Source of the DNA: Croceivirga lutea
GTDB lineage: Bacteria; Bacteroidota; Bacteroidia; Flavobacteriales; Flavobacteriaceae
Assembly: GCF_014235875.1 (NCBI RefSeq)
Contig: NZ_JACJUK010000003.1
Coordinates: 1 to 64,000 of the forward strand
DNA: 64,000 nt
Reading direction: 5' to 3'
Shown: one piece after another, positions 1 through 64,000 of the stretch
How positions within the stretch are numbered: position 1 is the stretch's first letter
Layout: every line of letters begins with the position of its first letter
Notes under the pieces: model-generated
Told to the model about the DNA's origin: nothing
What the model saw: the letters and a program-made list of their open reading frames with translations, nothing else
The model's database searches: none
Program-made: the position numbers and the translations under genes

Positions 1-351
1 GGCAATAAAAAAAGAGTGGCCATGGCTCCTGAAACCTATAAGAAACGGCAAGCCTTGGTGGAGCATCCCTTTGGCACTATAAAACGTCAATGGGGATTTG
101 ACCATATCATGACCAAAAGAGGAATGGAAGCCGCTTCGGCAGACTTTGGGTTTATGCTAACGGCTTATAATCTAAAACGAATACTCAAAATCCTTAAAGT
201 GCAAGGGAAAGCGCTTATTAGAGCATTTCTAATGCCTTTTGAGCTTATTTGGAAGCTAATAGGCCCTATTAAAAAGGTTTTTAAATCCATTAGGGGTATT
301 TTGGGGCAAAACAAAATTTCCCCTTCCTTTTTCCAAGCTTCGGTAGTCTGA
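1..351 (+). CDS. IS1182-like transposase, C-terminal part (cut by window start)
   Basis: The frame is open to the first base of the window, so the gene starts outside it; internal GTG/ATG codons near base 16-24 are not its real start. The stretch VEHPFGTIKRQWG followed by a helix ending AYNLKRILKI is the region around the last catalytic Glu of DDE transposases of the IS1182/IS5-like group, which cut and paste the element. After it comes a short basic, hydrophobic tail. An inverted repeat about 30 bases beyond the stop may mark the element's end. Family assignment is by motif memory only; the catalytic Asp residues lie outside the window. Confidence 0.8.
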   Translation, partial: GNKKRVAMAPETYKKRQALVEHPFGTIKRQWGFDHIMTKRGMEAASADFGFMLTAYNLKRILKILKVQGKALIRAFLMPFELIWKLIGPIKKVFKSIRGILGQNKISPSFFQASVV

Positions 352-383
352 AACTAATAAGCTAATTTTAAACTAAATCTAAA

Positions 384-405
384 GGCAGTTTTGGGACAGA
401 CTGCC
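384..405. repeat. Hairpin that may be the right end of the IS
   Basis: GGCAGT and ACTGCC form a perfect 6-bp stem around the loop tttgggacag, 33 bases after the transposase stop. A terminal inverted repeat is expected about here, but the left end is outside the window, so this cannot be tested. Confidence 0.3.
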
Positions 406-465
406 GTTAGCCGTAATTTTGAAAACTTACCAAAAATTGGTATTTTTGCCCAAATCATTGATAGA

Positions 466-717
466 ATGAGTAAAAACACTTCAATATCACTGGGAAATTA
501 CTTTGACCAATTCGTCCACGAACAAATTTCAGAAGGACGCTATAAAAACGTTAGTGAGGTCATTCGCGCTGGACTCAGACTATTGGAAAATGAGGAAAGT
601 AAAGTCATTGCCCTTAGGAAAGCGATTCAGGAAGGAATTGACAGTGGACTTGCGCACGACTTTGATTGGGAAAAAAACCTGAAAGAATTAAAAGCCAAGA
701 GAAAAACAAATGGCTAA
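466..717 (+). CDS. parD: ParD-type antitoxin (ribbon-helix-helix)
   Basis: This is an 83-residue antitoxin of a type II toxin-antitoxin pair; it binds and neutralises ParE and represses its own operon. The N-terminal half (TSISLGNYFDQFVHEQI...YKNVSEVIRAGLRLLE) is the ribbon-helix-helix DNA-binding fold of the CopG/ParD class. The acidic, flexible C-terminus is the usual toxin-wrapping part. The reading frame is open upstream to about 391, but the ParD homology begins at the ATG at 466, so I use that start. It overlaps the toxin gene by 8 bases (ATGGCTAA), a sign of translational coupling. It sits just beyond an IS end, so the pair is probably an acquired cassette. Confidence 0.88.
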   Translation: MSKNTSISLGNYFDQFVHEQISEGRYKNVSEVIRAGLRLLENEESKVIALRKAIQEGIDSGLAHDFDWEKNLKELKAKRKTNG

Positions 718-1009
718 ATTCAAATTGACCAACAAAGCCGTTGCCGATTTAAATGGAATTTGGGAATATACCGTGGAGAAATTGTCCGAAAATCAAGCGG
801 ACAAATATTATCGGGAAATCATGGAATCCTGTAAGCAGCTCGCGGAGAATCCAACAATTGGAAAAAACTACGAGGGAATCACCCTAGGCCTATTCGGATT
901 CAAAGAAAACAAGCACATAATTTTCTTTAGGACTTTGGAAAAAGATTTAATCGAAATCACCAGAATCCTACATGAAAGAATGGACTTGAAAAACAGACTG
1001 GAGGAATAA
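710..1009 (+). CDS. parE: ParE-type toxin (RelE/ParE superfamily)
   Basis: This 99-residue protein has the ParE/RelE layout: two N-terminal helices (VADLNGIWEYTVEKLSENQADKYYREI), a central sheet (GLFGFKENKHIIFFR) and a C-terminal strand plus helix (EITRILHERMDLKNRL). ParE toxins typically poison DNA gyrase; this function is inferred from the family, not from residues seen here. Its start overlaps the antitoxin stop. The gene is intact, full length for the family and followed directly by a structured non-coding element. Confidence 0.88.
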   Translation: MAKFKLTNKAVADLNGIWEYTVEKLSENQADKYYREIMESCKQLAENPTIGKNYEGITLGLFGFKENKHIIFFRTLEKDLIEITRILHERMDLKNRLEE

Positions 1010-1020
1010 AAAACTACAGG

Positions 1021-1153
1021 CAACACGGTGTATAATTAATTGCGGTCGGATTTCCCAAATGGAAATCCTTGCAATTAACTATCTTCGGTACAGGCGGACA
1101 TTTTCCGTTGGATTTCCGCGCCGCACTAATCATAGCCGAGACATTAGCAATAA
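1021..1153 (+). repeat. Structured repeat-like element after the ParDE pair
   Basis: Within 12 bases of the parE stop the sequence becomes GC-richer and folds strongly. TTAATTGC (1036-1043) pairs with GCAATTAA (1071-1078), and inside it GGATTTCC (1048-1055) pairs with GGAAATCC (1061-1068) around CAAAT. A second arm uses GCGGA...TCCGC, and a third, imperfect, uses TCTTCGG...CCGAGA. The opening words (caacacggtgtataat) resemble dispersed intergenic repeats I remember from flavobacterial genomes; that is recollection, not a search. No coding potential is seen. The remainder to about 1400 is AT-rich with no recognisable feature. Confidence 0.5.
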
Positions 1154-1400
1154 TTTAAAATCGACTTTGGTCGATTTTTGTTGTGATTTAAGGGTTTTTG
1201 CTGTTTAAGAAGTTTTTTTTAAGGAGAAAAGTCAATTTTTTTTGTTTTTTCCCCTCAGTATTATAAGTACCAAAAAGTAATTTTTTGTCTCAAGTAAACC
1301 CAACATTAAATCCTTATAATACTTTCTACTTAAAACCATTACAACAGCACTAAATTAAACTTGAAGACGAGATGTTGTAGCTATGTTGTACCCAAACAAA

Positions 1401-1430
1401 AAAAGCTCTCAAATCAGAGAGCCTTTTTTT
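1401..1430 (-). terminator. Rho-independent terminator of tRNA-Leu(UAG)
   Basis: GCTCTC (1405-1410), loop AAATCA, GAGAGC (1417-1422), flanked by an A-run on the left and a T-run on the right, so it can work in both directions. On the minus strand it lies 25-50 bases after the end of the tRNA gene. Confidence 0.75.
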
Positions 1431-1454
1431 ACTATTTGTAAAATTTTGAAAAAG

Positions 1455-1536
1455 TGCGGCTGAAGGGAGTCGAACCCCCACGCCTCGCGGCACCAGATCC
1501 TAAGTCTGGCATGTCTACCAATTCCATCACAGCCGC
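1455..1536 (-). tRNA. tRNA-Leu(UAG)
   Basis: Read on the minus strand, acceptor GCGGCTG pairs with CAGCCGC and is followed by discriminator A. The D-loop reads AATTGGTAGACA, the anticodon stem CCAGA/TCTGG encloses loop CTTAGGA (anticodon TAG, decoding CUA). A long variable arm (GCCGCGAGGC), typical of class II leucine tRNAs, and GGGGGTTCGACTCCC in the T-arm complete the cloverleaf. CCA is not encoded. Its own promoter is not adjacent; the nearest -7 box lies upstream of the decayed copy described next, suggesting both were once in one transcript. Confidence 0.96.
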
Positions 1537-1572
1537 TTTTTCAAAATTTTAATGAACTTTTCTTGTTTAATT

Positions 1573-1610
1573 CCTAAGTCTAGCGTGTGTACCAATTCCA
1601 CCACATCCGC
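1573..1610 (-). pseudogene. 5' half of a decayed second tRNA-Leu(UAG)
   Basis: These 38 bases align without gaps to the 5' half of the intact tRNA (1499-1536) with only 5 mismatches, covering the acceptor 5' strand, D-arm and anticodon arm up to the anticodon. The 3' half is missing. The fragment lies directly upstream of the intact gene, 10 bases from a -7 box. I interpret it as the first member of a tandem tRNA pair, now broken. It cannot fold as a tRNA. Confidence 0.85.
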
Positions 1611-1620
1611 TTAAGGTTTG

Positions 1621-1628
1621 CAAATATA
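1621..1628 (-). promoter_or_regulatory. -7 box TATATTTG for the tRNA-Leu unit
   Basis: On the minus strand the sequence is TATATTTG, a match to the Bacteroidota -7 consensus TAnnTTTG. It ends 10 bases before the tRNA remnant, the same spacing as the -7 box before tRNA-Leu(CAA) near 62.67 kb (11 bases). No convincing -33 TTG is seen. Confidence 0.5.
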
Positions 1629-1705
1629 CTCCAAATTTTCATTCATAAAACTCTTCTTATTTAAAAATGCCTTTTTGTACTTTTAATCCTCATTAAAAAT
1701 GTACT

Positions 1706-3100
1706 ATGTCAGACGTTAAAAACTATATTGAAAGTCATAAAACTCGTTTTATTGATGAGCTAATTGAACTTTTAAAAATTCCTTCAATAAGTGCAGACAG
1801 TGCCTATAAAAAAGATGTTATTGCAACAGCCGAACATATTAAAAAAGCGCTTTTAGATGCTGGTTGTGATAGTGCTGAAATTTGCGAAACTAAGGGGTAC
1901 CCTGTAGTTTACGGCGAAAAAATTATTGATCCTAAATTACCTACAGTTCTGGTTTACGGTCATTATGATGTACAACCGCCAGACCCTTTAAACTTATGGG
2001 ATTCACCACCATTTGAGCCTGTAATTAAGAAAACAGAATTGCATCCAGATGGTGCTATTTTTGCCCGAGGAGCATGTGATGACAAAGGCCAAATGTACAT
2101 GCATGTTAAAGCAGCAGAATACATGATAAAGAATGATGCATTACCATGTAATCTCAAATTCATGATCGAAGGCGAAGAAGAAGTGGGTAGCGATAGTTTA
2201 GAAGAATTTCTTTTAGACCATAAAGAAAAACTTAAAAACGATATCATATTAATTTCAGACACCGGTATGATGGCCAATGATGTACCATCAATTACTACCG
2301 GTTTACGTGGATTAAGTTATGTGGAAGTTGAAGTTACGGGTCCTAATAGAGACTTACATTCTGGTATTTATGGCGGAGCAGTACCCAACCCCATTAATGT
2401 GCTTGCTAAAATGATAGCATCTTTACATGATGAAAATAACAAAATCACCATACCGGGTTTCTATGATAAGGTAGAAGAGCTATCACAAGAGGAAAGAGAT
2501 TTAATGGCTGAAGCTCCATTTAACCTAGAAGAATATAAAAAAGCGTTAGACATAGATGATGTATATGGTGAAGCAGGCTATTCTACTGCCGAACGTTATT
2601 CTATACGACCAACTTTGGACGTGAACGGAATTTGGGGAGGCTATACTGGTGAAGGTGCAAAAACGGTAATTGCAAGTAAGGCCTATGCAAAAATTTCAAT
2701 GCGTCTAGTACCAGACCAAGACCCAGATGAAATTACAGCATTATTCACTAAACATTTTGAAACTATAGCGCCTAAAGGTGTAAAAGTTAAGGTATCCCCA
2801 CATCATGGTGGGCAACCTTATGTAACACCTACAAATACTATAGGTTACAAGGCTGCGGCAATAGCATACGAAACTACTTTTGGTAAAACTCCTATACCAG
2901 AAAGAACTGGAGGTAGTATACCTATAGTAGCCCTTTTTGAGCAAGTTTTAGAATCTAAAACTATATTTATGGGATTTGGTTTAGATAGTGATGCTATCCA
3001 TTCGCCAAATGAGCATTTTGGAATTTGGAACTATTTAAAGGGTATTGAGACTATACCTTATTTCTTTAAAGAATACACTAAACTGTTTACAGAACAATAA
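1706..3100 (+). CDS. M20 family metallopeptidase (dipeptidase)
   Basis: A 464-residue zinc peptidase of the M20 (carnosinase/CNDP-like) group, expected to cleave dipeptides in the cytoplasm; no signal peptide is present. VYGHYDVQ at 84-90 supplies the first zinc His and Asp, ARGACDDKGQ at 120-129 the bridging Asp, and EGEEEVGS at 155-162 the catalytic Glu pair. LHSGIYGG marks the dimerisation-domain boundary, and a late His (DAIHSPNE) completes the site. Length and motif order are normal. It is a single gene followed by its own terminator. The exact substrate cannot be told from sequence. Confidence 0.9.
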   Translation: MSDVKNYIESHKTRFIDELIELLKIPSISADSAYKKDVIATAEHIKKALLDAGCDSAEICETKGYPVVYGEKIIDPKLPTVLVYGHYDVQPPDPLNLWDSPPFEPVIKKTELHPDGAIFARGACDDKGQMYMHVKAAEYMIKNDALPCNLKFMIEGEEEVGSDSLEEFLLDHKEKLKNDIILISDTGMMANDVPSITTGLRGLSYVEVEVTGPNRDLHSGIYGGAVPNPINVLAKMIASLHDENNKITIPGFYDKVEELSQEERDLMAEAPFNLEEYKKALDIDDVYGEAGYSTAERYSIRPTLDVNGIWGGYTGEGAKTVIASKAYAKISMRLVPDQDPDEITALFTKHFETIAPKGVKVKVSPHHGGQPYVTPTNTIGYKAAAIAYETTFGKTPIPERTGGSIPIVALFEQVLESKTIFMGFGLDSDAIHSPNEHFGIWNYLKGIETIPYFFKEYTKLFTEQ

Positions 3101-3110
3101 GGCAAAAAAT

Positions 3111-3168
3111 AAGGCCAGGATTACGATTTGGGGGTCTTTCTCTAAAGGAGTTAATCCTGACCTTTTTT
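3111..3168 (+). terminator. Terminator of the M20 peptidase gene
   Basis: AAGGCCAGGATTA (3111-3123) pairs with TAATCCTGACCTT (3152-3164) apart from one C-A mismatch, followed by a T-run. The loop is long (28 bases) and contains no obvious gene. Confidence 0.65.
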
Positions 3169-3194
3169 TGCTAATGGTAAGATTTGGGTTCTTT

Positions 3195-3332
3195 TTAGCA
3201 ACTAATTGGGTTATACATGTTAATTAGTAACTCATTTTCATTTACTTCAACATCACACAATCTGAAAACCTTTTTGTTTTCATTTAAAATAACCATGCCT
3301 GTGTACTTCTCTTGTCTTAACTGCTTCTTCAT
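3195..3332 (-). CDS. Possible 45-residue small protein
   Basis: An ATG-started frame on the minus strand encodes a 45-residue peptide beginning MKKQLRQEKYTGMVILNENK and ending MYNPISC. Amino-acid composition looks like a real flavobacterial protein (K/E/N-rich with alternating hydrophobic strands), and TAGATTTG, a -7-like word, lies about 45 bases upstream. I do not recognise a family. It may equally be the surviving end of a decayed gene. It occupies part of a 550-base region (3170-3726) with no long gene. Confidence 0.3.
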   Translation of the reverse strand: MKKQLRQEKYTGMVILNENKKVFRLCDVEVNENELLINMYNPISC

Positions 3333-3382
3333 CTTATAATATATTTTGTTGGTGTTAGATAAATTTGTTACTCCAAATCTAG

Positions 3383-3523
3383 GTTGAAATACTGCTCTTC
3401 ATTTTTACATATTTTAGAAAACAAACAAGTGTAGACGAATGGTATTTTACTATAGACAAGGCCTTTAAAACCTTGTTACATCAGCATTTGATACATTCTA
3501 TGTGCTACTTAAAAAACCGATAA
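3383..3523 (+). pseudogene. Coding-like remnant without a start
   Basis: This 46-codon frame (part: TSVDEWYFTIDKAFKTLLHQ) is open from a TAG and ends in TAA, with no start codon before its last quarter. The peptide looks protein-like but matches nothing I know. It may be the relic of a deleted gene. The rest of 3170-3726 shows nothing I can identify. Confidence 0.2.
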
Positions 3524-3726
3524 ACAACCCGGTAATTGAAGGCCGAATACTATCATTTAAATAAAAAATGACGCTTCAATTTTACAATCATGTTTATTTA
3601 GAATTAAGAGGTTTAAACTTAAATAGTTTTTCTTCAACTTGTTAATACTTAGTTATAAAGCCCAATATTTGTAACAAAACTATAAGAACGGCGTTCTTAT
3701 AATCTACAATCAAAACGAACACTATC

Positions 3727-4827
3727 ATGTTACAACGCTTTTTTATCTTCTGCTCAGGGGCAGATACCGAAATTCTATCAACTTGCAGCAACGGAGAACG
3801 CAACAAATATGCAGGTATAGGTGCAACTGTTTTCTTTACTGCCGTAATGGCTTTTATTGCATCTGCATATGCTTTATATACCATTTTTGATACCATTTAC
3901 GCGGCAGTTTTCTTTGGGCTTATTTGGGGACTTCTTATTTTTAATCTAGATAGATATATAGTCTCCACTATAAAAAAGCGAGATAGTTTTGGAAAAGAAT
4001 TGTTACAAGCCGCACCTAGAATTGTCTTGGCCTTAATTATTGCTATTGTAATTTCTAAACCCCTAGAACTCAAAATTTTTGAAAAAGAAATCAACCAGGT
4101 TTTACTTGAAGAAAAAAATGCCATGTCTTTAGCTAACCAAGAACAGTTAGCCATGCAATACACTCCAAAGGTAGCGCAATTACAACAAGAGATATCTACC
4201 CTAAAACAAGAAATAAACGATAAGGAAGCTGAAACCAATGCGCTGTACAATACCTACATTTCTGAAGCAGAAGGAACCGCTGGTACAGGCTTATTGGGTA
4301 AAGGGCCCGTTTATAAAGAAAAAAGAGAAAAACACGACCGCTATCTAAATGAACTTCAGGCATTAAAGTCAACTAACGGAGAAAAAATCACAGCCTTAGA
4401 AAATGAGATAAACTCACTTAACAGTAATTATACAAATGCAGTTTCTAATAGCCAACCCATAATTGATGGTTTTGATGGATTAATGGCTAGAATCAATGCT
4501 CTTGACAAATTACCTTGGTTACCTTCATTTTTCATTTTTCTATTGTTCTTAGCTATTGAGACCGCTCCAATTATTGCAAAATTATTAGCCCCTAAAGGAG
4601 AATATGATTTTAAAGTTGAAGAAGCTGAAAGTGTGGTTGCAAGTTGGGTAACCCAAAAAGTAAATCAACGCAAATTATTAGTTGGAACAGATGCCGAAAT
4701 GAATCAAAAAATTTACGAAGATTTAAAGGCAGAGGAAGAATTATACAACTACAAGAAAAAGAAAGCAGAAGAAGTGTTACGCTTACAAGCAGATGCCTTT
4801 AGAAATACACAAATAAAAGGTCTGTAG
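3727..4827 (+). CDS. DUF4407 membrane protein
   Basis: A 366-residue protein of the DUF4407 family, function unknown. The N-terminus contains a short cytosolic segment, then paired membrane helices (about residues 30-75) and another near 93-113, ending ISKPLELKIFEKEI. A long Gln/Glu/Lys-rich coiled coil (about 120-245) follows, then a fourth helix (WLPSFFIFLLFLAIETAPII, about 260-280) and a charged C-terminal tail. The topology suggests a membrane-anchored coiled-coil scaffold. It is a monocistronic gene convergent with the MutS-like gene, only 4 bases from its end. Confidence 0.85.
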   Translation: MLQRFFIFCSGADTEILSTCSNGERNKYAGIGATVFFTAVMAFIASAYALYTIFDTIYAAVFFGLIWGLLIFNLDRYIVSTIKKRDSFGKELLQAAPRIVLALIIAIVISKPLELKIFEKEINQVLLEEKNAMSLANQEQLAMQYTPKVAQLQQEISTLKQEINDKEAETNALYNTYISEAEGTAGTGLLGKGPVYKEKREKHDRYLNELQALKSTNGEKITALENEINSLNSNYTNAVSNSQPIIDGFDGLMARINALDKLPWLPSFFIFLLFLAIETAPIIAKLLAPKGEYDFKVEEAESVVASWVTQKVNQRKLLVGTDAEMNQKIYEDLKAEEELYNYKKKKAEEVLRLQADAFRNTQIKGL

Positions 4828-4831
4828 TAGA

Positions 4832-6601
4832 TTAGATTAAATCCATTTGTTTGAGCATAAAAGAGGCATTCATGGTTTTGCTAACCCCTTTTTTAAGGCG
4901 ATAATCAAAACTCAAGGTGTTATTTTTAATAGTAGCATCTAAATGATAGTTTTTAACGCTATTATTTTCATTAGCCATATCACAAAGACTTAAATCGTGT
5001 GTAGCTATTAATCCTGTGGCATTTTCATTAAGTAAACGAGCCACAATTTGTTTAGAGCCAGTAGCTTTATCATAACTGTTTGTACCTCTTAAAATCTCGT
5101 CTAACAAGACAAAATATGGTTCTGATTTTACAAGTTCAACTACCATTTTCAATCTTTTTAGCTCCGCAAAAAAATAAGAATCCCCTTTTTTGAGAGAATC
5201 TACACTACGCATACTAGTTACAAGCTTTATTGGAGCATAAACACAAGACGAAGCACAAATAGGTAACCCTAAATTAGCCATAAATATGCCCAAACCTACA
5301 CTACGTAAAAAAGTGCTCTTACCAGCCATGTTAGACCCAGTTATAATATGAAATGATGAAGCATCTATTTCAAAATCATTTTTTACAATTTTCTCTTGAG
5401 CAATTAAAGGATGGCCTAACTCCTTGGCTTTAAAAGTAAATGCTCCCTCCTTTATACTGGGATAATTAAAATAAGGATGATTAAATGCAAAATTACCTAG
5501 ACTATTATACCCTTCAAAAAAAGAAATTACATTAAACCAATCTGCAACTTGATTTTTATTTGTGACCAACCACTTTTCTATCTCATATGCTGTTTTTAAA
5601 GCGCCGAGATAACAACCATTACCAAAAATGATGTAAAAGACATTATTGTTATAATCCATAACATCTAAAAGTTTTGAAAACTTAGCAATGGCCGAAGATG
5701 CTTTGCTATTTGTTATAGCAAGTTTTTGTTGTTGTTGTTTTAATAGTTTTGAGGTAAACTTTTCTTGTTCTATAAGTTTAAGCAGTGTTGCGTATTGTTT
5801 AAAAACTGATTTTACCTTATCAGCTTTAGCAGATAGGTTTTGTATATGTTTAAAGTAAAAACCAGAAATAGTTAGACCAATACCAATAATTATAAATAGC
5901 ACATTAAATAACCATCCAAAAAAGAAGGTTAAAACCGCAACAACACTAAATACACTTAAGATTACAAAAGGTAAATAACGCATTATTTTAGGCACAAAAG
6001 GTGTGTAGGATTCGAGCCAATGAACTATGCTAGAAATACGAGTCTCGTTTTCTATAAACATAGCATTTGCACTAAATGTTTGCCGCCATTCTGCTTTATC
6101 TGCAATTTCTTTAATAGCCTCTTGCTTACTGGTTATGTTAGCAATAGTATTTGACAAAAGCAAGGCTGCAAATGCATCTTCACCTTCTTTTAGGGTAGCT
6201 CTATTAATGTATTGATAGAAGGAAGTATCTCCAAACAAATCCAAATCTTGACTATAGCAATGAGCAAGTTCTAAGTATTCTTTCCCGTCTGGAAATTCTT
6301 CAAAATTATACTGTAGAGCTCGAATTTCTTTTGCATTGATAGCCACTATATTATTATGGTATTTGAGTCTTTGTTTTATTTTGATGTACTTCTTTATAAG
6401 AACTAAAAAAACAGCTCCAAAAACCACAATAGCTGCAATTACAAAAATGATGTTAGAACGAAGCAAATAGGGAATACTAATTAAAGCAATAAAAGTAAAT
6501 AAACGTGCTATAGATAATACGCTTAGGTTTTGTTTTAAGCGTTGACAGATTAGCTCATTTTCATCAATATTTTTGGTGTAAAAGTTTTGAACGCTTTGCA
6601 T
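4832..6601 (-). CDS. Membrane-anchored MutS-like ATPase
   Basis: This 589-residue protein carries the C-terminal core and ATPase domains of MutS but not the N-terminal mismatch-recognition domains. Walker A is GSNMAGKST near residue 422 and Walker B is FVLLDEILRG near 498, with the family's usual His (LIATHDLSLC) after it. Unlike MutS, it has hydrophobic helices at about 31-70 and 210-250, so it is probably membrane-bound. Similar proteins are common in Bacteroidota and have no proven repair role. I take the ATG at 6601; a TTG two codons earlier is also possible. It is convergent with the DUF4407 gene and lies 15 bases after rfbD, so probably co-transcribed with it. Confidence 0.88.
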   Translation of the reverse strand: MQSVQNFYTKNIDENELICQRLKQNLSVLSIARLFTFIALISIPYLLRSNIIFVIAAIVVFGAVFLVLIKKYIKIKQRLKYHNNIVAINAKEIRALQYNFEEFPDGKEYLELAHCYSQDLDLFGDTSFYQYINRATLKEGEDAFAALLLSNTIANITSKQEAIKEIADKAEWRQTFSANAMFIENETRISSIVHWLESYTPFVPKIMRYLPFVILSVFSVVAVLTFFFGWLFNVLFIIIGIGLTISGFYFKHIQNLSAKADKVKSVFKQYATLLKLIEQEKFTSKLLKQQQQKLAITNSKASSAIAKFSKLLDVMDYNNNVFYIIFGNGCYLGALKTAYEIEKWLVTNKNQVADWFNVISFFEGYNSLGNFAFNHPYFNYPSIKEGAFTFKAKELGHPLIAQEKIVKNDFEIDASSFHIITGSNMAGKSTFLRSVGLGIFMANLGLPICASSCVYAPIKLVTSMRSVDSLKKGDSYFFAELKRLKMVVELVKSEPYFVLLDEILRGTNSYDKATGSKQIVARLLNENATGLIATHDLSLCDMANENNSVKNYHLDATIKNNTLSFDYRLKKGVSKTMNASFMLKQMDLI

Positions 6602-6616
6602 TACCAAGTAAAAAAT

Positions 6617-7489
6617 TTAACAATTCAGAGACTTAAGATTAGCTAACGCTCTAGCCAAACTTTCTTTCCAATTTTCAATTTTTAGTCCAAAAGTTTCTTT
6701 TGCCTTATTAGTGTTTAAAACACTGTATTTGGGTCTTTTCGCAGGAGTAGGATAAGCCTCTGTTGAAATAGCTGCTAATTCCACATTAGTATTGCTAAGC
6801 AAGAAAATTTCAGAAGCAAAACCATACCATGAAGTTTCGCCGTCATTACTAAAATGGTAAATACCGTAAGCAGCATTTTTTTGTTCAATAATGTTTAGAA
6901 CAAAGCCGGCAAGGTCTCTAGCATAAGTAGGTTTACCAATTTGGTCAGCCACAACAGAAAGAGACGAGCGTTCATTGCCCAAGCGCAACATGGTCTTCAT
7001 GAAATTATTTGCATGTTCAGAATACAACCAAGAAGTTCTTATGATAAAATGTTCTTTCAACCTTTCGGTAATTTCTAGTTCGCCCTTTAATTTTGTTTCG
7101 CCATAAACACCAAGGGGGTTACATGTATCTGTTTCTACGTAAGGTACATCTGTGTTACCATCAAAAACAAAGTCTGTTGAAATATGAAGTAATGTAACTT
7201 TAAATAGTTGACAAGCTTTTGCCAAATTTTGAGCACCTATAACATTTACGTTCTCTGCTGCTAATGCATCACTTTCTGCTTTGTCTACTTGGGTATACGC
7301 GGCACAATTAATACAATGGGTAAACTTACCTTTTTTAAAGGCGGCAATAACATGGTCTTTATTAGTTACATCAAGGTCTTTAGAACTCAAAAATTCAAAC
7401 CTAATGTTTTGATATTTGCTATGTTTTACAACATCTTTAATACATAAACCTAATTGCCCAGAAGCACCAGTAACTAAAATATTTTCCAT
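6617..7489 (-). CDS. rfbD: dTDP-4-dehydrorhamnose reductase
   Basis: A 290-residue NAD(P)-dependent short-chain dehydrogenase of the extended type. It reduces dTDP-4-dehydrorhamnose to dTDP-L-rhamnose, a precursor for surface polysaccharides. VTGASGQLG at 6-14 is the nucleotide-binding loop, HISTDFVFDG the conserved strand with catalytic Ser/Thr, and YGETKLKGE contains the YxxxK catalytic pair. Other rfb genes (rfbA, B, C) are not in the window, so it is separated from the rest of its pathway. It lies between the terminator of the receiver-glycosyltransferase gene and the MutS-like gene. The dTDP-rhamnose role fits the adjoining polysaccharide locus. Confidence 0.9.
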   Translation of the reverse strand: MENILVTGASGQLGLCIKDVVKHSKYQNIRFEFLSSKDLDVTNKDHVIAAFKKGKFTHCINCAAYTQVDKAESDALAAENVNVIGAQNLAKACQLFKVTLLHISTDFVFDGNTDVPYVETDTCNPLGVYGETKLKGELEITERLKEHFIIRTSWLYSEHANNFMKTMLRLGNERSSLSVVADQIGKPTYARDLAGFVLNIIEQKNAAYGIYHFSNDGETSWYGFASEIFLLSNTNVELAAISTEAYPTPAKRPKYSVLNTNKAKETFGLKIENWKESLARALANLKSLNC

Positions 7490-7490
7490 A

Positions 7491-7522
7491 AAAAAACCGC
7501 AGCTTTTTACAAAGCTACGGTT
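7491..7522 (-). terminator. Terminator after the receiver-glycosyltransferase gene
   Basis: Stem AACCGcAGCTTT / AAAGCTaCGGTT (11 pairs with one C-A mismatch), loop TTAC, followed on the minus strand by six T. It ends right at the rfbD start codon, so rfbD either needs its own promoter or depends on read-through. Confidence 0.75.
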
Positions 7523-7547
7523 AAGAGTTTAGATATAGCTAAATATT

Positions 7548-8750
7548 TTATGCTGCTTCAACCACCTTAGACGAATTAGTAGAAACTGTTGTTTGTTCAG
7601 AACTCGAACTTTTTTTACGATAGTGTACCGCAATTTGCAGCAACTGAATTCCAATTTTAGCAGAGTCTTTAAACGATAACTTTGAGCCATCTGCATGAAC
7701 CCAACGTTTTAGTGGTTGTTCACAAATAATTTCTAGAGCCTTTTTTCTACCGTAATGATTACTTATTCTTTTAAACATTTCAACATCAAACAACCATTTG
7801 GTTAAGAAGGGTTTTTCAAAGGCAACCTTAACAATATCCTTATCCATAACCTTTGCACCGCATTGGGTGTCATTAAATGGCATTCTTAGAATAGTACGAA
7901 TCATTAAATTAATAGTCTTACTAATAATTGCTCTGGCAGATTCTTTAGCAATTTCGGCTCCCATTCTTGCCATTCTAGAACCATTTACAATCTTATAATT
8001 AGAGTTACCTAATGTCTTAACCAAATCATCAAAATCTCTAAAATCTGTCGATAAATCTGCATCTAAAAACCCAATGTAATTATACTGTGGGTCTTTTGCC
8101 ATATGTAGCATACCTTGTCTAACAGCTTCAGCTTTACCTCCATTTTTTGCACAATCGTAAACAGTAATATGGTCTTCATTACCTTTTTGTATTTCTCGTA
8201 ATACTTCGAGAGTATTATCAGTAGAACCATCGTTTACAAAACATAAATTATACCCCAAATTTTCAAAAGAGAAGTCAAGAAAATCTTTTCCAGACAGTCT
8301 TTCAGCCTCATTATAACAAGGTATAACAACACCAACACAGTATTCTTGAATAACCTGACTAGCTTTTTTAGATTTTTTTACTGTAGTTTCTGGAGTTCCA
8401 ATAATACGTTTTACACGAGCAACGACTTCATTTAAACTTACTGGCTTTTTCATGTAATCATCAATATCAAGGTCAAAACCTTGTGTAATTACATTCTCAT
8501 CTGTATTACCAGACATCACCATAATGGGTATTCTTTCATTGCTAGAAGAGCGTATTTCTTGAACAACATCCAAACCAGAAATATCTGGCATGTTGATATC
8601 AACAATTACTAAGTTTGGTTGAAATTCTTTTACAAGCATTAATCCTTCTTTTCCGGATTCAGCTGTTTGAACTTGGTAACCAAGTTCTTGAAGTCTTTTT
8701 TCTAATGATAGCAATATTAATTGCTGGTCATCAATTGCTAGAATTTTCAT
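7548..8750 (-). CDS. Receiver domain fused to family 2 glycosyltransferase
   Basis: A 400-residue two-domain protein. Residues 1-120 are a complete response-regulator receiver: Asp7-Asp8, phospho-acceptor Asp51 (VIVDINMPD), Ser near 82 (MVMSGN) and Lys near 104 (YMKKPVS). After a basic linker, residues 135-380 form a GT2 glycosyltransferase of the dolichyl-phosphate-glucose-synthase/DPM1-like kind: VVIPCYNEAERL, FVNDGSTDNT, KNGGKAEAVRQG, the metal-binding FLDADLST and the acceptor-site region DTQCGAKVMDK. No membrane helix is seen, so it probably transfers sugar at the cytoplasmic face of the inner membrane. The fusion implies that phosphorylation directly sets glycosyltransferase activity. 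The phosphodonor is unknown, but a kinase/Hpt block lies 7 kb away. Confidence 0.92.
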   Translation of the reverse strand: MKILAIDDQQLILLSLEKRLQELGYQVQTAESGKEGLMLVKEFQPNLVIVDINMPDISGLDVVQEIRSSSNERIPIMVMSGNTDENVITQGFDLDIDDYMKKPVSLNEVVARVKRIIGTPETTVKKSKKASQVIQEYCVGVVIPCYNEAERLSGKDFLDFSFENLGYNLCFVNDGSTDNTLEVLREIQKGNEDHITVYDCAKNGGKAEAVRQGMLHMAKDPQYNYIGFLDADLSTDFRDFDDLVKTLGNSNYKIVNGSRMARMGAEIAKESARAIISKTINLMIRTILRMPFNDTQCGAKVMDKDIVKVAFEKPFLTKWLFDVEMFKRISNHYGRKKALEIICEQPLKRWVHADGSKLSFKDSAKIGIQLLQIAVHYRKKSSSSEQTTVSTNSSKVVEAA

Positions 8751-8869
8751 AGGTTATTTATGTATGTTGCTAAGATTTGGATTCAGCATACGGTTTTCAA
8801 AATTAAAAACGTAATTATTTTCCTACATATAACGTAATATCATTTTATATATTGCAAACAATCGAGCAA

Positions 8870-9826
8870 ATGAAAAAATATCTGATATACGCCCTTTTAT
8901 TACTTAGCTATTTTGGCAAATCTCAACAAGAGATGGCCTTAACTATTAGTTCTAAAAAACTTCAACAGCTTTCTAATCTAAAAGGTGTTAATTATTACCC
9001 AACCAATACCGCTTGGAACATGTTTGGCGAAAATTTTAATAGAGATGTAATTACTAATGACTTTCAATTAATACATTCTTTAAACATTAATACTATTAGA
9101 ATCTTTATCCCATATAAAGCTTCTATTGAAGATATAAATCAACTAATTGAGGTTTTAGATGAAGCTCATAAACATAACTTAGGAGCAATTGTAACACTTT
9201 TTGATTTTTATGGAACTTATCTAGACTCAGACCAAGAACAAAACAAAAGCTATGTTTCTACAATTGTTGGCGCATTAACTGGTCATAAAGCATTATTAGC
9301 TTGGGATATTAAAAATGAACCAGACCTGGACTTTACTAATCGAAGTAAAAGTCAAGTTTTAAAGTGGCTAAAAAACACCATTTGCCTTATTAAAAATATA
9401 GATTCAAAAACACCTATTACCATTGGGTGGGCAAAAGCTAAAAATGCGATTTATCTTAAAGATGAAGTTGATTTTATATGTTTCCATTTTTACGATGAGC
9501 CAACACTTTTAAAAAAAGAATATCAATTACTCCAAGAACAAACTAATAAAGTTATTGTGTTAGGTGAGTTCGGAAAATCTTCTCATCTAAGTTTTTGGAA
9601 GATGCTAAAAAACGGAGAAAAAGTTCAAGCAACATATCTTTCAGAAATAAAAGAGATTATAAAAACAAATAGCATTCCCTTTATGCTATGGACATTATAT
9701 GATTTTAACGAAGTTCCAATAAAAGTGGTTGGTAAAAAAAAGCGGTATCGTAAACAGCAACAAAAGTTTGGTATATATGATACTCATGGAAACAAAAAAA
9801 GGGCATACTATTCTATTTTTGAATAG
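8870..9826 (+). CDS. Secreted GH5-like glycoside hydrolase
   Basis: A 318-residue protein starting with a signal peptide (MKKYLIYALLLLSYFGKS). The mature part is a TIM-barrel glycosidase of the GH5/clan GH-A kind: NINTIRIFIPY early in the barrel, WDIKNEPD (acid/base Glu), FICFHFYDEP, and VLGEFG (nucleophile Glu). It probably cuts beta-linked polysaccharide in the periplasm or at the surface. It lies between two glycosyltransferase genes of opposite orientation, so trimming or releasing the locus's own polymer is the likely job. I chose ATG 8870 because the signal peptide starts there; a TTG six codons earlier is less likely. Its last codons overlap a terminator for the genes on the other strand. 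Confidence 0.82.
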   Translation: MKKYLIYALLLLSYFGKSQQEMALTISSKKLQQLSNLKGVNYYPTNTAWNMFGENFNRDVITNDFQLIHSLNINTIRIFIPYKASIEDINQLIEVLDEAHKHNLGAIVTLFDFYGTYLDSDQEQNKSYVSTIVGALTGHKALLAWDIKNEPDLDFTNRSKSQVLKWLKNTICLIKNIDSKTPITIGWAKAKNAIYLKDEVDFICFHFYDEPTLLKKEYQLLQEQTNKVIVLGEFGKSSHLSFWKMLKNGEKVQATYLSEIKEIIKTNSIPFMLWTLYDFNEVPIKVVGKKKRYRKQQQKFGIYDTHGNKKRAYYSIFE

Positions 9827-9832
9827 TAGCCC
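9794..9832 (-). terminator. Terminator of the GT4 operon, inside the GH5-like gene end
   Basis: GGGCaTACTATTC / GAATAGTAGCCC (12 pairs with one bulged A), loop of 7, followed on the minus strand by seven T (9794-9800). The right arm contains the TAG stop of the gene on the plus strand. Confidence 0.75.
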
Positions 9833-9854
9833 TAATTGAACTATGCACACAATC

Positions 9855-11090
9855 TTATTGGTGAACTAATATTTCTTTTATTTCTTCTTGTGATGTGGTA
9901 GAAACTTTCTTACCTCTTTTGCGTTGAATTTTTTCAAATAAATCTAGATACATATTAGTTATTCTAGACATTGGCCATGCTGTTGCCGCTTTGTAATTAG
10001 TTTTACCCAATTCTATTCTATACGCATCATTAATTATGATTTTTTCTATTGCATCAGCCAAAGAAGAAGCTTCACTTGGATTAAAAAACTCACCGGCATA
10101 ACCTTCTTCTCTTACCAAAATACCTAAATCACCTAAATCTGGTAATACAGCTGCCTTACCATAACTACCCGCTTGGTGTAAAACACCAGAACTACCTGTA
10201 GTAGAAGTATACGGAAAAACCGTTACAGCACTCTCTTCAAAAATGCGTTGAACATCTGCTTCTGGCACGTAGCCCGTAAATCTCAATTGAGATACATGCG
10301 CGTATTTTTTAGCAACCTCATCTAAATACCCTGGGGTATTAGGACTATCTGTACCTGCTATTACAATTTCAATATTTTCGTTGGTTCGGTTTCTAATTTG
10401 CTCAACCGCCTCAATCATAATTTCAACCTTTTTATAGGTTCCAAATTTTCCGAATGCCATTACCTGTTTTGGTCCGTTTGGCAACTTGTAATCTGGTTCT
10501 GGAGGCAATTCAAAAGAACCGTGTGGTATTAGCTCTATATTGTTCTTTTTATATTTACCCTTAAGTGTAGTAACATATTTACTGATAGTTACTGCCACGC
10601 TATCAGACGCTAACACAAAACGTGTTAAGGTGGTTCCTATAAAATTGAAGATACTTGCTAACAACTTGTTTGAAGCAAAACCAGCATCTTTTAAATCAAC
10701 AGTTTCCATTATGTTGTGTAGTAAAGAAACCGTTGGCACACCCATAGTTTTAGTTATAAAAGGCAACATTAAACCTAGTGCTGCAGGAACTTTTTTATCT
10801 CCGAATTTCATAAACTGTAGGTTATACAGTACTGCATCTGGCTTGGTTTGAGCTACCGCGTTTCTAATAGTTAAGATATTAGAATAGCTATTAAACTCCC
10901 AACACTCTTTTACGGTGATTTTACAACCGTCTCCTTCAAAATTTAAATCTTTTTCACCTTCGGTTTTATCGCACAACAAAACAATTTCATCAACTCTGTT
11001 TTGTACTCTAAAACTCTTTACCAAATAATACGCGTACTCTGTTAAGGTTACTTTACTTGGTGGATAAGCGGTTACTATTGCAATTTTCAT
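9855..11090 (-). CDS. Glycosyltransferase family 4 protein
   Basis: A 411-residue GT-B fold retaining glycosyltransferase. It starts MKIAIVTAYPPSKVTLTEYA, the usual N-terminal donor/acceptor loop, and has MAFGKFGTYKKVEIMIEA (start of the C-terminal domain), IVIAGTDSP and the nucleotide-sugar-binding segment SAVTVFPYTSTTGSSGVLHQAGSYG (cited by positions 290-316) in place of the classical EPFG motif. It transfers a sugar from a nucleotide donor to a growing polysaccharide in the cytoplasm. Sixteen extra codons upstream overlap the flippase gene and look non-coding, so I use ATG 11090. It follows the flippase by 10 bases, in one operon with the STAS-like gene. Confidence 0.88.
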   Translation of the reverse strand: MKIAIVTAYPPSKVTLTEYAYYLVKSFRVQNRVDEIVLLCDKTEGEKDLNFEGDGCKITVKECWEFNSYSNILTIRNAVAQTKPDAVLYNLQFMKFGDKKVPAALGLMLPFITKTMGVPTVSLLHNIMETVDLKDAGFASNKLLASIFNFIGTTLTRFVLASDSVAVTISKYVTTLKGKYKKNNIELIPHGSFELPPEPDYKLPNGPKQVMAFGKFGTYKKVEIMIEAVEQIRNRTNENIEIVIAGTDSPNTPGYLDEVAKKYAHVSQLRFTGYVPEADVQRIFEESAVTVFPYTSTTGSSGVLHQAGSYGKAAVLPDLGDLGILVREEGYAGEFFNPSEASSLADAIEKIIINDAYRIELGKTNYKAATAWPMSRITNMYLDLFEKIQRKRGKKVSTTSQEEIKEILVHQ

Positions 11091-11100
11091 AGTATAATTT

Positions 11101-12369
11101 TTATTGATTTGGGTTTTGGTTATCAGATAAGTATCCAAATACTTCTTTATTCATAAAGTATATAATTTGAACAGTAAGTAGAATAGCCATGGCTATTATT
11201 TGCATATGAATTACTGTATCTAAACTATCATGATAAAAAACAATTAATAGTATTTGAGACATTCCTAAAATGCCAGAAAGTATTACAGGAACGTATTGAT
11301 CTAAAGACAAAAAGTAATAGGCAAATATGTTTGAAAGGGCAAATAAAGAAGTAGCAACAGCATATTTCCATAACAAATGAGAAACTTCTAAATACTCACT
11401 ACCAAACATAATATTTACTACAAAATCTGGAAATAAATAACACCCCCCTGTGATTAATACTGCAAGTGCTCCTATGTAAGAAACATACTTAAATAACACT
11501 GGTGCAGTTGGCTTACCTTCTTTATGATTATTTACTACAGTAGGTAAAAGCAACATTACAAACATCCAAGCAGCAAAATACACCACTCTACCTATTAAAG
11601 CTAAAGAGGCATACAGTCCAGCTGGTTTTGCATCAAAAAAATGCTTTACTAATAAGATGTCACTATTATTTATGATTATTTGAGTAAGCTCGTAGCAGGC
11701 AGTTAGCACCATAAACTTTACAATTCGCTTTTGGTCAAAAGCATCCAGTTTAAAAGTGTTTTCAATTTTTATTGATTTTATTTCTGACGGATACAATCCA
11801 AAAAAGAAAGAAATCAAAATACCTATTGCGACCAACACTCCAGATTGTAACGGAACCACAAAAAGCAAAGCCATTGTTATAAGCAACCTACTCCACATTT
11901 CGGTTTGGTAGGTTAATGATAGCCTTTTGAACTCTTGCTTACCTTGAAAAATACCTCTGTTTAGACTCATGAAAAAGTAGAGTGGTATTCCACAGGCAAA
12001 AATCATGAACATAATACTGTTATTGGTGTGAAACAATTCTTTTAATTGACCAGAAAAAATCAACATAAGAACACCAACAGTAACTCCAAGTAGTATAGAA
12101 AGTTTTAAGGTATTATTCTTAAAGGCATTCCATTTATCACCAGAAAAAATAACGGCAAACTTAGCCGCAGTTAACTGAAAAGTCATTCCTAAAAAAGAAA
12201 GTACCAGTAATAAAGTAATGAGCAGGGCAGCTTCTGCAAAGGCTTCTGGACCTAAAATTCTACCTAACAGTAGGTTGTATAGGTAATTACCACCGTTTAC
12301 AACTATAACACTAAGCATAAATATTTGCTCAGCGCTAAGTTTGCGCTGTAGTTGTCTAATAGCTTCCAT
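11101..12369 (-). CDS. Polysaccharide flippase-like membrane protein (Wzx/MOP)
   Basis: A 422-residue integral membrane protein with about 12 hydrophobic helices, of the MOP flippase superfamily (Wzx, oligosaccharide flippases). The N-terminus runs FMLSVIVVNGGNYLYNLLLG, with the GxxxxxxxxLLGRxLG-type opening of these proteins. It would move lipid-linked sugar units across the inner membrane. It lies 3 bases after the STAS-like gene and 10 before the GT4 gene, so the three are one operon. No Wzy polymerase is recognisable nearby, which leaves the polymerisation route open. Confidence 0.85.
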   Translation of the reverse strand: MEAIRQLQRKLSAEQIFMLSVIVVNGGNYLYNLLLGRILGPEAFAEAALLITLLLVLSFLGMTFQLTAAKFAVIFSGDKWNAFKNNTLKLSILLGVTVGVLMLIFSGQLKELFHTNNSIMFMIFACGIPLYFFMSLNRGIFQGKQEFKRLSLTYQTEMWSRLLITMALLFVVPLQSGVLVAIGILISFFFGLYPSEIKSIKIENTFKLDAFDQKRIVKFMVLTACYELTQIIINNSDILLVKHFFDAKPAGLYASLALIGRVVYFAAWMFVMLLLPTVVNNHKEGKPTAPVLFKYVSYIGALAVLITGGCYLFPDFVVNIMFGSEYLEVSHLLWKYAVATSLFALSNIFAYYFLSLDQYVPVILSGILGMSQILLIVFYHDSLDTVIHMQIIAMAILLTVQIIYFMNKEVFGYLSDNQNPNQ

Positions 12370-12372
12370 AAG

Positions 12373-12693
12373 TTATTTTACCAATAGCTTTTGAGCTTCT
12401 GGTTGTTCAGATTTGGGGTTATATATGTATTCTAAAACGCGATTATAGCTAAAAGCTTGTTTTTTAACCTTATAAAGTTCTCTAGCAATCTCTCTAGAAA
12501 TACAATCAACTTTATTTAAATCAACTATAACCTTTGGTTTAGTTTCAAATAAATGAAGTAAATAACTTCTTAAGCTTTTAATGTTAGCATTGGTAAGATT
12601 ACCTTTTAATACAATAACGTTGTTACGTTCAGAAATGTGTAGGGCCATGTTGTTATGATTTGGGTTTATAGTTAATGATGCATTTGCATGCAT
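12373..12693 (-). CDS. STAS-like small protein
   Basis: A 106-residue protein with the alternating strand/helix pattern of STAS domains (anti-sigma-factor antagonists): NNVIVLKGNLTNANIKSLRSY, then PKVIVDLNKVDCISREIARE with the Ser in the position usually phosphorylated, then a helix. An internal ATG 15 codons in (12648) may be the real start, since homology begins there. STAS proteins work by partner binding, often with a serine kinase; none is seen in the window. As the first gene of the flippase/GT4 operon it is probably a regulator or scaffold for the membrane proteins. Assignment is from fold pattern only. Confidence 0.6.
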   Translation of the reverse strand: MHANASLTINPNHNNMALHISERNNVIVLKGNLTNANIKSLRSYLLHLFETKPKVIVDLNKVDCISREIARELYKVKKQAFSYNRVLEYIYNPKSEQPEAQKLLVK

Positions 12694-12851
12694 AACAATA
12701 ACGTATTTTTCTCTCTTTATTGTAATCCTTTTCTTATTTTTAAAATTTATCTATTTGAAAGTCTATTCTTTATATTTTACTATAAAACTCACCTTATTAT
12801 AAAATATTTGTAGGTTTTTACGTTATACTTCCTAGCCACTAAATCTTACTT

Positions 12852-14939
12852 ATGAACCGAATTTTTACGCTAATTGCTTTACTATCCTTTTATATTCTAC
12901 AGGCACAAAGTGCTATGGATGAGGGTTTTAAGATGCTCGAAGCTGGTGAATTTAAAGAAGCCAAAGTGTTTTTTGAAAATTATTTAGCTCAAAATAAACC
13001 TAATAAAACAGCAAAACTTTGTTATGGTAGAGCTCTGGGTTTAAGTGGTGAACCTATTGCTGCTATCACATATTTTAAAAATCTTAAGCAAGAATTCCCT
13101 AAAGATTATGAAATAGAATCCAACTATGCAGAAGCATTTTTATGGGCTAAAAAATTCATAGAAGCAAAACCACATTACATAGAATTGGTAGCTGCTTATC
13201 CTGATAAATTTGGAGCAGTTTTAGGTTTGGCAAATACGCTTTCTAATCTGCAAGAATATTTAGAAGCTTTAAAATGGGTGAACAAAGCTATTGCGCTCGA
13301 ACCTGAAAATGAAGGTGCTAAAATTTCGCGTAAATATATTAAAATGGGGTATGCAAATGCATTTGTAAAAAAAGAAGAGTATAAAACTGCTGAAAACCTT
13401 TTGCTACAAATTTTTGAAGATTTTCCAGAGGATAAAAATGTACTCCAAAACTTGGCTAACAATTACTTAATGACCAAGGAATATGATAAACAAATCGAAG
13501 CCTACCAAAGAATAGCGACAAATTTTACAGATTCAATTACCGCGCTTAATGGTATTGCACTTGCGCATCATTTAAAAGGCAAAAGTAAAATTGCATTAGA
13601 AGTGGCAAGTAAGGCAAAGGCAAAAATTGACACACAACCTAATCATAATCTTAAGCCCGAAACCTACAATAGGTACATACAAGCGTTAATTTGGAATCAT
13701 AAATACACTCCAGCTAGAACAAAAATAGATAGCCTTTCGCAACATCATGCAAATGAGAATTGGTTACTTTCTTTAAAATCAATGTTAGGTATGTATACGG
13801 CTGATTTTAAAACAAGTATTTCTAATTATGATGCTATTCTAGAAAATGACAGTACTTCATTCGATGGTAATTTAGGAAAAGCTAATGCACTATTAGCTTC
13901 AGATAAACTAATACCTGCGTATGAAAACGCTTTTCAAACCATGCGGATTTTTGGTCAACAAAGAGATGTGATAGGTTTTATTGAAAAACTAAATATTCAG
14001 AACTCACCCAATGCAGAAGAATGGGTACAATACACCTTTGATAATGGAGACAATGTAGCTTTCGCGTCAACTACAACTGTTAACGTACCATTTTCTCCCA
14101 GTATTAAATCAACAGTTTCTTATCAATATAGAACATCAGAAAATGAAGTAACAGCTAACCAGGCAAGTTCACATGCTTTAAATGGTTCCTTTACTTTTAA
14201 AATTAGACCACAGGTTTATTTAAAAACCGAAGCTGGCTTTTACGCGGCTCAATTTTTAGATACCACGTATGTTAACCCAGTTTTTGATGTAAAACTTCAA
14301 ACCAAACCTTTAAAGCTTAACAATTTAGAACTCAATTATAAGCGAGAAATGCAAGCATTTAATGCCGAGTTGATTAAACGAGAAATAGTAATGAACCATT
14401 ATGGGCTAACATACAATTTGGGTACTAATTTTAATTTAGGATGGTACACACAGCTTATGTATACCTCACAGTCAGATAATAATATGCGTAACTTATTATT
14501 TACCTCTTTGTATTACAATTTAACTAGAAAACCAGCCTTAAAAGGCGGTCTTAACTTTTCTTACATAACCTTTGCAGACCAGGTACCCACTATTTATTTT
14601 AGTCCGTCTGTGTATAGAAATGTGGAATTATTCTTTGATTTAAGAGGTAATTTTTCAGAGAAATCAAGAGGTTATGTTAGTGCCGCAGGAGGTTTGCAAA
14701 AAGTTGAAAATGATGACGAAACAGTAATCTATAGAGCTGAAGGTGGGCTAACACATGAATTTTCAAAAAGACTTAAGCTAGATATTTACGGAAAATATAG
14801 TAACATAGCCTCTGCTATTGGTGCAGGATTTCAGTTTGCTGAAATAGGTATGAAGTTAAATTGGACATTAACTTCTAAGCCATTATTCTTTAAGAAGAAA
14901 TTTAAGGATGAAATGAGTTTATTAGAAACCTACGAATAA
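12852..14939 (+). CDS. TPR protein with YaiO-type outer-membrane beta-barrel
   Basis: A 695-residue protein: signal peptide (to about residue 19, ending LQAQS), a TPR superhelix from about 20 to 390 (repeats such as YLEALKWVNKAIALEPENEG and YKTAENLLLQIFEDFPEDKN), and a C-terminal YaiO-like beta-barrel from about 405 to 680 with alternating aromatic strands. TPR plus barrel is the architecture of polysaccharide export channels such as BcsC, AlgK/AlgE and PgaA. It diverges from the STAS-flippase-GT4 operon, and I infer that it exports the polymer these make. The last residues (LLETYE) are not a typical barrel signal. Confidence 0.85.
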   Translation: MNRIFTLIALLSFYILQAQSAMDEGFKMLEAGEFKEAKVFFENYLAQNKPNKTAKLCYGRALGLSGEPIAAITYFKNLKQEFPKDYEIESNYAEAFLWAKKFIEAKPHYIELVAAYPDKFGAVLGLANTLSNLQEYLEALKWVNKAIALEPENEGAKISRKYIKMGYANAFVKKEEYKTAENLLLQIFEDFPEDKNVLQNLANNYLMTKEYDKQIEAYQRIATNFTDSITALNGIALAHHLKGKSKIALEVASKAKAKIDTQPNHNLKPETYNRYIQALIWNHKYTPARTKIDSLSQHHANENWLLSLKSMLGMYTADFKTSISNYDAILENDSTSFDGNLGKANALLASDKLIPAYENAFQTMRIFGQQRDVIGFIEKLNIQNSPNAEEWVQYTFDNGDNVAFASTTTVNVPFSPSIKSTVSYQYRTSENEVTANQASSHALNGSFTFKIRPQVYLKTEAGFYAAQFLDTTYVNPVFDVKLQTKPLKLNNLELNYKREMQAFNAELIKREIVMNHYGLTYNLGTNFNLGWYTQLMYTSQSDNNMRNLLFTSLYYNLTRKPALKGGLNFSYITFADQVPTIYFSPSVYRNVELFFDLRGNFSEKSRGYVSAAGGLQKVENDDETVIYRAEGGLTHEFSKRLKLDIYGKYSNIASAIGAGFQFAEIGMKLNWTLTSKPLFFKKKFKDEMSLLETYE

Positions 14940-15138
14940 ATAGCAAATTCAATGTTCACTTCCAAATAAAACAATGACCTACAAAGGGCTGGTTCAACTT
15001 TTTATATCGTCTAAAACAATACTAAAAAGACATTACCAATTATTAAATAAAAAGAAAATAGTAAGTTGGAGTACAGCAAATTTTAAAGCGTAAATAATGC
15101 ATCTACGCTGCTATTCTAGATAAGAAAACTAGATGTAA

Positions 15139-15870
15139 TTATAAAAGATTAATACGCTGCATTAATGCTGGCCTATTGCTTCTACTAATAGGAATTACCT
15201 TTTTACCAATTAACACACTGTTATCTTGAATATCGATAATCTTATTAAAGTTGATGATATAGCTTCTATGAATTTGCATAAAAGTTGGTTCTGGTAACCT
15301 GGCAGCAATCTTCTTTAAACTAGTATGAACATGGTAACGTTCTGTGGTAGTATAAACATTTACATAATCACCTTCTGCCTCAACATATTCTATCTCTTTA
15401 AACTGTAAATTAATTAGTCTTCTATCTATATTAATATACAGGCTATTTCTAACCTGCTCCATACTGTCTGTAGAAGTAGTAGAGCTATCTTGAGAAGGAC
15501 TTTCCATTTCATCTAAGATAAACTGCTTACGAGCTCTTTCAACGGCTTTTTCAAAGCGTTCTTTAGTTAATGGTTTTACAAGGTAGTCTACGATGTTTTC
15601 GTATTCGTAAGATTTAGAAGCAAAGTCTTTATCAGAGGTAAACAGAATTACCTTTTGGGTATTATCAAGTGTTTTAAGTAAATCTACACCAGAGAACATA
15701 TCCATATGTAGGTCTAGAAATATTAAATCTACTTTGTTATCATTTAGGTATTTTAAAGCTTGAATTCCGTTTTCAAGCATAGCCTTAACTTCAATTTGAG
15801 GTTGGTCTTGGCAAAACTTTTCCAAAACCACTCTTGATGCTAATTCATCATCTACAATTATACAAGTCAT
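15139..15870 (-). CDS. LytTR-family response regulator
   Basis: A 243-residue regulator. The receiver (1-120) has Asp7-Asp8, phospho-acceptor Asp53 (LIFLDLHMD), Thr near 78 (ILFTSD) and Lys (YLVKPLTK). The C-terminal LytTR DNA-binding domain covers about 140-243 (IEYVEAEGDYVNVYTT, FMQIHRSYIINFNKI). LytTR proteins bind direct repeats upstream of targets, often surface or biofilm genes. It starts 2 bases after the Hpt stop, the last gene of the signalling block. It is the probable output of the Hpt protein; its binding site is not identified. Confidence 0.92.
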   Translation of the reverse strand: MTCIIVDDELASRVVLEKFCQDQPQIEVKAMLENGIQALKYLNDNKVDLIFLDLHMDMFSGVDLLKTLDNTQKVILFTSDKDFASKSYEYENIVDYLVKPLTKERFEKAVERARKQFILDEMESPSQDSSTTSTDSMEQVRNSLYINIDRRLINLQFKEIEYVEAEGDYVNVYTTTERYHVHTSLKKIAARLPEPTFMQIHRSYIINFNKIIDIQDNSVLIGKKVIPISRSNRPALMQRINLL

Positions 15871-15872
15871 GG

Positions 15873-16190
15873 TTATAAAGATTTGATAAATTCGTCTACT
15901 TGGTCTAATATTTTTACAAATTCAGCATGATGTCTATCTCGCTGAACTTTAAGTTCTTCTTCATATTTAACGGCTAAACCGTAAGCTTCTTGCATTCCGC
16001 ACACATTTAGTTTGTGTTTTAACTTGTGTACAATGCTTGCCGTACTAGTAAAATCTTGTGCAGATTGCACTTTTTTATAATGAGCAATCTCGTCTGGATA
16101 TTCTGTTTTTAGAATAGCTATAAACTTAGTTCTAAAGGCATCATCACCTCCGGCAACTGAATCTATATAGTTGGTATTAGGCATCTCCAT
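15873..16190 (-). CDS. Hpt phosphotransfer protein
   Basis: About 105 residues of helical bundle with the Hpt signature SIVHKLKHKLNVCG (phospho-His at about 55); the usual HxLKG is here HKLKH. Such proteins carry phosphate from a kinase receiver to a response regulator. The frame is open further upstream within the HATPase gene, but the start is better placed at ATG 16190 (or 16184, giving an 8-base ATG...TAA overlap as at parDE). It is between a stand-alone HATPase and a LytTR regulator, so a split kinase relay is plausible. Confidence 0.8.
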   Translation of the reverse strand: MEMPNTNYIDSVAGGDDAFRTKFIAILKTEYPDEIAHYKKVQSAQDFTSTASIVHKLKHKLNVCGMQEAYGLAVKYEEELKVQRDRHHAEFVKILDQVDEFIKSL

Positions 16191-16653
16191 TTTGTACATT
16201 TTTAAGGGTGAAAAAAACGGTAGTTCCTTTTTTAACTCTTGAGCTAAGCCAAATATCTCCTTCATAAAAGTTGATAATTCGCTTAACCAAAGCTAGACCT
16301 AAACCGTTAGATGAAACGTCTGTATTTAGTTCTTCGAACATGTTGAAGATTTCTTTTTGTTTTGTAGCAGAAATACCACAACCATTATCACTAATGCTAA
16401 ATAATAGTTCGCCTTCTTTTTGTTTAAAATCTATTTCTACAATACCCATAGCCACATTTTCTAGAGCTAAAACTGCATTGTTGAGAAGATTCGTAAACAA
16501 AGAATTCATTTTATTTCTGTCTATTAATAAAGTGGGTAACTCTGACCTTATTTTAATTTTAATGTTATGGGGGAAATACAATTCTTCAATTATTCCTTTA
16601 ACCAATACATTTAGGTTAATTACCTCCATTGTCTCATCTACATTACTCGTCAT
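16177..16653 (-). CDS. Stand-alone histidine-kinase ATPase domain
   Basis: A 158-residue HATPase_c domain without a His-containing dimerisation domain. N-box is NLLNNAVLAL, G1 is DNGCGIS and G2 is GLGLALV; the C-terminus FYEGDIWLSSRVKKGTT is typical. It resembles the corresponding part of the PAS kinase just upstream, so it may be a duplicated and trimmed copy. The frame is open about 20 codons beyond the chosen ATG but reaches a stop before any H-box. It may act on the Hpt protein whose gene overlaps its end, as in split CheA-like systems, or be a fossil. I lean to a functional gene because all ATP motifs are intact. Confidence 0.8.
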   Translation of the reverse strand: MTSNVDETMEVINLNVLVKGIIEELYFPHNIKIKIRSELPTLLIDRNKMNSLFTNLLNNAVLALENVAMGIVEIDFKQKEGELLFSISDNGCGISATKQKEIFNMFEELNTDVSSNGLGLALVKRIINFYEGDIWLSSRVKKGTTVFFTLKNVQNGDA

Positions 16654-16733
16654 TATTTTCTTAAATATTCTGTTATTAGTTTGGTTGATAATTTTTGTTT
16701 GGATTTAGTTAGTTTTAATTCATTTATTGGGTT

Positions 16734-19109
16734 TTAAATTGCATCTATATCTTTAATAATGGTAAAGTAAAATGTGGTGCCTACCCCAATTTCACTTTCT
16801 AACCATACTTTTCCTCTATATCTTTCAATTATCTTTTTTACAATTGATAAGCCAATACCGGTAGATCTTTCTCTATTACCAATAGATTGAAATATTTGAA
16901 ATATTTTTTGATGGTATTCTTTTGGTATACCTACACCATTATCTTTAACACTAAACTGCCAATGCGTATTTGAATCTACACACCCAACTTCAACTAAACC
17001 ATCTGGCTTATCTATATGAACAACAGCATTACTTAAAAAGTTTTGAAATAACTGATGCATCATGGTTTTATCTGCTTTTATTATCGGCAGAGGGTGTGCA
17101 GTTTTTACTTTTACATTATCAGGACAATAAATAATTTCAGAAATCTCTTTTACAAGAGAATTCATATCTATTTTGACTTCTTCTAATTTATTTCTGTTGA
17201 CCATAGAATACTTGAGTATACCTCCAATGAGTTTATCCATACCCTCAATTTTTTCTTGAATCATTTTTAAATTATAAACACCATTGTCATCTAACTTGTC
17301 TTTATAATCTGTAAGCATCCAATCGGCCAATGCGCTAACAGAACGCAACGGTGATTTTAAATCGTGAGAAACTATGTGTGCGTATTCTTGTAAGCCTTGG
17401 TTACTTTGTTCTAACTCTCTTAAAAGCTTTTCTTTCTGCACCTCTAATGCATGCTGTTCAGTTACATCTAAATAAACGCCAATAGATCCAGCTACCTTAC
17501 CTAAATCATTATACGTTGGTGCACCGCTGATTAACCAATATTTTTTAGCTCCTTTTTGTGTGGAAACTTTTATCTGATAAGAATCAGATTCACCTTTAAA
17601 TCTAGATTCTAATTGTTGATTTATGAGGTTAGTGTTTTCTTGGTCTACTTTAACGATATCAAAAACCCTTTCTCCAATAATATTTTCTTCTTTTTGATCA
17701 ACCATATCACAAAAACGATTGTTAACAAACAAAACGTTTCTATTGCGATCAATTTCTACCAACCCCAAGTTCATGTTGGCAATAATATTAGAATACTTTT
17801 CTTGTTGTTGTTCTAAGTTTCTACGATAGTGTTTTTGTAAAGTAATGTCTGTATATACCCATAAATGACCTGTTAGCTCATCTTCTGTAAATAATGGAAT
17901 ATAGTCTCTAGAAAAATACCTACCATCTTTTAATTCAAGCTCATCTGCAATGGCTACTTCTTTCTTATGAACGCGTTGTTCTATAAGCTTTAAAAAGGTA
18001 TCAGAATCAACATGTTTTTCTTTTAAAGAATCAATTAATTCAATACTCTTTTTTCCTTTTAAGTCTGAAGCTTTTTCCTCTAAATCAAAGAAATCTGTAA
18101 ATCTTTTATTAGACATTACCAACCTTCTATTGGCATCTTCTAAAAGAATACCAGATTGCAGGTTCCCAATCATGGTTGACATTCTAGATTCAGAAGCAGC
18201 GAGTTTATCGTTAGCTACTTTTTCACTAGTAATATCATCAACCATAACAACGTTGTATTCTACCTCGTTGTTATGGTTATAAACATTGGTTATTGAAGTT
18301 TTACCAAATAACTGCCCACCATTTTTTTTATGAAAAATTCTGGTAATGGTAATATGGTCAGAGTTAGGCTTGGCATCCATTTCTAACATTGCTTGGTATT
18401 GAGAAATATCAGCAATTGTAGAGACGTCTTCTAGAGAGAATTTTTTAAGTTCATATTCTTCGTAACCAAGCATTTGACAAAAAGCATCGTTAGCTTTAGC
18501 TATTTTGCCTTTTACGATAAGCATAATACCAAGCGAAGAATTTTCAACAATTAAGTCTAATTGTTTTTTTTGTGATTCTACTAGACGTTTTACCTCCATT
18601 TCGGAAGTTATATCTCTAATAACACCTTGAGCAGCTATTGGCGTACCATTTTTATTGTAAATTAAACTAGCGTTGATGTTTACATACTTTTCACCGTATT
18701 TACGGGTAACAATTTTAGCATTGTAATTTTTAATGATACCTACATGAAGTAATCTTGTAAAAGATTCATTGGTATATTCTAGGTATTCTGGATGAACTAT
18801 TTGTGATAGATATACGTCTTCCTCCTCGTTATCATACCCTAAAAACTCTTTGGCACTAGTATTCATACTTATGACCTTAGTAGTTAAATCCATAACTACA
18901 TATGGGTCTATAAGATTTACAAATGCACCCTCTATATTTTTACCCTCTTTAGAAAGTAAAGATTCTAAACGGCCGTTAGCTTCCTTTAAATGCAATAACG
19001 CATCATACAACTCCTTTGACTTATCTTCAAGAAGTTTTTCGGCCGCTTTACGAGCCATACGTTCACGTTGAAGTGTACGTTCAAATATATTTTGGGTCTT
19101 ACTATCCAA
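16734..19109 (-). CDS. Multi-PAS sensor histidine kinase, H-NOX partner
   Basis: A 791-residue soluble kinase without membrane helices. It begins with a coiled coil (RERMARKAAEKLLEDKSKEL, residues 14-33) typical of kinases paired with H-NOX. Four PAS/PAC units follow (about 60-170, 180-300, 305-420, 430-550), then HisKA with phospho-His at 582 (YAHIVSHDLKSPL) and HATPase_c (DNGVGI, GIGLSIV). Its start overlaps the H-NOX stop by 8 bases, indicating coupled translation and, by analogy with HnoK in Shewanella and Vibrio, control by NO-bound H-NOX. No receiver is fused. Its target is probably one of the receivers nearby. Confidence 0.92.
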   Translation of the reverse strand: MDSKTQNIFERTLQRERMARKAAEKLLEDKSKELYDALLHLKEANGRLESLLSKEGKNIEGAFVNLIDPYVVMDLTTKVISMNTSAKEFLGYDNEEEDVYLSQIVHPEYLEYTNESFTRLLHVGIIKNYNAKIVTRKYGEKYVNINASLIYNKNGTPIAAQGVIRDITSEMEVKRLVESQKKQLDLIVENSSLGIMLIVKGKIAKANDAFCQMLGYEEYELKKFSLEDVSTIADISQYQAMLEMDAKPNSDHITITRIFHKKNGGQLFGKTSITNVYNHNNEVEYNVVMVDDITSEKVANDKLAASESRMSTMIGNLQSGILLEDANRRLVMSNKRFTDFFDLEEKASDLKGKKSIELIDSLKEKHVDSDTFLKLIEQRVHKKEVAIADELELKDGRYFSRDYIPLFTEDELTGHLWVYTDITLQKHYRRNLEQQQEKYSNIIANMNLGLVEIDRNRNVLFVNNRFCDMVDQKEENIIGERVFDIVKVDQENTNLINQQLESRFKGESDSYQIKVSTQKGAKKYWLISGAPTYNDLGKVAGSIGVYLDVTEQHALEVQKEKLLRELEQSNQGLQEYAHIVSHDLKSPLRSVSALADWMLTDYKDKLDDNGVYNLKMIQEKIEGMDKLIGGILKYSMVNRNKLEEVKIDMNSLVKEISEIIYCPDNVKVKTAHPLPIIKADKTMMHQLFQNFLSNAVVHIDKPDGLVEVGCVDSNTHWQFSVKDNGVGIPKEYHQKIFQIFQSIGNRERSTGIGLSIVKKIIERYRGKVWLESEIGVGTTFYFTIIKDIDAI

Positions 19110-19644
19110 CTTGTTTCAACAAAAATTCAACCTCAGTACCGTCTTCTTTAAGTAATTTATAATCTACATTAACCTCATTACCAAAGTGCTCAAATGTTTT
19201 TTCCATTAAGCCTTTAGCAAGCATATACAAGCCCCTAGAGGAAGCGTAAATCATTCTAATTTTATCTGAATCTTGTTCTAAGATTTTAAACGATGGTAGC
19301 TCTGCATCTGGGTATAACTTTCTTACATGAACATGAATGTGATCCTCAATAGAGGCAACCAACGCTATTGGTGATTTGTAGCTTGAGACAACTTCTGGAT
19401 GTGTTGCTAACAAACTATCAAAAAGATAATGGCCAAATTTGTGTATTAATTCTGGGGCAGGAACATTAATTTCTTTACTTAGGTTGGTGATAAGCTCAAC
19501 CATTTCATTAAAATCATAAGTACCTACTGCGGTGTAAATTCCATTAGAAGGTAAATCAGAGTTGGTAATAATAGTATCAACGGTTTCTAATCCAAAGGTC
19601 TTTTCAACCATTTGTAGAAACTCATCAAAAACAATTCCTTTCAT
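19102..19644 (-). CDS. hnoX: H-NOX heme nitric-oxide sensor
   Basis: A 180-residue heme-binding sensor. The sequence has the proximal His (H104, in EDHIHVHVRKLYPDAELPSF) and the heme-propionate motif YxSxR (Y133, S135, R137). The position equivalent to the O2-stabilising Tyr of Thermoanaerobacter H-NOX (five after the Arg) is Leu142, so the protein should bind NO and exclude O2; this is inference from family structures. Length is normal. The gene is immediately upstream of and overlapping its cognate kinase. It is the input of the proposed relay. The gene symbol follows common usage, not a proven ortholog. Confidence 0.93.
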   Translation of the reverse strand: MKGIVFDEFLQMVEKTFGLETVDTIITNSDLPSNGIYTAVGTYDFNEMVELITNLSKEINVPAPELIHKFGHYLFDSLLATHPEVVSSYKSPIALVASIEDHIHVHVRKLYPDAELPSFKILEQDSDKIRMIYASSRGLYMLAKGLMEKTFEHFGNEVNVDYKLLKEDGTEVEFLLKQVG

Positions 19645-19722
19645 AATACGGGCACATTATATAGTAAATGTAGGAATGGCCCTAACCGGAATAAAAATTT
19701 TGTTGTGAAATGAAGATTTTTG

Positions 19723-20124
19723 TTAGCCTTTGAACAATTCGCTAACCTCCCAATAATCAAAAACCTTTTTTATACGGTTTTCGTAGTCTTCGTACTTTAG
19801 AGGTTTTATGATGTATCCTGCAATACCTATCTCATAACATTTTAACAAATCAGCTCTATTTTCTGATGTTGTTAAAATGATGGTTGGTAAGAATTTTAAT
19901 CTATCATCATTTTTTAAAATTTGTAGAAATTCTATGCCACTCATTCTCGGCATATTTAAATCTAAAAATAGGATATCTGGCAATTCACCGCCACCATTTA
20001 GCACTTCTAAAGCTTCTTCGCCATTTTTAGCTTCTATGATTTGATGTTTTGTTTGCATACCAGAAACTGCTCTATGCATTTTCATGGTTTCAATCATATC
20101 ATCTTCTATTAAAAGTACTTTCAT
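19723..20124 (-). CDS. Single-domain response regulator
   Basis: A 133-residue receiver with no output domain: Asp8-Asp9, phospho-acceptor Asp55 (ILFLDLNMPR), Thr near 84 (ILTTSENR) and Lys (YIIKPLKYED). Stand-alone receivers of this Rcp1/CheY-like type often shuttle phosphate. It lies 78 bases upstream of the H-NOX gene on the same strand, so it is probably in the same operon and is a good candidate partner of the PAS kinase and the Hpt. Confidence 0.9.
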   Translation of the reverse strand: MKVLLIEDDMIETMKMHRAVSGMQTKHQIIEAKNGEEALEVLNGGGELPDILFLDLNMPRMSGIEFLQILKNDDRLKFLPTIILTTSENRADLLKCYEIGIAGYIIKPLKYEDYENRIKKVFDYWEVSELFKG

Positions 20125-20181
20125 AGTTTACCCCCTTTTTAAAATACAAAGTTCATTTTTCTTACAAACAAAATTTATCTA

Positions 20182-20252
20182 ATTAGGTAATCCGTTATTT
20201 ACTATCGTTAAACAGACATTTTTAATCGACTAAATAAAATCGATTACCTAAT
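20182..20252. repeat. 11-bp perfect inverted repeat
   Basis: ATTAGGTAATC (20182-20192) pairs with GATTACCTAAT (20242-20252). A second palindrome AATCGA/TCGATT lies in the loop and competes with it, as does CGTTATT/AATAACG. It is upstream of the single receiver gene. There is no T-run, so it is not a clear terminator; a regulatory site is possible. Confidence 0.4.
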
Positions 20253-20270
20253 AACGCTCAAAGATAAAAT

Positions 20271-20624
20271 TTATTTTAACACTATTTTTCTTACTTTTAA
20301 TGGAAGCTTTGCTACCACTAAATTAAAAGAATGATCTATTAGTTCTTGTGTAAAAGCAAGTGGTAATTGTTCTATAAATATAGTATTCCAATGCTTTTTG
20401 CTCATGTGATACCCGGGCGTTATAACACCATCAAATTTTTCCCGTAATTCTATGGCACGTTCGGGATCACATTTTAAATTTATTTGCGGGGGTTTTCTTT
20501 CTAAAGGGCAAAGCGCGAACATTTTACCAGCAACTTTAAACACTAACGTGTGTTCATCAAAAGGAAACTCTTCTGTAACCTCTGGTTTGGTAATACAATA
20601 TTCTCGAATTACCTCAACATTCAT
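20271..20624 (-). CDS. MmcQ/YjbR family protein
   Basis: A 117-residue protein of the MmcQ/YjbR group, with the CyaY-like fold and suspected DNA or ligand binding. Hallmarks: PFDEHTLVFKVAGKMFALCP, INLKCDPERAIELRE, GYHMSKKHWNTI. It overlaps the 3' end of the Dabb gene by 4 bases (ATGA), so the two are translated together. Function is unproven. Confidence 0.9.
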   Translation of the reverse strand: MNVEVIREYCITKPEVTEEFPFDEHTLVFKVAGKMFALCPLERKPPQINLKCDPERAIELREKFDGVITPGYHMSKKHWNTIFIEQLPLAFTQELIDHSFNLVVAKLPLKVRKIVLK

Positions 20625-21016
20625 TTATCAATGGTATTGGCATCATAAACGATAACCTTTTTCCAAAAAGATTCGCATTCTGCAATAAACACTTTGTGAA
20701 CCTCTTCATCTTGGTAAGCCTGTTGCGCCTCAGCAGATTCAAAACTTACTATTAAGTTATAGGTAAAAGAATCATCTACAACCTCTCTAATAGCTTTGGG
20801 TGGTGTACCAATAAAATTGGTTTTTGCATATTTTGAACTACTCAAAAACTTTTGAAGCGATTTTTCAAAAGCAACTCTATGCTCCTCATTATCTGGTTCA
20901 TTAAACCAAAAATAAACCACATGTGCATATGTTGGGTCAAACTCAGTACTGGTATCTTGTGCATTCATAGTTGTAAAACAGCATATTAATAAGAATGCTA
21001 AAAGTAATTTTTTCAT
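20621..21016 (-). CDS. Secreted Dabb-domain protein
   Basis: A 131-residue protein: signal peptide to about residue 19 (LLAFLLICCFTTMNAQ), then a dimeric alpha/beta-barrel (Dabb, stress-responsive A/B) domain: VVYFWFNEPDNEEHRVAFEK and FTYNLIVSFESAEAQQAYQD. Such domains are usually cytoplasmic, so export is noteworthy. Ligand unknown. It is linked by overlap to the MmcQ gene and by 2 bases to the DUF4230 gene. Confidence 0.85.
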   Translation of the reverse strand: MKKLLLAFLLICCFTTMNAQDTSTEFDPTYAHVVYFWFNEPDNEEHRVAFEKSLQKFLSSSKYAKTNFIGTPPKAIREVVDDSFTYNLIVSFESAEAQQAYQDEEVHKVFIAECESFWKKVIVYDANTIDK

Positions 21017-21018
21017 AT

Positions 21019-21648
21019 TTAATCTTCTAAGAATAGTTTTTCTCTATTAGGAATTTCTAAGGCAGAATAGTCTAATTTCCAACCAATTGTTTCTACAATT
21101 TTTTCAATTAACAAAACGGCTTGTAAGGCTTCTTTTTTAGCTGAATCTAGTAATCCACTCTCCGGAATTTTTTCTTGTATGTGTTCTTTTGCTCTAAGGT
21201 TGAGTTGCGTTAAATCATCTGGTGAAAACGAATTAAACAATCCGTTTTTAATATCATAAAATTGAAGCTCTGGTTCAATTGATAAAACTTCAGGCTCAGG
21301 AAAAGACTTTAAAATTACACGCTTGGTATTGGTATCTGCTTCAATATTTAGTTTTTTTAAATCGTAACCTACTTGAGCTTTTGCATTTATGACCACAAGT
21401 GCCTTTTTTTTGCTACTAAGAATGTTTAAAAAGCCTTCTTTGCTATTCTCATATTTGTAAATTTCAGCAAAATCACCTTCTACAGAAACTAGTTTACAAA
21501 CACTTTTTATTTTGTCTAGTATAACTGTGGACTGATGCTCAACTAACTCCCGTTTCTTTTTAACATTAAAAAATGAGTATAGCCAATACATTAGAATTGC
21601 TCCTAATATCAATCCTAAAAAGGCTAAAAGTACACTATCCATATTCAA
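21019..21648 (-). CDS. DUF4230 membrane protein
   Basis: A 209-residue protein with a single N-terminal helix (LLAFLGLILGAILMYWLYSF, about 7-26) and a soluble domain of the DUF4230 family. VEGDFAEIYKYENSK and KALVVINAKAQVGYDLKKL are characteristic. Function unknown; the domain is probably on the outside of the inner membrane. It is in a run of closely packed genes with hemW and ruvC. Confidence 0.88.
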   Translation of the reverse strand: MNMDSVLLAFLGLILGAILMYWLYSFFNVKKKRELVEHQSTVILDKIKSVCKLVSVEGDFAEIYKYENSKEGFLNILSSKKKALVVINAKAQVGYDLKKLNIEADTNTKRVILKSFPEPEVLSIEPELQFYDIKNGLFNSFSPDDLTQLNLRAKEHIQEKIPESGLLDSAKKEALQAVLLIEKIVETIGWKLDYSALEIPNREKLFLED

Positions 21649-21664
21649 ATATAATGTGCTTTAT

Positions 21665-22411
21665 TTAAAGTAGTTGATACAAAATTGGTCTACTAGGGCT
21701 AGCATCATTAATAAAGGGTGCCACCTGTAGATTTAAAAAGTAGGTGCCATCTTCTACCTTATTAGGTACATAAATAAATTCTGTAATAGTGGCGCTTAAG
21801 CGCTGTTGACCATGAAAATTCCAAAAGGCTTTATGAGCAAGTAGCTGGCCATCATCTTTTTCTTTATCAACAGAAGGTAAATCTATAAGTAAATGATTAA
21901 CACCTTTTTCTCTTAGAAAAAGAGCTGCTTCTTCTGATAAATAAGGTGGATTGGTGTTGGAATACTTTCTTGTTTTTTTCGATTTAGTATTAGGCAAAGT
22001 TCTAATTACAATGGCATCTCTTTTTTTGTTTCCTAAGACATATTGCAATTGCTTTTTAGAAATTACCAAATCATTTTCTTTCTTTTCTGGTGCTACGGAT
22101 ACCAATTCCGCTAAAAAAAAGAACTGTTTTAAGTTTTTATTTATGGAATGTACTTCTTCTGTAATATGACCAATACATTCTGTATGCGTAACATGACTAT
22201 GCGGGTTAAAGTAAATGTCGTTAAAATTAATTACTGCACCTTCTTTAACGCTTCCTATAAAGCCTTTATTTACATGAGGTTCTATCTTAGGCGCATCTAC
22301 ATACCAAGCATTGATGTCATCACTCGAACCAGACATAGGTATAGAAATGTCTAGGGGTTTGGTTAAATCTATTTTTAAGTTTCTTGAGTTGTATTTAATA
22401 GTTGTAATCAT
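21665..22411 (-). CDS. Cyclase-family metal hydrolase (kynurenine-formamidase-like)
   Basis: A 248-residue member of the cyclase/KynB family. The metal-binding sequence HSHVTHTECIGH (about 72-83) supplies the conserved His and Asp/Glu positions. Members hydrolyse N-formylkynurenine, isatin or similar; no other kynurenine genes are near, so the substrate is unclear. It overlaps the hemW stop by 4 bases (ATGA). Confidence 0.82.
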   Translation of the reverse strand: MITTIKYNSRNLKIDLTKPLDISIPMSGSSDDINAWYVDAPKIEPHVNKGFIGSVKEGAVINFNDIYFNPHSHVTHTECIGHITEEVHSINKNLKQFFFLAELVSVAPEKKENDLVISKKQLQYVLGNKKRDAIVIRTLPNTKSKKTRKYSNTNPPYLSEEAALFLREKGVNHLLIDLPSVDKEKDDGQLLAHKAFWNFHGQQRLSATITEFIYVPNKVEDGTYFLNLQVAPFINDASPSRPILYQLL

Positions 22412-23544
22412 GCTTTTAAATTAAGCATAAACAACTCGGCTGCAATACCATCTGCTAAGAACTTTCCTTTTGGGGTTGTTAGCAACACATTATCAGTAAG
22501 TTCTAATAGACCTTGCTCAATAAACTTTTTAGAATGTTGAGTAATGTAAGTAAAATACCGCGGCCCAAACTCTTTAGTAATACGATTTAACGAAACACCC
22601 CAAATAGTGCGTAAGCCCGTCATAACATACTCATTATATCGGTCTATTTTAGACAACTTTTCGTAAGTAATCGAAAGTTCATTTTGTTCAATTGATTGTA
22701 TGTATTTTGAATTGTTACGAACATTCCACCCTCTTCTAGTTCCATCAAAAGAATGCGCAGATGGTCCAATACCCATATACGTCTTACCCTGCCAATATGC
22801 GGTATTATTTATTGAAAAATACCCAGGTTTTCCAAAGTTAGAGGTTTCGTAATTCACAAAACCAGCGGCATTTAGTTTAGAAACTAAGATTTGAAATTGC
22901 CGTTCTGCTTGCTCATCATCAACATCAGAAATTATACCTTTTTCAATAAATGAAGCTAATGCTGTTTTGGGTTCCACAGTTAACGCATAGCTAGAGATAT
23001 GTGGAATGTTAAATTCCAATGCCTTTTCAATATTCAAATTCCATTGTTCATTGGTTGCACCGGGTATACCGTATATTAAATCAATAGAAATATTATCAAA
23101 ATAAGTGGTGGCAAACGCTATACATTTTTCTGCTTCACTGGCATTATGCGCTCTATTCATCAACTTTAAATCGTGATTAAAAAATGATTGTACGCCAATA
23201 CTTAAACGGTTAACCAAAGATTTTGAAAGTTGAATAATACGTTCTTCTGTTAAATCATCTGGATTAGCTTCTAGTGTAATTTCAGGATTACTAGCAACCT
23301 TATAATTGGTGGTAATTGATGCTATTACTTTATTAATTTCAGCATTGGAGAGTAAAGATGGTGTTCCTCCACCAAAATAAATGGTCTTGACCTCTTTACC
23401 ATTAAACTCATTTTTTCGTAATTGTAACTCTTTTACTAAGGCATTTATTAACGCATCTTTTTTCTTCAAATTCGTTGAAAAGTGAAAGTCACAATAGTAA
23501 CACGCTTGTTTACAAAAAGGTATATGAATATAAATACCAGACAT
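22408..23544 (-). CDS. hemW: Radical SAM heme chaperone HemW
   Basis: A 378-residue radical SAM protein. It begins MSGIYIHIPFCKQACYYCDF with CxxxCxYC binding the 4Fe-4S cluster, then TIYFGGGTPSLL, EANPDDLT, RLSIGVQSF and the HemW C-terminal domain. HemW inserts heme into respiratory enzymes; it was formerly annotated as oxygen-independent coproporphyrinogen oxidase (HemN). HemW proteins lack the N-terminal extension of HemN, as does this one. It is directly abutting ruvC and overlaps the cyclase gene. Confidence 0.93.
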   Translation of the reverse strand: MSGIYIHIPFCKQACYYCDFHFSTNLKKKDALINALVKELQLRKNEFNGKEVKTIYFGGGTPSLLSNAEINKVIASITTNYKVASNPEITLEANPDDLTEERIIQLSKSLVNRLSIGVQSFFNHDLKLMNRAHNASEAEKCIAFATTYFDNISIDLIYGIPGATNEQWNLNIEKALEFNIPHISSYALTVEPKTALASFIEKGIISDVDDEQAERQFQILVSKLNAAGFVNYETSNFGKPGYFSINNTAYWQGKTYMGIGPSAHSFDGTRRGWNVRNNSKYIQSIEQNELSITYEKLSKIDRYNEYVMTGLRTIWGVSLNRITKEFGPRYFTYITQHSKKFIEQGLLELTDNVLLTTPKGKFLADGIAAELFMLNLKA

Positions 23545-24096
23545 TTACCCCAACTTATTAGGATTGTTCTTTACAAAAGATGCCCAACCGGTATATTTTG
23601 TACCGATTTCAACACGACCTGAATTGTAAAAATGACAAACCGCCGCAGCCAAACCATCAGTACTATCTAAATTTTTCGGAAGGGTTTTTAACCCTAACAT
23701 ACCTTGTAGCATTTTAGCAACTTGCTCTTTACTGGAATTACCATTACCAGTTATTGCCATTTTAATTTTTTTTGGAAGGTATTCTGTCACTGGTATTTCT
23801 CTAGACAATCCTGCTGCCATAGCAACACCCTGTGCCCTACCCAATTTTAGCATTGACTGTACATTTTTAGCATAAAAAGGCGCTTCAATAGCTATTTCAT
23901 CTGGGTGGTAGGTATCTATTAACTCTAAAGTTCGTTCAAATATAAGTTTGAGTTTTAAGTATGGGTCATCATACTTTTTAAGCATGAGCTCGTTCATTTG
24001 CATAAACTGCATTTTTTTGTTGACCACCTTAATTAACCCAAACCCCATAATTTGAGTTCCAGGGTCTATTCCTAAGATTATTTTTTCTTTACTCAA
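23545..24096 (-). CDS. ruvC: Crossover junction endodeoxyribonuclease RuvC
   Basis: A 183-residue Holliday-junction resolvase. IILGIDPGTQIMGFG (first catalytic Asp), AIEAPFYAKNVQSMLKLGRA (second, Glu) and the C-terminal DSTDGLAAAVCHF (Asp pair) are all present. It cuts four-way DNA junctions together with RuvAB. Its stop abuts hemW's start with no gap. Confidence 0.96.
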   Translation of the reverse strand: MSKEKIILGIDPGTQIMGFGLIKVVNKKMQFMQMNELMLKKYDDPYLKLKLIFERTLELIDTYHPDEIAIEAPFYAKNVQSMLKLGRAQGVAMAAGLSREIPVTEYLPKKIKMAITGNGNSSKEQVAKMLQGMLGLKTLPKNLDSTDGLAAAVCHFYNSGRVEIGTKYTGWASFVKNNPNKLG

Positions 24097-24097
24097 T

Positions 24098-24574
24098 TTA
24101 CTGATTACTATCTATGATTACAGGTAACTGAAATCTTATTTTAACCGGAATTCCTCTTTTTTCAGCCGCAATTACTGTAGAATCTTTTAGCCCTCCTTTT
24201 ATTTTTTCGAGCAAATTAGGCACTAAAGTATCTACTGCTTTGTTTTCTTCCATTTGAAGCACATTTATAAAACCATCTTCGTCAACTTCAAAATCAACTT
24301 TAACAGTATCATTAATATCTTCTTCAATTTGAAATATTATTTCACCTAAGGTTTTGTCTAAACGATTTAGCAACCCCTCTTGAAACTTAATTAATTGCTC
24401 TTCTTTGCTTAAAATTTCATCTTCTACTTCAAATAATGGAAAGTGGTCCACCTCGTTCCAATCAATCTCTAAAAGCTTTTCACGCAATTCATTCTCTGTA
24501 CGTGTCTCAGTAGAAGCAAAATACTGGCACGACAGTAATGTAAGACAAAAAAGTAAGCAAGTAAGCCTAGACAT
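24098..24574 (-). CDS. Lipoprotein of unknown function
   Basis: 158 residues. The start at ATG 24574 gives a lipoprotein signal (SRLTCLLFCLTLLSC, lipobox Cys at about 16); an upstream GTG/ATG reading would add a non-hydrophobic stretch. The mature part is acidic, with a TonB-C-terminus-like end (VDEDGFINVLQMEENKAVDT, PVKIRFQLPVI). The last 60 residues look like an energy-transducer TonB domain without the membrane anchor. It is one base from ruvC and shares its transcript. Next to it upstream lies another TonB-like remnant. Confidence 0.6.
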   Translation of the reverse strand: MSRLTCLLFCLTLLSCQYFASTETRTENELREKLLEIDWNEVDHFPLFEVEDEILSKEEQLIKFQEGLLNRLDKTLGEIIFQIEEDINDTVKVDFEVDEDGFINVLQMEENKAVDTLVPNLLEKIKGGLKDSTVIAAEKRGIPVKIRFQLPVIIDSNQ

Positions 24575-24697
24575 GTGATTAAACTGAACCTGGCCGAAAT
24601 TACGATAAAATAAAAAGGCAATAAAGCCAAAGACCATTATGATGTCTTAAAAGCGTACAGCCTTTTTAAAAAGTTATTAGTTTTAAGGTAGTGCCTA

Positions 24698-24829
24698 TTA
24701 TAATTTAAACGTAATTGGAATAGAATATACCACATCAACCGGCTCATTAGCCTTAATTGCAGGTTCTAATTTAGGAAGTCTTTGAATAATGCGTTCTGCC
24801 TCATCTTTCACCAAAGGATTAGGTCCTCT
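24698..24829 (-). pseudogene. Remnant of a TonB C-terminal domain protein
   Basis: A 43-codon frame without a start, preceded by two in-frame TAA codons, encodes a peptide containing KDEAERIIQRLPKLEPAIKA and ending VVYSIPITFKL. This is the end of a TonB-type (energy transducer) domain: the helix before LP.(L/W).P and the final strand (V.Y..PI.F.L). The rest of the gene is gone. It resembles the C-terminal end of the neighbouring lipoprotein. Confidence 0.7.
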
Positions 24830-24857
24830 TTATTAGACTCCAAAGAAAATGTAACAA

Positions 24858-25406
24858 ATGTTGTATAATTGCGACCAACAGATAAACAACAGCTTGGATA
24901 TTGCACTAATTATAATCGGATTTTTATTAACCTTGGTTGGTATTATTGGAAGTTTTATACCCGTTTTACCAGGACCACCAGTGAGTTGGGTGGGTTTGCT
25001 TCTATTACACCTTACTAATGCGGTACCTATGAACAAGACTTTTCTAATTGTCACCGCAATTATAGCCCTGTTGGTTACTGTTTTAGATTACATTATACCG
25101 GCTGCAGGCACCAAAAAATTTGGGGGTAGTAAAGCAGGAATGTGGGGTAGTATTATTGGATTACTCGTTGCTATTTTCTTTCCTATTCTAGGTCCGTTTG
25201 GTATAATTATATGGCCCTTTGTTGGTGCTTTAGTTGGTGAATTATCACAAAATAAAGACCAAAAAAGAGCCTGGAAGGCAGCCTTTGGCTCTTTTATTGG
25301 ATTTTTAACCGGCACCTTTTTAAAGTTCCTTATTGCTATTATTTATTGCGGACTTTTTATATGGAAGACCGTTGAAATTGCCGGTGAAATTTTTCAGTTT
25401 TCCTAA
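24858..25406 (+). CDS. DUF456 membrane protein
   Basis: A 182-residue hydrophobic protein of the DUF456 family: IIIGFLLTLVGIIGSFIPVLPGPPVSW, GLLLL, a Gly-rich WGSIIGLLVAIFFPILGPFG and a final helix. Four or more membrane helices are expected. Function unknown. It is convergent with the nitroreductase gene; the ends overlap by 4 bases. A later start near the first helix is also possible. Confidence 0.85.
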   Translation: MLYNCDQQINNSLDIALIIIGFLLTLVGIIGSFIPVLPGPPVSWVGLLLLHLTNAVPMNKTFLIVTAIIALLVTVLDYIIPAAGTKKFGGSKAGMWGSIIGLLVAIFFPILGPFGIIIWPFVGALVGELSQNKDQKRAWKAAFGSFIGFLTGTFLKFLIAIIYCGLFIWKTVEIAGEIFQFS

Positions 25407-25957
25407 TCAAACCACTCTACTTTAGATGCAATAGGTTGGCGTTCACCTTGGGGCAGTTCATTATCAATATGACCTATATAAAAGAAACCTAAACATTTTT
25501 CATCTTCATTATAATCTAGAAACTCATTCATATATTTAATTAAACCGGGAGAACTCCAATAACAACCAAGACCCATCTCTGTGCAGGCAAGCCACATGTT
25601 TTGAACTGCCATGGCTACTGCAGCTATTTCTTCCCATTCTGGTAAACTTTCTTTAGGATCTCTTTGCATGTTAATCACAATTACAGCCCCTGCTTTTTGC
25701 GGATTCTCTTTTAGTTTTTTAACCTTGAATTCTTTTGGATTAGGGTCATTCTCTAAATACTTCAATGATAAAAACAAGCCCAACTTTTCCTTGGTCTCCC
25801 CTGTGAGAACTTTAAATCGCCAAGGTTCAGTCTTTTTATGGTTGGGAGCCCAATTGGCAGCCTCAAGTAACTTTTCTATGGTATCTTTTGCTATAGGTTT
25901 GTTGATGTACTGAGGAGGAAAAATACTTCGGCGTTTTTTAATAATATCTAAAATCAT
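25403..25957 (-). CDS. Nitroreductase family protein
   Basis: A 184-residue FMN-dependent oxidoreductase: RRSIFPPQYINKPI near the N-terminus (FMN-binding Arg), ANWAPNHKKTEPWRF, AAVAMAVQNMWLACTEMGLG and FFYIGHIDNELPQGERQP. It resembles the small YdjA-type nitroreductases. It uses NAD(P)H to reduce nitro compounds or quinones; true substrate unknown. It is on the same strand as the LysR gene, 34 bases after it. Confidence 0.9.
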   Translation of the reverse strand: MILDIIKKRRSIFPPQYINKPIAKDTIEKLLEAANWAPNHKKTEPWRFKVLTGETKEKLGLFLSLKYLENDPNPKEFKVKKLKENPQKAGAVIVINMQRDPKESLPEWEEIAAVAMAVQNMWLACTEMGLGCYWSSPGLIKYMNEFLDYNEDEKCLGFFYIGHIDNELPQGERQPIASKVEWFD

Positions 25958-25991
25958 TTTAGTCTGTTTTTTATAAAAATACAGCTTATAA

Positions 25992-26903
25992 TTATGCTTT
26001 CTTAGCCAATAAAAGGTTTAAACATTGCTTTAACACCGGGTTACGATTATCTTTTTTCCAAACTACAGAAAGTACGGCGCGTTGCTTTATTTTCTTTAGT
26101 TTAATAAAGCGAACCTTCATATCAAAACCATATTTTAAAGAAGTAGGCACAATAGCCAAACCCAATCCGTTTTCAATCAGGCGATAAACGGTTTGCCCAT
26201 GAACAGATTTATGGGTAACCTTAGGCTGAAAGCCAGCATCATTACATATACTAACAACCATATCATAATAATACGGACTATAATCTTTAGCAAAGAAGAT
26301 AAACGATTCTTTGGCAACTTGATGCATGCCCTTAAAATTAGTCTCGTTCAAATGAAAACTTTCAGGTACAACTAAAGAAAAGGTGTCTGTTAAAACGGGG
26401 CGAATTTCAAAACTTTTTGGAACTGTGCCTAAACGCACAAAACCCAAATCTAGTTGGTCTTTTTGCAAAGCCTCTAGTTGGGCTGTGTTAGACAATTCAT
26501 CGAGGCTAGCATTTATTTTAGGATACTGCTCCTTGAGCTTTAAAATTAAATCTGGAACTACATTCTGCATGGCAGAACCCAAAAATCCAATTCTAATTTC
26601 ACCCAATTGCCCCCTTTTCATTAAGTATAATTGCTTTTTGGTTTGTCTTAAATGACTAAGCAAGAACACCACTTCCTTTTTTAAAAATTCCCCTTCTGTG
26701 GTCAAGGCAACTTTCTTTTTGTCTCTGGTAAATAGTTGAACACCTAATAATTCTTCCATCTGCCTTATTTGAGTGCTTAATCCGGGTTGCGAGATACATA
26801 GTTTTTCCGCTGCTTTTCTAAAATGTAGTTGTTGCGCTACAGCTAAAAAATAGATATAATGCCTTAATTCAATTTGATAATTATAACTTATCAACTCTTT
26901 CAT
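25992..26903 (-). CDS. LysR-family regulator divergent to the hut operon
   Basis: A 303-residue LTTR. The winged-helix domain covers about 12-70 (LRHYIYFLAVAQQLHFRKAAEKLCISQPGLSTQIRQMEELLG) and the periplasmic-binding-protein-like effector domain about 95-295. It resembles the OxyR/CynR group in size. Because it diverges from hutH over 60 bases, it is probably the regulator of histidine utilisation; urocanate would be the expected inducer, but this is inference. Confidence 0.9.
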   Translation of the reverse strand: MKELISYNYQIELRHYIYFLAVAQQLHFRKAAEKLCISQPGLSTQIRQMEELLGVQLFTRDKKKVALTTEGEFLKKEVVFLLSHLRQTKKQLYLMKRGQLGEIRIGFLGSAMQNVVPDLILKLKEQYPKINASLDELSNTAQLEALQKDQLDLGFVRLGTVPKSFEIRPVLTDTFSLVVPESFHLNETNFKGMHQVAKESFIFFAKDYSPYYYDMVVSICNDAGFQPKVTHKSVHGQTVYRLIENGLGLAIVPTSLKYGFDMKVRFIKLKKIKQRAVLSVVWKKDNRNPVLKQCLNLLLAKKA

Positions 26904-26912
26904 AAAAACGTA

Positions 26913-26944
26913 TTGGCAATTATCAAAAATACCTAATAACTTTG
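26913..26944 (+). promoter_or_regulatory. hut operon promoter
   Basis: TTG at 26913-26915 and TAACTTTG at 26937-26944 (-7 box TAnnTTTG), spaced by 21 bases, 20 bases before the hutH ATG. A palindrome ATTGGCAAT (26912-26920) overlaps the -33 region and is a plausible LysR site. Confidence 0.6.
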
Positions 26945-26963
26945 AGAATTCAGTTAAGTAGAT

Positions 26964-28529
26964 ATGGAATATTTTAATTTTGGAGAAGATTTTCTTACCG
27001 TAGGTAAAGCATTGGCTATTAGTAACGGAGCAATAAAGGGTCAGCTTTCAGATTTAACCAAAAAAAAGGTAGAAAAAAGTGCATTACGCGTTGCTGAGAT
27101 AGTGGATAAGGGCATGCCAGTCTACGGTATAAATACAGGTTTTGGACCCCTTTGTACCACTTCAATTTCCAAAGAGAAAACTAAAATTCTACAATCAAAC
27201 ATTCTTCAAAGTCATAGTGTAGGTGTAGGTAAACCAATAACAAATCAACTTGCTAAACTTATGTTGATTTTAAAAGTACATGCCCTTGCTAAAGGATTTT
27301 CTGGAATACAATTGCAAACCTTAGAGCGCATTATCTGGCATATAGAAAAAGATATTACACCCGTAGTTCCTTCTCAAGGTTCTGTAGGCGCATCTGGTGA
27401 CTTAGCACCACTCTCCCATTTGTTTTTACCATTACTGGGTTTGGGTAAGGTAGCTTATCGTGGTAAAATTTATGCTACACAAAAATTATTTAAAGAACTA
27501 AATGTTTACCCCCTAGAACTGGGTGCTAAAGAAGGCTTAGCTTTAATTAACGGTACCCAGTTTATTCTGGCACACGCTGCTTTGGTGGTTAAAAAGTTAC
27601 AATCTGTTTTACAGCAAGCAGATATTATTGGTGCAATGATGTTGGAGGGTTTACAAGGTTCCTCGAGCCCGTTTGATGAACGCCTGCACAATTTGCGCCC
27701 ATTTAAAGGCAATCAACATGTAGCTGGCCGTATTCGAACGTTGCTTAATGGTTCAGAAATTTTAGAAGACCATTTTAATTGTGACCGAGTTCAAGACCCC
27801 TATTCTTTACGCTGTATGCCGCAAGTACATGGGGCCAGTAGAAATACTTGGCTGCACCTAAAAGAACTGGTAGAAATTGAATTAAACTCGGTTACAGATA
27901 ACCCCGTAATTGTAGATGATAACGAATCTATAAGCGGCGGTAACTTTCATGGGCAACCGTTAGCAATGGCTCTAGATTATGCTACGCTTGCCACTTCAGA
28001 ATTGGGTAACATCTCTGACCGTAGAATTTATTTAGCCTTAGAAGGCGGACATGGCGTTCCACAATTATTGATGAAAGATACTGGCATTAATTCTGGGTAT
28101 ATGATTTTACAGTACACCTCAGCAGCATTAGCTAGCGAAAATAAAAGTTTATGTTTTCCCTCTAGCGCAGATAGTATTCCTACTTCTATGGGACAAGAAG
28201 ACCATGTAAGTATGGGGTCTATAAGTGGTCGAAAAGCATTACAGGTAATACAAAATGTAGAAAAGATTCTGGCAATTGAATTACTAACAGCTGCACAGGC
28301 TTTTGAGTTTCGAAAACCATTAAAATCGGGGGTTATTTTAAATGAAGTGCACCGTTTTGTTCGAACAAAGGTAGCCTTTGCAGAGAAAGACCGTGTATTT
28401 GCGGATGATATAAATATTGCTATTGATATGATTAGTGATGAATCACTTATTGACTTAATAAATGAGGTTATGGCTAAAGAAAATATTTCGTGGTTGAGTC
28501 AATACACCAAAACCTTTGAAACACTTTAA
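26964..28529 (+). CDS. hutH: Histidine ammonia-lyase
   Basis: A 521-residue enzyme that converts L-histidine to urocanate and ammonia, the first step of histidine degradation. Ala143-Ser144-Gly145 in GSVGASGDLAPLSHL forms the MIO prosthetic group. MPVYGINTGFGPL carries the catalytic Tyr (Y54), and SLRCMPQVHGASR and SVTDNPVI are further signatures. It is cytoplasmic and tetrameric in the family. First gene of the operon. Confidence 0.97.
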   Translation: MEYFNFGEDFLTVGKALAISNGAIKGQLSDLTKKKVEKSALRVAEIVDKGMPVYGINTGFGPLCTTSISKEKTKILQSNILQSHSVGVGKPITNQLAKLMLILKVHALAKGFSGIQLQTLERIIWHIEKDITPVVPSQGSVGASGDLAPLSHLFLPLLGLGKVAYRGKIYATQKLFKELNVYPLELGAKEGLALINGTQFILAHAALVVKKLQSVLQQADIIGAMMLEGLQGSSSPFDERLHNLRPFKGNQHVAGRIRTLLNGSEILEDHFNCDRVQDPYSLRCMPQVHGASRNTWLHLKELVEIELNSVTDNPVIVDDNESISGGNFHGQPLAMALDYATLATSELGNISDRRIYLALEGGHGVPQLLMKDTGINSGYMILQYTSAALASENKSLCFPSSADSIPTSMGQEDHVSMGSISGRKALQVIQNVEKILAIELLTAAQAFEFRKPLKSGVILNEVHRFVRTKVAFAEKDRVFADDINIAIDMISDESLIDLINEVMAKENISWLSQYTKTFETL

Positions 28530-28530
28530 C

Positions 28531-29757
28531 ATGGCAACAACATTAATTGGTCCGTTTACACAATTGCTTCCGTTAACCGGATTACCCTTAAAAGGAGCAC
28601 TAAATGATGAACAACTAACCCTTATAAACAATGGTGGAATTCTATTTTCAGAAGGAAAGATTGTGAAAATCGGATTATTTGCCGATTTAAAAGAAAACGT
28701 TGATACAATCATACATATTGATGGCGATACAGTTTGTTTACCAGGATTTATAGATGCCCACACCCATATTTGTTTTGGAGGTTCAAGAGCTAATGATTTT
28801 GCCTTAAGAAATTCGGGCAAAAGCTATCTTGAAATTGCTAAGGCTGGTGGGGGTATTTGGGATACAGTAACCAAAACTCGTAAGCTTTTAGAAGCTGAAT
28901 TGGTTGAAGGAATAATTACTAGAACTAAAGCACATATTAAAGCTGGTGTTACCACGCTAGAGGTTAAAAGTGGTTATGGCTTAAACGTAACTGAAGAGCT
29001 TAAAATGTTACGTGCCATTAAAACCGCCGATAAAATAACGGCTCAACAACTTGTACCCACTTGTTTGGCTGCGCATATGGTACCAAAAGATTGGAGTAAC
29101 CAACCCGAAGCATACCTAGAGCTCATTTCCCAAGAATTATTTCCGGTTCTACAATCAGAAAACTTAGCTAACAGAATAGATGCTTTTATTGAAGAAAGTG
29201 CCTTTACAGCGCAACAAATAGCACCCTATTTTAAAAAAGCACAACATATGGGGTTTGATATTACCGTACATGCTGACCAGTTTACTACAAGTGGTAGTCA
29301 GGTAGCTGTAGATTTTAATGCAGTTAGCGCAGACCATTTAGAAGCTAGCACTATGCTCGAAGTGGAAATGTTAGCCAAAAGCAATACGGTAGCCACTGCC
29401 CTACCCGGAGCATCGATAGGATTAGGTTGTGCGTACACTCCCGCAAGAAAATTATTAGATGCCGGTGCCTGTTTGGCAATTGCTAGTGACCATAATCCAG
29501 GTTCTGCCCCTATGGGTAATTTACTTACACAAGCCAGTATTTTAGCCACATTTGAAAAGCTTTCTAATGCTGAAGTTTTGGCTGGGCTCACCTTTAGAGC
29601 TGCTAAAGCTTTAAACCTAAACGACCGTGGTGTTTTGGCAAGAGGAATGAATGCAGATTTGGTAGTGTACCCTACTAAAAATTATCAAGAGATAACCTAT
29701 CAACAAGGGCAATTAAAACCGAGTCAGGTATTTATTAAAGGCGTACCAAAAATCTAA
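28531..29757 (+). CDS. hutI: Imidazolonepropionase
   Basis: A 408-residue amidohydrolase that opens imidazolone propionate to N-formimino-L-glutamate. Metal motif is LPGFIDAHTHICFGG; SGYGLN, ITVHADQFT (His, Asp) and ASDHNPGS complete the site. The start at ATG 28531 lies one base after the hutH stop; a TTG within hutH is unlikely. It is followed by a small ORF starting with TAATG. Confidence 0.96.
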   Translation: MATTLIGPFTQLLPLTGLPLKGALNDEQLTLINNGGILFSEGKIVKIGLFADLKENVDTIIHIDGDTVCLPGFIDAHTHICFGGSRANDFALRNSGKSYLEIAKAGGGIWDTVTKTRKLLEAELVEGIITRTKAHIKAGVTTLEVKSGYGLNVTEELKMLRAIKTADKITAQQLVPTCLAAHMVPKDWSNQPEAYLELISQELFPVLQSENLANRIDAFIEESAFTAQQIAPYFKKAQHMGFDITVHADQFTTSGSQVAVDFNAVSADHLEASTMLEVEMLAKSNTVATALPGASIGLGCAYTPARKLLDAGACLAIASDHNPGSAPMGNLLTQASILATFEKLSNAEVLAGLTFRAAKALNLNDRGVLARGMNADLVVYPTKNYQEITYQQGQLKPSQVFIKGVPKI

Positions 29758-29888
29758 TGAATTGCCTAAGCCTATTACAAAAGAAACACACCAAGGTGTT
29801 AGGGATTGCAGCATACTACCATGTAGTGCAAAAAGCCCGACCACCGAAGTATTATGAAGGTGGAAACACCAAAAAAAAATTAAAATGA
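29757..29888 (+). CDS. Coupled small ORF between hutI and hutU
   Basis: The ATG overlaps the hutI stop (TAATG) and its TGA overlaps the hutU start (ATGA). It codes for 43 residues, starting MNCLSLLQKKHTKVLGIAAY and rich in Lys and Tyr (ARPPKYYEGG near the C-terminus). No signal peptide or membrane helix. A frame with both junctions coupled is unlikely by chance and suggests it is translated. I do not recognise a family. Alternatively it is just a spacer keeping translation going through to hutU. Confidence 0.55.
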   Translation: MNCLSLLQKKHTKVLGIAAYYHVVQKARPPKYYEGGNTKKKLK

Positions 29889-31882
29889 CGTTTAAAGAAG
29901 AACTTTTACAAGGTATTCCTAAAACAATACCCCCTAAAAAAGCGTATCCTAAAAATGGTAATCCCGCACCTAAACGTAAGGATATATTGTCTGCTGAAGA
30001 AAAAAAATTAGCCCTTAGAAACGCTTTGCGCTATTTTCCAACGGCTTGGCATAAAGAGCTAGTTTCAGAATTTGCTGAAGAACTTAAAACCTATGGTCGT
30101 ATTTATATGCATAGGTTTAAACCTAGTTATCGAGTATATGCGCGGCCAATTGAGGAATACCCTGCCCAAACCCAACAGGCGGCCGCTTTAATGTTGATGA
30201 TTCAAAACAATTTAGACCCTGCAGTTGCGCAACACCCCGAAGAGTTAATTACTTATGGGGGTAACGGTGCTGTATTTCAAAATTGGGCGCAGTATTTATT
30301 GACCATGAAATACCTGGCTGAGATGACTGAAGAGCAAACCCTACACATGTATTCTGGGCATCCAATGGGGTTGTTTCCTTCTTCTAAAGATGCCCCAAGA
30401 GTAGTGGTCACCAATGGTATGATGATACCTAATTATTCACAACCAGATGATTGGGAAAAATTTAATGCTCTAGGTGTAACGCAATATGGTCAAATGACAG
30501 CGGGTTCTTATATGTACATTGGCCCACAAGGTATTGTTCATGGCACCACAATTACGGTAATGAATGCTTTTAGAAAAGTCTTAAAAGCAGGAGAAACTAC
30601 TGAGGGTAAAGTCTTTTTAACAGCAGGCCTTGGTGGTATGAGTGGTGCACAACCAAAAGCTGGTACTATTGCTAAATGCATTACAGTTTGCGCAGAAATA
30701 AACCCTAAAGCAGCTAATAAACGCTTTGAGCAAGGCTGGGTAGATGAACTTATTGACCAAATGGATACCCTAGTTGCACGTATAAAAAACGCAATAGCTA
30801 CTAAAGAAGTTGTAAGTATTGCGTATATAGGCAATGTGGTTGAAGTCTGGGAACGCTTTGATAAAGAGCATATTTTTATTCACTTAGGGTCAGACCAGAC
30901 ATCTTTACACAACCCATGGGCAGGTGGTTACTATCCTGTGGGTTTATCTTTTGATGAAGCCAATACCTTAATGTCTGAAAATCCAGCAAAATTTAAAGAA
31001 TATGTACAATCGTCTTTAAGAAGGCAAGCTGCAGCAATAAATAAACACACCGCTAAAGGCACTTATTTTTTTGATTATGGCAACGCCTTTTTACTAGAGG
31101 CTTCACGTGCAGGAGCTGATGTAATGGCCGAAAATAATATAGATTTTAAGTACCCATCATACGTTCAAGATATTTTAGGCCCCATGTGTTTTGATTATGG
31201 TTTTGGACCGTTTAGATGGGTATGTGCTTCTGGCAAACCAGAAGACTTGAGAAAAACAGATGCTATTGCATTAAAAGTGATGCGTGAGATACAAAAAACG
31301 GTGCCTAAGGAGATACGCCAGCAAATGCAGGATAATATTAACTGGATAACGGCTGCAGAACAAAACCAATTGGTTGTAGGTTCACAAGCGCGAATTTTAT
31401 ATGCAGATGCAGAAGGGCGAAGTAAAATTGCAGAAGCTTTTAACACCGCTATTGCTACAGGTAATATTGGACCTGTTGTATTGGGTAGGGATCACCATGA
31501 TGTTAGTGGAACAGATTCTCCATATAGAGAAACTAGTAACATATATGACGGTAGTAAATTCACTGCTGATATGGCCATACACAATGTGATTGGTGATAGC
31601 TTTAGAGGCGCTACATGGGTAAGTATACATAACGGCGGTGGTGTAGGTTGGGGTGAAGTTATCAATGGTGGTTTTGGCATGCTACTAGATGGGTCTAAAG
31701 AAGCTTCTAAACGACTCAAAAATATGTTGTTTTATGATGTTAATAATGGTATAGCGCGTCGCAGTTGGGCGCGTAATCAAGAAGCTATTTTTGCCATAAA
31801 AAGAGAAATGGAACGTACCCCAACACTTAAAGTTACCTTACCCAATTTAGTTGATGATAACGTATTAAATTCATTAATCTAA
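29885..31882 (+). CDS. hutU: Urocanate hydratase
   Basis: A 665-residue NAD+-dependent hydratase converting urocanate to imidazolone propionate. Conserved blocks: MYSGHPMGLFP, FVTAGLGGMSGAQ-like TAGLGGMSGAQPKA, the active-site Cys segment FRWVCASG, and GPVVLGRDHHDVSG. At 665 residues it belongs to the long bacterial form (typical ~550 in proteobacteria), with N-terminal extension GIPKTIPPKKAYPKNG. It overlaps the small ORF by 4 bases and ends 4 bases before hutG. Confidence 0.96.
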   Translation: MTFKEELLQGIPKTIPPKKAYPKNGNPAPKRKDILSAEEKKLALRNALRYFPTAWHKELVSEFAEELKTYGRIYMHRFKPSYRVYARPIEEYPAQTQQAAALMLMIQNNLDPAVAQHPEELITYGGNGAVFQNWAQYLLTMKYLAEMTEEQTLHMYSGHPMGLFPSSKDAPRVVVTNGMMIPNYSQPDDWEKFNALGVTQYGQMTAGSYMYIGPQGIVHGTTITVMNAFRKVLKAGETTEGKVFLTAGLGGMSGAQPKAGTIAKCITVCAEINPKAANKRFEQGWVDELIDQMDTLVARIKNAIATKEVVSIAYIGNVVEVWERFDKEHIFIHLGSDQTSLHNPWAGGYYPVGLSFDEANTLMSENPAKFKEYVQSSLRRQAAAINKHTAKGTYFFDYGNAFLLEASRAGADVMAENNIDFKYPSYVQDILGPMCFDYGFGPFRWVCASGKPEDLRKTDAIALKVMREIQKTVPKEIRQQMQDNINWITAAEQNQLVVGSQARILYADAEGRSKIAEAFNTAIATGNIGPVVLGRDHHDVSGTDSPYRETSNIYDGSKFTADMAIHNVIGDSFRGATWVSIHNGGGVGWGEVINGGFGMLLDGSKEASKRLKNMLFYDVNNGIARRSWARNQEAIFAIKREMERTPTLKVTLPNLVDDNVLNSLI

Positions 31883-31886
31883 TAGC

Positions 31887-32840
31887 ATGGCCCTATACAA
31901 CACTCCGTCTAAAACTAATTGGTCTGGTAGACAATCAGAGCAAAAACTATATGTACACGAAAAGGTAGCATTTTCAACCTTACAAGAGCTAGAAGCTAGA
32001 CCACAACAATTTGTAATTCTTGGTTATGCTTGTGATGAAGGCGTACTACTTAATCAGGGTAGAATTGGGGCAAAAAAAGGCCCAGAAGTAATTCGTGCTG
32101 CGTTAGCAAAAATGCCCAACCATTTGAGTGATAAGCAACACTTAATTGATGTAGGCGATATTGAATTTACGACCGGAAATCTAACGGAAATACAAAATAA
32201 ATTAGCCAAAAGTGTGACTTCTCTATTAGAAAAAAAAGCCCTGCCCTTACTAATAGGAGGCGGACATGATATAGCGTATGGACACTTTAATGGCATTAAA
32301 AATTATTTGAATTCTATAGATAAAAAATCAACTATCGGAATCATAAACTTTGATGCTCATTTTGATTTGCGAGAAAATAGCAAAGGTGCCAATTCTGGCA
32401 CACCATTTTATCAAATAGCTAGCGAGAATGATTCTTTTGAGTACCTCTGTTTAGGTATTCGAAAAGATGCTAATGACAAACTATTATTTAAAACTGCAGC
32501 GGAATTGGGTGTTACTTACGTGCTTAAAGACACCTTTAGAATTGCATTTGCTAAAGAAATCATTACTTGGATTAAAGCGTTTATAGCTAAGGTAGATTAC
32601 GTTTATGTTACTATTGACCTTGATGGTTTTTCATCGGCTTACGCTCCTGGGGTAAGCGCTGCATCACCTATGGGTTATGCGCCTGATATTGTTTTAGAAT
32701 GTTTAGATACCATACTAGGTTCAGGAAAATTGATAAGTCTAGACATTGCAGAGATGAACCCAAAATATGACCTAGATGGCGTAACCGCAAAATTGGCTGC
32801 CTCTTTATTGCACGCTGTAATTCATTCAGAATGGCTGTAA
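31887..32840 (+). CDS. hutG: Formimidoylglutamase (arginase family)
   Basis: A 317-residue binuclear manganese hydrolase that releases formamide from formiminoglutamate and gives glutamate. LLIGGGHDIAYGHF, NFDAHFDLRENS and TIDLDGFSSAYAPGVSAASP supply the metal ligands. It is the last gene of the operon, so degradation ends in glutamate and formamide, and no FTCD or HutF route is needed. Confidence 0.95.
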   Translation: MALYNTPSKTNWSGRQSEQKLYVHEKVAFSTLQELEARPQQFVILGYACDEGVLLNQGRIGAKKGPEVIRAALAKMPNHLSDKQHLIDVGDIEFTTGNLTEIQNKLAKSVTSLLEKKALPLLIGGGHDIAYGHFNGIKNYLNSIDKKSTIGIINFDAHFDLRENSKGANSGTPFYQIASENDSFEYLCLGIRKDANDKLLFKTAAELGVTYVLKDTFRIAFAKEIITWIKAFIAKVDYVYVTIDLDGFSSAYAPGVSAASPMGYAPDIVLECLDTILGSGKLISLDIAEMNPKYDLDGVTAKLAASLLHAVIHSEWL

Positions 32841-32877
32841 ACGAAAAAAAGCCTCCCAAAAGGAAAGCCTTTCATTG

Positions 32878-32923
32878 GTTAGCACCTTTCGGTGTAACAC
32901 TTGTTCCGTACGCATACGGAACA
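32878..32923. other. Two tandem hairpins between hutG and the ROK kinase gene
   Basis: GTTAgCACC/GGTGTAAC (32878-32898, one bulge) and TGTTCCGTA-CGCA-TACGGAACA (32902-32923, nine perfect pairs). No T-run follows, so they may be a factor-dependent terminator shared by the two convergent genes. Confidence 0.45.
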
Positions 32924-32953
32924 CAACACAACACCACAAAGATAACTAAAGAT

Positions 32954-33916
32954 TTATTTCTCTGTATTTTTTTCCCAAATTAATGCTGCTGCTCCACAAA
33001 TGGCAGCCACTTTACCTTCCATACCCGATTGTAATATTTTAACCTTACCACGATACACTTCTAACAAAAACTCATCTAGGTATTTTTCTAAAGGTTCTAA
33101 AATCCATTTTCCGCTATTTACCAAACCACCCATGAGCACAAAAGCTTCGGGCTGTGTAAAGGCGGTAAAATTAGCTAGTGCTTGGGCCATTATTTTAGCC
33201 GTATAATCAAATGCTTTTATAGCAATGGTATCTCCTTCTTCAGCAGCTTTGGTAATATCCTCACCATGTAAGTCATTAAAAGCAACACTTCTAAACCTAC
33301 TTTCATCTAAATATTGGCTTTGCATGTAAAGAATGGTGCGTTTGAGTCCGGTTGCAGATACATACGCTTCTAAGCCACCTTTAACGCCGAGTCCGGTTAA
33401 ACGACCATCTCCCATGGTCATATCTACATGCCCTAATTCTCCGGCAAAACCATCAAAACCATCTATTAATTGCCCGTTAGCCACAATGCCAGCTCCAAAA
33501 CCTGTTCCTAAAGTAATGGCAATAAAGTCTGTCATAGTTCTGCCATTACCAAAAAGTAATTCCCCCAAAGCAGCAGCACTAGCATCATTCATAATCCGCA
33601 TAGGAATATCCCATTTTTCTTGGAATTTTTCTAAAAACGGTACGGTACCCTTCCACTTTAAATTGGCTGCATTCTCTATAGTACCACGTTTACTAGATGC
33701 GTTGGGTGCTCCTATACCGCAACCAATAATAGTAGGCTCAAAATCAAGACCCGCAATTAGCGCATCTATTTCTTCTTTAATTTTATTTTGATAGTTATCT
33801 AAATCTGGAAACTCTTGTGTTCTAAAGAAAGTCTTTTCTAGACAATTTCCATTTTTATCAACCAAGCCAATTTTGGTTTTTGTACCTCCGATATCTATGC
33901 CTACTACTAAATTCAT
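32954..33916 (-). CDS. ROK-family sugar kinase (glucokinase-like)
   Basis: A 320-residue ASKHA-fold kinase, beginning VVGIDIGGTKTKIGLVDK (phosphate-1 motif), GIGAPNA, ITLGTGFGAGIV, and the catalytic MNDASAAALGE. It probably phosphorylates glucose or N-acetylglucosamine/mannosamine with ATP. The usual ROK zinc motif CxCGxxGCxE is missing its cysteines: the segment reads TGLGVKGGLE. It is alone, convergent with hutG. Confidence 0.88.
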   Translation of the reverse strand: MNLVVGIDIGGTKTKIGLVDKNGNCLEKTFFRTQEFPDLDNYQNKIKEEIDALIAGLDFEPTIIGCGIGAPNASSKRGTIENAANLKWKGTVPFLEKFQEKWDIPMRIMNDASAAALGELLFGNGRTMTDFIAITLGTGFGAGIVANGQLIDGFDGFAGELGHVDMTMGDGRLTGLGVKGGLEAYVSATGLKRTILYMQSQYLDESRFRSVAFNDLHGEDITKAAEEGDTIAIKAFDYTAKIMAQALANFTAFTQPEAFVLMGGLVNSGKWILEPLEKYLDEFLLEVYRGKVKILQSGMEGKVAAICGAAALIWEKNTEK

Positions 33917-34123
33917 ATTTGTGCTTTGAGATTCTTAAAGATACGCTTGCATACTTTTTCTATCAAAAACAAGCACATTAATTTTTCTTAAACACTAGCG
34001 TTACACGCTTTGTTATTCTGAAAATAAAAATTGAAAAAATATTAACTTGGATTATTTCCTATTTATTGGATTTATTCCATAATTTAGTCTTCCCATTTTT
34101 TATTTCCATAAAAAAACACCCCT

Positions 34124-35338
34124 ATGAATAAGACCATTTTACATATGGATTTAGATACGTTTTACGTATCTGTTGAACGGCTCATTAACCCTGAGCTTAA
34201 AAACAAACCCCTGCTAGTTGGCGGTACTAGTGACCGTGGCGTAGTGGCAGCCTGCAGTTATGAAACTCGTGGTTTTGGAGTACACTCAGGCATGCCTATG
34301 CGTATGGCTAAAGAGTTGTGCCCAGAAGCTACAGTTATTCGTGGTAATGCAGGCACCTACAGTAAACATTCAGATGTGGTTACAGACATTATCAGAGAAG
34401 AAGTGCCTGTTTTTGAAAAATCGAGTATTGATGAGTTTTATGCTGACCTATCTGGTATGGATAAATTTTTTGGCACCTACAAATATGCTACAGAGTTGCG
34501 CCGAAAAATTATTAAAGAAACAGGTTTACCTATTTCTTTTGGGCTATCTGTAAACAAAGTAGTTTCTAAAGTAGCTACTAATGAAGCCAAACCTAACAAC
34601 CAGTTAAAAATAGATTTTGGTTTAGAAAAGCCTTTTCTAGCGCCACTTTCTATAAAAAAGATACCTATGGTGGGCGACAAAACCTACCAAACGCTGCGTA
34701 ATTTAGGAATACGACAGGTAAAAACAGTACAAGAAATGCCTATTGATGTTATGCATCAGGTATTAGGTGCCAACGGTACTGTTATTTGGAAAAGAGCCAA
34801 CGGTATAGACAACACCCCAGTAATACCTTTCTGCGACAGAAAGTCTATTTCTACTGAACGTACATTTGACCGTGATACTATTGATGTGGTCAAACTCAAA
34901 GGTATAATCATGGCAATGACAGAAAACTTGGCCTATCAATTACGAAGGGGTGAAAAGCTCACCGCCTGCATTGCTGTAAAAATTAGATATTCTGATTTTA
35001 ACACCTACTCTAAACAAAAGCGCATTCCGTATACCAGCGCAGACCATATTTTAATTCCAAAAATTATGGATCTATTTAATACACTTTATAACAAAAGAAT
35101 GTTGGTGCGTTTGGTAGGTATTAGGTTTAGCCATTTAGTCTCGGGCAATTACCAAATTAACCTTTTTGATGACACCGAGGAAGCATTGAATCTATACCAA
35201 GCTATGGATAAGGTTCGTAAGCGCTTTGGTGACCGGGCTGTACTACGCGCCACTGCAATGGACGCCAAAACTATTGGTCGTATGCAAAACCCATTTAACG
35301 GGCAACCACCAGTAGTTTTAGCACATAGAAAACAGTAA
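34124..35338 (+). CDS. dinB: DNA polymerase IV (Y-family)
   Basis: A 404-residue translesion polymerase. MDLDTFYVSVERL (catalytic Asp), PMRMAKELCPEA, SSIDEFYADLSG (catalytic Asp-Glu) and the helix-hairpin-helix region IPMVGDKTYQTLRNLGI, then the little-finger domain from about 235. Catalytic acids are intact, so this is DinB and not the inactive ImuB. A C-terminal beta-clamp motif is expected; FDDTE(EALNL) precedes a variable tail. It is 116 bases upstream of an error-prone DnaE, with which it forms a mutagenesis pair. Confidence 0.94.
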   Translation: MNKTILHMDLDTFYVSVERLINPELKNKPLLVGGTSDRGVVAACSYETRGFGVHSGMPMRMAKELCPEATVIRGNAGTYSKHSDVVTDIIREEVPVFEKSSIDEFYADLSGMDKFFGTYKYATELRRKIIKETGLPISFGLSVNKVVSKVATNEAKPNNQLKIDFGLEKPFLAPLSIKKIPMVGDKTYQTLRNLGIRQVKTVQEMPIDVMHQVLGANGTVIWKRANGIDNTPVIPFCDRKSISTERTFDRDTIDVVKLKGIIMAMTENLAYQLRRGEKLTACIAVKIRYSDFNTYSKQKRIPYTSADHILIPKIMDLFNTLYNKRMLVRLVGIRFSHLVSGNYQINLFDDTEEALNLYQAMDKVRKRFGDRAVLRATAMDAKTIGRMQNPFNGQPPVVLAHRKQ

Positions 35339-35393
35339 AGCATAGTTAACAGATGGTAGCATTATTAATTTAAAAATGTTACACACAACGAAC

Positions 35394-35435
35394 AACGATT
35401 AACGATTAACGATTAACGATTAACGATTAACGATT
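35394..35435 (+). repeat. Six tandem copies of AACGATT
   Basis: The 7-base unit AACGATT is repeated six times without error, ending 19 bases before the GTG start of the dnaE2-like gene. Since seven is not a multiple of three and the array is in the leader, copy changes would alter spacing rather than reading frame. Confidence 0.9.
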
Positions 35436-35454
35436 AAGGAACAACAAAAACACC

Positions 35455-38451
35455 GTGTATCTAAACTGCCACACCTATTACAGTTTACGCTTTGGCACTT
35501 TTTCAGAAGTAGAGTTGCTACAACTTGCTCAAGAAAATCATATAAAGCAATTGGTACTTACTGATATTAATAACACATCAGCAGCGCTCAACTTTGTACG
35601 CAAATCTGCAGAATTTAATATTAGCCCACTTTTAGGTATTGATTTTAGAAACGGAGTAGAATCCTGTTTTATCGGCATTGCCAAAAACAATGAAGGTTAC
35701 CAAGAGTTAAACGCTTTTTTGTCTTATCACTTACATAAAGCTGTAGCAATACCAGCACGGGCACCCGTATTTAAAAACGCCTTTGTAATCTACCCATTCG
35801 AGACTATTTTATTGAATGAACTAGATAATTTTCTTCCGCATGAATTTATAGGTATCTCTATCAAAGATTTAAGGCGTCTACCCTTTTCGCGATTAAAAAA
35901 ACAAAGAGACAAACTGGTAGTACAGCAGCCCGTTACTTTTAGAAACAAACGTGACTTTAATGCCCACCGTTTATTACGAGCCATAGATAATAATGTGCTT
36001 TTAAGTAAACTAGATGAAAGTGAACTGGCTCAAGAAGATGAAAAAATGTATCCGTTAGAAAATTTAGTTGCCGCGTTTTCTGAATATAGTTTTATTCTTG
36101 AAAACACTGAAAAGCTACTAACACAGTGCAGTATTCATTTTGATTTTTCTAAAAATCGAAAACCACAAAATCTACGGTTTTATAATCAAAACAAAGCAGA
36201 AGATGAGGCCCTCCTTTTAAAACTTTGTAAAGAAGGATTACCCTACCGCTACCCAAAAGTTACTAAAGCTATTACTAACCGCTTAAACAAAGAGCTAGAC
36301 CTCATCAAACAAATGGGGTTTGTATCATATTTTCTCATCAACTGGGATATTGTAAGCTACGCTCGCCAACAAGGCTTTTTTTATGTGGGGCGTGGTAGTG
36401 GCGCCAATAGTGTTGTAGCCTATTTGCTTCGCATTACAGACGTAGACCCCATGGAGCTCGACCTCTATTTTGAGCGTTTTATCAATCTGTATAGAGCCAA
36501 TCCGCCCGACTTTGATATTGATTTTTCATGGCGAGACAGAGAACACATGACGCACTACATCTTCAACAGATTTTCTCATGTAGCCTTGGTAGGCACCTAC
36601 GTAACGTTTAAATACAAAGGAGTTGTAAGAGAATTGGGTAAAGTTTTTGGGCTCCCAAAAGCAGAAATAGACGCCCTAAGTAATGGCAATTTTGAGGTTT
36701 CGCAACTAGACAGCATGGCCGTTTTAGTGCTCAAATACGGGAAACTAATTGAAGGTATGCCTAATTATGTTAGTGTACATGCTAGCGGTATACTTATTAG
36801 TGAACGCCCATTGCATTATTTTTCGGCCACTTTTATGCCACCCAAGGGCTTTGCTACCCTACATTTTGATATGATTATTGCTGAAGATGTTGGCTTATTT
36901 AAGTTTGACATTTTAGCACAACGCGGGTTAGGAAAAATAAAAGACACCCTAGGTATTGTAGCTTATAATCAGCCAGAAAAAGCAAATTTTGACATACATG
37001 ATGTAAAGGCATTTTTCAAAGACCCCGTTATCAACAACCTCGTAAAAACCGCACAATGCATGGGTTGTTTTTACGTAGAATCACCCGCTATGCGCATGTT
37101 GCTTAAAAAGCTAGAAGTAGACAACTACTTAGGTTTAGTAGCAGCCAGTTCTATTATTAGGCCAGGGGTATCTAAAAGTGGTATGATGCGCGAATATATT
37201 CTACGTCATCGCAATCCAGGTAGAGCCCAAGAAAAAGGGCATCCTGTTATGTTGAGTATAATGCCAGAAACCTACGGTGTAATGGTCTACCAAGAAGATG
37301 TAATTAAAGTAGCCCACCATTTTGCCGATTTAGATTTGGGTGAAGCAGATGTACTACGCAGAGGTATGAGCGGTAAGTTTCGATCACGAGCAGAGTTCGA
37401 AAAGGTAAAAGAAAAATTTAGAAGCAACTGCCTTAAAAAAGGCTATTCAGAAAAATTAATAGATGAAGTTTGGTACCAAGTAGCCAGTTTTGCAGGCTAT
37501 GCTTTTGCCAAAGGACACTCCGCCTCTTATGCCGTTGAGAGCTACCAAAGTTTGTTTTTACGTGCTTATTTTCCGTTAGAATATTTAGTAGCTGTACTTA
37601 ATAACGGTGGTGGGTTTTACAGCGCTGAATTTTATGTACATGATGCTCAAATGATGGGTGCTACCATACATCCACCTTGTATTAATCAAAGTAATGCCGC
37701 TAACGTAATTTATGGCACTCATATTTATTTAGGTTTTATGTATTTACGCGATTTAGAAGAGCGCGTAATGCAACGCATACTCACAGAACGGCAAAACAAA
37801 GGCAACTTTAACACCTTAGAAGAATTTATAGACCGCGTTGTAATTTCTGTTGAGCAATTAGCTATTCTAATTCGTATTGATGCATTTAGGTTCACAGGCA
37901 TTAATAAGCATGAACTGCTATGGAAAGCGCATCTCACCCTTTCTAAAGGAAAACGGGTAGACCATCCAAAATTATTTCCGCCAAAACGAAACAAGTTTAC
38001 CATACCTACTTTACACACTACGGCTTTAGAAACTGCTTTTGAACAATGGGAGCTATTGGGTTTTCCACTATGTAGCCCATTTGAACTTTTAGCCAAACCA
38101 CCTTTAAATCAGAATGGTCACCGAGACTTACCACAATATTTAAATACGTTTATTGATATCTACGGTTATCTAGTTACTGTAAAAAACACTCGTACGCATA
38201 CCGGCAAACGCATGCATTTTGCCACACTATTAGACCAGCATGGTGAAGTTTTTGACACCGTACTTTTTCCACCGATTGCGGCTAAATATAGCTTTCACGG
38301 AAAAGGTATTTATCGGTTTTATGGCAAAGTGGTAAGCGAATTTGGTTTTTTAAGTATTGAGGTTATTAAAATGAAAAAGCAAGATTTTGTTCCAGACCCA
38401 CGTTACGCAGAGATGCGGACAAGCAAAAAAGTATTTGGGTCAAAGAAATAG
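35455..38451 (+). CDS. dnaE2: Error-prone DNA polymerase III alpha subunit (DnaE2-like)
   Basis: A 998-residue C-family polymerase without N-terminal exonuclease; the replicative dnaE is elsewhere in the window (50.2 kb). N-terminal PHP domain (LNCHTYYSLRFGTF...), palm with GRGSGANSVVAYLL and the catalytic PPDFDIDFSW, then GHSASYAVESYQS, and a C-terminal OB domain. It is shorter than replicative DnaE (about 1160 and more). Start is GTG because an in-frame TAA lies nine codons upstream. No imuA or imuB is next to it, so dinB is its probable partner. Symbol is by similarity of type. Confidence 0.9.
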   Translation: MYLNCHTYYSLRFGTFSEVELLQLAQENHIKQLVLTDINNTSAALNFVRKSAEFNISPLLGIDFRNGVESCFIGIAKNNEGYQELNAFLSYHLHKAVAIPARAPVFKNAFVIYPFETILLNELDNFLPHEFIGISIKDLRRLPFSRLKKQRDKLVVQQPVTFRNKRDFNAHRLLRAIDNNVLLSKLDESELAQEDEKMYPLENLVAAFSEYSFILENTEKLLTQCSIHFDFSKNRKPQNLRFYNQNKAEDEALLLKLCKEGLPYRYPKVTKAITNRLNKELDLIKQMGFVSYFLINWDIVSYARQQGFFYVGRGSGANSVVAYLLRITDVDPMELDLYFERFINLYRANPPDFDIDFSWRDREHMTHYIFNRFSHVALVGTYVTFKYKGVVRELGKVFGLPKAEIDALSNGNFEVSQLDSMAVLVLKYGKLIEGMPNYVSVHASGILISERPLHYFSATFMPPKGFATLHFDMIIAEDVGLFKFDILAQRGLGKIKDTLGIVAYNQPEKANFDIHDVKAFFKDPVINNLVKTAQCMGCFYVESPAMRMLLKKLEVDNYLGLVAASSIIRPGVSKSGMMREYILRHRNPGRAQEKGHPVMLSIMPETYGVMVYQEDVIKVAHHFADLDLGEADVLRRGMSGKFRSRAEFEKVKEKFRSNCLKKGYSEKLIDEVWYQVASFAGYAFAKGHSASYAVESYQSLFLRAYFPLEYLVAVLNNGGGFYSAEFYVHDAQMMGATIHPPCINQSNAANVIYGTHIYLGFMYLRDLEERVMQRILTERQNKGNFNTLEEFIDRVVISVEQLAILIRIDAFRFTGINKHELLWKAHLTLSKGKRVDHPKLFPPKRNKFTIPTLHTTALETAFEQWELLGFPLCSPFELLAKPPLNQNGHRDLPQYLNTFIDIYGYLVTVKNTRTHTGKRMHFATLLDQHGEVFDTVLFPPIAAKYSFHGKGIYRFYGKVVSEFGFLSIEVIKMKKQDFVPDPRYAEMRTSKKVFGSKK

Positions 38452-38492
38452 CCTACAATCCCCTACATTTAGCCTATTAATTGCTACTACAG

Positions 38493-40793
38493 ATGAAAAA
38501 GGAATTTACCCGAAAGGTTTCTATTACAAGTGATATAAAATTTACCGGGCTTGAACTCAAAGAACCCATGAGAACTGCTGCAGGTGTTCATGGTGTCACC
38601 GAAGCCCTAAAACACACCTTTAAAGAAATGGGTGTAGTAAATGCCACCAAGGCCCTTTTTGACATGAATCAAGAAGATGGTTTTCGCTGCCCCAGTTGCG
38701 CATGGCCCGTACCAGAAAATCCTTCAAAAATTGCGGAATACTGTGAAAATGGCGCTAAGGCTTTAGCTGATGAAGCCACAAGAGTACATATTGGAGCTAA
38801 ATTTTTTAGTAAATATTCCGTTGAAGAATTGGCCAAACATAGTGATTATGAACTCAATAAACTAGGTAGAATTACTGAACCCTTAGTTTTAAAAGAAGGC
38901 AAAGTACATTACGAACCTATTAGTTGGGAAGCCGCATACCAATTAATGGCCAAAGAGTTAAAAGCATTAGACCACCCAGATGAAGCCATATTTTACACCT
39001 CTGGTCGTTCTAGTAATGAAGCTGCTTTTTTGTACGGCATGTTTGCCCGGGCACTAGGTACCAATAATATGCCAGATTGTTCTAATATGTGTCATGAATC
39101 TTCGGGCAAGGCACTTTCTAAAATGTTGGGTATAGGTAAAGGTTCTGTAACCATAGATGATTTACATGGTGCCGAAGTAGTACTCGTAGTAGGTCAAAAC
39201 CCAGGAACTAACCATCCTAGAATGCTTTCTGCCTTAGAAAAATGCAAGCAAAATGGAGGTAAAATTGTAAGCATAAATCCCTTAGCCGAAACAGGTTTAG
39301 TAAATTTTAAAAATCCACAAAAGGTAGCTGATATGCTAAGTGGCGGTAGAAACATCTCAGATATACATCTACCTATAAAAATCAATACAGATATCGCTTT
39401 AGCTAAATATATTTTAAAACGATTAAAAGAACTAGACGCCGAAACTAATACCGTGTTTGACCATGAATTTATTGCAAATAAAGTAGCTAATTACGATGAA
39501 CTAATAACAGACCTTGATAAGTATAACAATGAACAATTGCTGGCACAAACAGGGCTTGACAAAGAAAATGTTGAGGAAGTAGTTCAATTGTTAGCTAAAA
39601 ATTCTAAAATCATTATTTGCTGGGCCATGGGTATTACCCAGCACAAAAACGCCGTACCTACCATACAAGAATATGTAAACATTTTATTGGTTAAAGGAGC
39701 CATAGGAAAACCGCACGCTGGCACCTGCCCCGTGCGTGGCCATAGTAATGTTCAAGGAGACCGTAGTGTTGGTATACAACATTTTGTTGATGAAGGCCTA
39801 AATAACCGAATTAAAGAACATCTTGGTTTTGATGCGCCCACCAAAAGAGGTGTTGATGTGGTAGAGGCCATACAAACTATGTATAAAAAGAAAGCAAAAA
39901 TCTTTGTTTGTTTAGGAGGTAATTTTGTGATGGCAGCTTCTGATACAGTGTACACGGCAAAAGCAGTTTCTAATTGCCACCTAACCGTTCAAATAAGCAC
40001 CAAATTAAACCGAAGCCATTTAATTACAGGTAAAACTGCCCTACTATTACCCACTTTTGGAAGGTCTGAAAAAGATATTCAAAATGGAAAACAGCAATAC
40101 CTTACCATGGAAAGTAGCACAGGTAAAGTTCGCCAAAGTAAGGGGCTATTAAAACCTGCTTCAGGTAACTTAAAAAGCGAGCCAGAAATTATTGCAGAAG
40201 TAGCTAATACATATTTTGATGGTAATCATAGTATGGACTGGAAAACCTTAGCCCATGACTACAATGCTATCAGAGAGTTAATTGATAAAACTGTAAAAGG
40301 ATTTGACAAAACCAATGAGCGTTCTAAAGGTCATGGCTACTATTTACCTAACAATGCTAGAGCAGGTGATTTTAGCAACTTACCAAATGGAAAAGCGCAA
40401 TTAACTATTAATCCAGTAACGAGAATTTCGTTAAATAAAGATGAGTTAATTCTGATGACTATTCGTTCTCATGACCAGTTCAACACCACCATTTATGGAC
40501 TACACGACAGGTATAGAGGCATACATAATGAAAGACGTGTGGTTTTTATGAATAAAGCTGATATGAAGCTTAGAAATTTAGAAAAGAGAAGTGTTGTTAA
40601 TCTGCACAGTGACTATGACGGAAAGAAAAGAACCGCAGAAAAGTTCTTGGTTATACCCTACGATATTCCTCAAGGAAATGCAGCTGCCTATTTTCCTGAG
40701 ACTAATGTATTGGTTCCAATTGACCAATTTGCAGATGATAGCCAAACCCCAATCAGTAAATCAATTCGAATAACAATAGCGGAAGTAATGTAA
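38493..40793 (+). CDS. FdhF/YdeP-family molybdopterin oxidoreductase
   Basis: A 766-residue protein of the molybdopterin-dependent oxidoreductase superfamily (YdeP branch). Near residue 57, FRCPSCAWPVPENP... with a Cys shortly after (EYCENG) is the iron-sulfur motif, less canonical than in Fdh; then the Mo-bisMGD domains (IFYTSGRSSNEAAFLYG, VVGQNPGTNHPRM). Central CHESSGKAL lacks an obvious selenocysteine. No Tat signal, so it is cytoplasmic. Substrate unknown; the E. coli homolog is linked to acid tolerance. I start at ATG 38493; a TTG 12 bases earlier is less likely. Confidence 0.88.
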   Translation: MKKEFTRKVSITSDIKFTGLELKEPMRTAAGVHGVTEALKHTFKEMGVVNATKALFDMNQEDGFRCPSCAWPVPENPSKIAEYCENGAKALADEATRVHIGAKFFSKYSVEELAKHSDYELNKLGRITEPLVLKEGKVHYEPISWEAAYQLMAKELKALDHPDEAIFYTSGRSSNEAAFLYGMFARALGTNNMPDCSNMCHESSGKALSKMLGIGKGSVTIDDLHGAEVVLVVGQNPGTNHPRMLSALEKCKQNGGKIVSINPLAETGLVNFKNPQKVADMLSGGRNISDIHLPIKINTDIALAKYILKRLKELDAETNTVFDHEFIANKVANYDELITDLDKYNNEQLLAQTGLDKENVEEVVQLLAKNSKIIICWAMGITQHKNAVPTIQEYVNILLVKGAIGKPHAGTCPVRGHSNVQGDRSVGIQHFVDEGLNNRIKEHLGFDAPTKRGVDVVEAIQTMYKKKAKIFVCLGGNFVMAASDTVYTAKAVSNCHLTVQISTKLNRSHLITGKTALLLPTFGRSEKDIQNGKQQYLTMESSTGKVRQSKGLLKPASGNLKSEPEIIAEVANTYFDGNHSMDWKTLAHDYNAIRELIDKTVKGFDKTNERSKGHGYYLPNNARAGDFSNLPNGKAQLTINPVTRISLNKDELILMTIRSHDQFNTTIYGLHDRYRGIHNERRVVFMNKADMKLRNLEKRSVVNLHSDYDGKKRTAEKFLVIPYDIPQGNAAAYFPETNVLVPIDQFADDSQTPISKSIRITIAEVM

Positions 40794-40825
40794 ATAGCTT
40801 ACTTTTAAAGGTATTGCCTTTATCA

Positions 40826-41551
40826 ATGAACATTAAATACTTCTTTCTTTTACTCGCATTACTTGCAGAAATTGTAGGTACTATAGGGGGGTTTGGTTCT
40901 TCGGTATTTTTTGTTCCTATTGGTAATTTTTATTTTGATTTTTACTCCGTTCTAGGATTGACAGCCATATTTCACGTCTCTAGTAATTTGAGCAAGATAG
41001 TTTTATTCAAAAAAGGTTTAGACAAGCGACTATTACTTTACATTGGCGTACCATCAGTATTGTTTGTAATTATCGGGGGTATCTTGTCAAAATTTGGTAA
41101 TGACCTATGGTTAAAAATTATACTTGGCGTTTTTCTCATTGTGTTTAGTCTTTTTTTTCTCATAAAAAAGGAAGTCATTGTATTGCCGAGTAATAAAAAT
41201 GCGATTTACGGCGGCTCATTATCTGGTTTTTCTGCCGGACTTTTAGGGACTGGTGGTGCCATTAGAGGGTTAACCATGGCCGCTTTTAATCTTGAAAAAA
41301 ATGCATTTATTGCCACCTCAGCATTTATAGATTTTATGATAGATTTAACCCGGTCATTTGTGTATTATGGCAATGGATACATCACCAAAGAAATTCTAAT
41401 TTACATACCGTTTTTAATAGTTATAGGTTGGATAGGCACCTACCTTGGTAAGCTAATTTTAAATAAAATACCACAAGAAAAATTTAAGCGACTTTCATTA
41501 TCCTTAATATTGATAATTGGAGTAATTACGCTAATAGAAGTACTTTTTTAA
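40826..41551 (+). CDS. TauE/SafE-family membrane permease
   Basis: A 241-residue protein with about 7-8 membrane helices. It has the two-fold repeated fold of the TauE/SafE/DUF81 family; the hallmark IVGTIGGFGSSVFFVPI is in the first half and SGFSAGLLGTGGAIRG in the second. These export sulfite or organosulfonates or related anions. It begins 32 bases after the oxidoreductase gene and may be co-transcribed; a functional link is uncertain. Confidence 0.85.
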   Translation: MNIKYFFLLLALLAEIVGTIGGFGSSVFFVPIGNFYFDFYSVLGLTAIFHVSSNLSKIVLFKKGLDKRLLLYIGVPSVLFVIIGGILSKFGNDLWLKIILGVFLIVFSLFFLIKKEVIVLPSNKNAIYGGSLSGFSAGLLGTGGAIRGLTMAAFNLEKNAFIATSAFIDFMIDLTRSFVYYGNGYITKEILIYIPFLIVIGWIGTYLGKLILNKIPQEKFKRLSLSLILIIGVITLIEVLF

Positions 41552-41565
41552 GATAAAACTTCATT

Positions 41566-43158
41566 TTAATTAGTCTTTAAATGTCCTTTAAATGCTAGAT
41601 AAACCCCATTGCTCCAACCAAACCCATCTTGCACCGGATATTCACCACCACCTGCTTCTAAGGTCATATCTTCCACATTATACTTTTCTACAAATTTGCC
41701 TGTGTTTTGATATACCTTTTCATTAAGATTAACCCATCTACTAGCAATGGTATCTGCTAATTGTTTATGACCGTAATTTTGCAACCCTTTAAATGTCATC
41801 CATTGTAATGGAGCCCATCCATTAGGCGCGTCCCATTGTTGACCAGAATAGGTTAAGGTAGTTAAGACCCCACCAGGTTTCAAAAACGCTGACTCAATGG
41901 TTTTTGCAACTGCATCTGCTTGTTCTGGTGTAGCCATTTTAAAAAACAAGGGATATACCGTGGCCAAAGATTTTATTCCTGTTCCTTGATTTTTAACCCA
42001 ATTAAAATCTTCAAAAACGCCTAGTTCTTTATTCCATGCTGTAGTATTTAAAAATTCAATCCTTACACTTTGTTGTTGCTTTAATTGGTTTACGTATCCT
42101 TGATTATCTGCATAACAGATTTTGAGTATTTCTTCTAAACCGTACAATAATGCATTTAAATCTACCGGTATAATATCTGTAGTTTGTATAGTCTCAATAG
42201 TTTTACCATCTGCAAACCAACGAACCGAATAATCCCACCCAGACTCGGCACCAGCGCGTAAATCTAAGTACATTTTTTCACCACCATTAGTCTGCTGTAC
42301 TTGGTTGAAATCTTCTTTGTATGATTCTTGCCTGGGGGAAACTCCTCGGTCAAAATACCTGTTTAAAATTCCGGCTTCAGTATAAACCACATGTTCAAAC
42401 GCCTTTGTTTCTGCATTAGATGTGTTCATCCAAAAATCATATTCTGCCTTTAAAACCTCTTTATACTTTTGGTAAATAGCTTCACCCTTTTCTTGAGCTA
42501 ACAAACTAACCATTTGAGCAAAAAACGGAGGTTGTGACCTTGTAATATAGTATGTTCTATTACCATTAGGAATATGACCAACCGTTCTAATTAAATGAGC
42601 AAAATTATCGAGCATATTTTCAATTAACGCAAATTCGCCACTTTCTACTAAACCTAGCATTGTAAAATAACTATCCCAATAATACACCTCTCTAAATCTA
42701 CCCCCAGGTACTACATAAGGGTTAGGTAAAGGAATAAGAGAACCTGTTCTAGCAACCGTATCACTCTGTCTGGTGAGTACTGGCCATAAAGAAGCTACAT
42801 GTTCAGCCGCTGATTTTGTTGAGTCTGCTTTAAAATCAGAAGAAATAGATGGTGGTACTTCAAAATTTTCTAGTACAAATGTTTCTAAATCAAAATCGGC
42901 CGTCTGTTTTTCAGATGTGTACCTAGCTAAGATATTTTTATAGGAATCTTTTGGGGTACAATCCACAAAGGTTTTACTGTCTTTAAATAATTCACTTAGC
43001 TGAACATCAACAAAAAGTTCACCGAACAATTCATCAGGAGTTTGCAGATTTACCTGTGGTACATTTACTTGATTAACTTTTGAACTTTGCTGGTTTTTGG
43101 TTTCTGATTTACAAGAGAGTACTACCAAAAACACTATAAATAAGGGTAATCGAAACAT
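41566..43158 (-). CDS. treA: Periplasmic/surface trehalase (GH37), lipoprotein
   Basis: A 530-residue GH37 enzyme splitting alpha,alpha-trehalose into two glucoses. Signature 1 is PGGRFREVYYWDSYFTMLGL at about 157-176 and signature 2 is QWDAPNGWAPLQWM at about 442-455, both typical. The N-terminus is a lipoprotein signal (LFIVFLVVLSC, Cys at about 16), so the enzyme is outside the inner membrane. It is next to a LuxR-type regulator gene on the same strand and convergent with the permease. Confidence 0.93.
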   Translation of the reverse strand: MFRLPLFIVFLVVLSCKSETKNQQSSKVNQVNVPQVNLQTPDELFGELFVDVQLSELFKDSKTFVDCTPKDSYKNILARYTSEKQTADFDLETFVLENFEVPPSISSDFKADSTKSAAEHVASLWPVLTRQSDTVARTGSLIPLPNPYVVPGGRFREVYYWDSYFTMLGLVESGEFALIENMLDNFAHLIRTVGHIPNGNRTYYITRSQPPFFAQMVSLLAQEKGEAIYQKYKEVLKAEYDFWMNTSNAETKAFEHVVYTEAGILNRYFDRGVSPRQESYKEDFNQVQQTNGGEKMYLDLRAGAESGWDYSVRWFADGKTIETIQTTDIIPVDLNALLYGLEEILKICYADNQGYVNQLKQQQSVRIEFLNTTAWNKELGVFEDFNWVKNQGTGIKSLATVYPLFFKMATPEQADAVAKTIESAFLKPGGVLTTLTYSGQQWDAPNGWAPLQWMTFKGLQNYGHKQLADTIASRWVNLNEKVYQNTGKFVEKYNVEDMTLEAGGGEYPVQDGFGWSNGVYLAFKGHLKTN

Positions 43159-43213
43159 TTACATTCTATTTGGGTTTAAGTTACCCAAAATCATAGAAAT
43201 TATTTATGTAGCA

Positions 43214-43849
43214 TTACAATAAACCGTTTTGAATGGCATACTTTACCATTTCGGCGGCATTAGAAACATCCATTTTTTGCATTAAATTTCTGCGATGCGT
43301 TTCAACAGTTAATGGACTATTAAATAATTCTTCTGCAATATCATTAGTTTTTTTACCATCTGCTATTAATTGTAAAATATGTTTTTCTCTTCTTGTTAGT
43401 TGTGGCACCTCTACTATTTCTTGTGCCATTGATTCAGTAAGAATTTTTTGAACCTCGTTGCCATAATACACATTGTTACTGTGAACCTGTTTAATAGCTA
43501 AGCACAACTCATCAGCACTTGCGTTTTTTAACAAATACCCCTTAACCCCATTACGAATCATTTGGGTTATAATACTTGCTTCATTATATGTACTAAGCCC
43601 CAATATTTTTGATTGTGAGTTTTTTGCTAAAATCAATTTAGCCATATCTATTCCACTAATATCTGGAAGATTTACATCTAATAATATTACATCTACGGCA
43701 TTACTATTTACATATTTTAGTGCCTCTTTGCCGGTGGTAAAATAGTTTTTTACACTGAGCGATTCAAACCCCTCTAGAAGTGTTTTTAAACCTTCGATAA
43801 CCATAGGGTGGTCATCAATTATTACTATTTCAATTGGTTTATGCTGCAT
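43214..43849 (-). CDS. NarL/FixJ-type response regulator
   Basis: A 211-residue regulator: receiver 1-120 with Asp12-Asp13, phospho-acceptor Asp58 (VILLDVNLPD) and Lys (GYLLKNAS), then the LuxR-type helix-turn-helix at about 150-205 (LTRREKHILQLIADGKKTND, SPLTVETHRRNLMQKM). It overlaps the truncated histidine-kinase frame by 11 bases, so it was the partner of that kinase. With the kinase broken, its phosphorylation is uncertain. The trehalase gene follows at 55 bases. Confidence 0.92.
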   Translation of the reverse strand: MQHKPIEIVIIDDHPMVIEGLKTLLEGFESLSVKNYFTTGKEALKYVNSNAVDVILLDVNLPDISGIDMAKLILAKNSQSKILGLSTYNEASIITQMIRNGVKGYLLKNASADELCLAIKQVHSNNVYYGNEVQKILTESMAQEIVEVPQLTRREKHILQLIADGKKTNDIAEELFNSPLTVETHRRNLMQKMDVSNAAEMVKYAIQNGLL

Positions 43850-44165
43850 TAATGTTAAGATGTATGTTTACAGTAGTACCTTCATTCTTTATGCTATGAA
43901 AATCTAACTCTCCTTTTAAATAAGCAATACGTGTTTTTAAGTTTGAAAGACCCATGCCTTTTTGTTCTTTTTCTAAAACTTCTTTTGACATACCAACACC
44001 ATTATCTTCTACTGTGATATCAATAGTGTTGCCTTCTCGAATAAACTGTATTAAAACCTCTGTTGCTTTAGCATGTTTGACTGCATTATTAATGAGCTCT
44101 TGTATTACCCTAAAAATAGTTACTTGATGATTCAAATCAATACCGTTTTCATCGCCATAAAATTG
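43839..44165 (-). pseudogene. C-terminal fragment of a histidine kinase
   Basis: Only the HATPase domain remains: IFRVIQELINNAVKHAKAT (N-box), VEDNGVGM (G1) and GMGLSNLKTRI (G2), about 98-110 residues, of the HisKA_3 type usually paired with NarL regulators. The frame continues upstream as QFYGDENGIDLNHQ, then stops at a TAG. The dimerisation and sensor parts are missing. A TTG at 44135 or no start at all is available. The upstream end is joined to another truncated gene. Confidence 0.85.
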
Positions 44166-44632
44166 TGTTTCATGGAATCCCTGTTGATGATACTATTTAT
44201 TCTCGACTCTATTGTTTGGATGTTGAAACAGGAACCCCATTATGGACATTAGATACCAGTTATGATACCATGTGGACACCTACTATAGTTGACAATGTTG
44301 TTTTTGGGGTGTACGAAAAAGCAAGTAGCTTCGCCTTTGCAAGAAACGGAAGACCATTTGCCGTAAATCTTAATGATGGTAGTCAAATTTGGTACAAAGA
44401 AAATATCTCAATTGATACTAGTCCGGTTTATGCCAACGGAAGATTATTTTTTCATGGTCACAATATTACTGGAACTACAGATACAGACAGCAATGTAGGC
44501 TTTTTTAGCATGAATGCTAGTACAGGAGAAATTTTATGGTTAAACAACTCCTTTAGGTATGATTATATAAGTACACCTATAGTTGTTGCTCAAAACGGAG
44601 TTTTTGGCCCTGGTTATTATCAAGGCAATTAA
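44165..44632 (+). pseudogene. C-terminal fragment of a PQQ-like beta-propeller protein
   Basis: 155 residues from a GTG start, with beta-propeller repeats of the PQQ/BamB kind (SRLYCLDVETGTPLWTLDT, PFAVNLNDGSQIWYKEN, FFSMNASTGEILWLNN). It lacks a signal peptide and the first blades. Its frame runs back about 7 codons without a good start. It reads away from the histidine-kinase fragment, so the two lost their 5' ends at one junction. It may be expressed only if a new promoter arose. Confidence 0.8.
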
Positions 44633-44681
44633 AATACAACCTGTTAAAAAAGTTTGAGTTAGTTTAATTTTAGTTGGTTGG

Positions 44682-44702
44682 GCCCCTATTTTGGGGCTTT
44701 TT
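44682..44702 (+). terminator. Terminator after the beta-propeller fragment
   Basis: GCCCC (44682-44686), loop TATTTT, GGGGC (44693-44697), then seven T. It is convergent with the acyl-CoA dehydrogenase gene. Confidence 0.85.
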
Positions 44703-45881
44703 TTACTTAAAAGCTTGTATGCCGGTAATATCTGCCCCCGTAATTAATAAATGAATATCATGCGTACCTTCATACGTTACCACACTTTCTAAATTCATCA
44801 TATGGCGCATAATGCTATACTCTCCAGTAATGCCCATACCACCTAAAATTTGTCTTGCTTCCCGAGCTATTTTCAAAGCCATTTCAACATTGTTACGTTT
44901 GGCCATAGATATTTGAGCAGTGGTTGCTTTACCTTCATTTTTTAATTGTCCTAAACGATAGGCCAATAATTGAGCTTTCGTAATTTCAGTAATCATTTCA
45001 GCCAATTTCTTTTGCTGTAATTGAAAAGCAGCAATAGGTTTGCCAAATTGGGTTCGTTCTTTAGCATAGCGCAAAGCAGTATCATAACAGTCCATTGCGG
45101 CACCTATAGCTCCCCAGGCAATGCCATAACGTGCAGAATCTAAACAACCTAATGGTGCCCCTAAACCATTTTTACCAGGTAATAGATTTTCTTTAGGCAC
45201 TTTAACGTCATCAAATATTAACTCTCCGGTTGCTGAAGCTCTAAGCGACCATTTGTTGTGGGTCTCAGGGGTAGAGAAACCTTCCATTCCTCTTTCTACA
45301 ATTAAACCGTGTATTCTACCTTCTTCATTTTTAGCCCAAACCACGGCAATATCAGCAAAAGGAGCATTAGAAATCCAAAGTTTAGCTCCATTTAAGAGGT
45401 AATGGTCACCCATATCTTTAAACTTGGTTTCCATTCCGCCTGGGTTTGAACCATGATTAGGTTCTGTTAGCCCAAAAGAACCCATAAACTCACCACTGGC
45501 CAATTTGGGTAAATATTTTTTACGTTGGTCTTCTGTACCATACGCAAAAATGGGATACATCACCAATGATGATTGTACCGAAGCTGTTGAACGCACCCCA
45601 CTATCTCCACGCTCAATTTCTTGCATTAGTAAACCATAACTTATTTGGTCTAAGCCTGCACCACCGTATGTTGATGGTATGTACGGACCAAACGCTCCAA
45701 TTTCTGCTAAACCATTGATTATTTGCGAAGGAAATTCGGCCTTTTGGGCATAGTCTTCAATAATTGGAGAAACGGCTCTTTTTACCCAGTCTCTTGTAGC
45801 ATTTCTTACCAACTTGTGTTCATCTGAGAGCAAGTCATCTAGCATATAATAATCGGGCGATTCAAATAAGTCTGGTTTCAT
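44703..45881 (-). CDS. Glutaryl-CoA dehydrogenase-like acyl-CoA dehydrogenase
   Basis: A 392-residue FAD enzyme. FGLTEPNHGSNPGGM and WISNAPFADI (FAD contacts), ERTQFGKPIAAFQLQQKKLA and QILGGMGITGEY are the family signatures; TYEGTHDIH carries the catalytic Glu at the position of glutaryl-CoA dehydrogenases. It would oxidise and decarboxylate glutaryl-CoA from lysine and tryptophan breakdown. No electron-transfer genes nearby. Monocistronic. Confidence 0.88.
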   Translation of the reverse strand: MKPDLFESPDYYMLDDLLSDEHKLVRNATRDWVKRAVSPIIEDYAQKAEFPSQIINGLAEIGAFGPYIPSTYGGAGLDQISYGLLMQEIERGDSGVRSTASVQSSLVMYPIFAYGTEDQRKKYLPKLASGEFMGSFGLTEPNHGSNPGGMETKFKDMGDHYLLNGAKLWISNAPFADIAVVWAKNEEGRIHGLIVERGMEGFSTPETHNKWSLRASATGELIFDDVKVPKENLLPGKNGLGAPLGCLDSARYGIAWGAIGAAMDCYDTALRYAKERTQFGKPIAAFQLQQKKLAEMITEITKAQLLAYRLGQLKNEGKATTAQISMAKRNNVEMALKIAREARQILGGMGITGEYSIMRHMMNLESVVTYEGTHDIHLLITGADITGIQAFK

Positions 45882-45936
45882 TCAAAAGTATTTTCTCAAA
45901 GTTACTAACGTTTTACAACAATAGCTAGAGCTATTG

Positions 45937-46647
45937 TTACATTTTAAGGTAGAAGTCTTTGGTTAAATTGATATATTCTTGTGTATACACATGTCTTTCT
46001 TTTTCAATAACTAATTCTTTTATTTCTATTTCATTTTGGTTACGAGATAACTGTAATAAACTTCGTTTAACTGGGACTTTTTTGTTTCCTCGAACCCGGG
46101 TTATTCGATTAGGAAAAAGTTGAACATGCTTAGCCAATTCTAAAAAATGTCCTTCTTCTGAAAACGGAATAATTACAGCAAAACTTCCTTTTGAAGAAAG
46201 CAATTTGGCTGCACCAAACAACAAATGCTCAAATGGCAATGAACGCTCTTGTCTTGCCTTATCTCTTGGTGTGTTACCCGAAGAAACTTCTTCAGTAAAA
46301 AAGGGAGGATTTGCAATAAGCAAATCATATGTCTCGTCTATCTCTTGAAAAAATTCTTGAAAAGAAGCATGGTAGCAAAATAAACGGTCTGACCATTCTG
46401 AAGCTTCAAAATTTTCAACACATTGCTCAAAAGCATCGTTGTGCAACTCAACAGCATCAATAGTATCAACCCCAGAACGTTGCGCCATTTGTAAGGCTAA
46501 CAAGCCAGTACCTGCTCCAATATCTAAAACACTTTCAATTCCATCTTGTATGTCTACCCAAGCTCCAAGAAGCACCCCATCTGTACCTACTTTCATGGCA
46601 CACTTATCTTGTGTAATCGCAAACTGTTTAAATTGAAAAATTTTCAT
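45937..46647 (-). CDS. trmN6: tRNA1(Val) adenine-37 N6-methyltransferase
   Basis: A 236-residue class I SAM methyltransferase. VLDIGAGTGLLALQMA binds SAM, and LIANPPFF is the NPPF motif of N6-adenine methyltransferases. It begins FKQFAITQDKCAMKVGTDGVLLGA, typical of YfiC/TrmN6. It overlaps the sulfatase stop by 4 bases (ATGA). Confidence 0.9.
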   Translation of the reverse strand: MKIFQFKQFAITQDKCAMKVGTDGVLLGAWVDIQDGIESVLDIGAGTGLLALQMAQRSGVDTIDAVELHNDAFEQCVENFEASEWSDRLFCYHASFQEFFQEIDETYDLLIANPPFFTEEVSSGNTPRDKARQERSLPFEHLLFGAAKLLSSKGSFAVIIPFSEEGHFLELAKHVQLFPNRITRVRGNKKVPVKRSLLQLSRNQNEIEIKELVIEKERHVYTQEYINLTKDFYLKM

Positions 46648-48071
46648 AAACTACCTGCTGGTCTCACCTCTTTGCCTTCTACACCTAATAAACTATCACC
46701 GAGTTCTTTTCTTTTCTCATCGGCCAATTCACTTATTTTAGCTACTACTTCCGGATGGTCTATTGCAAGATTTGTGGTTTCACTTGGGTCATTTTCCAAA
46801 TCGTACAATTCAATCTCGGATAGCTTAATATTCCTATAGGTACCCGGCATACCATCTTTACCCGCTTTTTGACCTTTCATGGTTCTATACGTATGTGGAA
46901 AGTACATTTTCCAATTGCCATATCTCACCCCAAAAAGTTCGTTTACTCGATAGTAAAAGAAATAAGCTTCTTGAGGGCTTTCATCTTTAGCTCCTTTTAA
47001 AACACTCCACGCACTTGTACCATCAATTTTTTGATTAGGTAAAGTAGCACCTGTTATTTCTGCAATAGTTGGCAATAAGTCAATAGCCATTACTGGCGCG
47101 TTTCTTGTGGTTCCACTTGGAATACTATCAGGAAAAACGGCAATAAATGGTTCTCGCTGTCCACCCTCCCAGGCTGTACCCTTGCCTTCTCTAAATGGTT
47201 GTGCGCTACCAGCATGATTACCATAACTTAACCATGGACCATTATCAGAAGTAAATATCACTAAGGTGTTATCATCTATATGAGCTGCTTTTAGAGCACC
47301 AATTATTTGTCCCACTGACCAATCTAACTCCATTATTACATCACCATACAAACCTTTATTTGACTTTCCTTTAAACTTATTAGAAACATACAATGGTACA
47401 TGCGGTTGTGGATGCGCTACATATAAAAAGAAAGGGTTTTCTTTATTTTTATAAATAAATTCTACACTTTTTAAAGTAATGTTAGTGGTTAATTGTGATT
47501 GATCTTGCAAAGTATCTATGACCTTTTCATTTTGATATAATGGAAGGTCATCGAAATTATAAATTGACCCTTGCTGTGGATGTTTTGGCCACATATCATT
47601 AGAATATGGAATACCATACCATTCATCAAAACCATGTTTGGTAGGTAAGAATTGAGGTGCATCTCCCAGATGCCATTTACCATATATTGCGGTTTTATAA
47701 CCTAATGGTTTTAATAACTCTGGTAGTGTGGTTTCTTTAGAATTAATACCCACTTTTGAATTGGGCATAAAAGCATTATGTATACCAATACGGTTAGGGT
47801 AACAGCCCGTAAGTAAAGCTGCTCTAGAAGCTGAACAAACCGGTTGAGCTGCGTAAAAGTTAGTGAGTTTTACCCCTTCTAGCGCCATCTGGTCAAGATT
47901 TGGTGTGCTTATTTCACTGCCAAAAGCACCAACATCATTATAACCTTGATCATCAGTTAAAATAATAACAATATTTGGTGGTCTTGTTTCTGTTACATCT
48001 ACAGGTTGCTTTTGCACTTGTTTACAACCCATAATACATAAACCAAAAAGGATATAAAAAATAGGTTTCAT
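46644..48071 (-). CDS. Lipoprotein sulfatase (arylsulfatase family)
   Basis: A 475-residue sulfatase with a lipoprotein signal (FYILFGLCIMGC, Cys at about 16). PNIVIILTDDQGYND gives the metal Asps (40,41), and PVCSASRAALLTG contains CSASR with Cys79, converted to formylglycine; GKWHLGDAP and FTSDNGPW are further family marks. It removes sulfate esters from polysaccharides or aryl sulfates outside the cell, as usual in marine Bacteroidota. No maturase (anSME) in the window. The C-terminal part is ordinary. Confidence 0.93.
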   Translation of the reverse strand: MKPIFYILFGLCIMGCKQVQKQPVDVTETRPPNIVIILTDDQGYNDVGAFGSEISTPNLDQMALEGVKLTNFYAAQPVCSASRAALLTGCYPNRIGIHNAFMPNSKVGINSKETTLPELLKPLGYKTAIYGKWHLGDAPQFLPTKHGFDEWYGIPYSNDMWPKHPQQGSIYNFDDLPLYQNEKVIDTLQDQSQLTTNITLKSVEFIYKNKENPFFLYVAHPQPHVPLYVSNKFKGKSNKGLYGDVIMELDWSVGQIIGALKAAHIDDNTLVIFTSDNGPWLSYGNHAGSAQPFREGKGTAWEGGQREPFIAVFPDSIPSGTTRNAPVMAIDLLPTIAEITGATLPNQKIDGTSAWSVLKGAKDESPQEAYFFYYRVNELFGVRYGNWKMYFPHTYRTMKGQKAGKDGMPGTYRNIKLSEIELYDLENDPSETTNLAIDHPEVVAKISELADEKRKELGDSLLGVEGKEVRPAGSL

Positions 48072-48127
48072 AATTCTATTTTTTGAAAGTATTTAAAGAT
48101 AAGAGAAACCCCCCAAAGCGGAAAAAC

Positions 48128-48658
48128 CTAGTTATCTAGATAAAGGTCTACTAAACCTTCAGGTGTTTGTACATGAATTGTTTTGGTTGTTCTGTCAACC
48201 TTTTTCACAATATCATCTGTAACGGGAATTAGTAACTCTTTATCATCTTTAATGGCTACAAAGAGTACTTGAGCAGAAGAGTCATTCACAGAATCAATAA
48301 TACCAATATCACCATAGGTAGTATCTAACAGTGTGAAACCAACAACTTCATGAAAGTAGAATTGGTTTCCAGAAAGTTCTGGCAGCATTGTTAATGGTAA
48401 AAACACACCTTTACCTAAGATACTATCAGCCGTGGCTTCATCATCAACATCATCAAACTTTACCCGTAATAATGTTGATTTATGTAAACTGCTTTTATTA
48501 ATCAAAAAAGGAACCAGATTTTTGCCTAATTCGACAAAAACTGATTCCAATTCTTCGTAAAGTTCGGGTTCATCGGTATCTAATTTAAGTAATACCTCAC
48601 CACGAAAACTATATTTTGAAACGACTCTGCCCAGGTAGAAACAATCTTCCTTGCGCAT
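48128..48658 (-). CDS. rimM: Ribosome maturation factor RimM
   Basis: A 176-residue protein with the N-terminal RimM domain (EDCFYLGRVVSKYSFRGEVLLKLDTDEP) and a PRC-barrel (NQFYFHEVVGFTLLDTTYGDIG, ELLIPVTDDIVKKVD). It helps assemble the 30S head and binds S19. It follows rpsP by 11 bases in the usual rpsP-rimM operon. Confidence 0.96.
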   Translation of the reverse strand: MRKEDCFYLGRVVSKYSFRGEVLLKLDTDEPELYEELESVFVELGKNLVPFLINKSSLHKSTLLRVKFDDVDDEATADSILGKGVFLPLTMLPELSGNQFYFHEVVGFTLLDTTYGDIGIIDSVNDSSAQVLFVAIKDDKELLIPVTDDIVKKVDRTTKTIHVQTPEGLVDLYLDN

Positions 48659-48669
48659 TGTCTTATATT

Positions 48670-49272
48670 TTATTCTTTAGAAGCTTCTTCTTCGCTAGCT
48701 TCATCCTTCATTTCCTCAGCAGCAGGTGCTTCTTCTGGAACTTCCGGGGCTTGCTCAACAGCTTCAACCTCAGCACTTGCGTCTATAGCTTCAGGAGTTT
48801 CTGGAGTCACCTCTTCTTCAGCCTCCGGCTGCAGCGCCTTAGCTCTAGCTTCGTTAACTTCTTTCTCTGCAGCTAACGCTTTTGCTCTTTCATCTGCTTC
48901 TGCTTTAGAAAGTCCATCACGTTTAGCTTGTACTTTAGCCTCTTTATCTTCTACCCAAGCTACAAAACGCTTTTCAGCTTCTGCCTCATCAAAAGCACCT
49001 TTCTTAACACCATCTAATAAGTGTTTTTTCATTAAAACACCTTTATAGCTTAAAATAGCTCTTGCAGTATCTGTAGGTTGTGCTCCGTTGTGTAACCAAC
49101 GAACAGCATCATCAACACTTAAATCAATTGAAGCAGGGTTGGTGTTTGGATTGTAAGTTCCTATCTTTTCTAAGAATTTACCGTCTCTTTTTGATCTTGA
49201 ATCTGCAGCAACAATCCAATAAAATGGTTTTCCTTTTTTACCGTGGCGTTGCAATCTAATTTTTACTGGCAT
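48670..49272 (-). CDS. rpsP: Ribosomal protein S16 with long acidic C-terminal tail
   Basis: Residues 1-85 are ordinary S16 ([40 protein letters not shown]). The protein then continues to 200, more than twice the usual ~85-90, with an Ala/Glu-rich coiled stretch and a highly acidic end ([20 protein letters not shown]..., [15 protein letters not shown]). Such tails occur in Bacteroidota S16. First gene of the rpsP-rimM operon with a good -7 box 73 bases upstream of the ATG. Confidence 0.95.
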
Positions 49273-49344
49273 ATCACATTAATTTGTAGGGTGCCCGACC
49301 CAGGTTATTAATTCTTTTAAATCTGCTTTTTATAAAAGCGGATG

Positions 49345-49352
49345 CAAATATA
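49345..49352 (-). promoter_or_regulatory. -7 box of the rpsP operon
   Basis: On the minus strand TATATTTG matches TAnnTTTG. The leader to the ATG is about 65 bases and carries a small hairpin GCTTTT-ATA-AAAAGC (49325-49339) near the probable RNA start, which could be a regulatory leader. Confidence 0.55.
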
Positions 49353-49402
49353 CATTTAATTGCAGTATAACCATATTAAAATATAAAAAATTACAAGGTT
49401 TC

Positions 49403-49507
49403 CGTTGCTGAGTAGCTAGGAATTCTTGTACATTGGAAATATTAGAAAACCCAAGGCCAAATTCCTATACAATTGTTAATGACTATTAACATAAAATCTC
49501 AGCAACG
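49403..49507. ncRNA. Unassigned, strongly folded 105-nt element
   Basis: Outer stem CGTTGCTGAG (49403-49412) with CTCAGCAACG (49498-49507), 10 pairs. Inside it, TAGGAATT (49417-49424) pairs with AATTCCTA (49460-49467), extendable by CTTG/CAAG, and TGTTAAT-GACT-ATTAACA (49474-49491) forms a third hairpin. Together they make a three-way junction. It could be an RNA motif, a regulatory leader or a MITE-like palindrome; the strand is unknown. It lies between the divergent rpsP and DUF2383 genes; the remaining bases of 49273-49606 hold only the rpsP promoter and a 7-bp hairpin at 49574-49592. No known riboswitch signature is seen. Confidence 0.4.
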
Positions 49508-49606
49508 TTAAATGCAATATAAACTATGTTAATTGCTTGATTACACGTTTAATATTATTAGTTTATAGGTAGAGTTATTGAGAGACAATAACCCCTAAAA
49601 ACAAAA

Positions 49607-50080
49607 ATGAAGATTGATAAAATGAAGAACTACACAATTGAAATGTCGAATAAATTAAATGAATTATTAGAACGTACTTATGACGCAGAAAAAGGCTATA
49701 TAGAAGCTGCTGACAACGTAAATAACAAACAGATTAAAACCTTTTTTGAAAATAAAGCCAAACAACGATACAATTTTGGACACGAACTAAAAGCAGAAAT
49801 AAAAGCTTTTGGCCAACAACCCGATAAAGGTGGCAGCGCAACAGGTTCACTTCATAGAAATTGGATGAATATTAAAAATCTATTGACAATGAATGAAGAG
49901 GAAGCCATGTTACAAGAAGTTGAAAGAGGCGAAAAAGCCGCCATGGATTCTTATGATGCTATTTTAAACGACAAGAATTTTATACTACCCCCATCAACTG
50001 AAAGCATATTAATGCGTCAAAAAAACGAAATAAAAGAAAATCTAAAATTTTCTGAGATTTACGAAAATGCTGTATCATAG
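49607..50080 (+). CDS. PA2169/DUF2383-type four-helix bundle protein
   Basis: A 157-residue all-helical protein with ferritin-like spacing of acidic and His residues (NELLERTYDAEKGYIEAADNV, NKAKQRYNFGHELKAEIKAF, LQEVERGEKAAMDSYDAIL). Members are of unknown function and often linked with stress. It stands alone with its own terminator. ATG 49607 or 49622 can start it. Confidence 0.85.
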   Translation: MKIDKMKNYTIEMSNKLNELLERTYDAEKGYIEAADNVNNKQIKTFFENKAKQRYNFGHELKAEIKAFGQQPDKGGSATGSLHRNWMNIKNLLTMNEEEAMLQEVERGEKAAMDSYDAILNDKNFILPPSTESILMRQKNEIKENLKFSEIYENAVS

Positions 50081-50103
50081 CACATAATTGAAATAGGTTT
50101 TAG

Positions 50104-50129
50104 GGGTCGATTTTATCGACCCTTTTTTT
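50104..50129 (+). terminator. Terminator after DUF2383 gene
   Basis: GGGTCGA (50104-50110), loop TTTTA, TCGACCC (50116-50122), then seven T. Confidence 0.92.
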
Positions 50130-50206
50130 ATGGTTAATAACTCCTAAAAACTAGAATTTAAAAAATTGGTTGTTTTAGGTATTTTTATCCATTCCAATAT
50201 AGTTTT

Positions 50207-53200
50207 ATGTACCTGATTTTTGACACAGAAACCACGGGTTTACCTAAGAGCTACAAGGCTCCCATGACAGACACAAACAATTGGCCACGAGCAATACAAA
50301 TTGCATGGCAATTGCATGATGATATGGGGAACTTGGTAGACCAACAAGACTATATTATTCAACCAGAAGGCTTTGACATACCTTTTGAGTCAGAGCAAAT
50401 ACATGGTATTTCTACCGCTTTAGCGCAACAAAATGGTGTTCCTTTAAACAAAGTGTTAGAAAAATTTAACGAAGCCCTTTCTAAAACAAAATTTGTTGTT
50501 GGTCAAAATGTTGGTTTCGACATCAATGTTATGGGTGCCGAATTTTATAGAGCTGGCATTACTCCAAAATACGACACCCTTAGATATCATGAGCTCAATT
50601 TAGAAACGTATAACTTTCAAACCAAACCAAATAACGAAGGTACTTGGGCTTTTGATGATTTAGCAGAAGTAGATAAGAACAAACTTGGCGTTTTAGATAC
50701 CTGTACAGAACACACTGCAGAACTTTGTAAAATTCCTGGTGGCAGAGGGGGTAAATTTAAACTTCCGACCTTAACTGAGCTACATCAATTTTTATTTGGC
50801 GAACCCTTTGCAGAAGCGCATAATGCCACGGCAGACGTTGAGGCAACCACACGTTGCTTTTTAGAACTAGTACGCAAAAAACAGTATACCGCTGAACAAC
50901 TCGATGTTCAACCAGACTATTTTCAAAAATTCTCTGAAGCCAACCCAAAAGAAATTCAGCTAATTGGGTTAAAACACATCAATCTAAGTAAGGCTTCAAA
51001 AAAAATTGCTGATGCGCTTTGGGCAGAAGATACCGATGATATTTCTGAAAAAGAACTTGAACAGAATATTCAAGATTTAGCAGCTATAGACTTTGTTCAC
51101 CTTCATAACCATTCGCAATATTCGGTACTACAATCCACCATGAGCACCAAAGATTTGGTAAAACTGGCGGCAGATGCAAAAATGCCTGCAGTTGCCATTA
51201 CAGACCATGGTAATATGATGGGAGCTTTTCATTTTGTAAAAGAAGTTAAAGCACACAACAAAGCGGTTAAGGCTCAAAACCAAGAGGCAATAACAAATGG
51301 AGAAGAACCTTTAGGAAAAGAAATTACACCAATTATAGGTTGTGAATTTTTTGTTTGTGAAGACCACACTAATAAATCGGTTAAAGACAACGGTTATCAA
51401 ATTGTCTTATTGGCAAAGAATAAAAATGGCTATCAGAATTTAGCCAAAATGTCTTCAAAGGCATTCACAGATGGTTTCTATTATGTACCTCGTATAGATA
51501 AAAACGTAATTGAACAGTACAAAGAAGATGTAATAGCATTATCTGGAAATTTATATGGCGAAGTACCCAACAAAATCTTGAATGTTGGTGAAAATCAAGC
51601 AGAAGAAGCTTTATTATGGTGGAAAGCTACTTTTGGAGACGATTTCTATCTAGAAATCATGAGACACGGTCAAGATGATGAAGACCGCGTAAATAAGGTT
51701 TTACAACGATTTGCAAAAAACCACAATGTAAAATTAGTTGCCACCAATAATACTTATTATGGCACTAAAGACGAAGCTGAAGCACATGATATTCTCTTAT
51801 GTGTAAAAGATGGTGAATTGGTTAATACCCCTATTGGTCGTGGTAGAGGGTATCGCTACGGGCTACCAAATCAGGAATATTACTTCAAATCTTCTGATGA
51901 AATGAAGTCCTTATTTAAAGACCTTCCCGAAGCTGTCTTAAATCTTCAAGAAATCGTTGATAAAGTAGAGGCTTTTGATTTAGCTAGAGACGTTTTACTT
52001 CCAAAATTTGATATTCCGGATGAATTTAAAGTCGCCGAAGATATAGAAGATGGTGGTAAACGCGGAGAAAACGCCTATCTAAGACATATTACTTACGAGG
52101 GCGCAAAGAAAAGATACGGTGAAATTACCCCAGAAATAACAGAGCGTATAGATTTTGAGTTAGCTACTATAGAAAATTCGGGTTATCCAGGCTATTTTTT
52201 GATTGTAGAAGACTTTATTCGCGAAGCAAGAAATATGGGCGTTTCAGTTGGGCCTGGTCGTGGTTCAGCAGCTGGTTCAGTAGTTGCCTATTGTTTAACC
52301 ATTACCAATATAGATCCCATAAAATACGACTTACTTTTTGAGCGATTCTTAAATCCTGACCGTGTATCAATGCCTGATATTGATATTGATTTTGATGATG
52401 AAGGCCGCGGGCGCGTAATGGACTACGTAATTAATAAGTACGGTGCCAACCAAGTTGCACAAATTATTACTTACGGCACCATGGCTGCAAAGTCTTCTAT
52501 TAGAGATACTGCTCGGGTGTTAGATCTATCTTTACCCCAGGCAGACCGCCTTGCAAAACTTATTCCTACTATGGGTAAGTTTAAAAAAATGTTTGGCGTA
52601 GAAGAAGCTAAACTTAAAAAGACGTTTCGCTCAGAAGAATTAGAAAAAGTATTAGAATTACGTGCTATTGCCGAAGAGCAAAGTGAAGAAAGTAGAACCG
52701 TTAACATGGCACGTATTTTAGAAGGCTCGGTTCGTAGTACTGGTATTCATGCTTGTGGTGTAATTATTACTCCAGATGACATTACCAATTTTGTACCTGT
52801 AGCCACCGCTAAAGACTCTGACCTTTATGTTACCCAATTTGATAACTCAGTAGTTGAAGATGCTGGCTTATTAAAAATGGATTTCTTAGGATTAAAAACG
52901 CTAACCTTAATTAAGGATACCGTTAAAATTGTTAAAGCAAGAACAGGAGTAGAACTAGTTCCAGATGAATTTCCGCTAGATGACCCTAATACGTATGCAC
53001 TTTTCCAGCGTGGTGAAACCATAGGAATTTTTCAATACGAATCTCCTGGAATGCAAAAGCATATGAAAAGTCTTAAACCTACGGTTTTTGATGACTTAAT
53101 TGCCATGAACGCGCTTTACAGGCCAGGTCCAATGGAATACATTCCGAGTTTTATTGCACGTAAACATGGAGAGGAAGAAATTACCTACGACCTTCCAGAA

Positions 53201-54700
53201 ATGGAAGAGTTTTTAAAAGACACCTATGGTATTACCGTATACCAAGAACAGGTGATGCGTCTTTCTCAAAAACTAGCAAGCTTCTCTAAAGGTGATGCCG
53301 ATGTTCTGCGTAAAGCCATGGGTAAAAAAATATTTGCTTTACTAGAAAAACTAAAGCCACAATTCTTAGATGGTGGCGAAAAAAACGGACATCCAAGAGA
53401 AATTCTAGAAAAAATCTGGAAAGATTGGGAGGCTTTTGCGTCCTATGCCTTTAACAAAAGTCATTCCACATGCTACGCTTATATTGCCTACCAAACGGCA
53501 TATCTAAAAGCCCACTACCCTGCTGAATATATGGCTGCTGTACTTTCTAACAACATGAATGATATTAAGCAGGTAACCTTTTTTATGGAAGAGTGTAAGC
53601 GTATGGGCTTAGAAGTATTAGGGCCAGATGTTAATGAATCGTATTACAAATTTGCCGTAAACCAAGATAACGCTGTGCGTTTTGGTATGGGAGCCATAAA
53701 AGGGGTAGGTAGGTCTGCAGTTGAAGCCATTGTTGCAGAACGTGGAGAAAACGGTCCTTTCCGTTCTGTTTTTGATATGGCAAAACGTATAGATTTGCGC
53801 GCTGCCAATAAAAAAGCGTTTGAAAATTTAGCCTTAGCCGGTGGCTTTGACTCTTTTGAAAATACACACAGAGCACAGTACTTTCATCAAGAGGCAGACG
53901 GTATAAGTTTTTTAGAAAAAGTAATTAAATATGGTGCTAAATACCAAGACAACCAAAATTCTTCTCAGGTGAGCTTATTTGGAGACGCTAGCGAAGTTCA
54001 AATACCAGAACCCGTAGTTCCTCCTTGTGAAGATTGGGGAACTATGGAAAAATTGCGAAGAGAAAAAGAAGTGGTTGGTATTTACATTTCTGGGCATCCG
54101 TTAGATGATTTTAAAATTGAAATCGATTCGTTTTGCAACACCAAAATAGGCATCTTTAAGGCAGAATTAGAACCCTACGTAAACAGAGAGCTCACTTTTG
54201 CTGGTGTTATTACAGATATGCAACATCGGGTTTCAAAAAACGGAAAGGGCTGGGGACTTTTTACCGTAGAAGATTATACCGATTCTCATGAATTTCGAAT
54301 TTTCGGAGAAGAATATTTAAAATTTCGTCACTTTTTACTAATCAACTCATTTGTTCACGTAAAAGTCTATGTGAGAGAAGGTTGGGTCAATAGAGAAACG
54401 GGTAAAAAAGGAGAACCAAGATTGCAGTTTAACGAATTTAAACAGTTACAAGACGTAATGGAGTCTAACGCCAAAAAGTTAACTATTAAGCTAAATATTG
54501 CCAATCTTCATGAAAACCGAATTTCAAATCTCAAAGCAGCTATTAATTCCCATAAAGGTAATCATACCTTAAATTTTGTGGTTTACGAGCAAGAAGAAAA
54601 AATAAAACTCAATCTATCTAGCCGAAAACAAAAGGTAAATATCACAACAGATTTATTGCAAACACTTAGCGAACAAGAGATTCTTTACAAATTGAATTAA
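50207..54700 (+). CDS. dnaE: Replicative DNA polymerase III alpha with N-terminal exonuclease
   Basis: A 1497-residue protein. Residues 1-230 are a DEDDh 3'-5' exonuclease: IFDTETTGLPKSY (ExoI), VVGQNVGFDINVMGAEFY (ExoII) and EAHNATADVEATTRC (ExoIII). A PHP domain follows from about 295 (FVHLHNHSQYSVLQSTM), then the C-family polymerase with GPGRGSAAGSVVAYCL and MPDIDIDFDDEGR (catalytic Asps), and an OB fold near the end. Most bacteria put the proofreading exonuclease in a separate DnaQ protein; here alpha and epsilon are fused, as in some Bacteroidota. It is a single gene. Confidence 0.95.
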   Translation: MYLIFDTETTGLPKSYKAPMTDTNNWPRAIQIAWQLHDDMGNLVDQQDYIIQPEGFDIPFESEQIHGISTALAQQNGVPLNKVLEKFNEALSKTKFVVGQNVGFDINVMGAEFYRAGITPKYDTLRYHELNLETYNFQTKPNNEGTWAFDDLAEVDKNKLGVLDTCTEHTAELCKIPGGRGGKFKLPTLTELHQFLFGEPFAEAHNATADVEATTRCFLELVRKKQYTAEQLDVQPDYFQKFSEANPKEIQLIGLKHINLSKASKKIADALWAEDTDDISEKELEQNIQDLAAIDFVHLHNHSQYSVLQSTMSTKDLVKLAADAKMPAVAITDHGNMMGAFHFVKEVKAHNKAVKAQNQEAITNGEEPLGKEITPIIGCEFFVCEDHTNKSVKDNGYQIVLLAKNKNGYQNLAKMSSKAFTDGFYYVPRIDKNVIEQYKEDVIALSGNLYGEVPNKILNVGENQAEEALLWWKATFGDDFYLEIMRHGQDDEDRVNKVLQRFAKNHNVKLVATNNTYYGTKDEAEAHDILLCVKDGELVNTPIGRGRGYRYGLPNQEYYFKSSDEMKSLFKDLPEAVLNLQEIVDKVEAFDLARDVLLPKFDIPDEFKVAEDIEDGGKRGENAYLRHITYEGAKKRYGEITPEITERIDFELATIENSGYPGYFLIVEDFIREARNMGVSVGPGRGSAAGSVVAYCLTITNIDPIKYDLLFERFLNPDRVSMPDIDIDFDDEGRGRVMDYVINKYGANQVAQIITYGTMAAKSSIRDTARVLDLSLPQADRLAKLIPTMGKFKKMFGVEEAKLKKTFRSEELEKVLELRAIAEEQSEESRTVNMARILEGSVRSTGIHACGVIITPDDITNFVPVATAKDSDLYVTQFDNSVVEDAGLLKMDFLGLKTLTLIKDTVKIVKARTGVELVPDEFPLDDPNTYALFQRGETIGIFQYESPGMQKHMKSLKPTVFDDLIAMNALYRPGPMEYIPSFIARKHGEEEITYDLPEMEEFLKDTYGITVYQEQVMRLSQKLASFSKGDADVLRKAMGKKIFALLEKLKPQFLDGGEKNGHPREILEKIWKDWEAFASYAFNKSHSTCYAYIAYQTAYLKAHYPAEYMAAVLSNNMNDIKQVTFFMEECKRMGLEVLGPDVNESYYKFAVNQDNAVRFGMGAIKGVGRSAVEAIVAERGENGPFRSVFDMAKRIDLRAANKKAFENLALAGGFDSFENTHRAQYFHQEADGISFLEKVIKYGAKYQDNQNSSQVSLFGDASEVQIPEPVVPPCEDWGTMEKLRREKEVVGIYISGHPLDDFKIEIDSFCNTKIGIFKAELEPYVNRELTFAGVITDMQHRVSKNGKGWGLFTVEDYTDSHEFRIFGEEYLKFRHFLLINSFVHVKVYVREGWVNRETGKKGEPRLQFNEFKQLQDVMESNAKKLTIKLNIANLHENRISNLKAAINSHKGNHTLNFVVYEQEEKIKLNLSSRKQKVNITTDLLQTLSEQEILYKLN

Positions 54701-54765
54701 ATTAAGGTAGGGTTAATCTTACTGTAGTTGTTACATAGAAAACGAATAATTATAATAATACTTCT

Positions 54766-55965
54766 ATGAAACATCTAAAGATTTTGTTACTTGCCTTATC
54801 TGTAGGTTTTGTTGCGTGCGAAACCGAAGATTTAGGCACAGCTCTTACTGAAGAAGGGCTAAACACCGAACTGTCAACGTCTATTAATCTCGAAGCTTCG
54901 GTAGAAGAAGCAGATGATGTCTTAGACGACATTGCATTATATTCTGGTTCTTATTTTGGGGTTTCCACATCTTATGCTAAAACAAGTAAAGATGATGATG
55001 ATGACCACCATGGTGACTCTGGGTATTTTCAAAACTGCGCTGATATTGTAGTAGTTGAAGAAGAAAACGCAATCACAGTAACCATGACGTTTACTGGAGA
55101 ATGTGAAGACAGAAATGGAAATGCTATTACCGGAACTTTAGTTAAGACCGAAACCTTTGCTGAAGGTAGCTCTGAAAACACCTTAACCATTACTGATTTT
55201 AACATTAACGGCTATGTTATAAATGGTGTAAAAACCTACTCTTGGACATCAGCCAACGAAAACGGAAATCCAGAAATGAGCGGTACTGTAGCCATTGAAG
55301 TTGAAACTGCTGAAGGCACTATAACCAAAACCGGTAATAGAACAGTTGAAATTACAGAAGGCGGTGATACCAGAACTTGGGTAGACAATACCAAAACCAT
55401 TACAGGTTCTTACAGTTATGATGGTTTAGGTACGAGTTTTTCAATGGAAATTACCACACCATTAGTGAAGCCCGCTGCATGTAAATTTATAGTGTCTGGT
55501 GTAAAAACGTACACCACTGCTGAGGGTACAACCACCTTAGATTACGGTGATGGCACTTGTGATGGCTTTGCTGTAATGACACTACCCGATGGAACTACCG
55601 AAGAAGTTACTTTAGGCCGTAGACGCGGAGACCACGATAGAGGAGATAGAGATAATCATAGAGACGATGATGATGATGATGATGATGACGATGATAACGA
55701 TGATGATGATGATGATGAAGATGATGAAGATGATGAAGATGAAGATGAAGATGATGATTCAAGTTTTACAGGCTGTGTATTAAAGACAAGCTGTGGAGAA
55801 ATAGAATTTGACAACGTAACCGAATTAAGTGTAGAAGTTTCAGAAGAAAATGGTGTTTACACCATTGTAGTTACCAACACAGACGGCGAAGTTGTGTATA
55901 GTGAAGAGTGTGCAGAAGATGGTAATGCATCATTAGAGTGCTCTTCAGATTCAGATGGAGATTAG
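54766..55965 (+). CDS. Asp-rich lipoprotein of unknown function
   Basis: A 399-residue lipoprotein (LLLALSVGFVAC, Cys at about 19). Mature part: an all-beta domain rich in Thr/Gly/Glu (about 85-285), a linker GRRRGDHDRGDRDNHR, then a block of about 30 Asp/Glu residues encoded mainly by GAT repeats (55664-55757), and a small Cys-containing domain (ending CSSDSDGD). The Asp block could bind Ca2+ or interact with cations in seawater; this is inference. Not recognisable as a family member. GAT repeats may vary in copy number. Confidence 0.7.
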   Translation: MKHLKILLLALSVGFVACETEDLGTALTEEGLNTELSTSINLEASVEEADDVLDDIALYSGSYFGVSTSYAKTSKDDDDDHHGDSGYFQNCADIVVVEEENAITVTMTFTGECEDRNGNAITGTLVKTETFAEGSSENTLTITDFNINGYVINGVKTYSWTSANENGNPEMSGTVAIEVETAEGTITKTGNRTVEITEGGDTRTWVDNTKTITGSYSYDGLGTSFSMEITTPLVKPAACKFIVSGVKTYTTAEGTTTLDYGDGTCDGFAVMTLPDGTTEEVTLGRRRGDHDRGDRDNHRDDDDDDDDDDDNDDDDDDEDDEDDEDEDEDDDSSFTGCVLKTSCGEIEFDNVTELSVEVSEENGVYTIVVTNTDGEVVYSEECAEDGNASLECSSDSDGD

Positions 55966-55993
55966 AAGTTCCCCCTATATATTTTAAAATTTT

Positions 55994-56021
55994 AAAAGGT
56001 CATCAGTAATGATGGCCTTTT
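55994..56021 (+). terminator. Terminator of the Asp-rich lipoprotein gene
   Basis: AAAAGGTCATC / GATGGCCTTTT stem with one G-U pair, loop AGTAAT, ending in T. The stem is near perfect. Confidence 0.75.
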
Positions 56022-56091
56022 ATCATTCTAACTGATAGGATAATAGGCAAAAGCAATGTTAACACATGTAAGGTTTGGCACTTTTTTTGAC

Positions 56092-56099
56092 TAATTTTG
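56092..56099 (+). promoter_or_regulatory. -7 box of trxA
   Basis: TAATTTTG fits TAnnTTTG; the trxA ATG is 19 bases downstream. A TTTG lies 14 bases upstream, slightly close for a -33 element. Confidence 0.5.
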
Positions 56100-56118
56100 T
56101 GAACATAAATTAAATATC

Positions 56119-56436
56119 ATGGCATTAGAAATAACAGATGCAACTTTTGAAGAAGTTGTTTTAAAAAGTGATAAACCAGTAATGGTAGATTTTTGGGCAG
56201 CTTGGTGCGGACCTTGTAGAATGGTAGGTCCTATCATTGAAGAAGTAAGCTCTGAATATGATGGCAAAGCCGTTGTTGGTAAAGTAGATGTAGACGCTAA
56301 TCAGCAATTTGCTGCTAAATATGGTGTACGTAACATACCTACGGTATTATTATTTAAAGATGGTGAAATTGTGAGTCGCCAAGTAGGAGTTTCTCCTAAG
56401 AAAGTTTATACAGATGCAATAGAAGCTGCATTATAA
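56119..56436 (+). CDS. trxA: Thioredoxin
   Basis: A 105-residue thioredoxin with DFWAAWCGPCRMVGPI (active-site CGPC at about 31-34), the buried Asp and the cis-Pro of RNIPTVLLFK. It reduces protein disulfides in the cytoplasm, recharged by thioredoxin reductase. Length and motifs are normal. Confidence 0.97.
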   Translation: MALEITDATFEEVVLKSDKPVMVDFWAAWCGPCRMVGPIIEEVSSEYDGKAVVGKVDVDANQQFAAKYGVRNIPTVLLFKDGEIVSRQVGVSPKKVYTDAIEAAL

Positions 56437-56461
56437 TATACGAATCAGTTAAGATTTATAG

Positions 56462-56490
56462 AAGGCCTGACATAAGTCAGGCCTTTTTCG
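56462..56490 (+). terminator. Terminator of trxA
   Basis: AAGGCCTGAC (56462-56471), loop ATAA, GTCAGGCCTT (56476-56485), then T-run. Ten perfect pairs. Confidence 0.95.
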
Positions 56491-56505
56491 TGTAAATTAG
56501 TTCTG

Positions 56506-57435
56506 ATGAATATAAATTCAGAATTACAAAAAGCTGCTCTATTTCACAATTTAGAGCTATTGGCAACTCAAGTAGTTGAGGGTTTTATAAGTGGTATGCA
56601 TAAAAGTCCGTTTCATGGTTTTTCTGCAGAGTTTGCCGAGCATAAAATCTACAATACAGGTGAAAGCACCAAGCATATAGACTGGAAGCTATTTGCGCGA
56701 ACAGACAAGTTATACACCAAGCGCTACGAAGAAGAGACCAACCTACGTTGCCATATGATTGTGGACAATTCTAGCTCCATGCATTACCCAAAAGTCAAAA
56801 ATTTATCACTACAAAACCTTAATAAAATTGGGTATGCCACTTTAGCCACTGCCGCCATAATGCAGATTCTCAAAAAACAACGAGATGCTGTTGGTTTAAG
56901 TATTTATGACAAGGAGAATGCTTTTTATGCAACGGAGAAAAGTAATGAACGTCATTTTCAAATGCTTTTACAGCAATTAAATTCTATTACCATTAGTAGC
57001 CCTGAAAAAAAAGAAACAAGAACTTACGGTTTTTTGCATGAAGTAGCCGAAAAAATTCATAGACGAAGTCTTGTATTTCTTTTTTCTGATATGTTTCAAA
57101 CAGAAGTTGAAGAACAAAAATTATTTGAAGCATTAAGACATTTAAAATACAATAAACATGAAGTTGTACTTTTTCATTTATTAGATTATAATAGCGAAAT
57201 AAATTTTGATTTCGACAACAATCCAAAACGCTTTGTTGATGTAGAATCTGGTCAGCATATCGACTTATATGCTGAAACTGTACAAGAAGCTTACAAGACA
57301 AAGGTCACCAACTATATTAAAGAATTAGAGCTAAGTTGTATGCGTTATAAGATTAAGTACGTGGGAGTTAACATACAAGATGACTTTGCTACAGTTTTAA
57401 ACACCTTTTTAGCTGAGCGAAAAAAGTTTGCCTAA
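56506..57435 (+). CDS. DUF58 protein (MoxR-associated, vWA-like)
   Basis: A 309-residue protein of the DUF58 family: AEHKIYNTGESTKHIDWKLFARTDKLYTKRYEEETN and the MIDAS-like VDNSSSMHYP. DUF58 proteins are usually next to a MoxR AAA ATPase and a BatA-type protein, and may be involved in protein folding or stress. No MoxR gene is adjacent here. It begins 70 bases after trxA and ends shortly before tRNA-Asp. Confidence 0.88.
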   Translation: MNINSELQKAALFHNLELLATQVVEGFISGMHKSPFHGFSAEFAEHKIYNTGESTKHIDWKLFARTDKLYTKRYEEETNLRCHMIVDNSSSMHYPKVKNLSLQNLNKIGYATLATAAIMQILKKQRDAVGLSIYDKENAFYATEKSNERHFQMLLQQLNSITISSPEKKETRTYGFLHEVAEKIHRRSLVFLFSDMFQTEVEEQKLFEALRHLKYNKHEVVLFHLLDYNSEINFDFDNNPKRFVDVESGQHIDLYAETVQEAYKTKVTNYIKELELSCMRYKIKYVGVNIQDDFATVLNTFLAERKKFA

Positions 57436-57452
57436 AGGCAAAAAAAATTTTG

Positions 57453-57480
57453 TTGGTACCAAAAAGTGAATGTATATTTG
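57453..57480 (+). promoter_or_regulatory. Promoter of tRNA-Asp
   Basis: TTG at 57453-57455, 17-base spacer, TATATTTG at 57473-57480. The tRNA starts 76 bases later, leaving a leader with a small GCTTT-GAGA-AAAGC hairpin. Confidence 0.6.
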
Positions 57481-57556
57481 CCCTCGCTTTGAGAAAAGCA
57501 AACGAACAAGATTTGAATCTCGCTGTTGCAAGAGTCTTTATTAAGATAAAATCATT

Positions 57557-57630
57557 GGTCTGGTAGTTCAGTTGGTTAGAATACCTGCCTGTCACGCAGG
57601 GGGTCGCGGGTTCGAGTCCCGTCCAGACCG
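57557..57630 (+). tRNA. tRNA-Asp(GUC)
   Basis: Acceptor GGTCTGG pairs with CCAGACC, discriminator G. Anticodon loop CTGTCAC with CCTGC/GCAGG stem gives anticodon GTC. T-arm GCGGGTTCGAGTCCCGT. Length 74. CCA is not encoded. Confidence 0.98.
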
Positions 57631-57637
57631 CAAAAAT

Positions 57638-57669
57638 AAACCCTTTACAGAAATGTGAGGGGTTTTTTT
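57638..57669 (+). terminator. Terminator of tRNA-Asp
   Basis: AAACCC (57638-57643) pairs with GGGTTT (57660-57665), with an imperfect inner helix (ACA/TGT), and ends in seven T. Confidence 0.65.
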
Positions 57670-57842
57670 ATGTCAAATTTTAGCACCTCTTCTTAGGTGG
57701 AAGCTCCTTTTTAGTAAACAAGTTCACTTTTCAATACATTAAAACTCAGTGTGAATAACTATATTGTAGTTAGCTAATTTCTATCAATATTAGCTACACC
57801 CTTTAGTACGGCTACTATCAATTAATCTTTTAGAAAAAAGTA

Positions 57843-59294
57843 ATGCGTAAAAATCTAATTCTGTTCACCCTTTTTGTTTTAGCAATCAATATTACTTTTT
57901 CGCAACAAGAAGAAACGTATGATTACTATTCACCAAACAGAAAAACAATCCAACGTGGAGTTCAGGCAGTTTTATGCTGCAATGGTTTATTCACATCAAA
58001 CAGAACACTGGAACAAGTATATAATCAAGAATTAAAGTATCTTAAAGAACCTATTGGAACGGCAAAAGGCGGTGATTACTATATTGACTGGGATGGAAAA
58101 ACAGTAACTATTGGAAGTGAGGAAAATTTCCCGATAATGAGAGCAGCTTATAGAGAAGGCATTGGTTGTATTATTTTAGCACCTAATCAAGATTTTAAAA
58201 TAGTTAACGAACTTCCAATACAAAAGCTATCATCACTTTCTGGTGACCCTGCTAATATTCCGTGGCCCCAAGGAGATTTAATAAAGAAACAAAAACTACC
58301 TAAATACATTAATCCTAGTTTACTAACTGAAGCTTCAAATTGGTCATTTGAAAGAGATAACCCAGAGCAGCAGACACTGAGTCTTTTAGTTGTTCATAAA
58401 GGAGAAATTATTCATGAACGTTATGCTGACGGGGTTGATATCAGCACAAAAACCAGAACTTGGTCCACAGCTAAAAGTATTGCCGCTACATTAATTGGTA
58501 TTTTAGTCGACCAAGAAAAAATGGAATTAGATAATCCTTTAGGTATAGAATGGTTGCCTAAAGAGCAAACTGAGAAAAATGACCCTCGTGCAGATATTAC
58601 GCTAAGGCATGTTTTAAACATGTCTAGCGGTCTTTATACCGTAGATAGCAGGGGAATGGAATATGCCACAGGTTCAGGATTAGCATATTGGGCAGGTGCA
58701 AGCTCAGTAAATGGAGCAAGAAACAGAGGTCTTATTCGAAAACCAGGCACTTATTGGGATTATGAAAACTACGATACGTTATTGGCGGTATTAGCAATGA
58801 AAAATACCTTAGGTGATACAAAAACTTATTCTGAGTTCCCAAGAAAAGCTCTATTTGACAAAATTGGAATGCGCAACACTTTTGTGAGTACAGACAGATT
58901 TGGAGATTTTATCTTTAGTAGTCAGGTATATACCAATGCCCGAGACCTAGCTCGTTTTGGTATGCTTTACCAACAAAATGGTCTTTGGAATGGCGAAAGA
59001 TTACTTTCAGAGGAATGGGTTGATTTTGTGAGAACCCCTGCCCCATCAACAGCTAATCGTGGTAATTTCTATGGAGGTCAATGGTGGTTAGTGCCAGATG
59101 ACAGAAATGATATTCCTAAAGATGCGTATGCCACCGCAGGTAATCGTGGGCAATATGTGATTGTAGTACCTTCTCATGACTTAGTAATTGTTAGAAGAGG
59201 TCTAGATTATGGTAAACAAGGTTTTGATAGGTGGAATTTAACTAGAGAGGTATTAAAAGCTTTTCCAAAGGACTATACATCGACGAAAAAATAG
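57843..59294 (+). CDS. Secreted serine beta-lactamase-like hydrolase
   Basis: A 483-residue protein with a signal peptide (to about residue 20). Residues from about 178 form a class C/EstB-like serine hydrolase: Ser208-Thr-Ala-Lys211 (TWSTAKSI), YEN near 303 (DYENYDTLL) and a late GxxG-type region. An N-terminal extension of about 150 residues precedes it, with Cys-Cys and a Gly-rich part I cannot assign. Activity may be esterase, peptidase or beta-lactamase; sequence does not decide. Confidence 0.83.
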   Translation: MRKNLILFTLFVLAINITFSQQEETYDYYSPNRKTIQRGVQAVLCCNGLFTSNRTLEQVYNQELKYLKEPIGTAKGGDYYIDWDGKTVTIGSEENFPIMRAAYREGIGCIILAPNQDFKIVNELPIQKLSSLSGDPANIPWPQGDLIKKQKLPKYINPSLLTEASNWSFERDNPEQQTLSLLVVHKGEIIHERYADGVDISTKTRTWSTAKSIAATLIGILVDQEKMELDNPLGIEWLPKEQTEKNDPRADITLRHVLNMSSGLYTVDSRGMEYATGSGLAYWAGASSVNGARNRGLIRKPGTYWDYENYDTLLAVLAMKNTLGDTKTYSEFPRKALFDKIGMRNTFVSTDRFGDFIFSSQVYTNARDLARFGMLYQQNGLWNGERLLSEEWVDFVRTPAPSTANRGNFYGGQWWLVPDDRNDIPKDAYATAGNRGQYVIVVPSHDLVIVRRGLDYGKQGFDRWNLTREVLKAFPKDYTSTKK

Positions 59295-59311
59295 CATATT
59301 AAAGTCTATGT

Positions 59312-60775
59312 TCACCTTACAAATCGAAGTATAAAATTAGTGCCTTTATCTTTTTCGCTTTCACATAGAAGTATACCGCCATTCATTTCTGTAAAGTCTT
59401 TTGCAATAATTAGTCCGAAACCTGTACCTTTTTCGCCTTTTGTTCCTAAACTAGTTTTAGGGCGTTCTTTTTGTTGGAGATTATCAAACCAATCAGCACT
59501 CATACCAACCCCAAAGTCTTGCACACCCAATTCAATTTGTTCCTCAATACATCTAGACCATAGAACTACTTTTTGTCCTTTTTGACTAAACTTTATAGCG
59601 TTTGAAGTTAGATTTCTAAGCACTACTAATAGCATATTTTTATCAATCTCTATAGCCTCACATTCTATGCGCAATTCAATAGAAATCTTTTTGTCTTCAG
59701 CCATTTTTTCAAATTCTTTTTCAATAGAAGAAAAAATAGAAGCTAGATTACAATTCTCCTTTTTTAAAGTAACACCTTCTAACTGCTTATAAGACCATTG
59801 TAAAAGACCATTTACCATAGTAATTTTATAAGAGATATCACTTTTTAATTTACTGGTGAACATTTTCATGTTTTCATTAGCAACATCACTTTCTATAATA
59901 TCAATTATCTCACTTAGATTATTAAGCGGTGTTCTAACATCATGAGTTATTAAAGAGAATAATTTATTTTTAAGCTTATTTACTTTGAGTAATTCCTGGT
60001 TTTGCACTTCTAAAGTCTGCTTTGCAATCTGAAGGTTTTTTGTTTGTTTATCTACTTCGGTTTTTAAAACTTCATTTGCGGTAACCTGCATTTTAATATT
60101 CTCATCTTCTAAATATTTAAATTTAAATCCAATTAGAATTGAAAAGAGTATGAGTTGAAGGGTTATTAAAACTGAACAAATTAGCACCATTAAATCAGTA
60201 TCTATTGGCAAATAATCTATAAATAACCATGTTGCAATATAAAGTAAACCTGCAATTAACAATGGGGTGTTTGCATACAAATAATAGGCATTAAACTTTC
60301 TTGTTTTAAACAGAAGAATGCCAGAAACTGTATTTACAATGGTAGCCAATAGGGCCGCAAATGCGGCAATCAATTCTAAAATACCATTTAACCAATCTAT
60401 TTTAAAAAAAAGAATGTTTAACACACTAAAAATTGGCAGGCAAATTACAACGGTGATTAATAATTTATAAGAGACATGTAATCTTTTAAAATCTTCTTGC
60501 GCAATATTCAAATAATTGTGTGTAAACAGTAGCATGCCTAAGGTTGACAACATTGCTGTAGTTAAAGAGGCATTGTTTGCAAAATTAGCGAGGTCTTCAC
60601 CCAGTGAACCTTGTACAAAAATGTAGAGACTCCAATGTAATGTTAACCCAAAAATAAGAACAGAATAATAGAGAAGTATTTTGTGTTTTAACACAAAATA
60701 AGAGAGCAAATGGTATATGCCAAATACACTAAAAATAGCTGCAAAAACAACAGTCGTAAAAAACCTTACTTCCAA
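59312..60775 (-). CDS. 7TM sensor histidine kinase
   Basis: A 487-residue membrane kinase. About seven membrane helices (residues 5-210) resemble the 7TMR-DISM type without an extracellular domain; then a coiled coil (about 220-265), HisKA (LFSLITHDVRTPLNNL; phospho-His about 281) and HATPase (NAIKFS, DFGVGM, GTGFGLIIAKDF). No receiver gene is next to it. Signal unknown. It is convergent with the hydrolase gene and divergent from the PhoD-like gene. Confidence 0.88.
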   Translation of the reverse strand: MEVRFFTTVVFAAIFSVFGIYHLLSYFVLKHKILLYYSVLIFGLTLHWSLYIFVQGSLGEDLANFANNASLTTAMLSTLGMLLFTHNYLNIAQEDFKRLHVSYKLLITVVICLPIFSVLNILFFKIDWLNGILELIAAFAALLATIVNTVSGILLFKTRKFNAYYLYANTPLLIAGLLYIATWLFIDYLPIDTDLMVLICSVLITLQLILFSILIGFKFKYLEDENIKMQVTANEVLKTEVDKQTKNLQIAKQTLEVQNQELLKVNKLKNKLFSLITHDVRTPLNNLSEIIDIIESDVANENMKMFTSKLKSDISYKITMVNGLLQWSYKQLEGVTLKKENCNLASIFSSIEKEFEKMAEDKKISIELRIECEAIEIDKNMLLVVLRNLTSNAIKFSQKGQKVVLWSRCIEEQIELGVQDFGVGMSADWFDNLQQKERPKTSLGTKGEKGTGFGLIIAKDFTEMNGGILLCESEKDKGTNFILRFVR

Positions 60776-60943
60776 AAAAAAATAGTTAAGTAGTCGAATT
60801 AGTTTAAGTTAGATATTAAAATTGAAATTCAATAATTTATTTATTCATAAAATAGCTCCCTCTAAGCATTCAATATAATATTTTACCCTAAGATAATACC
60901 TTAAATTAGAGATAGCCGTATTTTTAAAGCCTATACTTTCAAA

Positions 60944-62275
60944 ATGACAAAACTATTTCAACTCGCTTTTTTGCTTTGTATTCTTATCGCAAATACTGCT
61001 GTAGCCCAAGATAAAATTCAGTCAGGACCTATGGTTGGGTATTCAACCATGAAAGAAGTACTGTTATGGGTTCAAACTACTGAAAAAGCAACTGTTTCCA
61101 TTGAATATTTTGAAAAAGAAAATCCTGAACAGAGGTATACTACTAAAGCTATACAAACTACTTCGGAAAATGGATTTATAGCCAAATTAATTGCAGATAA
61201 GGTTTACCCAGGAAAAGAATATACCTATACCGTTTTTGTAGATGGAAACAAAATTGAAAGGGACTATCCCATGGAATTTCAAACCCAACAATTATGGCAA
61301 TGGCGTACAGACCCACCAGAAATAGAATTCGCTATTGGTAGTTGTACCTATGTAAATGAACCCGAAATGGATAGACCAGGTAAACCTTATGGAAGCGATT
61401 ACGAAATATTTGAAGCTATCTATAAAAAACAACCAGATTTTATGTTGTGGTTAGGAGATAACACCTATTTAAGAGAACCTGATTGGAATTCTAGAACAGG
61501 AATAATACACAGATACACACATACCCGTTCGTTAAAAGAAATGCAACCCCTATTAGCTTCAACTCATAATTATGCTATTTGGGATGACCACGATTTTGGT
61601 CCAAACAATGCTGATGGCAGTTTTTGGATGAAAAATACCTCATCAGAAATATTTAAACTCTTTTGGGGCAATCCGCATTATGATGTTTTAGATAATGGCG
61701 GAATCACAAGTAGTTTTACATGGGGAGATATTCAGTTCTTTTTATTAGACAATCGCTATTACAGAACCAGCAATCGAAATTATACCACTGAGCGGCAAAT
61801 TTTGGGTAAGGCACAAATAGATTGGTTAATAAATGCATTAACAGCTAGTTATGCAAGCTTTAAATTCATTGTGATTGGTAATCAAGTAATAAGCACTGAG
61901 GCAGAACATGAAAATTATGCAACATTTCCTGTAGAACAACAGTATTTATTAAGAAGAATAAGAGAATCAAGAGTTGAAGGAGTACTATTTCTAGATGGTG
62001 ACAGACACCATACAGGCTTAAGCAAAATGAAAGAAAGCAAATATGTATATCCATTATACGACCTTACTTGCTCTTCACTTACTGCTGGGGCAGCACCTAG
62101 CAAAGAAGAAGCTAATGTTTATAAACTTGAAGAAACTTTAGTAGGTGAACACAATTTTGGTTTACTTAAGGTTACAGGTCCTAGAAAGGAACGAGTATTA
62201 ACAATCACCATAAATGACAAAGATGGCAAACAACTTTGGACAAAAGATATACCCGCAAGTGAATTAAAGTATTAA
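60944..62275 (+). CDS. PhoD-like secreted phosphatase
   Basis: A 443-residue protein: signal peptide (LAFLLCILIANTAVAQ), an N-terminal fibronectin-like domain (about 25-120), and a metallophosphatase domain of the PhoD kind: FAIGSCTYVN, MLWLGDNTYLREPDW, WDDHDFGPNN (metal ligands), LDGDRHHTG. PhoD enzymes hydrolyse phosphodiesters or phytate-type substrates, with Fe/Ca at the site. No obvious Tat motif, unlike classical PhoD. It is alone. Confidence 0.85.
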   Translation: MTKLFQLAFLLCILIANTAVAQDKIQSGPMVGYSTMKEVLLWVQTTEKATVSIEYFEKENPEQRYTTKAIQTTSENGFIAKLIADKVYPGKEYTYTVFVDGNKIERDYPMEFQTQQLWQWRTDPPEIEFAIGSCTYVNEPEMDRPGKPYGSDYEIFEAIYKKQPDFMLWLGDNTYLREPDWNSRTGIIHRYTHTRSLKEMQPLLASTHNYAIWDDHDFGPNNADGSFWMKNTSSEIFKLFWGNPHYDVLDNGGITSSFTWGDIQFFLLDNRYYRTSNRNYTTERQILGKAQIDWLINALTASYASFKFIVIGNQVISTEAEHENYATFPVEQQYLLRRIRESRVEGVLFLDGDRHHTGLSKMKESKYVYPLYDLTCSSLTAGAAPSKEEANVYKLEETLVGEHNFGLLKVTGPRKERVLTITINDKDGKQLWTKDIPASELKY

Positions 62276-62335
62276 TAGGAATTAGCTAGACCATAATTGT
62301 GGTACTATCCGTTTTTTTTATCCTTAGTTTGATAA

Positions 62336-62485
62336 CGTATTCCTTCATCTATAAGGTTAATTTTAAATAGTCAATTTCTATTTTTAAAAGAACCCTTTAA
62401 TTCTACTAATACTCAGCACGCTAAAATTCGGATTAAAGCATTTCAAGATATTTTAGATAAATTAAAAAGGGACTTTCACTATTAA
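62336..62485 (+). pseudogene. Coding-like remnant without start
   Basis: This 50-codon frame begins after a stop and ends in TAA, and contains a helix-like peptide (HAKIRIKAFQDILDKLKRDF) unlike the surrounding non-coding DNA. No start codon near its beginning. It may be the end of a decayed gene. The rest of 62276-62579 (about 300 bases) shows nothing else I can identify. Confidence 0.2.
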
Positions 62486-62579
62486 ACTAAATTTTGGAAC
62501 CATAAAATAACTAATGTAAAGTACCTATTTTATTCCAAAACAAAAAAGCCAAGAATAAATTCCCAGCTTTCTCTTAAAG

Positions 62580-62661
62580 TACCTTGGGTGGGAATCGAAC
62601 CCACACTCTCGAAAGAACTGGATTTTGAATCCAGCGCGTCTACCAATTCCGCCACCAAGGC
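62580..62661 (-). tRNA. tRNA-Leu(CAA)
   Basis: Minus strand: acceptor GCCTTGG pairs with CCAAGGT (first pair G-U), discriminator A. Anticodon stem CTGGA/TCCAG around TTCAAAA gives anticodon CAA. Long variable arm with TTCTTTCGAGAG and T-arm GTGGGTTCGATTCCCAC. 82 bases without CCA. Confidence 0.96.
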
Positions 62662-62672
62662 AAAAAGGATTG

Positions 62673-62700
62673 CAAAGCTAAACAATAATTTTAATCTCAA
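62673..62700 (-). promoter_or_regulatory. Promoter of tRNA-Leu(CAA)
   Basis: On the minus strand TTG (62698-62700), 17-base spacer, TAGCTTTG (62673-62680), 11 bases before the tRNA. The layout matches the tRNA-Asp promoter. Confidence 0.6.
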
Positions 62701-62744
62701 AATCAAAAATTTGCATTAATCCTTTAGCAAGCCAGATTAATGTG

Positions 62745-62752
62745 TAAATTTG
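62745..62752 (+). promoter_or_regulatory. -7 box of prs
   Basis: TAAATTTG fits TAnnTTTG. A hairpin TAGCTGC/GCAGCTA (62767-62773, 62783-62789) lies in the short leader 12 bases before the prs ATG and could affect translation. Confidence 0.6.
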
Positions 62753-62801
62753 CAGCGCAAAAAAACTAGCTGCTGCTAATCGGCAGCTATTTCATTTTAA
62801 A

Positions 62802-63743
62802 ATGGCATACCAAGTTCCAGAACCAAAAATATTCGCTTGTACGCAAAGCACAGCTTTGGGTGAAAAAATTGCAGCCGCCTATGGTGCTAACCTAGGTAAT
62901 GTATTATTTTCTAGATATAGTGATGGTGAGTTTCAGCCTTCATTTGAAGAATCTATTAGGGGAGCTCGTATTTTTCTTATTGGTTCAACCAATCCAGGTC
63001 CTGAGAACTTAATGGAAATGTTGTTAATGATAGATGCTGCAAAAAGAGCATCTGCCAGACACATTACCGCAGTATTACCCTATTTTGGATGGGCAAGACA
63101 AGATAGAAAAGATAAACCTAGGGTTCCTATAGCTGCAAAGTTAGTCGCTAAAATGTTAGAAACTGCTGGCGCTACACGAATCATTACTATGGATTTGCAT
63201 GCAGACCAAATACAAGGCTTCTTTGAAAAACCAGTTGACCATTTATTTGCATCAACCTTGTTCTTACCTTATTTAAAAGAATTAAAATTAGATAACCTTT
63301 GTATTGCTTCACCAGACATGGGTGGTTCAAAAAGAGCATATGCCTATTCTAAAGCGCTTCAAAGCGATGTGGTAATTTGCTACAAGCAAAGAGCAAAAGC
63401 CAATAAGATTTCTCACATGGAACTAATTGGTGATGTTACTGGTAAAAATGTGGTTTTAGTTGATGATATGGTTGACACAGCCGGCACATTAACTAAAGCA
63501 GCTGACCTAATGATGGAAAGAGGAGCTTTAAGCGTGCGAGCCATAACAACTCACGGTTTACTTTCTGGTAACGCTTATGAACGTATTGAAAAGTCTAAAT
63601 TACAAGAACTAATCATTACAGATTCAATACCAACAAGAGATAATCACCCTAAGATTAAAGTATTAAGTTGTGCTAATTTATTTGCAGATGTTATGCATAG
63701 AGTTCACCATAATACTTCAATCTCGTCAAAATTTATAATGTAG
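62802..63743 (+). CDS. prs: Ribose-phosphate pyrophosphokinase
   Basis: A 313-residue PRPP synthetase: GNVLFSRYSDGEFQPSFEES, LLMIDAAKRASARHITAVLP, FGWARQDRKDKPRVPIAAK, MDLHADQIQGFF and the PRPP-binding VLVDDMVDTAGTLTKA. It makes PRPP from ribose 5-phosphate and ATP for nucleotide, His and Trp synthesis. It is followed by the L25 gene, a common arrangement in Bacteroidota. Confidence 0.97.
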   Translation: MAYQVPEPKIFACTQSTALGEKIAAAYGANLGNVLFSRYSDGEFQPSFEESIRGARIFLIGSTNPGPENLMEMLLMIDAAKRASARHITAVLPYFGWARQDRKDKPRVPIAAKLVAKMLETAGATRIITMDLHADQIQGFFEKPVDHLFASTLFLPYLKELKLDNLCIASPDMGGSKRAYAYSKALQSDVVICYKQRAKANKISHMELIGDVTGKNVVLVDDMVDTAGTLTKAADLMMERGALSVRAITTHGLLSGNAYERIEKSKLQELIITDSIPTRDNHPKIKVLSCANLFADVMHRVHHNTSISSKFIM

Positions 63744-63811
63744 CCTTCGACTACGTAATTAGAATAAGCTAATTACACTTCGATAAAAATTAAATAAATA
63801 ATAAATAGATT

Positions 63812-64000
63812 ATGAAATCAATTACGATCAAAGGATCCCAAAGAGAAAGCGTGGGCAAGGTAGCAACCAAAGCCTTACGTAATGCTGGAAAGGTCCCTTG
63901 CGTGTTATACGGAGGGGAAGAGCCAATGCATTTTTCAGCTAATGAACTAGCGTTCAAAGACTTGGTGTACACTCCAAACGCGTACACTGTAGTAATTGAA
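63812..64000 (+). CDS. rplY: Ribosomal protein L25/general stress protein Ctc, partial
   Basis: The first 63 codons are in the window; the rest is cut by its end. [20 protein letters not shown] and [17 protein letters not shown] are the L25/Ctc N-terminal 5S-rRNA-binding domain. The gene is 68 bases after prs. Bacteroidota forms are usually the long Ctc type (~200 residues); length here cannot be judged. Confidence 0.93.

Follow-up and report, generated by a model that had tools for sequence, protein, structure and literature searches.

A probable split phosphorelay responding to nitric oxide and linked to an extracellular-polysaccharide cluster in the genome of Croceivirga lutea, which has no GGDEF or EAL enzymes

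Most of what is known of signalling by H-NOX, a sensor of nitric oxide (NO), comes from Proteobacteria. Of 299 sampled Flavobacteriaceae genomes, about a third (105) carry an H-NOX gene, and the one genome tested has neither GGDEF nor EAL genes. In the window, a 64,000-nucleotide stretch of Croceivirga lutea contig NZ_JACJUK010000003.1, an H-NOX gene lies in a phosphorelay operon beside polysaccharide genes. Gene content, conserved residues, linkage, the operator described below and its association with the regulator, and the absence of GGDEF and EAL genes were all established by computation. Our main reading, to which we give a probability of roughly 0.6, is that the locus encodes a split phosphorelay which responds to NO and is attached to a cluster for extracellular polysaccharide; the genome has neither GGDEF nor EAL enzymes.

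Six open reading frames (ORFs), all on the minus strand, have the places and the domains that an earlier reading of the sequence alone had given them (ORF coordinates, Pfam). The first encodes REC, a stand-alone receiver (19723-20124; Pfam Response_reg, 3.2e-20) in which the acceptor Asp55, Thr86 and Lys107 are kept in 100 of 100 orthologues. The gene for the H-NOX haem sensor follows (19102-19644; HNOB, E 1.7e-37, 129 bits against a curated cut-off of 25.5), its stop overlapping the TTG start of a histidine kinase gene (16734-19109) by the eight bases already remarked upon (19102-19109). This first kinase comprises four PAS stretches (residues 80-164, 194-294, 316-427 and 437-549), a HisKA domain just below the Pfam cut-off (26.5 bits against 26.9) and a HATPase domain, and its phospho-accepting histidine is kept in 103 of 103 cases; Pfam finds in it no receiver domain of the kind fused to hybrid kinases, and REC is a separate gene. 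Downstream lie an ORF with a HATPase domain only (16177-16653; HATPase profile, 6.7e-21), the gene for the phosphotransfer protein Hpt, and that for a LytTR response regulator (15139-15870; REC, 1.3e-16; LytTR, 1.4e-22) whose acceptor Asp53 is kept in 92 of 92 cases. The REC-LytTR domains found by Pfam set this regulator apart from sigma-54 regulators of the SypG type. Hpt was first called at 15873-16265, but its true start is probably the ATG at 16190, giving a protein of 105 aa (15873-16190) as in orthologues, and the long overlap with the HATPase ORF would thus be an artefact of start choice. The Hpt profile match is below the cut-off (19.8 bits against 24.6), yet all 96 relatives compared retain the phospho-accepting histidine.

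As judged from its residues, H-NOX has a pocket of the NO type and is predicted to bind haem and NO, in line with the earlier expectation. The proximal His104 recognised in that reading is kept in 105 of 106 aligned sequences; Pro117 is invariant, as are Tyr133 and Ser135 of the YxSxR motif, whose Arg137 is kept in 100. A leucine had been read at the position of the O2-stabilising tyrosine, and Leu142 does align with Tt Tyr140, a residue whose numbering and meaning we assume here; the distal residue among the 106 relatives is Phe in 67, Leu in 37, Met in one and Tyr in one. The protein has no NCBIfam match. Its closest solved structures are 6bde and 6bdd, the latter from H-NOX of Kordia algicida (PMC7356049).

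The neighbourhood is conserved, as a pathway of the kind proposed would presuppose. The order REC, H-NOX, kinase, then in some genomes FIST and a second kinase, then Hpt and LytTR recurs in the family, and REC, kinase, Hpt and LytTR accompany H-NOX at 89 of 106 parsed Flavobacteriaceae loci, well above chance (two fragmentary H-NOX matches, G534:C80 and G498:C2, were left out, and L221 is outside the count, its H-NOX having been missed by the ORF filter). A kinase follows H-NOX at 105 of these loci, an Hpt gene is present at 96 and a FIST gene at 56. The relatives' FIST protein, a putative NosP-like second NO sensor, matches the NosP model over residues 26-352 of 368; the match scores 56.8 bits, where the cut-off is 450.

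This fuller form of the operon explains the HATPase-only ORF. At its place, all ten Croceivirga congeners examined have a FIST gene and an intact second kinase (kinase 2); the window's genome has no FIST gene, the one case among eleven genus genomes examined. Aligned with kinase 2 of C. thetidis (residues 200-346), the ORF shows 55% identity, against 39% with the first kinase of its own genome, and an origin as a duplicated first-kinase domain was rejected on this comparison. What had been taken for a separate stand-alone component is instead the C-terminal remnant of the FIST-linked second kinase. It might still work, for example as an RsbW-like kinase on a STAS protein or as a decoy ATPase domain, given that the frame is open, the HATPase profile matches at the value above and a STAS-like gene lies nearby; we consider this improbable, however, as the ORF resembles the C-terminal end of kinase 2 most closely, lies at its syntenic place, and has no counterpart of fewer than 260 aa beside H-NOX at any other of the 106 loci.

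How might such a relay act? No GGDEF or EAL match was found in the whole genome, which bears out and widens what had been said of the window, and the same searches were positive in 8 and 6 of 14 control genomes; a c-di-GMP route through these enzymes was rejected because neither gene is present. The sequence-only reading had also held that H-NOX relays in Vibrio and Shewanella act through c-di-GMP. This was too narrow: in V. fischeri, the target of HnoX-HahK is a polysaccharide locus, controlled by way of SypF/LuxU and SypG (PMC12369376). In general, known H-NOX signalling runs largely through c-di-GMP or quorum sensing (PMC8738867).

Beyond LytTR lie polysaccharide genes, among them a plus-strand gene for a TPR and outer-membrane protein (12852-14939; TPR matches) that we propose to be a polysaccharide exporter: its residues 506-596 match the export porin PgaA weakly (28.7 bits against a cut-off of 366.65), and a solved-structure search returned TPR or TPR-containing chains only. 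On the minus strand follow genes for the STAS-like small protein (12373-12693; STAS, 0.00039, 20.6 bits against a cut-off of 22.6), a Wzx-like flippase (11101-12369; Polysacc_synt, 3.8e-08) and a GT4 glycosyltransferase (9855-11138, with a possible start at 11090; Glyco_trans_1_4, 2.3e-17); in NCBIfam the first two have no match and GT4 has none above cut-off. STAS genes recur at the same place in many relatives. A glycoside-hydrolase-like TIM barrel (GH) is encoded on the plus strand (8852-9826; Glyco_hydro_2_C, 3.5e-08); most listed relatives have a longer form, of roughly 505 aa. Genes for Inv and for a large membrane protein, present in many relatives, were not found in the window. The 1052-aa membrane protein matched no solved structure. 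A further gene on the minus strand (7548-8750) encodes REC-GT2, a receiver (Response_reg, 2e-26, residues 3-114) fused to a polyprenyl-phosphate-sugar-type glycosyltransferase of family 2 (Glycos_transf_2, 4.5e-21, residues 141-289); its acceptor Asp51 and the first Asp of its DxD motif are kept in 19 of 19 sequences and the second Asp in 17. In alternative (type B) clusters, ORFs of 395-428 aa have a receiver-like part that was rejected as a phospho-target and called a pseudo-receiver, its acceptor, judged by eye, being mostly not Asp.

The link between relay and polysaccharide genes, first suggested by their adjacency, holds beyond this genome, and in relatives it is both statistical and regulatory. 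Among the 299 Flavobacteriaceae genomes the exporter occurs in 74, and 67 have it together with H-NOX, 61 of them within 30 kb; it is missing from 38 of the 105 H-NOX genomes. In a phylum sample of 395 Bacteroidota genomes, H-NOX is present in 27 and REC-GT2 in 12, all 12 with H-NOX. The surveys for gene order covered Bacteroidota, and since these genomes are related, p-values overstate the case.

Seven of the 74 exporter genomes lack H-NOX, several of the seven being incomplete assemblies, and they bring into play the idea that the relay is a general polysaccharide switch with interchangeable sensors. The constant pairing would then be that of Hpt-LytTR with the cluster, NO would be no more than one input among several, and PAS ligands or redox might dominate. 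In one such genome, G544, another kinase of at least 1437 aa stands ahead of Hpt-LytTR-exporter, so that NO need not be the input, and the kinase adjoining H-NOX is itself variable, from 267 to 1156 aa and mostly about 400-830. The presence of H-NOX in the other 67 exporter genomes and in every REC-GT2 genome of the phylum sample makes so loose an attachment of the sensor unlikely in our view.

In relatives, a tandem operator with a 21-bp period precedes both the relay operon and the polysaccharide genes. Half-site pairs peak at a spacing of 21 bp (176, against 6-28 at other spacings), and the 21-bp box is found in 76 of 98 REC-operon promoters, where 12 other spacings give a mean of 8.0, two of the 100 having been dropped for less than 60 bp of non-coding DNA. 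In 37 genomes hand-picked from the 67 with H-NOX and exporter, the pattern gave 111 matches and its reversed control 14; once five genomes (G000, G401, G414, G637 and G586) had been set aside as special, 72 of the 98 box matches in the remaining 32 whole genomes fell within 30 kb of H-NOX. Together with the co-occurrence counts, this concentration led us to reject chance co-location. Promoters of other signalling genes carry the box in one of 69 cases and those of GH in none of six, and the G544 stretch holds no box scoring 18.

The box mostly follows LytTR when that gene is relocated or lost. In three genomes with a relocated LytTR it precedes the gene beside LytTR, and it is present in 72 of 87 promoters with LytTR in view (the other 15 score below 18) against 4 of 14 without, a figure that includes three hand-added loci lacking LytTR (L087, L088 and L097) and becomes 4 of 11, p 0.002, when they are omitted; L080 was dropped as the same genome as L124. 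The four loci that keep a box without a visible LytTR, three on short contigs (L183, L187 and L212) and one with a broken operon (L177), were counted against the association. Since these genomes share ancestry and inherit part of their gene order, relay and cluster might share a place with no functional link. We regard this as highly improbable: the operator is common to the upstream regions of both gene sets, it is concentrated near H-NOX genome-wide, and boxes also stand before a REC-GT2 gene on another contig (G607, score 21) and, more weakly, before a distant exporter (G522, score 18).

The box, CCATTCGTC, resembles the AlgR box CCGTTCGTC (the latter as given in PMC4064291) at 8 of 9 core bases. 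As with AlgR, a LytTR-family regulator is paired with polysaccharide promoters; unlike it, the relatives' box is a tandem repeat of 21-bp period and belongs to a phosphorelay operon with H-NOX.

The window itself departs from this pattern. Upstream of REC the best 21-bp dyad scores 15 of 22, which 38 of 200 shuffles reach, and upstream of the exporter it scores 14, reached by 146 of 200; the genome, G000, has a single box match, not near H-NOX. The DNA-binding domain of its LytTR has lost two lysines, one of them present in all 8 relatives shown and the other in 6 of the 8. With the FIST branch lost and no recognisable LytTR operator, the window looks like a reduced copy and a poor example of the pathway. 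The proposal of an NO-to-surface-polysaccharide pathway is supported by the NO-type pocket, the conserved neighbourhood, the absence of GGDEF and EAL genes and the link in relatives; in this strain, the lack of a recognisable operator and the altered LytTR DNA-binding domain speak against it.

Decay may have gone further here, a deletion having taken FIST and most of kinase 2, with the operators gone and the relay no longer controlling the cluster. This is a possibility that we take seriously while leaning against it. The loss of FIST is peculiar to this genome among the eleven examined, the HATPase remnant has diverged more from C. thetidis than the first kinase's ATPase domain has (75% identity to its counterpart), and the shortened GH gene, the Inv and membrane-protein genes not found in the window and the lack of a recognised operator point the same way. 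On the other hand, what is left of the relay retains its catalytic and phospho-acceptor residues, its proteins are 68-83% identical to those of C. thetidis (REC 83%, H-NOX 78%, kinase 71%, Hpt and LytTR 68%), and LytTR specificity could have shifted.

On the reading of an NO-responsive relay attached to the cluster, H-NOX would bind NO and alter the kinase encoded beside it, and phosphate would pass from the kinase to stand-alone REC, the proposed carrier, then to Hpt and to LytTR, the proposed transcriptional output. In relatives, phospho-LytTR would bind the tandem boxes, which lie some 80 bp ahead of the start codon, and would control its own operon together with the genes for exporter, flippase and glycosyltransferase; the REC-GT2 receiver may be a further target of phosphorylation by Hpt, giving control at the level of the enzyme. 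The NosP-like FIST sensor of the fuller family form would feed the same Hpt through its own kinase, a branch of which the window's genome has kept only the ATPase end of kinase 2; no operator sites are recognisable in that genome. The binding of haem and of NO, each phosphotransfer and the order of the steps, the sign of the response and activity in this strain are inferred.

Parts of this scheme have known parallels. Here the receiver is its own gene, unfused to the kinase, and the regulator is LytTR and not LuxO, the regulator of the HqsK-LuxU relay. A separate Hpt gene is common to both systems, and Hpt probably has the corresponding place, the path from kinase to Hpt to regulator under H-NOX in V. 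harveyi and V. parahaemolyticus being so described in PMC8738867. The same paper reports adjacent H-NOX and kinase genes with downstream response regulators for the H-NOX-kinase-HnoB relays of Shewanella oneidensis and V. cholerae, from which the present genome differs in having no EAL or GGDEF gene. By analogy, HnoX-HahK-Syp of V. fischeri is a functional precedent: H-NOX adjoins the kinase, and NO input reaches the regulator of a polysaccharide locus through a phosphorelay (PMC12369376), as we propose here. The present system differs in its LytTR regulator, in encoding REC and Hpt separately, in the REC-GT2 enzyme and in having its relay genes at the same place as the polysaccharide genes. 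The relatives' FIST protein recalls NosP sensors, though with a match far below cut-off, and the NosP pathway differs in that the window's genome has no FIST sensor gene. A receiver is likewise fused to a glycosyltransferase in methanobacterial MTH_548, which is archaeal, has a BcsA-like GT domain and appears without H-NOX context in the cited passage (PMC5847659). Literature on H-NOX with Bacteroidetes/Bacteroidota, Flavobacteri or LytTR, covered as titles and abstract starts with subscription literature mostly outside, yielded no description of the operon, which may still be in print.

For the family as a whole we put forward, tentatively and with less than even confidence, a c-di-GMP-independent NO-to-polysaccharide system. 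In it H-NOX and NosP-like FIST, haem sensors unrelated to each other and each with its own kinase, would converge on a fully split His-Asp-His-Asp relay, which would both switch a LytTR regulon dedicated to the cluster, by way of an AlgR-like tandem box, and phosphorylate REC-GT2 directly through its receiver. The data yield a concrete, testable circuit in which operator, regulator and target genes are named, and in which a glycosyltransferase is a candidate for direct control by phosphorylation. The frequent proximity of the two gene sets and their shared control sites suggest that in relatives NO may steer coat production by a route that bypasses the usual messenger. Marine genera are common among the named relatives, and NO control of matrix production, if true, would have a bearing on their attachment to surfaces and departure from them.

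The H-NOX relay lies at 15139-20124 on the minus strand of the window, within a Flavobacteriaceae genome of 3.45 Mb in 19 contigs, and the six same-strand genes described in the sequence-only reading are all present: a single receiver (REC), H-NOX, a four-PAS kinase whose gene does overlap that of H-NOX by 8 bases, a HATPase-only ORF, a phosphotransfer protein (Hpt) and a LytTR regulator. The H-NOX protein, which shares 78% identity with its counterpart in Croceivirga thetidis, carries the residues ascribed to it, namely His104, YxSxR at 133-137 and Leu142, the last at what we take to be the position of the O2-stabilising Tyr. An alignment of 106 family H-NOX proteins shows Phe at this site in 67, Leu in 37, and Met and Tyr in one each. 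The absence of GGDEF and EAL genes noted for the window extends to the whole genome, where none was found by searches that match in 8 and 6, respectively, of 14 control genomes.

The conservation of this neighbourhood, which the same reading had proposed to check, holds in the family. H-NOX was found in 105 of 299 sampled Flavobacteriaceae genomes (109 matches), and 106 of 107 loci, comprising the window and stretches around 106 matches, could be parsed. REC is immediately upstream of H-NOX in 100 and the kinase immediately downstream in 105 of these 106 loci, with Hpt (96) and LytTR (92) no more than eight genes away; all four partners are present in 89. Their phospho-residues are invariant wherever the gene was found (kinase His 103/103, REC Asp 100/100, Hpt His 96/96, LytTR Asp 92/92). 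Beyond the family the arrangement is looser: among 12 stretches from 11 genomes (L131-L142), L134 shows the complete order, L138 contains H-NOX, kinase and LytTR, and several have H-NOX without these neighbours; ORF labels did not reveal H-NOX in L133 or L140. In two loci, L143 and L144, H-NOX is only 21-25% identical to that of the window and the flanking operon genes are 36-62% identical, as if H-NOX had been exchanged in place.

The HATPase ORF, previously taken for a stand-alone component, is better described as the remnant of a second kinase. In all ten other genomes of the genus examined, the first kinase is followed by a FIST gene (PF08495/PF10442; its product has 375 aa in C. thetidis) and a full-length kinase 2 of about 350 aa, with Hpt next in nine and no Hpt labelled in the tenth (L119). 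The HATPase ORF is 55% identical to C. thetidis kinase 2, where it covers residues 200-346, and 39% identical to the first kinase of its own genome; the ATPase domains of the two first kinases are 75% identical. Because of this gene order and alignment, and because no FIST gene exists anywhere in the window's genome, a deletion probably took out FIST together with the first part of kinase 2. Across the family 56 of 106 loci carry FIST, which is gained or lost as a pair with kinase 2 except in the window, L177 and L245. Against the NosP model of NCBIfam the C. thetidis FIST protein scores 56.8 bits over positions 26-352 of 368, far under the cut-off of 450, so 'NosP-like' denotes resemblance and not membership.

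Adjoining the relay are genes for a TPR/outer-membrane protein (12852-14939, plus strand), proposed to be a polysaccharide exporter, STAS, a flippase, GT4, a glycoside-hydrolase-like protein and a receiver fused to a family 2 glycosyltransferase (REC-GT2; 7548-8750, minus strand). The proximity of relay and polysaccharide locus is upheld in relatives. Of the 299 family genomes, 74 encode the exporter (E <= 1e-60). H-NOX is also present in 67 of these; the two genes share a contig in 62, at a median distance of 8.9 kb, and are no more than 30 kb apart in 61. Another 38 H-NOX genomes have no exporter. REC-GT2 is found in 60 of the 299, 54 of them with H-NOX and 49 of these 54 pairs within 30 kb. 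In a phylum-wide sample of 395 genomes H-NOX occurs in 27, which include all 12 genomes that have REC-GT2. The Fisher p-values for these associations (4e-31, 3e-23 and 7e-16) overstate them, since kinship between genomes is ignored. In ten of the 106 loci the usual cluster is replaced by a 'type B' set, recognised by an ORF of 370-440 aa with a receiver-like part. In the one example run against Pfam, the congener stretch L116, this set comprises STAS, GT2, REC, a sugar transferase (13935-15164, Bac_transf), an outer-membrane efflux protein, an ORF with no hit and a flippase; ORFs of similar length in ten sample loci have an N-terminal receiver-like part, mostly lacking the acceptor Asp as judged by eye. 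Between LytTR and exporter, C. radicis and strain ASW18X have an extra STAS-Hpt pair (L118:9226-9859 and L122:12364-13014).

A repeated word, TAGACGAATGG, and its variants were spotted by eye in exporter/flippase intergenic regions. When half-site pairs were counted on both strands of 109 stretches, a spacing of 21 bp stood out with 176 pairs, every other spacing from 12 to 44 giving 6 to 28. In relay operon promoters, which are independent of the set in which the word was found, a strong dyad occurs in 76 of 98; 12 other spacings give 8.0 of 98 on average. The count for exporter promoters (36/56) is partly circular because the word was first seen there. The dyad also precedes STAS (31/49), flippase (11/24), GT4 (23/35), large membrane protein (9/22) and GT2 (10/30) genes, 0/6 GH genes, 0/5 LytTR genes, 1/69 other signalling genes and, within the stretches, 75 of 445 unlabelled genes, against a mean of 9.7. 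An unlabelled ORF of 780-900 aa no more than three genes after LytTR, often with an upstream box, is present in 34 of 106 loci; one of this class, L126:7260-9848, has DUF6923 and a type IX sorting tail. Written in the direction of the gene, the consensus approximates CCATTCRTC(G/T)ACA in two copies, and the near edge of the site is a median of 81 bp away from the start codon of REC (75 sites). AlgR is a regulator of the LytTR family. The operator part CCATTCGTC agrees at 8 of 9 bases with the AlgR core CCGTTCGTC (PMC4064291). Across 32 whole genomes of our choosing the strict pattern matches 98 times; 72 of these matches, from 30 of the genomes, are no farther than 30 kb from H-NOX, a zone that makes up about 1.5% of a 4-Mb genome. 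Over all 37 genomes searched the pattern has 111 matches and a reversed control pattern 14.

The comparative case that this LytTR recognises the box is good, as the two mostly go together. Relay promoters carry it in 72 of 87 loci with LytTR in view, the other 15 scoring under 18 of 22 before REC, against 4 of 14 without (p 9e-5); dropping three loci that we had added leaves 4 of 11 (p 0.002), and dropping three short contigs 1 of 11 (p 2e-6). At L124, L176 and L182 the H-NOX locus has neither LytTR nor boxes, and LytTR is elsewhere, beside a box-preceded REC gene. In the corresponding stretches with the relocated LytTR and REC gene, L246, L247 and L248, the box lies before that REC gene; a second flippase gene has a box before it in L246, where a GT4 gene follows, and inside the ORF as called in L247. 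A box also accompanies a REC-GT2 gene of G607 that sits on another contig (score 21) and, more weakly, a far-off exporter gene of G522 (score 18). LytTR-type boxes precede small ORFs of 75-89 aa in L249 and L251, on contigs other than that of H-NOX.

The window itself has no recognisable box: 38 and 146 of 200 shuffled sequences do at least as well as its best scores (15 and 14 of 22), and its genome has a single strict-pattern match, not near H-NOX. Its LytTR DNA-binding domain has LINL in place of LIKL (Lys in 8/8 relatives shown) and EAEG in place of EAKG (Lys in 6/8), which implies either a shift of specificity or a decay of control. Close relatives fall in between, with 17 upstream of REC in both C. 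thetidis and C. radicis and 19 upstream of the exporter in C. radicis. Elsewhere in the window are a transposase-like fragment with a small ORF resembling an antitoxin at the left end (1-717) and tandem Y-family polymerase-like and DnaE-like genes (34124-38451), probably a mutagenesis cassette, all named by eye. In G544, an exporter genome without H-NOX, another kinase of at least 1437 aa, running off the end of stretch L256, precedes Hpt-LytTR-exporter, which indicates that the input module of the relay can be swapped; no box scoring 18 is present in that stretch.

HnoX-HahK of V. fischeri signals via SypF and LuxU to SypG, and so to the syp polysaccharide locus (PMC12369376), already an NO-to-polysaccharide phosphorelay as proposed here, which is therefore not new in kind. 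The statement that Vibrio and Shewanella relays act through c-di-GMP is too narrow: it is correct for S. oneidensis and V. cholerae, and the relays of V. harveyi and V. parahaemolyticus act on quorum sensing (PMC8738867). REC-glycosyltransferase fusions are recorded in Methanobacteria (PMC5847659).

In the mechanism that we propose, NO bound to H-NOX would alter the kinase, and phosphate would pass to the separate REC, to Hpt and to LytTR, an order that we infer; the separate REC and Hpt suggest a His-Asp-His-Asp chain spread over four proteins. Direct control of the REC-GT2 enzyme via its receiver is plausible, because the acceptor Asp is kept in 19 of 19 and the gene sits in the target cluster; its GT2 part resembles, among solved structures, 9hwj (undecaprenyl-phosphate aminoarabinose transferase), 5eke (sll0501) and 5mlz (dolichol-phosphate mannose synthase). 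As far as literature searches reach, an operon with two sensor modules, a LytTR output whose tandem box is concentrated at the cluster, and a REC-GT2 partner of an H-NOX relay are new.
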